DNA from: Acidobacteria bacterium Mor1
GTDB lineage: Bacteria; Acidobacteriota; Polarisedimenticolia; Polarisedimenticolales; Polarisedimenticolaceae
Assembly (NCBI GenBank): GCA_001664505.1
Contig: CP011806.1
Location: 2,361,149 to 2,391,136, forward strand
DNA length: 29,988 nucleotides
Direction of reading: 5' to 3'
Part shown: in pieces, positions 1 to 29,988 of the stretch
Numbering within the stretch: position 1 is the first letter of the stretch
Layout: every line of letters begins with the position of its first letter
Translations under genes and position numbers: made by a program
The notes under the pieces: model-generated
Told to the model about the DNA's origin: nothing
Databases searched by the model: none
The model's input: only the letters and a program-made list of their open reading frames with translations

Positions 1-1
1 G

Positions 2-424
2 TTGACCTCCTGGATCGTGGGCAAGACCGATCGTTTCGCCGGTGCCGTCGTGGCCAAGCCGGTGATCAACTGGTACAGCTTTGCCCTGACCGCGGACATG
101 TACCCGACCTTCTACAAGTACTGGTTCCCCGGCTTCCCCTGGGATCACACCGAGCACTACATGAAGCGTTCGCCGATCTCGCTTGTGGGCAACGTGTCGA
201 CGCCGACCATGCTGCTGACCGGCGAGGAGGATTACCGCACGCCGATGTCCGAATCGGAGCAGTACTACCAGGCGTTGAAGCTACGGAAGATCGAAACGGC
301 TCTCGTGCGCATCCCCGGCGCTTCTCACGGCATCGCCCGGCGGCCGAGCAACTTGATCTCCAAGGTGCTGCACATCCTCAAGTGGTTCGAGATGCACGAC
401 CCGGCGAACGGCGACGAGAGGTAG
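2..424 (+). CDS. S9 family (prolyl oligopeptidase-like) peptidase, C-terminal fragment
   Basis: This is the last 140 or so codons of a serine peptidase of the S9 alpha/beta-hydrolase family (acylaminoacyl-peptidase or dipeptidyl-peptidase type); the 5' end lies outside the window. Visible in the fragment are the stretch MTSWIVGKTDRFAGAV, which in this family directly follows the GxSxGG nucleophile elbow, the catalytic Asp in TGEEDYRTP (residue 77 of the fragment), and the catalytic His in GASHGIARRP (residue 109). The catalytic Ser itself must lie just upstream of base 1. The ending, a helix with SNLISKVLHILKWFE, is typical of the family. Such enzymes cleave short peptides, either secreted or cytoplasmic; location cannot be judged because the N-terminus is missing. 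The next gene starts 126 bp downstream and looks independent. Confidence 0.85.
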   Translation: MTSWIVGKTDRFAGAVVAKPVINWYSFALTADMYPTFYKYWFPGFPWDHTEHYMKRSPISLVGNVSTPTMLLTGEEDYRTPMSESEQYYQALKLRKIETALVRIPGASHGIARRPSNLISKVLHILKWFEMHDPANGDER

Positions 425-550
425 TTTTCGGCGATCGCGGATGAACGCCTCCGGACACTTACAAAACCTCAAGGGCCCCGGTTCCGCTCACAGCGTGGCA
501 ATCGTCGTCAGATCCCGTAGATGACGTACAGTTAGTCGACGGAGATCTCG
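425..550 (+). other. Intergenic leader of the sigma/kinase operon
   Basis: This gap lies between the peptidase stop and the first sigma factor. I see no gene and no convincing promoter or terminator hairpin here. The only clear element is the ribosome binding site GGAG at 541-544, six bases before the ATG at 551. The promoter of the sigma/kinase operon presumably lies in this gap. Confidence 0.4.
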
Positions 551-1117
551 ATGGCCGAGGTTACGGAGCTGCTCACCCGCCTGCGGGACGGGGACGGGGA
601 TGCCGTGGAACATCTTGTTCCACTGCTCTATGACGAACTGCGCCGGGTCGCCCGCAACCACCTGCGCCGGGAGCGAGCCTCCCACACGATCTCCAGCACT
701 GCGCTGGTCCACGAAGCCTTCCTGCGCCTGCTGCACAACGAAAAGATCCACGCGGAGAACCGCGCCGAATTCTTCGCCGCGGCGAGCACCACCATGCAGC
801 GGGTCCTGATCGACTACGCACGGGCTCGCAAGCGGGACAAGCGAGGGGGCGGCCGGCAACCCGCCAGCCTCGAGGATGTCGAGTCCTGGCTCTCGGAACC
901 GGAATCCGATGAGCTGCTGGCGCTGAACGACGCCATGCGCCGCCTGGAACGACTGGACCGTCGCGCCCACCGGGTCGTGCAGTACCGCTTCTTCGGCGGA
1001 CTCTCGATGGATGAGACCGCCCGGCTGTTGAATCTCTCCGCCAAGACCGTTCAGCGGGACTGGGCCAGCGCCCGGGCCTGGCTGCGGAAGGAAGTGCGGG
1101 GCGAGCTGAGCATCTGA
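551..1117 (+). CDS. ECF RNA polymerase sigma factor, Ser/Thr-kinase-linked type (TIGR02999-like)
   Basis: This is a 188-residue extracytoplasmic-function sigma factor. Region 2 spans roughly residues 15-90, with LLYDELRRVARNHLRRE, then TALVHEAFLRLL and FFAAASTTMQRVLIDYARARKRDKRGGG. Region 4 (about 125-182) has RVVQYRFFGGLSMDETARLL and the recognition helix NLSAKTVQRDWASARAWL. The arrangement matches the PF07638 type common in Acidobacteriota and Planctomycetes next to kinases. The position normally occupied by the acidic DAED motif of region 2.2 reads SSTA (residues 48-51), preceded by SHTI, so it is rich in Ser/Thr and lacks acid. The start is set by GGAG six bases before the ATG. The stop overlaps the ATG of the kinase gene by one base (TGATG), so the two are translationally coupled. 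No anti-sigma gene is adjacent; regulation by the kinase is an inference. Confidence 0.93.
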   Translation: MAEVTELLTRLRDGDGDAVEHLVPLLYDELRRVARNHLRRERASHTISSTALVHEAFLRLLHNEKIHAENRAEFFAAASTTMQRVLIDYARARKRDKRGGGRQPASLEDVESWLSEPESDELLALNDAMRRLERLDRRAHRVVQYRFFGGLSMDETARLLNLSAKTVQRDWASARAWLRKEVRGELSI

Positions 1118-3675
1118 TGGACCGCTGGCGGCGGGTTCAGGATCTCTTCCTCGAAGCCCTGGAGCTGGACGGGCCCGGCCGCGAGGCGTTGCTCCAGGGA
1201 GCGGCCGAGGAGGACCCGGGCCTGCGCCTTGAAGTCGAGGCGATGCTCGAGGCCAACCGGGAGAGTGGTGCGCTGGCCGTGGAGGGCCGCCTGGGCGGTC
1301 TGACCGGACACCCCCGTCTCACCGACGAAGCCGACTCCCTCGCCGACGAGGTATCGCTCGCAGCGGGAAGCACCCTCGGGCCCTACCGGGTGGTCGAACC
1401 GATCGGACGGGGCGGGATGGCCGAGGTCTACCGGGCCGAACGTGACGACGATCAGTACCGCCAAGAGGTGGCGATCAAGTTGGTCCGCCGGGGCCTCGAG
1501 TCCCGGGAGATCGTGCGCCGCTTCCGGGCGGAGCGGCAGATCCTGGCCCGGCTGGAACACCCCAACATCGCCCGGTTGACCGACGGCGGGATCCACGAGG
1601 ACGGGCGCCCGTTCCTGGTGATGGAGTTGGTCGGCGGCATGCCGATCACTGAAGTCTGCCGCGCACGGAGCTTGACCGTCGCCCAGCGGCTCGAACTGTT
1701 CCTCACGGTCTGTGAGGCGGTCGAACACGCTCACCGCAACCTGGTGGTACACCGGGACCTCAAGCCCTCGAATATCCTGGTCGACGAGCGGGGCACGGTG
1801 AAGCTGCTGGACTTCGGCATCGCCAAACTGCTTGACGGCAGCAGCCTCGGCGTCCAGGCGGCGCAGACCCGCACCGTGGTCCTGCTGATGACGCCGGAAT
1901 ATGCCAGCCCCGAGCAGGTTCGGGGCGATGCGATCACCACCGCTACCGACGTCCACGCCCTGGGCCTGCTGCTCTACGAGATGCTCAGCGACAGGCAGGC
2001 GTTCCGCACCGAAGCTCGAGACCGGGCTTCCCTCGAGCGGCTGATCTGCGACGGCGACCCCGAACGGCCCAGTCGCGCGGCACCGGCCGAGCGCCGGCGT
2101 GCGCTGCGCGGAGACCTGGACAACATCGTCGAACAGGCGCTGCGCAAGGACCCGGCACGGCGCTACGGCTCGGTGGAGCAGCTCGCCGACGACATCCGCC
2201 GCCACCTGGCGGGTCACCCGGTGCGAGCTCGGGGCAATGCTCTGGGCTACCGGCTGAGCAAGTTCGCCCGGCGCAACCGCTATGGGCTGGCTGCGGCGGG
2301 CCTGGCCGCGGTGCTCCTGGCCGGCTTTGCCCTGGCCAGCTTCTTCCAGGCTCGCGCCGTGGCCCGGGAGCGGGATCTGGCCCGGGAAGAACGGGACAAG
2401 GCCCGGCAGGTCACCGAACTGCTGGTCGATCTGTTCGACGCCGACCCTTTCGCCGCCGACGAGAAACGGATGGACGACCTGACCATCCGGCAGTTCCTCG
2501 AACGCAGCGAGAAAGATGTGCGGGAGAGCCTGGCCGGCCAACCGGAGCTGCAGGCGACGTTGATGGGTCTGCTGGGCCGGCTCTACGGAAACCTCGGCAT
2601 GTTCGACCGGGCGCGGGACCTGTCGGAACAGGCGGTGGCCGCCCGGCGGCAGGTCTATGGCCCCGACAGTCTGCGGGTCGCCGAATCGATGAACGTGCTG
2701 GCCACGGTGCTGCAACACCAGGGTGACTTCGATGCCGCCGAGGAACAGTTCCGCCGGGCGCTTTCGATCCGCGAGGCACGGCACGGCGGGGATCACCTGG
2801 AGGTTGCCGAGAGTCTGAATAACCTGTCGTCGCTGCTGTCCGCCCGGGAGCGAGCGGAGGACTTCGACGAGATCGAACGGCTGGAGCAGCGAGTGCTGGC
2901 GATGCGGCGCAAGTTGCTGGGCGAGGACCATCTGGAAGTGGCCCAGAGCTACAACAACCTGGCGGTGTTCCACTACCAACGGGCCGGCGACGGAGATCTG
3001 GAGCGGGCCGAGTCGCTCTATCGACAGGCCCTGCGCATTCGCAGCGAGCAGTTGGGCGACACCCATCCGAGCGTGGGCAACACCGCCAACAATCTGGCCT
3101 ACCTGCTCTTCGATCTGGGCAACTTCGCCGAGGCCGAGGCCTCGTTCCGCCGGGCCATCGCCGCCTGGTCCGCCTCCCTGGGCGATGACCACCCCAACGT
3201 ATCCGCCGCCCAGTACGGTCTGAGCGCGACCCTCGAGGCCCGAGGGGATCTGGAGGGCGCCGAGGCGGCGCTGCGCCGCTCCACCGAGATCGACGCCGGC
3301 ACCCTGGCGCCGGACCACATCTACGTCGCCGACGGCAAGCTGGAGCTGGGGCAGCTGCTGATTCGTAAGCAGGACTTCGCCGGCGCCCGGCCGCTGCTGG
3401 CCGGCGCTGCCGAGATCTACGCCGCCAAGGGCGCGGTGCGGGCCGAACAGCTCGGCATCACCCAGGTCGAGCTCGGTCGCTGCCTGCTGGAGCTGGGCCG
3501 CTTCGCCGAGGCGGAACAGGTCGCGCTGACGTCGTACGCGACCCTGGAACAGGCGATCGGCTCCGACGACGACCGCACCCGCAGTGCCGCCACCGGCATC
3601 GTGCGGGTCTACGAGGCATGGGGCCGTCCGGAGCGGGCCGAGCCCTGGCGGGACAAGATGCTGCATTCCGGTTGA
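1117..3675 (+). CDS. Membrane Ser/Thr protein kinase (PknB-type) with TPR sensor region
   Basis: This is an 852-residue kinase. After an 85-residue N-terminal helical segment, the kinase domain runs from about 88 to 365. It has the glycine loop IGRGGMAEVY, catalytic Lys121 in VAIK, HRD with Asp214 in VVHRDLKPSNI, DFG at 232-234, and the TPEYASPEQ activation segment end. All catalytic residues are present, so an active enzyme is expected. One transmembrane helix sits at about 389-410 (GLAAAGLAAVLLAGFALASFF). The remaining 440 residues are TPR repeats with ALSIRE and NNLA signatures typical of kinase-linked tetratricopeptide arrays, which would lie outside the membrane and bind a partner or ligand. 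The gene overlaps the sigma factor by one base. The likely substrate is that sigma factor, an inference based on linkage and on the missing acidic motif in it. The beta-helix protein gene follows 59 bp later. Confidence 0.95.
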   Translation: MDRWRRVQDLFLEALELDGPGREALLQGAAEEDPGLRLEVEAMLEANRESGALAVEGRLGGLTGHPRLTDEADSLADEVSLAAGSTLGPYRVVEPIGRGGMAEVYRAERDDDQYRQEVAIKLVRRGLESREIVRRFRAERQILARLEHPNIARLTDGGIHEDGRPFLVMELVGGMPITEVCRARSLTVAQRLELFLTVCEAVEHAHRNLVVHRDLKPSNILVDERGTVKLLDFGIAKLLDGSSLGVQAAQTRTVVLLMTPEYASPEQVRGDAITTATDVHALGLLLYEMLSDRQAFRTEARDRASLERLICDGDPERPSRAAPAERRRALRGDLDNIVEQALRKDPARRYGSVEQLADDIRRHLAGHPVRARGNALGYRLSKFARRNRYGLAAAGLAAVLLAGFALASFFQARAVARERDLAREERDKARQVTELLVDLFDADPFAADEKRMDDLTIRQFLERSEKDVRESLAGQPELQATLMGLLGRLYGNLGMFDRARDLSEQAVAARRQVYGPDSLRVAESMNVLATVLQHQGDFDAAEEQFRRALSIREARHGGDHLEVAESLNNLSSLLSARERAEDFDEIERLEQRVLAMRRKLLGEDHLEVAQSYNNLAVFHYQRAGDGDLERAESLYRQALRIRSEQLGDTHPSVGNTANNLAYLLFDLGNFAEAEASFRRAIAAWSASLGDDHPNVSAAQYGLSATLEARGDLEGAEAALRRSTEIDAGTLAPDHIYVADGKLELGQLLIRKQDFAGARPLLAGAAEIYAAKGAVRAEQLGITQVELGRCLLELGRFAEAEQVALTSYATLEQAIGSDDDRTRSAATGIVRVYEAWGRPERAEPWRDKMLHSG

Positions 3676-3734
3676 TCCATGTCCGGTTTCCTCCCCCGCC
3701 GTCGCCATTGCCGGTGAAAGAGGAGGAACCGGAA

Positions 3735-6700
3735 ATGCATAGCCCGACGAAGAACCCGAAAAACAGCGCCCTCAAGGCACTTTTCAACTTTCTCCCAGTG
3801 ATCCCGCGCCGCCCGGCCCCTGCGGCCGCCGTGCGGAGTGCCGCCTGGCTCCTGCTGCTGGCGCTTCTGCCGGCACCGGCTGTCGTGGCCCAGACCAACG
3901 TGTCCGGCACCATCAGCGTGGACACCACCTGGGACCTGGCCGGCTCCCCCTACATCGTGACCAACAACGTCTCGGTGTTCGGAACCGACGGCCCCGACGG
4001 GGTGACGACCTTGACCATCGACCCCGGTGTCGAGGTGCGCTTCAGCAACGTCAACGCCGAGCTTCGGGCCGGAAACTTCAGTAACGACGGCGCCATTGTT
4101 GCCGACGGCAACAACGGCCCGGGCGCGCCGGCGCAGATCGTGTTCACCAGCGACCAGCCCGCGCCCGCTCCCGGCGACTGGCGGCGGATCATCTTCGACG
4201 GCGCCACCGGCAGTTCGGTGTTGCGCAACGTGTTGATCGAATACGCCGGCCGCAACTCCTTCGACGGCGGCGTGGTCGATGTGAGCCATGGAAGCGGCAC
4301 GGTGACCATGGACCAGCTGACGATCCGTCAGAGCAACTTCGACGGCATTCGGGTCGCGACCGGCGCTTTCTCCCTGGCGAACTGCACCATCGAGGACGCC
4401 ACCGAGTTCAGCGTGCAGGTGGACAACAGCACGACGATCGTGGGCACGGTTTCCGACTGCAATCTCGAGAGCCTGCTCTACAACTTCGGCGCCCTCGCCG
4501 ACGTAACCTGGACGAACAACACCTTCACCAACTGGGGCGCCGCCACGTCGCGAATGGCTGCCGGCGATCTCGATGGGTTCCTCAACAACAACACCATCGC
4601 CTCGTCGGCTCCCGATGCCGCCGTGGAGCTTCTGGCCAACACCAACATCGAAGAGGACGCCACCTGGAGCACCACCGCCGGCACGATCCGGCTGCTGGGC
4701 AACATGGCCGTCCGTGGCACCGACGGCCCCGACGGGGTCACGACCTTGCGCATCGATCCCGGTGCCCGCATCGAAATGCCCAACTTCGGCACCATCACCG
4801 TGGCCAGCTTCACCGTCCCCGGTGCGCTGATCGCCGACGGGGACAACGGCCCCGGTGCCCCGGCGGAGATTCTGTTCACCAGCAGCAGCGCCACACCGGC
4901 GAGGGGCGATTGGCGCCGCATCTATCTCGACCGCATGACCGACCCCACGTCGCTTATGCGCAACGTGCGCATCGAATACGCCGGCCAGTTCGCCAACGAC
5001 GCCGGACTGCACCTGTTCAATTCCTCGGGTCCGATCGTGCTCGACGACCTGACCATCGTCGAAAGCGCCCAGTACGGCCTGCGGCTGCAGGGTGACTTCG
5101 ATCTCTCGAACTGCACGATCCGCGACCATGACCTGAGCGCCGTGAGGCTGGAGCCCCAGACCGGCATGGTCGGCACCGTGAGCGACTGCACTCTGGGCAG
5201 CGTGGAATACATCGGCCAGCAGCCGATGGTCGATTGGAGCGGAAACAACTTCGTCGACTGGGGCGCGCCGGCATCGGTCTTCGCCCCGGACGGCGTGGCC
5301 AGCCTGACCACCGGAGGAAACACCTTCTCGACGCCGAACCTCGGCGTCGATGTCCTCGCGGGCGAGGTTCCTCGCAGCGGGTCCTGGAGCCCTTCAGTTG
5401 GGCCGATCCGCATGCAGGGCGCCTTGACCGTCGCCGGCTCAGGCGACCCGACGGTGACCTTCCTGCCGGGGCTTCGCGTGGAGATGCCGGCGCTCCAGCG
5501 GATCAACGTGGGCAAGTCGATCTTCCCGCTGCAGCCGGGCACCCTGATCGCAGAGGGCACCCAGGTCGATCCGATCGTGCTGACCAGCGTCGCCGGCTCC
5601 CCGGCACCCGGTGACTGGGAAGGGGTCTTCGTCACCAACCAGGCCGGTAGTGCGACTCGCTTCCGCGACGTCGTCATCGAGTACCACGGCGAGGGCAGCT
5701 CCGATGCGGGCCTGGTGCTCTCCCCCCAATCCTTCTCGGTGCCCCTGGAGCGGGTGACCATCCGCCACGGCGCCAACGACGGCATTCGAGCCAACTTCGG
5801 TGCCCTCGACCTGCGGGACAGCCTGATCCAGGATGTCGCGGGCTACAGCGTCTGGCTGGCCGACAACAACAGCGTGGCCGGCACCGTCTCGGGCAGCACC
5901 CTGGAGAGTGTCTTCTACGACGGCATCAACCCGCTCACCAGCTGGGACGGCAACGTCTTCGACAACTGGGGAGCGACCCCGTCGCTTGTGATCAGCACGG
6001 TGGTCGAAGACTTCACGAACAACAACACCTTCATCAATCCGGTGCCCGACGCCGTGCTCGAAGTCTCCCCGACCCGCATCGAACTGGATTCGACCTGGGG
6101 GCCGGGTGCAGGCCCGATCGTGCTCCAGGGAAGCCAGTCGATCGGCGGTACCGACGGTCCCGACGGTGTGACCACCCTGACCCTGGATCCGGGTACCGAG
6201 GTGCGCCTCCCGGCCGCCTCTCAATTCTTCGTCGGCAGCACCAACGTCGGACGGCTCGTTGCCGACGGGCGCGTCGGCGACGGCACCGTGGATCCCGTGC
6301 TGATCACGAGCGCCGAGACAATGCCCGCGGCCGGCCAAACCCAGGGCGTCCAGCTCCTGGGCCTGGGGGAATTGGAACTCTACGAGACGACCATCGAGTA
6401 CGCCGATGCAGCCGTGCAGGCCTCCGGAGAGGTCACGGCCATCGACGGGCTGACCGTCCGGAACTCCAACATCGGCCTGTTCCTGACCGGCTCCGGTACG
6501 GTCACCTCGACGCTGCGGCGGATGTTCTTCGAGAGTGTCGATACCGGCGTCCGCTCCACCAACATGTTCGTGACCATCCGCGAGAGCAACCTGGTCGGCG
6601 CGACCTTCGGCGTCGAGAACACCTCGCCGGCGGCGTTCTGCGTCGACGCCTCGGAAAACTGGTGGGGCTCCGCCGACGGGCCTTCGGGTTCGGCGCCGAC

Positions 6701-7112
6701 CCAGGGCTGCGAGCTGGATGTTCCGCCTGGTGCAGGCTCGGCGCTGACCGAGGGGGTGCAGTTCGACAACTTCCTGACCGAACCGGTGGATCCTGCCGGC
6801 AGCGTCAACGTGCTGGTGGCCAACCTGCGCTTCAGCACCAACGACACCCTGATCTGGGACCCGGCTCTGGGCGCGGTGGAGTACCACATCTATCGCCAGC
6901 CGCTGTCTTCGGTGGGCGCTGCACCCTACGCGGTCTGCCGTGACGACCTGGACGGCGATCGCACCGACGAGCAGCTGATCGACCTGGAAGAGCCGCTGCT
7001 GCCGGGTGAAGGTCTGACCTACCTGGTGACCGGGGAGAACAGTTCGGGCACCGAGGGCGCCTTCGGCGATGCCACCGCGGGCCCGCGTTCGGCCCTCAAC
7101 ATCTGCCCCTGA
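3735..7112 (+). CDS. Secreted right-handed beta-helix repeat protein with C-terminal fibronectin-like domain
   Basis: This is a protein of 1125 residues. I chose the ATG at 3735 because AGGAGG lies at 3721-3726 and the N-terminus then reads as a signal peptide: basic segment, hydrophobic AWLLLLALLPAPAVVAQ, and a cleavage-like AQ/TN site. An upstream in-frame start at 3618 would put 39 extra residues before it and overlap the kinase gene. The mature protein consists of four tandem units of 235-245 residues, each with a WD/WS-type opening, a GTDGPDGVTTL-like strand, a FTS...PGDWR segment and a IEYAG/IEYHG strand, the pattern of parallel beta-helix repeats. The last 95 residues (LRFSTNDTLIWDP...YHIYR) resemble a fibronectin type III or beta-sandwich module. 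No membrane anchor or sorting tail is visible. The function is unknown; extracellular glycan binding or adhesion would fit. It may be co-transcribed with the sigma/kinase pair. Confidence 0.85.
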   Translation: MHSPTKNPKNSALKALFNFLPVIPRRPAPAAAVRSAAWLLLLALLPAPAVVAQTNVSGTISVDTTWDLAGSPYIVTNNVSVFGTDGPDGVTTLTIDPGVEVRFSNVNAELRAGNFSNDGAIVADGNNGPGAPAQIVFTSDQPAPAPGDWRRIIFDGATGSSVLRNVLIEYAGRNSFDGGVVDVSHGSGTVTMDQLTIRQSNFDGIRVATGAFSLANCTIEDATEFSVQVDNSTTIVGTVSDCNLESLLYNFGALADVTWTNNTFTNWGAATSRMAAGDLDGFLNNNTIASSAPDAAVELLANTNIEEDATWSTTAGTIRLLGNMAVRGTDGPDGVTTLRIDPGARIEMPNFGTITVASFTVPGALIADGDNGPGAPAEILFTSSSATPARGDWRRIYLDRMTDPTSLMRNVRIEYAGQFANDAGLHLFNSSGPIVLDDLTIVESAQYGLRLQGDFDLSNCTIRDHDLSAVRLEPQTGMVGTVSDCTLGSVEYIGQQPMVDWSGNNFVDWGAPASVFAPDGVASLTTGGNTFSTPNLGVDVLAGEVPRSGSWSPSVGPIRMQGALTVAGSGDPTVTFLPGLRVEMPALQRINVGKSIFPLQPGTLIAEGTQVDPIVLTSVAGSPAPGDWEGVFVTNQAGSATRFRDVVIEYHGEGSSDAGLVLSPQSFSVPLERVTIRHGANDGIRANFGALDLRDSLIQDVAGYSVWLADNNSVAGTVSGSTLESVFYDGINPLTSWDGNVFDNWGATPSLVISTVVEDFTNNNTFINPVPDAVLEVSPTRIELDSTWGPGAGPIVLQGSQSIGGTDGPDGVTTLTLDPGTEVRLPAASQFFVGSTNVGRLVADGRVGDGTVDPVLITSAETMPAAGQTQGVQLLGLGELELYETTIEYADAAVQASGEVTAIDGLTVRNSNIGLFLTGSGTVTSTLRRMFFESVDTGVRSTNMFVTIRESNLVGATFGVENTSPAAFCVDASENWWGSADGPSGSAPTQGCELDVPPGAGSALTEGVQFDNFLTEPVDPAGSVNVLVANLRFSTNDTLIWDPALGAVEYHIYRQPLSSVGAAPYAVCRDDLDGDRTDEQLIDLEEPLLPGEGLTYLVTGENSSGTEGAFGDATAGPRSALNICP
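3930..6800 (+). repeat. Four in-frame tandem repeats (about 0.7 kb each) inside the beta-helix gene
   Basis: The Trp codons that open each unit start at 3930, 4665, 5385 and 6096, giving periods of 735, 720 and 711 bases, all multiples of three. Units 1, 2 and 4 share a near-identical stretch coding GTDGPDGVTTL (near 3981, 4716 and 6147). Unit 3 has diverged there (AGSGDPTVTF). The repeats are protein-level duplications and not mobile DNA. The end of unit 4 is approximate. Confidence 0.75.
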
Positions 7113-7159
7113 CGGCAGCCACACCTCAAGCCAACACGCGTACGAAACCCGACGGGAGC

Positions 7160-7187
7160 GGGGCATCGAGCATAGACTCGGTGCCCC
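7160..7187 (+). terminator. Stem-loop between convergent genes (putative terminator)
   Basis: An 11-base-pair stem (7160-7170 with 7177-7187, GGGGCATCGAG pairing CTCGGTGCCCC, one G-U pair) encloses a 6-base loop, 48 bases after the beta-helix stop. No strong T tract follows, so intrinsic termination is only probable. Confidence 0.5.
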
Positions 7188-7206
7188 GTTCGCTGCCTTT
7201 GGCTAC

Positions 7207-7224
7207 CCGGAGCGAATGCTCCGG
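7207..7224 (-). terminator. Short stem-loop just after the DUF819 gene
   Basis: CCGGAGC (7207-7213) pairs perfectly with GCTCCGG (7218-7224) around a 4-base loop, three bases beyond the stop codon of the minus-strand gene. It could help end that transcript. There is no T tract on the minus strand. Confidence 0.35.
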
Positions 7225-7227
7225 CGA

Positions 7228-8535
7228 TCAGCCGCCGGCGATGGGGCTGGCCGCGCGCATCAGACCCGCGCAAAGCACCGCGGCATAGGTACCGAGGGCG
7301 TAGCCCAGCACCGCAAGCAGCACGCCCACCGGCGCCAGGGCCGGGTGGAACGCGGCGGCGACCACCGGGGCGCTGGCGGCGCCGCCGATGTTGGCCTTGC
7401 TCCCCACGGCAAGGAAGAAGTAGGGCGCGCGGATCAACCAACCGACCAGGAACAGAAGCGCGACGTGGAAGACCATCCAGATGCCGCCGACCAGGAATAA
7501 CCCGGGGTGCTCGACCACCGCGCGGATATCCATCTTGAGCCCGATAGTGGCAACAAGGATGAAGATGAAGACCGTGCCGACCTTCGATGCGCCGGCACCC
7601 TCGTAGTTGCGGGCCCTGGTGAAGGAGAGCACGACACCGATGGTCGTGGCCGCGACGATCAGCCAGAAGAAACCGCTGGTCAGACCGATCGCCTCGAGGA
7701 AGTGCACCTTCTGATCGGGGCTCTTGAGGCTGTCGGCGACCCCCTTGAACCAGGGGGCGATGATGTCCGCAGCCCAGTGAGAGGCGGCCACGGCACCGAA
7801 ACCGATGGCACCGATCATCATCAGGTCCACCGAGGTCGGAATCCGTGAGGTCTTCTTGGCGAAGGTCTCCATCTTGTCCCGAAGCCGGTCGATGGCCGAG
7901 GCATCCGCCTTGAAGAAGGCGTCGATCTTCTCCGCCTTGCCCACACCGAGCAACAGGAACAGCATCCAGGCTTCGGCGACGATCACGTCCACGGCGACCA
8001 TCACGCTGAAAAGCTCGTCGGTCGGTTCGTAGATCACCGCCATGGCGGCCTGGTTGGCACCACCGCCGATCCAGCTCCCGGCCACGGTAGCGAGCCCGCG
8101 CCAGACCTCGGTCGGGCCGACACCGCCGACCAGTTCCGGATTTACCAACGCCGTCAGCCAGACCGCTATCGGCCCGCCCAGCACGACACCGACGGTCCCG
8201 GTGAAGAACATGATCAGGGCTTTGGGCCCCAATCGCACGATCTCTCGTAAATCGATGCTGACCGTGAGCAACACCAGGCTCGCCGGCAGCAGATAGCGTG
8301 ACGCCACGAAGTAGGTCTGTGTCTCGTTCGGGTCGACCAGCCTGAAGAATGTGAGAAGCGACGGGGCAAAGTAGCAGAGCAGCAGCATCGGCACGAGGCC
8401 GTAGAACTTCTTGAAGATCGGATGCTCGCTCTTGGAGGTGTAGAAGATCACCCCCAGCATCACCATCAGGATGCCGAAGATGACCGCATCGTTGGTGATC
8501 ACCGGTGTGTAGGTCGCCGCCCCTGTTGCCGCCAC
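7228..8535 (-). CDS. DUF819 (YjcL-like) family integral membrane protein
   Basis: This is a 435-residue polytopic membrane protein of the DUF819 family (PF05684). Features seen are the opening ITNDAVIFGILMVMLGVIFY, YLLPASLVLLTVSIDLREI, then GTVGVVLGGPIAVWL and the family-typical VAGSWIGGGANQAAMA followed by AVDVIVAEAWMLFLLLG. A soluble loop (about 200-230, AEKIDAFFKAD) separates two membrane halves, and the second half includes GSKANIGGAASAPVVAAAFHP. The family is distantly related to sodium/solute transporters of the CPA/AT group, and its substrate is not established. The start is GTG at 8535 with GGAG six bases upstream on the minus strand. It stands alone and converges on the beta-helix gene, with hairpins in the gap between them. 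Confidence 0.88.
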   Translation of the reverse strand: MAATGAATYTPVITNDAVIFGILMVMLGVIFYTSKSEHPIFKKFYGLVPMLLLCYFAPSLLTFFRLVDPNETQTYFVASRYLLPASLVLLTVSIDLREIVRLGPKALIMFFTGTVGVVLGGPIAVWLTALVNPELVGGVGPTEVWRGLATVAGSWIGGGANQAAMAVIYEPTDELFSVMVAVDVIVAEAWMLFLLLGVGKAEKIDAFFKADASAIDRLRDKMETFAKKTSRIPTSVDLMMIGAIGFGAVAASHWAADIIAPWFKGVADSLKSPDQKVHFLEAIGLTSGFFWLIVAATTIGVVLSFTRARNYEGAGASKVGTVFIFILVATIGLKMDIRAVVEHPGLFLVGGIWMVFHVALLFLVGWLIRAPYFFLAVGSKANIGGAASAPVVAAAFHPALAPVGVLLAVLGYALGTYAAVLCAGLMRAASPIAGG

Positions 8536-8786
8536 GCCTGACTCCTGCCGTTGCGCGGCCGAGCCGCGCCTGTCCCCTCGAGAAAGACGCCCACCTTACC
8601 ACCGGAGTCCGGATTCCGAGCCCTTTTGGCCATGGCCCGGACAGGCGTCCGGATCCGGCGGACGACTGTCCGGGAACGGACAGACCGGACAGGTCATTTG
8701 CGGGATTTGCGCCGGATCCGGGCCCGCCGGGACGTGGCCCGGGGCTTGCAATTCAGTGGGGCGACACCGAAACCGTGGAGGCAACG
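8536..8786 (+). promoter_or_regulatory. Intergenic region with repeated CCGGACAG/CTGTCCGG elements
   Basis: This 251-base gap lies between the divergent DUF819 gene and the small membrane protein. It contains CCGGACAG at 8638-8645 and 8685-8692 and its inverse CTGTCCGG at 8666-8673. The last two can form an 8-base-pair stem with an 11-base loop. Further TCCGGA elements lie at about 8602-8616, 8647-8656 and 8710-8720. The cluster could be operator sites or RNA hairpins; I cannot tell which. No confident -35/-10 pair is visible. Confidence 0.4.
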
Positions 8787-9020
8787 ATGCTGGACCGGAT
8801 CAGGAAGAGCAGGACGATGGACGCGCTGTTTTGCGCGATCGTCCTCGGTTCGCTGATCTGGATGTTGCTGGTCGACGGCGTGCTGCTTCCCACCTCTCGG
8901 CAGGCCACGGTGCCTCCGACCGCCGGCGAGGAGCCGCTCTATCGGCGGGCGCTGGCAGAACTCCCCTTCGAAGCGGTGCTTCCCGACGGAGCTACTCGAG
9001 TCACGCGAAGCTCACGATAG
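8787..9020 (+). CDS. Small single-pass membrane protein, unknown function
   Basis: This is a 77-residue ORF with a good ribosome binding site (GGAGG at 8777-8781, five bases before the ATG). The N-terminus is basic (MLDRIRKSRTMD), followed by one hydrophobic helix at about residues 13-34 (LFCAIVLGSLIWMLLVDGVLL) and a soluble tail with LYRRALAELPFEAVLPDG. I do not recognise a family. The start-site signal and the membrane helix make it a plausible gene, but its reading frame continues upstream without a stop, as is common in high-GC DNA. It lies 178 bp ahead of the second sigma operon and might belong to it as a leader gene, though nothing in the sequence proves that. Confidence 0.5.
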   Translation: MLDRIRKSRTMDALFCAIVLGSLIWMLLVDGVLLPTSRQATVPPTAGEEPLYRRALAELPFEAVLPDGATRVTRSSR

Positions 9021-9198
9021 ACTTCTCCCCGATCCTAAGAGTCCGCGGCCAGGCGTTTTGGCCCACCCTCCGGCCAAGCTGTGGCAAAGCAGCATAAGTC
9101 CCGCGTTTGTCGCGACTTTCGTTCCCCCCGGAATCGTTTGGGGGTATGTTCGTGGCCGCTGAAAAAGGGCGGCGGTTTTGCCTGGCTTGGAGGACGGA

Positions 9199-9816
9199 AT
9201 GGCGATCATCGGCATCGCGGGGGACGGACACCCCACCGAACTCGCCCGCCGCATCGGTCAAATCGCCGAGGGCGATCCCGATGCCCGTGACTGGTTCTAC
9301 CGGCGCTACTCCCCCAGGCTGTACCGGCGAATTCGCAGCCGCTACGGGCGTGACCGGCGGCTCGATCCCGAAGAACTCCTTCACGACCTTTTCGTCTGGT
9401 GTTTTCAGGACGGCGGCTCGGTGCTGCTGGGGTTCCTCGATCGCAACTCGGCCGAACAGCAGACCGCCTACCGGCTGGAAGGCTACCTCTGGGGCCTCGT
9501 CGCCGGTCTGGTCAGCAATCGGCGCCGCCGCTTCGGCCGCGTCCCGGAGCAGGTCCCGGCCGAAGATGTGCCCCCGGCGTTCGCTGCCGACGCCGAGGAA
9601 CAGGAGTTGCGACGCGACATGCTGCGCGAACTCTCCGCCTGTCTCAAGCGGAGCGGAAGCCGCATCTATCTTTACTTCACGCTGCGCTACGTCGAAGGCC
9701 TCACGCCGCAGGAAATATCTCACGTGAGCGGCTGGCCTCGCCCCCGCGCCTACAAGCTCCGCTCGAAGCTGAACGCCGCTTTGCGCCGTTGCTCGGAGCT
9801 GCTCGGTATCGCTTGA
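9199..9816 (+). CDS. ECF-type RNA polymerase sigma factor of the CHAT operon
   Basis: This is a 205-residue sigma factor. The ATG at 9199 is chosen because GGAGG lies at 9189-9193; an in-frame TTG at 9178 would sit before that site. Region 2 contains WFYRRYSPRLYRRIRSRYG and then RRLDPEELLHDLFVWCF, where DPEE (residues 56-59) occupies the DAED position of region 2.2, so the acidic RNA-polymerase contact motif is kept. Region 4 spans about 145-198: YLYFTLRYVEGLTPQEISHV and helix GWPRPRAYKLRSKLNAALRR. It is divergent from the first sigma factor of the window and heads a tight operon: its stop overlaps the TTG start of the CHAT lipoprotein gene. Two genes further on is an anti-sigma-like membrane protein, the probable regulator. 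Confidence 0.88.
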   Translation: MAIIGIAGDGHPTELARRIGQIAEGDPDARDWFYRRYSPRLYRRIRSRYGRDRRLDPEELLHDLFVWCFQDGGSVLLGFLDRNSAEQQTAYRLEGYLWGLVAGLVSNRRRRFGRVPEQVPAEDVPPAFAADAEEQELRRDMLRELSACLKRSGSRIYLYFTLRYVEGLTPQEISHVSGWPRPRAYKLRSKLNAALRRCSELLGIA

Positions 9817-12629
9817 GACCGCTGAGGCGAACCCTGGCCGTGCTCGCGTTGATCTTGCCGGTCGGCTGCAGCCCGCCGTCGAGCCCGGATCCGGAACTAC
9901 TCGATCAAGTCCAGGTCGCGTTCAAGGGCCATGCCGAACTGGACCGAAGGGCCGGCGGCGGCTGGGCTCCCTTCTACCCCCTCTCACAACGACCGGTGGC
10001 CATCTGCCTCGATGCGCCGGCGCTGCGCGACACCAGCGGGTGGAAGTTGAGCCTCGCTCTGGGTCAATACCCGGCCGCAGAAGCTCCCCTGCATGCTCCA
10101 TCCCAACGCTTGGGCAACACGCTGTGCTTCGAGTACTCCATGCCGGACGATGGGGGCGAGGGCTGGCAGCAACTATGCCCGCTTCTCGTCGACGACTTCG
10201 ACGGAAGGCGAGCGGCCATCCCCTGCCTCGATTTTCGCTTCTCCAGTCGCGACCCTGGCTACTACGCCCAACTCGATGGCTTCAACCGGCTGATGAAGCA
10301 GTCGAACGACCTGACCACTGCCGACCTGCTGGCTCGGCTCGAATCGATGGAACGAGATGCGGAGGAGGCGGGGTTTCCGTTCCTCTCCCTGCGCTGCCGC
10401 TTGACCGCCGCCTACTTTGCCCGGCGCAGCGGCGAAATCCCGATCGACCGCATGGTTTCCGAGCTTCGCTCCGCTCGACCGGATTGGCTCGGCCGCAACC
10501 ACAGTGAGAAATGGTCCGCGGTCTATGCGTACGAACTGGCGGCATTGCTCGCCGAGGAGGGGCACGGTCTGCAGGAAGCGTGGAACGAGCTACGGCACGC
10601 CGAAGAAATGTACCGGCGAATCGGAGATCCCGACGCCCTGTCCGTGAGCATGTTGCAGGCCGATATCCTCGCCCGCGTCGGGGCGCCGGAAGAGGGAATC
10701 GTGCGGCTGGAACGGGCCCTCGAGCTCTGCGAAGGCGCCCCGTGCCGCCGCTCCCTCGTGACCGGGGCCAGCAGCACGTTGACCTGGCTCACCTTGCAGG
10801 ACCCACTGAGCACCCGCCCCCGCCTCGAGCGAGTCGCGTCGATCCAGCGGGAGGCCATCGATAGCCTGGAGAGCCAGGGAACGCCGATAGAGCTCGGGAA
10901 CGCCGCGATCAATCTCGCCTTCGTCAACGTGCGACTCGGAGGGGACCCGCGGCCGGCGCTGCTTCAGGCGGAGGCGGCCTTGAACGCGACAGGCGGCGAA
11001 GCCGGCCGATCGCTCAGGTTGCAATCATGGGCCGTCGGAGTCCGGGCCCAGCATGGACTTCAACGCGGAGAGGCGGAACGGTCCGCGGAGATCTGCCGCG
11101 ATCTTTCGCGGAGCACGGACAGCCCGCAGATCGGAGCCTGGGCGAGAAGCTGCCTGGCGCGGGCCGAGCGGGCCAGGGGCGACATCGTGGCCGCCCGGGA
11201 CGCCATTGAAGCCGCCCGGGTGCTCCACAGGTTCGGAGTGGACGAGGGGCCTCGGGAAGACAGTCTGCTCGGCCCCAGCGCGAGATCGCAGGACTCCTTC
11301 CTGGCCGCGCTGCTGGCGCTGGATGACTCGGCACCCGACCAGGCGTGGACCATTCTCGAGGAGATCGATCGCAGCGCCGGCTCGGAACTCTGTCTGCCGA
11401 CCTCGTCCGAGGAGCGCTCGGCCTGGAACACCTTGCTGCTCGATATCGCCGCCCTCGAAGGACCGGCATCGAGAGAAGTGCGCCGGGCACGGTCGGAGGT
11501 CCGCCGCAACCTGATGCAGGAAGCACGGGAGCTGCTGCGCAGCCAAGAGCATTGCGCCGGCGGTGACCGAGAGACCGCCGTCCCCCTCGTCGATTTCCGC
11601 GCCTTCGCGGCGGAAGGTGAGATCGTGCTCCTACGGCGCCACCCCGACGGCACGGTCGCCGTCGATCGGCGCGCCGAGATGGAAATCGAGAGCCTCGGCG
11701 AGCTGCTGCAAAGAGTCAACGCTCCGTCGACAGGACACGAAGCCTGGCTCGAAGCGGCGACCTCGCTGGCCGAGGTGCTGGCGCCGACTGCGCACGACCT
11801 CGATGCCGAAACCAGCTTCGCTGCCCACGGACTGCTGCAGAGGGTGCCATGGAGCGCGCTTCCGATCCCGAGCCTCGACCCTCCCTATCTGGGCCTCCAG
11901 ACCAGCGTTGTGCACTACCCGACCGGTGCTCCCGCGAACCATCCGCGGAAAATCGCGCCTCGAGGGCGGCCTCTCTTCGTCGTCGACCCGACGGAGAACC
12001 TCCCCGGAAGCAAGGGCCTGGCGGCGTCCTACCGCAGGCTCTTTCCCGAATCGGCCATCTTGCAGGGAGAAGAGGCCACGAGCGCCTCGTTGATCCGCGA
12101 ACTCCCTCGAGCTTCTTCGCTCCACATCGACGCCCACGGCACCTTTGAACCGGCATTCCCGGAACTGTCCGCCGTGATCTTGGCCGACGGGGCCATCCCT
12201 GCCGCTGCCTGGGCCGGCGAAATGCCGCCGATGCTCCTGGCCAACCTCAGTACCTGCGGAGGAGGGCGCTGGCCGGTCACCGCCGATTCGGGACGGTTCG
12301 GCCTGGCGGGCACTCTGGCACGCCGTGGTGCGCAATGGGTCATCGCATCCCGCGCCGACCTGCCGAACCGGCTCGCGGTCGAGTTCAACGGCGAGCTCTA
12401 CCGGGGTCTCCGCAACGGAATGACCGTGCCCCAGGCCTACCGGGGCGCGCTCACCGGAGTTTCCCGCAGCTACTCTCCGCAACACTGGGCCGCATTGATG
12501 CTGCTGCGGAACCCCTCGGAAAAAAATATCGGCCAAAGTGCCTTCGTTCGGACTCTTGATTCACGGGAGCCTCCGTCCGAAAGCGGGGGGCGAGCCTCGC
12601 GAGTGCTGCCTGAGGGGGACGTTCGATGA
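9813..12629 (+). CDS. Putative lipoprotein with TPR-like helices and a C-terminal CHAT (caspase-like) peptidase domain
   Basis: This is a protein of about 938 residues if it starts at the TTG at 9813, which overlaps the sigma stop (TTGA). That start gives the N-terminus RPLRRTLAVLALILPVGCS, a basic/hydrophobic signal ending in a lipobox-like VGC (Cys19), with an unusual Pro at -3. A GTG at 9840 is the alternative but leaves a very short signal. Residues of about 150-650 are helical and TPR-like (AWNELRHAEEMYRRIGDPDA, EEGIVRLERALELCEG). The C-terminal third is a CHAT domain: HIDAHGTF with His775 and NLSTCGGG with Cys815 form the His-Cys dyad of clan CD peptidases, followed by FGLAGTLARRGAQWVIAS and WAALMLLRNP. 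The dyad is intact, so protease activity is likely. The substrate is unknown. The gene overlaps the next one by ATGA. Confidence 0.85.
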   Translation: MRPLRRTLAVLALILPVGCSPPSSPDPELLDQVQVAFKGHAELDRRAGGGWAPFYPLSQRPVAICLDAPALRDTSGWKLSLALGQYPAAEAPLHAPSQRLGNTLCFEYSMPDDGGEGWQQLCPLLVDDFDGRRAAIPCLDFRFSSRDPGYYAQLDGFNRLMKQSNDLTTADLLARLESMERDAEEAGFPFLSLRCRLTAAYFARRSGEIPIDRMVSELRSARPDWLGRNHSEKWSAVYAYELAALLAEEGHGLQEAWNELRHAEEMYRRIGDPDALSVSMLQADILARVGAPEEGIVRLERALELCEGAPCRRSLVTGASSTLTWLTLQDPLSTRPRLERVASIQREAIDSLESQGTPIELGNAAINLAFVNVRLGGDPRPALLQAEAALNATGGEAGRSLRLQSWAVGVRAQHGLQRGEAERSAEICRDLSRSTDSPQIGAWARSCLARAERARGDIVAARDAIEAARVLHRFGVDEGPREDSLLGPSARSQDSFLAALLALDDSAPDQAWTILEEIDRSAGSELCLPTSSEERSAWNTLLLDIAALEGPASREVRRARSEVRRNLMQEARELLRSQEHCAGGDRETAVPLVDFRAFAAEGEIVLLRRHPDGTVAVDRRAEMEIESLGELLQRVNAPSTGHEAWLEAATSLAEVLAPTAHDLDAETSFAAHGLLQRVPWSALPIPSLDPPYLGLQTSVVHYPTGAPANHPRKIAPRGRPLFVVDPTENLPGSKGLAASYRRLFPESAILQGEEATSASLIRELPRASSLHIDAHGTFEPAFPELSAVILADGAIPAAAWAGEMPPMLLANLSTCGGGRWPVTADSGRFGLAGTLARRGAQWVIASRADLPNRLAVEFNGELYRGLRNGMTVPQAYRGALTGVSRSYSPQHWAALMLLRNPSEKNIGQSAFVRTLDSREPPSESGGRASRVLPEGDVR

Positions 12630-13453
12630 ACCGCCGGGAACGGGAGGAATTGCTTTGGGAGCTGGCCGATACCGTGCCCGATCGCCAAACCAGGCCGATT
12701 CCGCCCGAGATCCTGCGTGCCTTCTGTCGCGGAGCCTTGAGCGAACGCGAACGAACGCGGATCGAGTGGATCCTCTGCCGGAGTTCGGCCGCGCGAGCCG
12801 ATCTGTTTCAGGCTCTGGGCAAGCCCATCGGGGTGCCGCCGGCCTGGGTCGGAAAAGCGCTGCGCGGCGAGCCGGTCCAACGCGCCAGCCCGCCCCGTCC
12901 TCTGCGGCGCTGGTTGCCCATGGCGGCGGCGGCGGCTCTCGCCCTGCTGGCTTTGATCTGGCTGCGTCCGGTGCCGGATCTCGGCGCACCAGGCGAAGCG
13001 TCGAGTTTCAGGCCGGCAACAACCTACGAAGTGCGCATCCAGGGCGCTTCGGAGATTCGCTCCGAAACGACAGAGTCCATGGCGTACCCGGAGACGCGCC
13101 TGCGCGTCTGGGTCGAGCCGGCCGACCGCTCCGGAGGGGCGGTGCGGTTTGCGCTGTATCGAGAGGAAAGCGGCGCGCTTCGCAGAGTCCAGCGCTCGGA
13201 ACTGCTCGAGGAACGGATCGAGCGAGGCGCAGCCCTTTTCGAAGCGAGAGCGGAGACTCTGCTCGGTTCGCATCCGGGCCGCAAGTCTCTGTTCGTCGTC
13301 GTCGCCGAACCGGGAGCAACGCTTCCGGAAAAGGTGGCGCTCGACGGACTCCCTCCTGTGTCGCGTCTCGAGACCGAGACCGGCGGCGCGGTCTACCCAC
13401 GGTCGATTCGGATCGTGGCGGGGCCCCAGAACCACGAACTTGAGGAGGAATGA
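12626..13453 (+). CDS. Single-pass membrane protein resembling an anti-sigma factor
   Basis: This is a 275-residue protein whose ATG overlaps the CHAT stop by four bases. The N-terminal 60 residues resemble the cytoplasmic anti-sigma domain of the zinc-binding (ZAS) type: ILRAFCRGALSERERTRIE lines up with the usual YLDGELS...VEAHL pattern. The zinc ligands are absent, with I49, S53 and A56 where His, Cys and Cys are expected. One membrane helix lies at about 95-113 (WLPMAAAAALALLALIWL). The remaining 160 residues form a beta-rich domain beyond the membrane (TYEVRIQGASEIRSETTE, TRLRVWVEPADRSGGAVRFAL). Position, topology and linkage to an ECF sigma factor make an anti-sigma role likely. The assignment rests on architecture and not on a clear family match. 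The outer domain would be accessible to the CHAT lipoprotein or the subtilase-like protein of the same operon. Confidence 0.65.
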   Translation: MNRREREELLWELADTVPDRQTRPIPPEILRAFCRGALSERERTRIEWILCRSSAARADLFQALGKPIGVPPAWVGKALRGEPVQRASPPRPLRRWLPMAAAAALALLALIWLRPVPDLGAPGEASSFRPATTYEVRIQGASEIRSETTESMAYPETRLRVWVEPADRSGGAVRFALYREESGALRRVQRSELLEERIERGAALFEARAETLLGSHPGRKSLFVVVAEPGATLPEKVALDGLPPVSRLETETGGAVYPRSIRIVAGPQNHELEEE

Positions 13454-13456
13454 TCG

Positions 13457-15004
13457 ATGAGAACCAGACGTCAAACCACGCTGCGGCCGGCGGCCGGCCT
13501 GCGGATCGCGACGCTATTGCTGGCAGCGTCCATGTTCGGTCAGGCAGCCCACGCCCTTGAATGGGCCCGCTTCCGCGCCGGATGCTCGGGCAGCGGGTCG
13601 ACGATCGAATTCAGCTGTGGCAACTTCGGCACCTACCATCTCGGCACGATCGTGCCTCCCCAGGGCTGCACCGCGATCAGGAGCGGCAACGAGGTGCCCA
13701 AGACCTACGCCCCGGGCTTCGACATGGACGCCGCCCCCTTCCCCACGATGCCGAACTTCGGCCCCCCCTCCCAGAAGGAGAACTCCTCCGGCCCGTGGCT
13801 TGCGGTCCTGGACTTCTCCGAGGGATTTCACGGCTGGAGCACGGCGATCGCCGCCCTCCAGACGGCCCTCGGCGGAATCACGACGACCCTCGTTCCGCTG
13901 GAAGACGCCGTCGACCTGGGCAATGAGGTAACCGACGTTCACCTGCTGGCCGGGCTCTGCAGCATCCTGGACAGCGTCGACCACGATGGAGCTCAGCTCT
14001 ACGGTGTGACCATGAGTCTCGGGCGTCTGCTCGGAGCCCCCCCGCCGCCCGGTACGGAGAGCCTGCCCCAGGAGATCGCGGGGGTGATCCACCAGATCCG
14101 AGGCACAGGAGCCACGGTAACGGCGTCCGCCGGCAATCATGACTCGATGTTGTTCCCCGCGGCGCTCCACGAGGTCATCTCCGTCGGCATGGTCGATCTG
14201 CACTCGCTCTTCCTTACCGGAATGTCCGAGCCGACCTGGGAAACCCCTGCGACGGCGGAAGCGCTGCTCCCCGGAAGCCAACTGTGCCTGGACCAGACCT
14301 TCGCTGCTCCGTCCGGGTCCTCGTACTCCACCGCGCTTCTGGCCGGTTGGTTCGCCTGGATGCGTCAACACATCCCGGCCGACCCTCACGACTACACCGG
14401 GTGGCGCGCCAAGCCCTCCGAAACCCAAAGCTGCTGGGTCCTGACCAACGATGCGGGCTTGACCTTCGATCAGTGCAACACCGGCGTAGACCAGATGTTC
14501 CAGGACTACCTGTCCGGCCTGCCGGTGAGCTGCTGGCCCTCCCTGCCCCAACCGACTTCGGTCACGGTCCACAAGGAGACCGGCGTCGATCCTCCCGAGA
14601 TTCCCAGCTTCGACGAATGGAGCTCCGAGTCGCCCTCCCCGACCCCCGGCGGCGATCCCTGCGTCCCCTGCGGCGGAACGCTTGAAACCTCGGGAGGAGG
14701 CGGTTCCGACACCCTGACGATCGATATGAGCCAGACCGATCCACTTCCGGAAGTCGACATCCACGGCGTCTACATCAATGTGCCCGGAGGGTTCTTCACG
14801 GTGCCCTTGCCCAGCCAGACTCTGATCGACATAGGGAACGCTGATCTCGATCAACTCGTGCTGACCGGTTACGGATTCACCAACCCGATCAACTTCCAGC
14901 CCTCCCTCTGGTTCGAGATGGGCCCGGCAAACACCGACTGCTCGCAAGCGGGCACCTGCTTCTGGACGTCGACACCTATTCTGGTCACCAACAACGGCAA
15001 CTGA
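13457..15004 (+). CDS. Secreted subtilase-like (S8 fold) protein
   Basis: This is a 515-residue protein with a signal peptide (basic MRTRRQTTLR, hydrophobic IATLLLAASMFGQAAHA). The ATG at 13457 is three bases after the previous stop, with AGGAGG at 13443-13448. The middle of the protein follows the subtilisin order: VLDFSEG with Asp119, EVTDVHLLAGL with His162 in the place of the HGTHVAG helix, VTMSLG, VTASAGNHD with Asn227 (oxyanion site), and SGSSYSTALLAGW with Ser289 in the position of GTSMATPHVAG. Asp, Asn and Ser therefore fit. The catalytic His is doubtful because the HGT motif is absent and the spacing differs. After a Pro/Ser-rich linker (about 385-410) comes a beta-rich C-terminal region with several Cys residues (DCSQAGTCFW). 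It could be a working peptidase or an inactive binding protein. It is the last gene of the sigma/CHAT operon. Confidence 0.7.
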   Translation: MRTRRQTTLRPAAGLRIATLLLAASMFGQAAHALEWARFRAGCSGSGSTIEFSCGNFGTYHLGTIVPPQGCTAIRSGNEVPKTYAPGFDMDAAPFPTMPNFGPPSQKENSSGPWLAVLDFSEGFHGWSTAIAALQTALGGITTTLVPLEDAVDLGNEVTDVHLLAGLCSILDSVDHDGAQLYGVTMSLGRLLGAPPPPGTESLPQEIAGVIHQIRGTGATVTASAGNHDSMLFPAALHEVISVGMVDLHSLFLTGMSEPTWETPATAEALLPGSQLCLDQTFAAPSGSSYSTALLAGWFAWMRQHIPADPHDYTGWRAKPSETQSCWVLTNDAGLTFDQCNTGVDQMFQDYLSGLPVSCWPSLPQPTSVTVHKETGVDPPEIPSFDEWSSESPSPTPGGDPCVPCGGTLETSGGGGSDTLTIDMSQTDPLPEVDIHGVYINVPGGFFTVPLPSQTLIDIGNADLDQLVLTGYGFTNPINFQPSLWFEMGPANTDCSQAGTCFWTSTPILVTNNGN

Positions 15005-15202
15005 CCTCATCGCTTCCACCGGCAACCGCGGCCGCCCTTCTCGGGTGGCCGCGCCCCGGGCGCTACCCTGCGCTTCCCATTCAATCGGCTTCTCTCGGCC
15101 AAACCACCTGGATCGCGACTCTTCACTGGTTGCAACCAATGCCGCTTCGATCGGCCCCTCGATCGAGAGCCGAGCCTTGGAAAACAACAGGAAGGAGCGA
15201 TC
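15005..15202 (+). other. Intergenic region before the G8 beta-helix gene
   Basis: This gap holds a hairpin right after the subtilase-like gene, the perfect 12-base palindrome TGGTTGCAACCA at 15127-15138, and a shorter palindrome CTCGATCGAG near 15156. The palindromes may be operator sites. The ribosome binding site GGAG for the next gene is at 15194-15197. I see no convincing promoter hexamers. Confidence 0.4.
15027..15053 (+). terminator. Strong GC hairpin after the sigma/CHAT operon
   Basis: An 11-base-pair stem with one G-U pair (15027-15037 with 15043-15053) and a 5-base loop TTCTC starts 23 bases after the subtilase-like stop. It lacks a T tract, so it may be a partial terminator or a pause/processing site. 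Confidence 0.45.
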
Positions 15203-17983
15203 ATGGAATCTAGCCACGGCAAACTGAGCGCGGCGGGCCGCATCTCGCTACGAAGATTCGCGGCGCTTTGCGCCATTGTCCTTGCGACAACGGCCGGTAC
15301 CGCAATCTGGGCCGTCCCGGCCCCTCAACTCCAGAACGTTTGCAACATCGGCGGAAGCACCGGAGCGGATGTGGTGATTCCCGACGACGGCACGGTCTAT
15401 ACAATTGACGACGACGCCATCTGCGGACTGATCACCATTCACGGCGTGCTCAAGTGCGCCGCCGGCGTCGACGCTGTAGTGAACGCCGACGGCATCAAGA
15501 TCGACGGGCCCAATGCCCGCCTCGAGTGCGGCACCCGGACGAATCGCTTCGACGGCAAGATCATCTTCGACATCCGCAACAACCGGGCGTTTCCCGGACA
15601 CGCGGGAAACGAGCGCAGCATCCTTGTCATGAACGGCGGCACCCTTGCTCTGCATGGCGAAACCGACAAGGCCGGAATGACCCGGCTGATCTCTGATGCG
15701 GCCGCGGGCTCGACTTCGTTGACCCTCGAAGATACCGCGGGCTGGGAGAGCGGTGATCGCATTATCCTGACCACGACCAGCGCCTACCCGGACCAGAACG
15801 AGTCGCTAGTACTGACCGATAACTGCCCCGGAGGGATCTGCGGACTGAGCGCCGGGCTGCAGCACTTCCACTACGGCGATGACGTTCAGGACTACCCGGG
15901 TGCCGGCGAAGGCGGCAGCAAGCTGACCGTCGACATGCGCGCGTACGCAGCCAACGTCAAACGCAACATCACGATTCGCGGCGCCAACGACAACCTGTGG
16001 CAGGTCTCGTCCAAAGGCGCGCACATCATGATCATGGGCAGCGGCAAGGCCTACCTGGACGCCATCGAGCTCAACCGAATGGGCCAGCTATCGATCCTGG
16101 GGAGGTATCCGATTCACTGGCACCACACCGGCGACATCGCCGGGCAGTACGTGCGCAACTCGTCCATCCGCAACTCGGGCAGCCGCTGCATCGCCCTACA
16201 CAACTCACAGAACGGCGACGTCTCGAACAACCTCTGCTACAACGTGCAGGGTCACGCGCTGTTCCTCGAAAACGGCAACGAGGTCGGCAACAAGATCGAC
16301 GGCAACCTGATCGTCGGCACCAAGGAACCGCTACCGGGAACCGAGTTGCTGCAATCGGACGTCGACATCCAGCTCTCGCGCTGGCGGGGACCGTCCGGCC
16401 TCTGGATCACGAACCCCGACAACGAGATCACCAACAACGTGGTGGTCGATGCAGGGTCCGGCTACTGGATGGCCTTCATCCACAACCTCTATTGCTACGA
16501 CGACCCTGCGAATCCCAGCGGAACGGCGAACCCCGACACCGGAAAACACTGCGACTACAAAGAACGCACCCAGACTGCATCTTCCAACGTGCACCCCGTG
16601 CGCGCCCGTGTTGGAGAGTTCTCGAACAACGTCGCCATCGCCACTCGAGTCGGCGCCACCTGCGATGGCGCTGCGGACGGAGACCAGATCGGCACCGGCA
16701 ACGAGTTCAACCGGGACCTGATCACCACCGGCTACTCACCCCGGGACGAGAACGGCAACCTGACCCGGGAGACCTTCGACGGCATCCACGCCTATAAGTC
16801 CGGCCGCACAGGTATCTACTATCGCGGCATCGCAGGCAGCGCCCTGATTCAGAACGCGGTAGTCGTCGAGGCGCCTATCGGCTGGTTCGGTACCGAGCAA
16901 CAGGACTACTTCGACTCGTTGTTCGTCGGCGTCAGCCAGAACTTCAGCGATGGATTCGCCTACCACGAGGACCCCTCGATACCGGTGCAGGACAAGGCCG
17001 GGGCGGACCGGTTGATGATGGGTATCGGCCTCTACGACGGAGCGAATCACTTCAGGAACGTCAGCTTCGACTACCCGGCCGGTCCGATGTACTTCACCAA
17101 CGGCCAGAGCGAGATCACGCCCACGCCGATCAGCATCTTCGGGCGCGGGCACTTCGGCAACCATGTGTTTGAAGATCTCGACTTCAGCTGGCAGGAACCC
17201 TACCGCCGGATCAATCTCGACGCCCAGCTGGCCAAGGTCAACTGGAAGGACACCGAAGGGAGCGAGTCCAACCATGACGTTGACGGCTCCCTGTTCGGCG
17301 TAGCCGGTTTCGTCCGTCCCGACATTCCGTTCAACGACGAGAGCTCGGGGTGTACCCGGGAGGTGTTTGCAGGGGGAAGCTCATCGGTGTTGCGCTGTTC
17401 GAATACCACGACGACGGTGAAGGTCCAGATGGCACACCAGAGCGTCAATCCCGCCCTCAACGATGATTTCCAGGAGTTCGTTGCGGTGCGGCTCGACAGC
17501 AATGAACAGGTGACCAACCCTGGGGTAGGCACACTGTTCGACAAATTCCAGATGGATATTCCCGCTTCCGGGCCGGTCAACTACCGGATCAAGGACCTCA
17601 ACTTCAAGTCCGGGAGCTACGGCAACGACAATCACGATGGAAACCTGATCTGGATCGAGACCTTCAACCAGTCCGATTGGACCGGGTTGATCGTGATCGA
17701 CGGCGCGACGGCAACCAACCTGGCCTCAGGCTGTGCCACGCCCGCGGACTACGAGCTGGCCATGTGGCCGGGGGAGAGCGGCAGCATCCACAAGGCAAAT
17801 AGCGTGCAGGAGATCCGCAACTTCTCCGCCGCGGGCTTTGCCGGGGCGTACTACGGAGCGCCCAACGGATCTCTGGTGATCAAACTCAACGGCCAGAACC
17901 TCCTGGGCCCGGCCTCGATGAACCCGGCCTGGTTCCACACCGGTGGAGCCAAGTTCGATCTGGTTTGCAACGCCGCGCCCTGA
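15203..17983 (+). CDS. Secreted G8-domain / parallel beta-helix protein, CEMIP/TMEM2-like
   Basis: This is a 926-residue exported protein. The signal peptide comprises a basic stretch ending RRFAALCAIVLATTAGTAIWA. A G8 domain follows at about 57-185: VVIPDDGTVYTID, GLITIHGVLKC, ADGIKIDGPNARLECGT, then GGTLALHGE and TSLTLEDTAGWESGDRIILT. This is the same strand order as in animal CEMIP, TMEM2 and PKHD1 proteins. Next comes a right-handed beta-helix (about 250-500) containing LGRYPIHWHHTGD (residues 299-311), closely matching the GRYPIHFH signature of the CEMIP/TMEM2 group, and NSSIRNSGSRCIALHNSQN. The rest is beta-rich. Animal members bind or cut hyaluronan; a carbohydrate-binding or -cleaving role outside the cell is a reasonable inference here. 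The start is set by GGAG at 15194-15197. It follows the CHAT operon on the same strand after a hairpin. Confidence 0.85.
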   Translation: MESSHGKLSAAGRISLRRFAALCAIVLATTAGTAIWAVPAPQLQNVCNIGGSTGADVVIPDDGTVYTIDDDAICGLITIHGVLKCAAGVDAVVNADGIKIDGPNARLECGTRTNRFDGKIIFDIRNNRAFPGHAGNERSILVMNGGTLALHGETDKAGMTRLISDAAAGSTSLTLEDTAGWESGDRIILTTTSAYPDQNESLVLTDNCPGGICGLSAGLQHFHYGDDVQDYPGAGEGGSKLTVDMRAYAANVKRNITIRGANDNLWQVSSKGAHIMIMGSGKAYLDAIELNRMGQLSILGRYPIHWHHTGDIAGQYVRNSSIRNSGSRCIALHNSQNGDVSNNLCYNVQGHALFLENGNEVGNKIDGNLIVGTKEPLPGTELLQSDVDIQLSRWRGPSGLWITNPDNEITNNVVVDAGSGYWMAFIHNLYCYDDPANPSGTANPDTGKHCDYKERTQTASSNVHPVRARVGEFSNNVAIATRVGATCDGAADGDQIGTGNEFNRDLITTGYSPRDENGNLTRETFDGIHAYKSGRTGIYYRGIAGSALIQNAVVVEAPIGWFGTEQQDYFDSLFVGVSQNFSDGFAYHEDPSIPVQDKAGADRLMMGIGLYDGANHFRNVSFDYPAGPMYFTNGQSEITPTPISIFGRGHFGNHVFEDLDFSWQEPYRRINLDAQLAKVNWKDTEGSESNHDVDGSLFGVAGFVRPDIPFNDESSGCTREVFAGGSSSVLRCSNTTTTVKVQMAHQSVNPALNDDFQEFVAVRLDSNEQVTNPGVGTLFDKFQMDIPASGPVNYRIKDLNFKSGSYGNDNHDGNLIWIETFNQSDWTGLIVIDGATATNLASGCATPADYELAMWPGESGSIHKANSVQEIRNFSAAGFAGAYYGAPNGSLVIKLNGQNLLGPASMNPAWFHTGGAKFDLVCNAAP

Positions 17984-17998
17984 GCTAACCGGTAGATG

Positions 17999-18026
17999 CC
18001 TCCCCCGGACCTCCTGGCCGGGGAGG
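17999..18026 (+). terminator. Hairpin after the G8 protein gene
   Basis: CCTCCCC (from 17999) pairs with GGGGAGG (18020-18026), in the gap between converging genes and 15 bases after the stop, followed by TTGG. It is a probable terminator, although the T run is minimal. Confidence 0.5.
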
Positions 18027-18042
18027 TTGGCCGAAAGGTGGT

Positions 18043-18067
18043 GCAGCGCTCTCGAGCCGGGCGCTGC
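18043..18067 (-). terminator. Second hairpin in the convergent gap
   Basis: GCAGCGC (18043-18049) pairs with GCGCTGC (18061-18067) around an 11-base loop. It lies downstream of the minus-strand kinase gene, which ends at 18159, and may act on that transcript. The rest of 17984-18158 shows nothing else. Confidence 0.35.
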
Positions 18068-18158
18068 GCCACCCGCCATTCCCTCTGGTTCCACTTGTTC
18101 GAACGCCCGGTCGGAGTCCCGGGGCCTGCGGGTTCACGGTGCCCGGCCGGCTGGTCAG

Positions 18159-21100
18159 CTACCGGCGCCAGCGGTCGGCGCGGGCGCCGCGTCCGGTTCC
18201 AGGCTCGGCCTGCTCCCAGCGTTCGTAGAGCTCGACCAGGCCGCTGTGGACCATGGCTCGCCGCGGCGCGGCCCGGAAGTCGCTCGCGGCGCGCAGCGCC
18301 TTCTCGGCGGCCAGGAGTTCGCGCTCGCCGTCGCCGAAGCGGCCGTTGACTGCCAACAGTAGCCCGTAGGCCCCGCGGGCGTCGGCCAGCGCCCCGCCGG
18401 TCAGACCCTCCTCCCGCCCGAAGATCGGCTCGATCAGCTCCAGCCCCTCCCGGTCGAGGCCGTTCTTGGCCAGTCCCCAGGCGAGCGGAGCTGCCGATTG
18501 CAGGGTGCGCTTGTGCTCGGCACCGTAGAACTTGGCGATCGTTGCGTGGGCGCCGCGCAACTCGGCGAGACCCGCCGAGGGATCCCCTTCGAGCAGGGTG
18601 AGATAGCCCACCATGCTGCGAGTCACCGCGGTTCCCGGGTGATCGTCGCCGATCGACCCGCGATAGGCATCCATCGCGTGCCCCAGGGTTTCGAGCCCGG
18701 CCGCGAGATTGGCCCGGGACAGCTCGATGACCGCAAGCTGTACGTGAGCCACCGCCACCTGCTCATGATCGTCGCCGAAGTTCTCCCGCTGCCCCTCGAT
18801 GGCGTCCCGGGCGATGTCGGCGGCCTCGTCGAGTCTCCCGGTTTGCTGATAGATGCGTGACAGGTTGCCGCGAACCACCTGGGCCGACGGATGGGCATTG
18901 CCGTGCTGCTGGACCACGATGGTCAGTGCCTCGTCCAACACCGACTCCGCCTCTTCGTAGCGCCCGAGAGAGATGAGCGCGCTCCCCAACCCTCCGAGAC
19001 TGGTGCTGACCGAGATGTTGTCGTCACCCAGCACCCGCCGCTCGATCGCCACCGCCTCGCGGAGCAAGGGCAACATCGCCTCGGGTCCGCGGGTGTAGCG
19101 GATCGACGATGCGAGGGCGGTCATCGCCTTCGCCACCTCGGCGGACTGTTCACCGTGGAGGCGCGTGCGCATGGCCAACACCTCGCGGTGCAGGCTCTCC
19201 GCCTCGGCCCAGGATCCGCGGACCCGCAGCGTATCCGCAAGGTGCATCAGGGTGCTGGCGTGGTTCGGATGATCCCCCTCGTAGAGCCTGCTGCTGATGG
19301 CCACCGCCTCGCGAATCGTGCTCTCGGCGTTCTCGAAATCACCCCGGGAGGTCATCACGAACCCGAGGTTGGTCAGATCGATCACCACGTCCGGGTGATC
19401 GTCTCCGAGGGTGCGCCGGTGCATGGCCAGCGCCTCGCGGTAGAGCGCCTCGGCCTCCTCGAACTCGGCGCGGTGGTGCAGCAGGTTGGCCAGGCTGTTG
19501 AGGCCGACGGCCAGCTCCGCATGGTCCTCATCGCCGGTCAGGCGGCGACGCATCGCCAGGCCGTCACGCAGGAGCGGCTCGGCGCCGTCGTGATCTCCGG
19601 CAGAGACCTTCACGTTGCCCAGGCCCACCAGCAACCCGGACAGCAGCTCCCCATCTTCCTCGCCGTACAGACGCCGCTGCATCTCGATGGCTTCGCCGAG
19701 AATCTCCTGGGCCTCATCCAACGTGCCCCGGTTCCAGAGGATGACTCCGAGCTGGTAGAGTTCGCCGGCGACGACGTCGCTGTCTCCCGGGTTGGTTGCC
19801 CGCAGGCTTGCCAGCGTCTGCCGCAGGGTGGCTTCCGCCAGATCGAGATCGCCGATCTGTTGGTAGGTCCGGCCCAGGGTTTGCCGGATCGCCGTGGCCA
19901 CCTCGGGCTGGTCCGCGAGTTCTTCATCGACCCGGCCGGCGGTGGTTTCCAGGATCTGCCGCAGCAGGGTGGTGTCCTCGCCCCGGGCGATCGACGGAGA
20001 AACTCCCGCCAGCATCTCCTGGAGGAAGTAGGCCACCTGCTCCGATTTGCCCGCCTCGGTCCGCGCCCGCTCGGCCTCCCGTTCGGCACGCAGATAGAGC
20101 GACGTGCTGACCACCGATGCCGCGACGATGACCAGTAGCAGCAGTCCAGCGACCGCCGCCGCGGCCCGGTGGCGGCCGATCAGCTTGCGCAGCTGGTAGG
20201 CGGCGCTGGGAGGGCGGGCCAGGATCGGCTGGGAACCCAGGTAGCGCTCGACGTCTTCCCCCAGGGCGGCCGCGCTGACGTAGCGGCGATCCGCATCTTT
20301 CTCCAGAGCCTTGAAGACGATGGTCTCGAGGTCGACATCGAGGCGGCGGATGCCGCTCTCGGTATCGCGCAGCGGCCGCGGTGCCTGCTCGCAGATGACC
20401 CGCACCGCCTCGGCGAAGGCGGCCCGCTTGACGTCATAGGGCCGGGCGCCGGCAAGCATCTCGTAGAGCACGATGCCCAGGGCGTAGACGTCGGTGCGAA
20501 CGTCGATCTCGTCGGACTGTCCCCGGGCCTGTTCCGGGCTCATGTACTGCAAGGTTCCCCGAACGGCGCCGACCTCGGTCATCACCGTCCCCTCGTTCTC
20601 GGCGTCGGCCAGGCGCGCCAGACCGAAGTCCAGGACCTTGACCTCGGGAAGCGGCGACATGGAGGACTCGCTCCCGCTTGCCGACCCGTGCTCGGTGATC
20701 ACCACGTTGCCCGGCTTGAGGTCCCGGTGGATCACTCCGCGCTGGTGGGCGTAGTGCACCGCACCGACCACCTTGTTGAACAGCCGCAACCGGTGCTCGA
20801 CCTCCTCGTGGGTCGTCGGCGCCGGCCGGGACTGCAGATAGCGGTCCAGCGTCTGCCCCTCGACCAACTCCATGGCGAAGAACGGGGCGCCGTCGGCGGT
20901 GTTCCCCGATTCGTAAATCGCGCCGATGTTCGGGTGGCGCAGCCGCGCCAGGCTCGCGACCTCGCGGCGGAACAGCCGAAGGTGCAGCTCGTCGCTGACC
21001 GCATGCCCCCGCATGACCTTGATCGCGACCCGGCGGCGCGGCTCCTGCTGCTCCGCCTCGTAGACCACTCCCATGCCCCCTTCTCCGAGGGTGCCGAGGA

Positions 21101-21266
21101 CACGGTATCCGGGGAAGCTGCCCGGCCTGGGCAGGGTCGAGCCATAGTCCGGGGCGCCGTCGTCGTCGGCGCCGGGCACCATGGTCGGGTCGTCGGAGGT
21201 GTCCCCCCGGGCCCGGGTCGGGTCGTCGCCGGGGCCCGAGATGGTCTCGTCGTCACTTCCGCTCAT
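18159..21266 (-). CDS. Membrane Ser/Thr protein kinase (PknB-type) with long TPR array
   Basis: This is a 1035-residue kinase. The N-terminal 50 residues are acidic and Thr-rich with repeated DDPT-type motifs (DETIS, DDPTRA, DDPTMVPG), a likely phosphorylation or FHA-docking tail. The kinase domain spans about 53-345: GEGGMGVVYEAE, Lys83 in VAIKVM, HRD with Asp182, DFG at 213-215, and MSPEQARG. A short Ser-rich insert (194-205) lies between the catalytic and DFG loops. All catalytic residues are present. A membrane helix lies at about 367-391 (AAAAVAGLLLLVIVAASVVS). About 600 residues of TPRs follow (ALAMHRRTLGDDHPDV and similar), of the kinase-linked TPR type. The gene is last in the minus-strand run, 17 bases after the cupin-like gene, so it is probably co-transcribed with the phosphodiesterase/EMC3-like genes. 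Its targets are unknown; no sigma factor is adjacent. Confidence 0.95.
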   Translation of the reverse strand: MSGSDDETISGPGDDPTRARGDTSDDPTMVPGADDDGAPDYGSTLPRPGSFPGYRVLGTLGEGGMGVVYEAEQQEPRRRVAIKVMRGHAVSDELHLRLFRREVASLARLRHPNIGAIYESGNTADGAPFFAMELVEGQTLDRYLQSRPAPTTHEEVEHRLRLFNKVVGAVHYAHQRGVIHRDLKPGNVVITEHGSASGSESSMSPLPEVKVLDFGLARLADAENEGTVMTEVGAVRGTLQYMSPEQARGQSDEIDVRTDVYALGIVLYEMLAGARPYDVKRAAFAEAVRVICEQAPRPLRDTESGIRRLDVDLETIVFKALEKDADRRYVSAAALGEDVERYLGSQPILARPPSAAYQLRKLIGRHRAAAAVAGLLLLVIVAASVVSTSLYLRAEREAERARTEAGKSEQVAYFLQEMLAGVSPSIARGEDTTLLRQILETTAGRVDEELADQPEVATAIRQTLGRTYQQIGDLDLAEATLRQTLASLRATNPGDSDVVAGELYQLGVILWNRGTLDEAQEILGEAIEMQRRLYGEEDGELLSGLLVGLGNVKVSAGDHDGAEPLLRDGLAMRRRLTGDEDHAELAVGLNSLANLLHHRAEFEEAEALYREALAMHRRTLGDDHPDVVIDLTNLGFVMTSRGDFENAESTIREAVAISSRLYEGDHPNHASTLMHLADTLRVRGSWAEAESLHREVLAMRTRLHGEQSAEVAKAMTALASSIRYTRGPEAMLPLLREAVAIERRVLGDDNISVSTSLGGLGSALISLGRYEEAESVLDEALTIVVQQHGNAHPSAQVVRGNLSRIYQQTGRLDEAADIARDAIEGQRENFGDDHEQVAVAHVQLAVIELSRANLAAGLETLGHAMDAYRGSIGDDHPGTAVTRSMVGYLTLLEGDPSAGLAELRGAHATIAKFYGAEHKRTLQSAAPLAWGLAKNGLDREGLELIEPIFGREEGLTGGALADARGAYGLLLAVNGRFGDGERELLAAEKALRAASDFRAAPRRAMVHSGLVELYERWEQAEPGTGRGARADRWRR

Positions 21267-21283
21267 GGGCTCAGTGTAGCGCG

Positions 21284-22120
21284 CTAGCCTTCGGGGTCCT
21301 GGCCGTGGTGGTCCTTGCCATAGCGCTCGAGCGCCTCCTCGACGCTCAGCTTGGGCATGCGCAGCAAACCGCCCTGAATCGGCTCGGCGGACTCGGGGTC
21401 GAGGTTCTCGATGTCGTAGCCGGGACCGTCGACACCGGTGACGATCACGTCGAAGGTGTAGGCGGGACCGCCCCGGGCGATCAGCCAGTGGACGTTGTTG
21501 CGGTCGTCGGAGATCGATGAGGCCTCGCCGGGGCCGGCGAGGGTATCGATGGTCGGCTCGACGATCAGCGCCCCGCCCTCGTCCTCACGGCGGTCGTACT
21601 GACGCAGATGCATCTCGCCGCCGACGATCAGGTGGGCCGAGACCATGTTGCGGTGGCCGTGGGGGATGATCGCCCGGCCGGCTTTCATCCCGAAGAACTT
21701 GGGATAGAAGGACAGCTTCTCGGGCAGGCCCTCGACCCCGGGAAACCGCACCCGGGCGGTGTCGACTCCGAGATCCGGATAGTCGAGCTGCTTCTCCAGG
21801 GCATCGAAGTCGATGGCGGCCAGGAGCTCCGCGAGCTCGATCCGCTCGAGCAGCGACTGGATGCTCTCCTGCCACTGGACGAGACTCAGTCCCGAACGCT
21901 TCAGGTCAAGGCAGGCATCGTCGAGTCCGCGGACCCACGTCGAAAACGCCACTGCGGCCGGGCCGGCAATGAGCCTGCGGACGAACAAGCTCTGGAACAG
22001 CGCGACCGAGACCAGCGTCTGCAGGCCACCGGCAAGGAACTCGCGCCGTGAACGGCCTCGCGCCCGACGCACCGGTGCCGGAGGCGGCGTGGCCGAAGAT
22101 GCTCGTGTTGAAGGGGCCAT
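21284..22120 (-). CDS. Tat-exported cupin-like protein of unknown function
   Basis: This is a 278-residue protein. The N-terminus carries a twin-arginine motif (RSRREFLAGG, residues 22-31) followed by a weakly hydrophobic segment, so export of a folded, possibly metal-loaded protein by the Tat system is likely. Residues of about 140-230 look like a cupin barrel: IIPHGHRNMVSAHLIVGGEM with His154, His156 and His163 as candidate metal ligands, and NNVHWLIA with His211 as the second-motif histidine. A helical segment (65-110) precedes it. I cannot name the enzyme. Cupins of this shape include dioxygenases and sugar-modifying enzymes. It lies 38 bases downstream of the EMC3-like gene and 17 bases upstream of the kinase gene. 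Confidence 0.7.
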   Translation of the reverse strand: MAPSTRASSATPPPAPVRRARGRSRREFLAGGLQTLVSVALFQSLFVRRLIAGPAAVAFSTWVRGLDDACLDLKRSGLSLVQWQESIQSLLERIELAELLAAIDFDALEKQLDYPDLGVDTARVRFPGVEGLPEKLSFYPKFFGMKAGRAIIPHGHRNMVSAHLIVGGEMHLRQYDRREDEGGALIVEPTIDTLAGPGEASSISDDRNNVHWLIARGGPAYTFDVIVTGVDGPGYDIENLDPESAEPIQGGLLRMPKLSVEEALERYGKDHHGQDPEG

Positions 22121-22158
22121 GCCTCGATTCTAACGCGAATCGAAGCGCCGGCGCGGCG

Positions 22159-22992
22159 TCAGATCTCGACGCCGAGGACGCCCTTGAGGCCGAAGCCGGC
22201 GACCAGCGAGAACACCAGGAACAGGATCAGCCAGTGCCAGTCGATGCCCATCCACTCGTTGGAGAACGAGGGATGCTTGACCTCGACCATCTGGATCCGG
22301 TTGCCCGCCTCGATGGGAGGTTCGCCGGGATTGAACAGGAAGGTGTCGCTGACACAGGTCTGGCAGCGCTTGACGTTGATCGACGCCCAGCTGCCGCCGG
22401 CCACCAGCTGCTTGTCCACCTGATCGCCGCCCGCCTTGACCGCCAGCATGTGTTCGCCGGGCTCGTCGACCCGCACCCGCCAGGACACCGCCGAACGGGA
22501 GGGGATGCGCACCGCCGGGGTCTCGATGGTGACGCCGGCGGGCACCTCCAGGGAGACCGTCGACAGGTCGGTGCCCTGCTGCAGCTCGACATCGACCAGG
22601 GTGGTCTCACCGGGTTGGAACGGACGATGTTCGAAGTGCAGGAACATCTGGGCCGCGATCACGATCAGCGGCGGGATGACGAAGAGGAACACCGGCAGCG
22701 AATAGCGCAGGTAGTTGAGGGTGCCGACCAGGATGCGCCACTGGAGCTTGAACAGCAGCCCGATATCGTCCTGGTAAATACGAATCGCGATGATGTTGCC
22801 GCGGATACGGTCCTTGATGTCCTTGATCTTGTCCTGGTTCGAGATACGCCCGAACACCAGGATCGCCACGACCCCGAACAGGATCGAGACGATGAGGATC
22901 GGCCAGACCGGGTTCAGCCCGCTGAAGGGCGCAAACAGCACCCCAAAGATGGCCGAAGCCACCGCGTTGATCAGTTTGACGATCGCCATCAC
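22159..22992 (-). CDS. EMC3/TMCO1-like membrane protein with a periplasmic beta domain
   Basis: This is a 277-residue protein with membrane helices at about 28-48, 99-118 and 252-270. Between the first two lies a charged cytoplasmic segment with SNQDKIKDIKDRIRG, resembling the coiled-coil segment of the DUF106 (EMC3/TMCO1, Oxa1 superfamily) proteins; the second helix begins with the family-like LRYSLPVFLFVIPPL. Between helices 2 and 3 there is a beta-rich insert of about 130 residues (RPFQPGETTLVDVELQQG) containing a CxxC pair (Cys210, Cys213). EMC3-type proteins insert membrane proteins; whether this one does is inference. In the operon it sits between two tiny DNA-binding-like proteins and a Tat-exported cupin, and downstream of two exported phosphodiesterases. 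The family call is moderate because it rests on pattern and topology. Confidence 0.6.
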   Translation of the reverse strand: MMAIVKLINAVASAIFGVLFAPFSGLNPVWPILIVSILFGVVAILVFGRISNQDKIKDIKDRIRGNIIAIRIYQDDIGLLFKLQWRILVGTLNYLRYSLPVFLFVIPPLIVIAAQMFLHFEHRPFQPGETTLVDVELQQGTDLSTVSLEVPAGVTIETPAVRIPSRSAVSWRVRVDEPGEHMLAVKAGGDQVDKQLVAGGSWASINVKRCQTCVSDTFLFNPGEPPIEAGNRIQMVEVKHPSFSNEWMGIDWHWLILFLVFSLVAGFGLKGVLGVEI

Positions 22993-23034
22993 GGCAAGAA
23001 TTCTCGCGGCGCCCCCATCGGCGCGGGAAACAGA

Positions 23035-23223
23035 CTAGGAGATGTAGCCGAGCCCCTGGAGCTTCTTCTTGATGTCTTCTTCGGACTCCGCCTCTTCAAA
23101 CAGGGCGATTTCCTTCTCCAGGGCGTGGGCCACGAATTCGTCCACCGAGGAGTAGCCCTCCTGGTCGGCGAACTTCTTGATCTTGGCGTAGAGCTCGCGG
23201 TCGATCTTGATGCCTCCGAACAT
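23035..23223 (-). CDS. Small ribbon-helix-helix-like protein (second of a tandem pair)
   Basis: This is a 62-residue protein. The first 40 residues (IKIDRELYAKIKKFADQEG, then YSSVDEFVAHALEKEI) have the strand-helix-helix pattern of CopG/RHH proteins. An acidic tail (FEEAESEEDIKKKLQGLGYIS) follows. AAGGAGG stands seven bases before the ATG and overlaps the stop of the preceding small gene, so the two are coupled. It shares the MFG.IK.D..L..K.K pattern with that neighbour, indicating duplication. RHH proteins usually bind DNA as dimers or act as antitoxins, but no toxin gene is nearby. Regulation of this operon, or a protein-protein role, are both possible. Confidence 0.75.
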   Translation of the reverse strand: MFGGIKIDRELYAKIKKFADQEGYSSVDEFVAHALEKEIALFEEAESEEDIKKKLQGLGYIS

Positions 23224-23235
23224 GCCTGGCCCTCC

Positions 23236-23385
23236 TTAACCCTTGGACTCGGCTTCGAGCCGGTCGACTTCGCGCTGGAGCGCCTTGGTCACGAACTCCT
23301 CGACGGAGATCTCGGCAAACTCCTCGGCGTACATCTTGACCTTGCGCTGCAGGTCCTTGTCGAGCTTGATCTTGGGACCGAACAT
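23236..23385 (-). CDS. Very small ribbon-helix-helix-like protein (first of a tandem pair)
   Basis: This is a 49-residue protein, easily missed because of its length. Translation of the minus strand from the ATG at 23385 gives MFGPKIKLDKDLQRKVKMYA, then EEFAEISVEEFVTKALQREV and a short charged end. It matches the neighbouring 62-residue protein at the opening MFG.(K)IK.D and at SV(D/E)EFV..AL..E. GGAGG lies six bases before the ATG. Twelve bases separate it from the second copy. The pattern predicts a strand and two helices as in RHH proteins, with no extra domain. It lies 47 bases downstream of the secreted phosphodiesterase gene. Its function is unknown. Confidence 0.75.
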   Translation of the reverse strand: MFGPKIKLDKDLQRKVKMYAEEFAEISVEEFVTKALQREVDRLEAESKG

Positions 23386-23432
23386 CTTGATCCTCCGTAC
23401 CCGGCAGCCTTCAACAGGCGCGCCGGCCGCCG

Positions 23433-25469
23433 TCAGGGGCCATCGGCCAGGCAGTCCTGGCCGATCATCTCTTCCGGCTTCTCGATACCGTATTCATCCA
23501 GGATGGCAACCGTCAAATCGAACAGCGCCGGGGCGTCCATCGAGATCTTGCGGTTGCTGATCAGGGTGCCCGGAACCTGGCGATAGTCCATCGAGTGATC
23601 GCCGCTCCAGGCCTCCATATTGTCGGTGATCACCTCTTTGGGAAACTCGCCGAGAGGGCTCTTCCACGACACGCGGTAGCCCCGGTCGTAGCCGACCATC
23701 AGATCCGGCGACAGCGGGCTGTCGTTGGCGACGTGCTCCCCGCTGAAGTCCCGGCCGGGCCGCAGGACCAGGCTGACCACATTGCGGCCGTTGCGCGGGT
23801 CCTTGAACTCCAGCAGGTCCTTCTCGAGTTGATCGAGCAGCTTGGGTTTCTCCACCAGGCTGACGATGCCGTTCTTCTCACGGTTGCGCTGGTTGATGTA
23901 GAGGCCGTTGAGCCCCAGGCCGTAGGCCTTGGTCTTCTTCCAGTCTACGTTGCTGAAGAACGACCCCCGCCCCTGCCGCGCAGGATCCTTGAGGGTGATG
24001 TAGCCCTTTTCCAACAGCCACGTGTTCAGGTTGACCGACCAGTAGAAGGGCGCGAAGCCGTGGTCGGACATGATCACGAAGGTCGCGTCCTCGGGCAGCT
24101 TGGCCCGGATGCGGCCGACGGCGCCGTCGAGGTCCCTGTAGAGCCGGCGCACCCCTTCTTCCAGCCGGCCTTCCCGGTCGAACCCCGGATGCTCCTCATC
24201 CTGGAAGTGCCAGAGCATGTGCGTGCCCTGGTCGACGCTGGAGAAGTAGAAGAACATGAAGTCGTCGTTGAAGTTGTCCAGGAAGTAGTCGAGCTGCCGC
24301 TGCCGCTCGCTGTAGACCAGGGCGACCTGATCCCACAGTTCGCTGTGGCTGAAGATCTCTTCCTGGGCCGCCTTGGTGTCGGCAGGCAGGCCCTGGGTGT
24401 AGAAGTAGCCCAGGTCCTTGTACAGATCGGTGGCCCAGGAGTCGGGCGTCGAGATCGGCTGGGCCGGCTCTTCCGGGTTGATCTGAAGCGGCGTGACGTA
24501 GAGTTCGAACTCCGGCCGCACGCTGCGCAGGTAGAAGCGGCCGATACCGCTGATGCCCTGGAGATTGGGGATCAGGTCGAAATCGACCCGCTGCCACTCG
24601 CTCCACTCCCCTGCCTCGAGGATGAACGCATCTCCTTCACCGTCCTCGCCGAGGACGATCTTGGCCACGTCCTTCTCCGGATCGATGAAGACCTCGAAAG
24701 GCGCTTCCAGCTTGGGGTGTTTCCAGGTCTTGGCGCCGCCGCGGCGCACCGGGCCCGGCTCGCAGATCAGCGGGTTCTCGACAGCGAACAGCTTGCCCTT
24801 GACCACGTTCTCGTTGACCCGCACCGGGTAGACCTTGCCGCCGGAGACCGTGCGGGCATTCGGCGGCGGATTGGTGGTGTAGAACGAGAAGGTCCCCGGG
24901 GTTCCGAGCAGGTCCGGGGTTCCCATGCCGGAGATGGCCTTGCCTCCATGCTCGGTGGGCGGATAGTTCGCCGGCATCTTGAAGATCGTCGTGGAGACGC
25001 CGGACTCCTCGAGCCACTCGAAGAACGCCTTGCCCTGGCGCAGGTTGATCACCTGAGCCGACTTGAAGGGCAGGCAGTACTTGCCGATCTTCAGCCGCTG
25101 ATTCCAGGCGGCATCGCAGCAGTCGGGAATCGTATCGTCGTCGACACCGGCCATCGATTCGTAGGGCAGCAGCGTCTCGGGATCGCGATGGATAAAGTCG
25201 AAGATCCCGTGGCCGCCCGGATCCATGCCGGTGATGAAGTTGGACCAGGCCACCGGACTCAGCGGCGGCATGCTGGTGGTCAGGGGCTTGAAGTCCCCCT
25301 CCTCGACCAGTTTCTTGATGTGGGGCAGATCCCCCTTGTCCATGAAGTACTGGACCAGCTTGGGGTCGAGGCCGTCGACTCCCAGCACGAACATCTTCTT
25401 TTTCTCGGCGGCCGGGGCGGCGGTAGCCGCCAACACCAGCACGAGAATCCCTAGCGCACGCAGCTTCAT
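23433..25469 (-). CDS. Secreted alkaline-phosphatase-superfamily phosphodiesterase (PF01663-like)
   Basis: This is a 678-residue protein with a signal peptide (MKLRALGILVLVLAATAAPAA). The catalytic domain shows the superfamily order: VLGVDGLDP with Asp32 as metal ligand; PPLSPVAWSNFITGMDPGGHG, where Ser71 stands in the nucleophile position (usually Thr, nine residues before TG); SVDQGTHMLWH with Asp413 and His417; IMSDHGFAPF with Asp469 and His470; and WSGDHSM near residue 640 with the last His ligand. A domain of about 150 residues (190-340) is inserted. Such enzymes cleave phosphodiester or pyrophosphate bonds in nucleotides or lipids, here outside the cytoplasmic membrane. The substrate is not deducible. 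Its ATG overlaps the stop of the upstream paralogue by four bases. Confidence 0.9.
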   Translation of the reverse strand: MKLRALGILVLVLAATAAPAAEKKKMFVLGVDGLDPKLVQYFMDKGDLPHIKKLVEEGDFKPLTTSMPPLSPVAWSNFITGMDPGGHGIFDFIHRDPETLLPYESMAGVDDDTIPDCCDAAWNQRLKIGKYCLPFKSAQVINLRQGKAFFEWLEESGVSTTIFKMPANYPPTEHGGKAISGMGTPDLLGTPGTFSFYTTNPPPNARTVSGGKVYPVRVNENVVKGKLFAVENPLICEPGPVRRGGAKTWKHPKLEAPFEVFIDPEKDVAKIVLGEDGEGDAFILEAGEWSEWQRVDFDLIPNLQGISGIGRFYLRSVRPEFELYVTPLQINPEEPAQPISTPDSWATDLYKDLGYFYTQGLPADTKAAQEEIFSHSELWDQVALVYSERQRQLDYFLDNFNDDFMFFYFSSVDQGTHMLWHFQDEEHPGFDREGRLEEGVRRLYRDLDGAVGRIRAKLPEDATFVIMSDHGFAPFYWSVNLNTWLLEKGYITLKDPARQGRGSFFSNVDWKKTKAYGLGLNGLYINQRNREKNGIVSLVEKPKLLDQLEKDLLEFKDPRNGRNVVSLVLRPGRDFSGEHVANDSPLSPDLMVGYDRGYRVSWKSPLGEFPKEVITDNMEAWSGDHSMDYRQVPGTLISNRKISMDAPALFDLTVAILDEYGIEKPEEMIGQDCLADGP

Positions 25470-27577
25470 CGGTTGTGGTCCTGCATGAAGGGTTTGCCGT
25501 CGCAGTACTTGGGTACCGGCACACCGAACAGATCGAGCACCGTGGGACCGATGTCCATGATGTTGACCTTGGGCACCTTGAGTTGCTGGTTGCAGAAGAA
25601 GATCCCGGGGACGTCCGGCGGGTTCATGCAGTGGTCCCCGCTCCAGCTCTTGACGTTGTCCTCGAACACTTCCTTCGCGACGCCGCCGGTGGCGTTGCTC
25701 CAGGAGGTGCGGTAGCCGACGTTGAAGCCGACCAGCAGATCCGGCGCCTGACGGACGTAGGGGCCCTTGTAGATCTCGTGGCCGTCGTAGACCTCGGCGA
25801 TGGCCGCAGAGCCGTCGGCAGGATCCTTGAGTTCCCGCAGCTTGGCCTGAATCTCCGCCTTGACCGCCTTCTCCTCGTCACCGGGCTCCACGATGCCCTT
25901 GGCCTCGCGCCCCTTGAGGTTGAGGTACATGCCGCCGAGACCGACGGCGTAGGCCTTGGTGCGGGACCAGTCGACGCCGTCGAACCACTCCTTGTCGTCG
26001 GGAGCGACGTCGTCCTTCATCTTGAGCAGGCCCTGTTCGTACAGCCAGCTATTGAGGTTGATACCGCGGCGGAAGGTCTTGAATCCGTGGTCGGACATCA
26101 CCATCACGATGTCGTCGTCCCGGGTCTTGTCCAGCACCCGGCCGACCAGCTCGTCCATCCGCTTGTACAGATCGCGGATCGCGTCCTTGTGCTCGGTCGT
26201 GTCCTTGCCCGGGTTCGCCGGATGGTCGTCTTCGAGATAGCGGAAGAACATGTGCTGCAGCCGGTCGGTGATATCGAAGACGCAGGCCACGGTACCCCGC
26301 TTGGTCTTCTCCAGCGCGTCGAAGAACATCCGCTCCCGCTCGTCGTGGATCGTCCAGGCGTGCTGCAGCCAGGCTTCCTCATCGAGCACCCGCTCGTTGA
26401 GGCTCCAGGTGTCCTCGGCCAGGCCCAGGGTGGTGTAGCGCCCCTGGGTCTTGGACAGGTACATGGCGTAGGTGAAGGGGTGGGAGATCGGCAGCGCGGG
26501 CTTGTCGGGGTCGATGTTGACCGGCGACATGTACAGCTTGAAGTGCGGCTCCAGTTCCTTGAGGTAGAAGCGGCTGATGCCCCGCACCTTGATACCCAGG
26601 CCCGGCTTGAAGTTGAGATCGATCCAGTCGGTGTACTTGCGCAGCTTGAGCGGATGGACCTTGCCGTCGATCACCAGCTCGGCGTCGTGGCCGTTCTTGC
26701 CCTTCTTGACCTGGAACGGGATGGTCATGTCCCCGCCCTGGGCCACCATGGAGTTGTCCGGGCCGACGATGGTGCTGGAGATGGTGCCGTTCTGCCGGTC
26801 GACCGGCAGCAGCTGGCCCCCGGTGAAGGCCTCGTGCTCGGCCTCGTCGGTGGAGTAGTAGCTGAAGGTTCCCTGGCTACCCTTGAGGTCGGGGACCATC
26901 ATCGCCGACAGCACCGTGCCGTAGAACTTCTCCGGCGGGAAGGTGATCGGCACCCGCAAGATCGAACTGAACACGCCGTGGTTGCCCAGCACTTTCCAGA
27001 AGGGCTGGCTCTTGCGGCCCAGGTCGATGGCGGGCTTGCCCAGCGGGATGCGGTATTTGCCCAGGTTCAGGGTCTTGGGGTTCCCCGAAACCTTGGCCGA
27101 GCTGAGCTCGGGCAGGTAGCTCTTGCGGTTGGGAACCAGGAAGTCGTAGACGTTGTGCTTGCCCGGGTTGGCGCCGGTCTGGAAGCAGGACCAGGCCACC
27201 GGCGACTCCGCCGGGAACGAGGTCTCGAGGCGCACGTAGCTGCCCCGCTGCTGAAGCCGCTTGAAGTTGGGCAGCAGCCCCTCGGCCAGGAACTTGTCGG
27301 TCAACTCCGGATCCTGTCCGTCGAGCCCGACGATCACCACCCGCTGCACCCGGCTCTTCTTCAGCGCCTTGCGTCCGCGGAAGCTGCGCAGCAACCGGCG
27401 GATCGGCCAGGTGAGCAGGGTCACGAACGCCAGCAGGAAGGTGACGAAGATGACGAAGAACGAGGAAACGAAGGCGAACCCGGCACCGGGACCGATGTAG
27501 GCGTGGGCGGCGGGGGGTTCGAGGAACAGGAACAGCGCCGCCAGGACGACGACGAACTGCAACCATTTGGCTCGCAT
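25466..27577 (-). CDS. Membrane-anchored alkaline-phosphatase-superfamily phosphodiesterase
   Basis: This is a 703-residue paralogue of the next enzyme. I take the ATG at 27577 (MRAKWLQFVVVLAALFLF) because a signal-like helix begins there. The reading frame continues upstream to 27625, but that would overlap the sulfotransferase-like gene. After the first hydrophobic segment come AYIGPGAG and a second helix (about 37-58, FVIFVTFLLAFVTLLTW), so the enzyme is anchored. Catalytic elements are VGLDGQDP with Asp86; ESPVAWSCFQTGANPGKHNV with Ser125 at the nucleophile position; DITDRLQHMFF; MVMSDHGFKTF; and WSGDHCM near the end. The two enzymes align over most of their length and arose by duplication, one anchored and one secreted. 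It starts 19 bases after the sulfotransferase-like gene, so it is the second gene of the operon. Confidence 0.88.
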   Translation of the reverse strand: MRAKWLQFVVVLAALFLFLEPPAAHAYIGPGAGFAFVSSFFVIFVTFLLAFVTLLTWPIRRLLRSFRGRKALKKSRVQRVVIVGLDGQDPELTDKFLAEGLLPNFKRLQQRGSYVRLETSFPAESPVAWSCFQTGANPGKHNVYDFLVPNRKSYLPELSSAKVSGNPKTLNLGKYRIPLGKPAIDLGRKSQPFWKVLGNHGVFSSILRVPITFPPEKFYGTVLSAMMVPDLKGSQGTFSYYSTDEAEHEAFTGGQLLPVDRQNGTISSTIVGPDNSMVAQGGDMTIPFQVKKGKNGHDAELVIDGKVHPLKLRKYTDWIDLNFKPGLGIKVRGISRFYLKELEPHFKLYMSPVNIDPDKPALPISHPFTYAMYLSKTQGRYTTLGLAEDTWSLNERVLDEEAWLQHAWTIHDERERMFFDALEKTKRGTVACVFDITDRLQHMFFRYLEDDHPANPGKDTTEHKDAIRDLYKRMDELVGRVLDKTRDDDIVMVMSDHGFKTFRRGINLNSWLYEQGLLKMKDDVAPDDKEWFDGVDWSRTKAYAVGLGGMYLNLKGREAKGIVEPGDEEKAVKAEIQAKLRELKDPADGSAAIAEVYDGHEIYKGPYVRQAPDLLVGFNVGYRTSWSNATGGVAKEVFEDNVKSWSGDHCMNPPDVPGIFFCNQQLKVPKVNIMDIGPTVLDLFGVPVPKYCDGKPFMQDHNR

Positions 27578-27596
27578 GCTTAGCACCTGACCGGAC

Positions 27597-28214
27597 TCAG
27601 CTCCGGTTGCGATACAGCTTGGCATCCACCGCCGCGGCCATCTTTGCCGGGTCGAGATTCATGTCGAGGAACGAAGCGATCGCCTCGGCCTGGGCCCGGG
27701 GATCCTTGACCACTTCCTTGTAGTCGACGTAGAGATGGTCGATGTGCATCGACTCGCGCATCTCGAAGTTGACCTTCTTGAGGTGCACCGAGTAGTTGCG
27801 CTTCATCTTCTCGTCGTCGCCCCGCTTGTCCTCTTCATCCCGGCGAGTGAGCATCTTGGCCTGGGAGGCCATGACCTCGTCCAGCTCTCGGCGCATGAAG
27901 ACAATCTTGTAATAATTGTCGGAGGGAAGGTGCGGGATGAGGAAGGAGATGATCTTCACCCCCTTGCCGCGGTAGGCCCGGAGCCACCCCGGATCCTTGT
28001 CGCCCTTGTCCAGGTCCTTGACCTGCTCGAGCTCGAAGTACCCCTTGGGGTTGTCCTCGTCGGCCTTGCGGATCTCGTCGATCCCCAGGTCCAGCCCGCC
28101 CCCCTTCAACATATTCATCATCATCGAGGTTCCGCTGCGGGGCAAACCGGAGATGACGACGATCGGCGGACCGAGCCGGCGACGGGTCAGGGCTTTCTTG
28201 ATCCCTTCGAACAA
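27597..28214 (-). CDS. Sulfotransferase-like P-loop protein
   Basis: This is a protein of 205 residues with the start I prefer, TTG at 28214, preceded by GGAG with six bases spacing (28221-28224) and lying downstream of the predicted transcription start. A GTG at 28274 would add 20 residues but overlaps the -10 region. Near the N-terminus VVISGLPRSGTSMM (about 20-32) is the 5'-phosphosulfate loop of the sulfotransferase family. YKIVFMRRELDEVMASQ resembles the 3'-phosphate segment (R..D...S). The C-terminal half is helical with LYVDYKEVVKDPRAQAEAIASFL, as in family members. It would transfer sulfate from PAPS to an unknown acceptor, or may be another kind of nucleotide-binding protein. It heads the eight-gene minus-strand operon. 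Confidence 0.75.
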   Translation of the reverse strand: MFEGIKKALTRRRLGPPIVVISGLPRSGTSMMMNMLKGGGLDLGIDEIRKADEDNPKGYFELEQVKDLDKGDKDPGWLRAYRGKGVKIISFLIPHLPSDNYYKIVFMRRELDEVMASQAKMLTRRDEEDKRGDDEKMKRNYSVHLKKVNFEMRESMHIDHLYVDYKEVVKDPRAQAEAIASFLDMNLDPAKMAAAVDAKLYRNRS

Positions 28215-28255
28215 AACACACTCCGACAACAAGTTACGGGCGCTTGAGACGGGGC

Positions 28256-28284
28256 AATATACGACATGGCCCACCCGATTTCCA
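28256..28284 (-). promoter_or_regulatory. Probable sigma-70 promoter of the minus-strand operon
   Basis: On the minus strand, TGGAAA (28284-28279) and TATATT (28261-28256) are separated by 17 bases, four and five matches to the consensus hexamers. Transcription would begin near 28249, upstream of the TTG start at 28214 and downstream of the alternative GTG at 28274. Confidence 0.5.
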
Positions 28285-28367
28285 TCGCCGGTTTCGTCGT
28301 TTCGGCTATTTGAGCGGGCCGGAAAACCGGTCCGGCCCCGGGGGCTAAGTGTCGCCGGGAGAGCAAA

Positions 28368-28397
28368 TTGACGGCAATTGGGGCGCGTTTCTATAAT
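28368..28397 (+). promoter_or_regulatory. Near-consensus sigma-70 promoter of the menaquinone genes
   Basis: TTGACG at 28368-28373 and a perfect TATAAT at 28392-28397 are separated by 18 bases, in an AT-richer patch of otherwise GC-rich DNA. The start of transcription would be near 28404, leaving a leader of about 30 bases before the ATG at 28436. Confidence 0.8.
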
Positions 28398-28435
28398 GCA
28401 GGGCCCGGCAGAAAATCCGACTCTTGGAGCACCAC

Positions 28436-29557
28436 ATGTCCCGAATCGTTGAAGCGCTGGTTCACCGCGCCGGCCTGTCCGACATCTACGAGAAGGTCGA
28501 GGCAGGGCAACGCCTGTCCTACGACGACGGGGTCCGCCTGTTCCAGAGCAAGGAGCTGATGCCCATCGGGGCGATGGCCAACCGGATCCGGGAACGCAAG
28601 AACGGCAACCTCGCCTACTTCGTGCGCAACATGCACCTCAACCCGACCAACGTTTGCACCGTCGACTGCAAGTTCTGCGGCTTCTACCGGCCGTACCGGG
28701 ACAAGACCCGGGGCTGGAGCTGGTCCCTGGACCGCTGCCTGCAAGAAGTCGAACGGCGAATGGAAGAGCCGCTGACCGAGGTGCACATCGTCGGGGGCCA
28801 CAACCCGGACTACCCCTACGAGTTCTACACCGACCTGGTGAAGGGCATCCGCGGCGTCCGGCCGGACATGCACGTCAAGGCCTTCACCGCGGCGGAGTAC
28901 GACTTCTTCCACAAGCGTTTCAAGAAACCGTTGGACGAGGTCTTCGAGGACTTCCGCGAGGCGGGGCTCGGATCCCTTCCCGGCGGCGGCGCCGAGGTGA
29001 TGTCCGAGCGGGTGCGGCAGTTGATCTACAAGAAGAAGATCCCCGCCGAACGCTGGCTGGAAGTGACCAAGATGGCCCACGAGAAGGGCTTCCGCTCCAA
29101 CGCGACCCTGCTCTACGGTCACGTCGAGACGCTGGAAGAACGGGTCGAGCACCTCTGCCGGCTGCGGGAACTCCAGGACGAGACCGGCGGATTCATGTGC
29201 TTCATTCCGCTGGCCTTCCATCCCGAAAACACCGAGATGTCCGACCTGCCGGGACCGACCGGCTTCGACGACCTGATGACCATCGCCATCTCCCGGCTGA
29301 TGCTCGACAACTTCGATCACATCAAGGCCTACTGGATCATGATCTCCCAGCGCATCGCCCAGACCGCGCTGAACATGGGCGCCGACTGCATCGACGGCAC
29401 GGTGGTCGAGGAGAAGATCGTGCACATGGCCGGCGCCAAGACTCCGGTCGGCCTGACCATGGACATGCTGCTCAAGCTGATCCGCGACGCGGGACGCGAG
29501 CCGGTCCAGCGGGATTCGCTCTACAACGTGCTGCACCGCTTCGACGCGGTGGCCTGA
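28436..29557 (+). CDS. mqnE: Aminofutalosine synthase MqnE (radical SAM)
   Basis: This is a 373-residue radical SAM enzyme of the futalosine route to menaquinone. It joins the chorismate-derived enolpyruvyl benzoate to adenosine (from SAM) to give aminofutalosine, in the cytoplasm. The ATG at 28436 has GGAG six bases upstream; an in-frame TTG at 28424 overlaps that site and is rejected. The cluster motif is NVCTVDCKFCGF with Cys74, Cys78 and Cys81 (CX3CX2C). Family landmarks are VHIVGGHNPDYPYEFY, VKAFTAAEYDFF, EAGLGSLPGGGAEV, RSNATLLYGHVET, LRELQDETGGFMCFIPLAFHPEN, and near the end KIVHMAGAKTPVGL and PVQRDSLYNVLHR, which favour MqnE over the related MqnC. mqnA follows 13 bases after its stop, and a strong promoter precedes it. 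Confidence 0.93.
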   Translation: MSRIVEALVHRAGLSDIYEKVEAGQRLSYDDGVRLFQSKELMPIGAMANRIRERKNGNLAYFVRNMHLNPTNVCTVDCKFCGFYRPYRDKTRGWSWSLDRCLQEVERRMEEPLTEVHIVGGHNPDYPYEFYTDLVKGIRGVRPDMHVKAFTAAEYDFFHKRFKKPLDEVFEDFREAGLGSLPGGGAEVMSERVRQLIYKKKIPAERWLEVTKMAHEKGFRSNATLLYGHVETLEERVEHLCRLRELQDETGGFMCFIPLAFHPENTEMSDLPGPTGFDDLMTIAISRLMLDNFDHIKAYWIMISQRIAQTALNMGADCIDGTVVEEKIVHMAGAKTPVGLTMDMLLKLIRDAGREPVQRDSLYNVLHRFDAVA

Positions 29558-29570
29558 CGCCGGAGCGCCC

Positions 29571-29988
29571 TTGAGCAACCCGGTACGTATCGGCGCGGTC
29601 TCCTACCTCAACACCCGTCCGCTGGTGCTGGGGCTGGAGCACGGGATCGGCGCCAGGCGAATCGACCTGTCCTACGATGTCCCCTCGGTGCTGGCCCAAC
29701 GGCTGGCGGCGAAGGAGCTCGACGTGGCGCTGTTGCCGGTGGTCGAGCTGGCCCGCATTCCCGACCTCGAGATCGTTCCCGGGCTGGGCATCGTCGTCCG
29801 CGGCGCGGCCCAGTCGGTGCTGCTGGTCTCGAAGAAGCCGCTGGATGAAATCCGCCGGGTGGCGCTGGACCCCGAGTCCCGGACCAGCAATGCGCTGGTG
29901 CAGGTGATCTGTCGGGATGCCCTGGGACTGCAGCCGGAGTTCGTGCCCGCGGGGCTGGATCTCGCGGAAACGCTGCAAGACCATGATG
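29571..29988 (+). CDS. mqnA: Chorismate dehydratase MqnA, N-terminal part
   Basis: This is an open frame from a TTG at 29571 to the end of the window (139 residues seen). GGAG at 29562-29565 lies five bases before the start. The protein begins MSNPVRIGAVSYLNTRPLVLGLEHG, where the SYLNTRP segment is the hallmark of the MqnA family. It continues with DLSYDVPSVLAQRLAAKELDVALLPVVEL and a VALDPESRTSNAL strand, in keeping with the periplasmic-binding-protein fold of these enzymes. It removes water from chorismate to make 3-enolpyruvyl benzoate, the substrate of the MqnE step encoded just upstream. The two genes are 13 bases apart and are clearly co-transcribed. The remainder lies beyond base 29988. 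Confidence 0.88.
   Translation, partial: MSNPVRIGAVSYLNTRPLVLGLEHGIGARRIDLSYDVPSVLAQRLAAKELDVALLPVVELARIPDLEIVPGLGIVVRGAAQSVLLVSKKPLDEIRRVALDPESRTSNALVQVICRDALGLQPEFVPAGLDLAETLQDHD

Follow-up and report, generated by a model that had tools for sequence, protein, structure and literature searches.

A CHAT protease encoded with a sigma factor and an anti-sigma-like membrane protein in Acidobacteriota: a candidate transmembrane switch

Why would a bacterium encode two protease-like proteins in one operon with a sigma factor? The locus that raises this question lies in a stretch of 29,988 nucleotides from Acidobacteria bacterium Mor1, which we call the window. Four genes follow each other on the forward strand. 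The first (9199..9816) encodes an ECF-type sigma factor of 205 amino acids with the sigma2 and sigma4 regions, and a GGAGG ribosome-binding site lies ahead of its ATG at 9199. The second (9813..12629) starts with TTG and encodes an exported TPR-like/CHAT protein of 938 amino acids, a predicted lipoprotein. The third (12626..13453) encodes a one-pass membrane protein of 275 amino acids and the fourth (13457..15004) an exported subtilase-like (S8-like) protein of 515 amino acids with a signal peptide. The sigma stop codon and the CHAT start codon share the TTGA at 9813-9816 (a 4-nt overlap), the CHAT and membrane-protein genes overlap by the 4 nt at 12626-12629, and a 3-nt gap separates the membrane-protein gene from the S8-like gene. 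All of these coordinates, the order and the spacing are exactly as given in a preliminary description of this DNA. PADLOC matched none of the four proteins, hence a defence assignment is unsupported. A search for a common promoter motif upstream of four paralogous sigma genes found none (best score 27, against 27-28 for shuffled sequences). Elsewhere in the window (551-3675), a second sigma gene (551-1117) overlaps a protein-kinase-like gene (1117-3675). This sigma-kinase pair is unrelated to the operon.

The four-gene order is not due to chance. The preliminary description had staked its proposal on the order being conserved in related genomes, and a six-frame search finds it complete in 12 divergent loci: four of them in the host genome, one in a different family of its order and seven in other Acidobacteriota. 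Gene calling gives the full order at all four host-genome sites and in one genome of the other family. Averaged over pairs of the 12 loci, identity is 41% for the sigma factor, 33% for CHAT, 29% for the membrane protein and 30% for the S8-like protein. Thus the operon copies are not recent. Loci were sampled from a scan of public genomes and from 396 genomes of the phylum; because the phylum scan scored only two candidates per genome, the locus counts are an undercount. The host genome, a single contig of 6.0 Mb, contains 21 CHAT genes. Three of the others are full-length relatives of the window CHAT (31-35% identity), and behind each lies a gene related to that of the membrane protein.

Three further loci (L049, L053 and L057) are truncated by contig ends and are consistent with the order, to which there are two exceptions. 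In L086 the CHAT protein is full-length with an intact dyad, and the sigma and membrane genes were not found. L089 (7066-9600, minus strand) is an orphan window-class CHAT without a sigma, membrane or S8 gene, and it has lost both catalytic residues. The distances of sigma factor, CHAT and membrane protein co-vary across loci (r 0.43-0.50), whereas those of CHAT and the S8-like protein do not (r 0.11). No set of flanking genes is common to the loci. A family of large exported proteins is encoded beside the operon, on opposite sides, in two different bacterial families (L030:2750-5848 and L032:13642-16845, both on the minus strand). At one host-genome site (L029, C1:4476000-4495000) two sigma-CHAT operons stand divergently, back to back: the window-class operon on the minus strand, the other on the plus strand with its sigma gene at 11450-12046 and its CHAT gene at 13105-15588.

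The sigma protein is a small homologue with only regions 2 and 4, which by sequence places it among the ECF (sigma70 group 4) factors. It matches TIGR02937 with E 1.8e-8 and 34 bits (residues 35-204 of a 212-aa reading), under the 42.9-bit cut-off. Nine of ten relatives match the same model (E 1e-8 to 5e-5), all with scores under that cut-off. The L052 sigma factor reaches only E 0.0092 with TIGR02937 and E 2e-5 with other sigma models. Identity between the window sigma factor and those of four other such operons is 38-45%, and a sequence search for relatives of solved structure returned none.

The CHAT protein matches PF12770 far above the cut-off of 24 bits (E 7e-22, 78.6 bits) and carries a His/Cys dyad, the two features that mark a predicted CHAT peptidase. 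The dyad is present and intact at His775/Cys815, precisely the residues named before. It is kept in 16 of 17 CHATs of the window family (the exception is L089) and in all 60 checked CHATs of sigma operons. Export is predicted from a hydrophobic N-terminal signal and a lipobox-like LPVGC. In a tree of CHAT domains the window class is a single clade with full support, set off by a long branch; the solved relatives found by sequence are designed proteins only.

What does the membrane protein do? It matches no curated family. We divide it into an anti-sigma-like head (residues ~1-80), a membrane helix (~97-115) and an outer Ig-like beta-sandwich (131-266). Its AlphaFold model has helices at the N-terminus, then the membrane helix at 99-112 and the outer sandwich at 134-263, the last modelled with confidence. 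A fold search that covered the outer part matched only Ig folds (Z 9.4), a common fold that implies no function. Aligned by hhalign with the zf-HC2 anti-sigma heads of other CHAT operons, the head matches over 43 columns (probability 81.7, E 1.1e-5), a likeness to class I anti-sigma heads in line with the anti-sigma-like cytoplasmic head of the preliminary description. The best PDB match to the sequence of this stretch is weak (E 0.11): 3hug_B, a membrane protein, which we take to be RslA, an anti-sigma factor of M. tuberculosis, bound to SigL. The Hx3Cx2C zinc motif (ZAS) is absent from the window protein and its aligned paralogues; in class I anti-sigma domains (ASDI) this motif is optional (PMC7406223). 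Like ASDI proteins, the window protein has a short helical N-terminal head ahead of the membrane helix (PMC7406223). Unlike the ASDI families, its head has no curated match, and the likeness comes from the profile comparison with zf-HC2 heads alone. ASDI heads have a three-helix bundle, a linker and a fourth helix; the window model has five helices before the membrane helix (3-15, 27-34, 40-52, 54-64 and 73-79).

The location of the CHAT protein follows the topology of its anti-sigma-like partner. If the partner has a membrane helix, CHAT is exported; if it has none, CHAT is cytosolic. This holds for 53 of 54 pairs. In the window class and other host-genome operons, a membrane helix in the partner goes with a signal peptide or lipobox in CHAT, which puts CHAT and the outer domain on the same side of the membrane, where the preliminary description had placed them. 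In the widespread version, CHAT lacks a signal peptide and the partner lacks a helix. Of the two sets of pairs examined, the first was concordant throughout (36 of 36, with three start codons corrected) and the second contained 17 concordant pairs and one misfit. The three corrected loci (L034, L038 and L039) first seemed to be exceptions because their start codons had been called too late. Earlier starts give clear lipoprotein signals in L034 and L039, and in L038 a hydrophobic lipobox stretch with no clear start codon. The misfit, L131, encodes a membrane-anchored protein of 430 amino acids followed by a 725-aa CHAT without a signal peptide, possibly a split fusion. Export and topology were called by hydropathy rather than by a trained predictor, and the exported calls for L038, L042 and L088 are weak. 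On the CHAT-domain tree two changes of location suffice, so the 53 concordant pairs amount to about two independent co-switches. Hence the match is suggestive and falls short of proof.

In some loci the two proteins are a single molecule. Directly downstream of its sigma gene, L123 encodes one chain of 1152 amino acids (3911-7369, minus strand) with a zf-HC2 domain over the cut-off (E 2e-8), a membrane helix near residue 79, TPRs and a CHAT domain at 847-1126. A similar fusion in L121 (4289-7729, minus strand), whose frame overlaps the sigma gene, has a Cys-rich head that Pfam does not call. The predicted arrangement of both chains, head inside and CHAT outside, is that of the split genes of the window.

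The window operon is one branch of phylum-wide sigma/anti-sigma/CHAT operons, a breadth that the preliminary description had missed. Sixteen of the 21 host-genome CHAT genes lie near a sigma gene on the same strand (within 7 kb upstream to 2.5 kb downstream), whereas random placement of the 101 sigma hits yields a mean of 1.5 such neighbours and a maximum of 9 in 5000 trials. Several host-genome CHAT operons, among them L034, L037 and L043, have zf-HC2 heads over the Pfam cut-off. Distant CHAT loci sampled from across the phylum hold a sigma factor, CHAT, a protein that is either anti-sigma-like or CarboxypepD_reg-like and, in many cases, a full S8. The widespread cytosolic version (L092, L097, L103, L105 and L117) combines a sigma factor, a CarboxypepD_reg-like protein, CHAT and a full S8. 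Between the sigma and CHAT genes of L094, L098 and L110, no gene for an anti-sigma-like protein was seen. Some class D operons (L039, L040, L042 and L044) share an exported protein family of 515-544 amino acids, with no Pfam match and beta-propeller-like by eye, whose genes recur next to the anti-sigma-like and CHAT genes or in between them.

To explain these operons, we propose that CHAT acts on the membrane protein and thereby frees the sigma factor, so that the operon is a transmembrane switch. We give this reading a probability of roughly 55%. The cytoplasmic head of the membrane protein would hold the sigma factor of its operon in an inactive state. The N-terminal and TPR-like regions of the CHAT lipoprotein, seated on the outer side of the membrane, would sense a signal, and the His775/Cys815 dyad would then work on the outer beta-sandwich. 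CHAT probably cuts or bends the membrane-bound lock open. The head would be destabilised or unbound and the sigma factor freed, probably with the help of general intramembrane and cytosolic proteases. Across loci, the target of CHAT would be the C-terminal domain of its anti-sigma-like partner, be that domain inside or outside the membrane. The S8-like protein would be an exported partner or output.

Gene order, dyad conservation, the side-of-membrane match and the fusions are the observations behind this proposal; sigma binding, cleavage, the signal and the release we infer. The fusions directly behind a sigma gene argue for it, as do the match of the head to zf-HC2 anti-sigma heads and the co-varying distances of the three proteins. 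A CHAT without any partner gene (L089) has also lost both dyad residues. There is a precedent as well: in type III-E CRISPR systems Csx29, a TPR-CHAT protein, cleaves Csx30 and so relieves the inhibition of a sigma factor (PMC10028731). Against the switch stand the zinc-less head without a curated match, the sigma score under its cut-off, the small number of independent co-switches and the misfits L131, L094, L098, L110 and L086.

Could the other protease do the cutting? The preliminary description had allowed for the subtilase as the cutter, and it would be a site-1 protease on the outer domain, with CHAT a mere scaffold or sensor. The S8-like protein is exported to the right side, matches Peptidase_S8 (PF00082) over the cut-off (E 1.9e-6, 27.9 bits against 21.8) and retains its putative triad in 11 of 13 members. 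In the window the putative catalytic residues are Asp119, His125, Asn227 and Ser289, and a beta-rich C-terminal domain follows a DPCVPC linker. A low-confidence model (mean pLDDT 60), too poor for triad geometry, matches subtilisins (E 5.6e-6); by sequence, the solved relatives are weak S8 matches only. However, in L052 (13694-15283, plus strand) and L053 (2923-4536, plus strand) the catalytic His, Asn and Ser are gone (HG to RS, GN to GD, GSS to GSP). These two would be pseudo-proteases, and their CHAT dyads are still intact. The L052 operon is otherwise complete and that of L053, cut by the contig end, is consistent with it. Since the dyad is intact in 60 of 60 CHATs, the conserved enzyme of the two is CHAT rather than the subtilase. 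The Asp-His spacing is also unusual, six residues in the window class against ~40-90 where related operons encode canonical S8s. Finally, S8 is exported even in the widespread version, whose CHAT and anti-sigma-like proteins stay in the cytosol. The subtilase is thus a highly improbable cutter.

It is nearly as hard to believe that CHAT and S8 form their own protease cascade, one processing the other, with an uncut membrane protein that senses the product by a conformational change. Some anti-sigma factors are indeed driven by conformational change (PMC8999054), and S8 and CHAT genes also pair up without a sigma gene on their strand: in L045 (2296-7367, plus strand) a canonical S8 gene immediately precedes one for a CHAT lipoprotein, and no such sigma gene lies close by. 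Yet such a cascade would have to do without S8 catalysis in L052 and L053, and the CHAT and S8 distances do not co-vary. Unlikely too, though less so, is a reading in which both exported proteases are cargo. The sigma/anti-sigma pair would sense alone, and CHAT and the S8-like protein would be effectors of self-digestion, predation, defence or turnover. Genes beside ECF sigma factors are often targets of those sigma factors, every class exports its S8-like protein, and some class D operons encode the additional exported family. Cargo does not, however, explain why an anti-sigma head and CHAT share one chain in L123 and L121, why CHAT location rather than S8 location tracks the anti-sigma-like topology, why the window-class CHAT gene lies between the sigma and anti-sigma genes, or why cytosolic CHATs exist.

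How does the proposed CHAT switch compare with known systems? Like Craspase (Cas7-11, Csx29, Csx30 and CASP-sigma), the operon joins genes for a CHAT protease and an ECF-like sigma factor to one for a protein that inhibits the latter, here a predicted inhibitor (PMC10028731). Unlike in Craspase, CHAT is outside the cytoplasm, the predicted inhibitor spans the membrane and there is no Cas7-11. No RAMP gene (PF03787) was found in the whole host genome and no CRISPR repeat array in the window, in line with the earlier suggestion that the switch is not linked to CRISPR. The one-pass anti-sigma layout, with an outer domain as the likely target of a site-1 protease, resembles RseA/DegS and RsiW, in which regulated intramembrane proteolysis releases a membrane anti-sigma factor. 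In contrast to these, the role of site-1 protease would fall to a CHAT cysteine protease of caspase fold from the same operon, not to a trypsin-like DegS or PrsW.

The gene context also resembles that of ECF54. As summarised in a review, its conserved neighbours are subtilase, CHAT and 'carboxypeptidase' genes, proteolytic control has been proposed, and it is described as lacking an anti-sigma factor (Casas-Pastor 2021, cited in PMC8999054). CHAT and subtilase genes likewise neighbour the sigma gene in all 12 complete loci, that of the window included, a likeness of gene context, and the cytosolic version with its CarboxypepD_reg-like protein matches the review's account (PMC8999054). Unlike ECF54 as summarised there, most loci here have an anti-sigma-like head (zf-HC2 or zinc-less), and the window branch spans the membrane, with an exported CHAT lipoprotein and a partner with a membrane helix. 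Hence a CHAT protein that relieves sigma inhibition (Craspase, PMC10028731) and, as the review outlines it, the sigma/CHAT/subtilase context (ECF54, PMC8999054) are already known. New are a variant that spans the membrane, a partner that resembles an anti-sigma factor, the match between partner topology and CHAT location, and the fusions of head to CHAT; we found no paper on any of them in the open-licence PMC literature.

Taken across the phylum, the operons may form a CRISPR-independent class of CHAT protease-gated sigma/anti-sigma switches in Acidobacteriota with cytosolic, membrane-spanning and single-chain forms, in which the window CHAT would be the dedicated site-1 protease of a co-encoded anti-sigma factor. 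We put this forward tentatively, at slightly less than even odds. If it is true, Craspase would be a special case of a more general principle, and the ECF54-type context, described in the review's summary as without an anti-sigma factor, would gain an anti-sigma partner. Anti-sigma factors would have a new kind of site-1 protease. Many uncharacterised CHAT proteins, 21 in the host genome alone, would acquire a function. Caspase-like proteases would then be a general bacterial route from signal to gene expression, beyond CRISPR accessories or death effectors, and signals from outside the cell could turn genes on without any CRISPR system.
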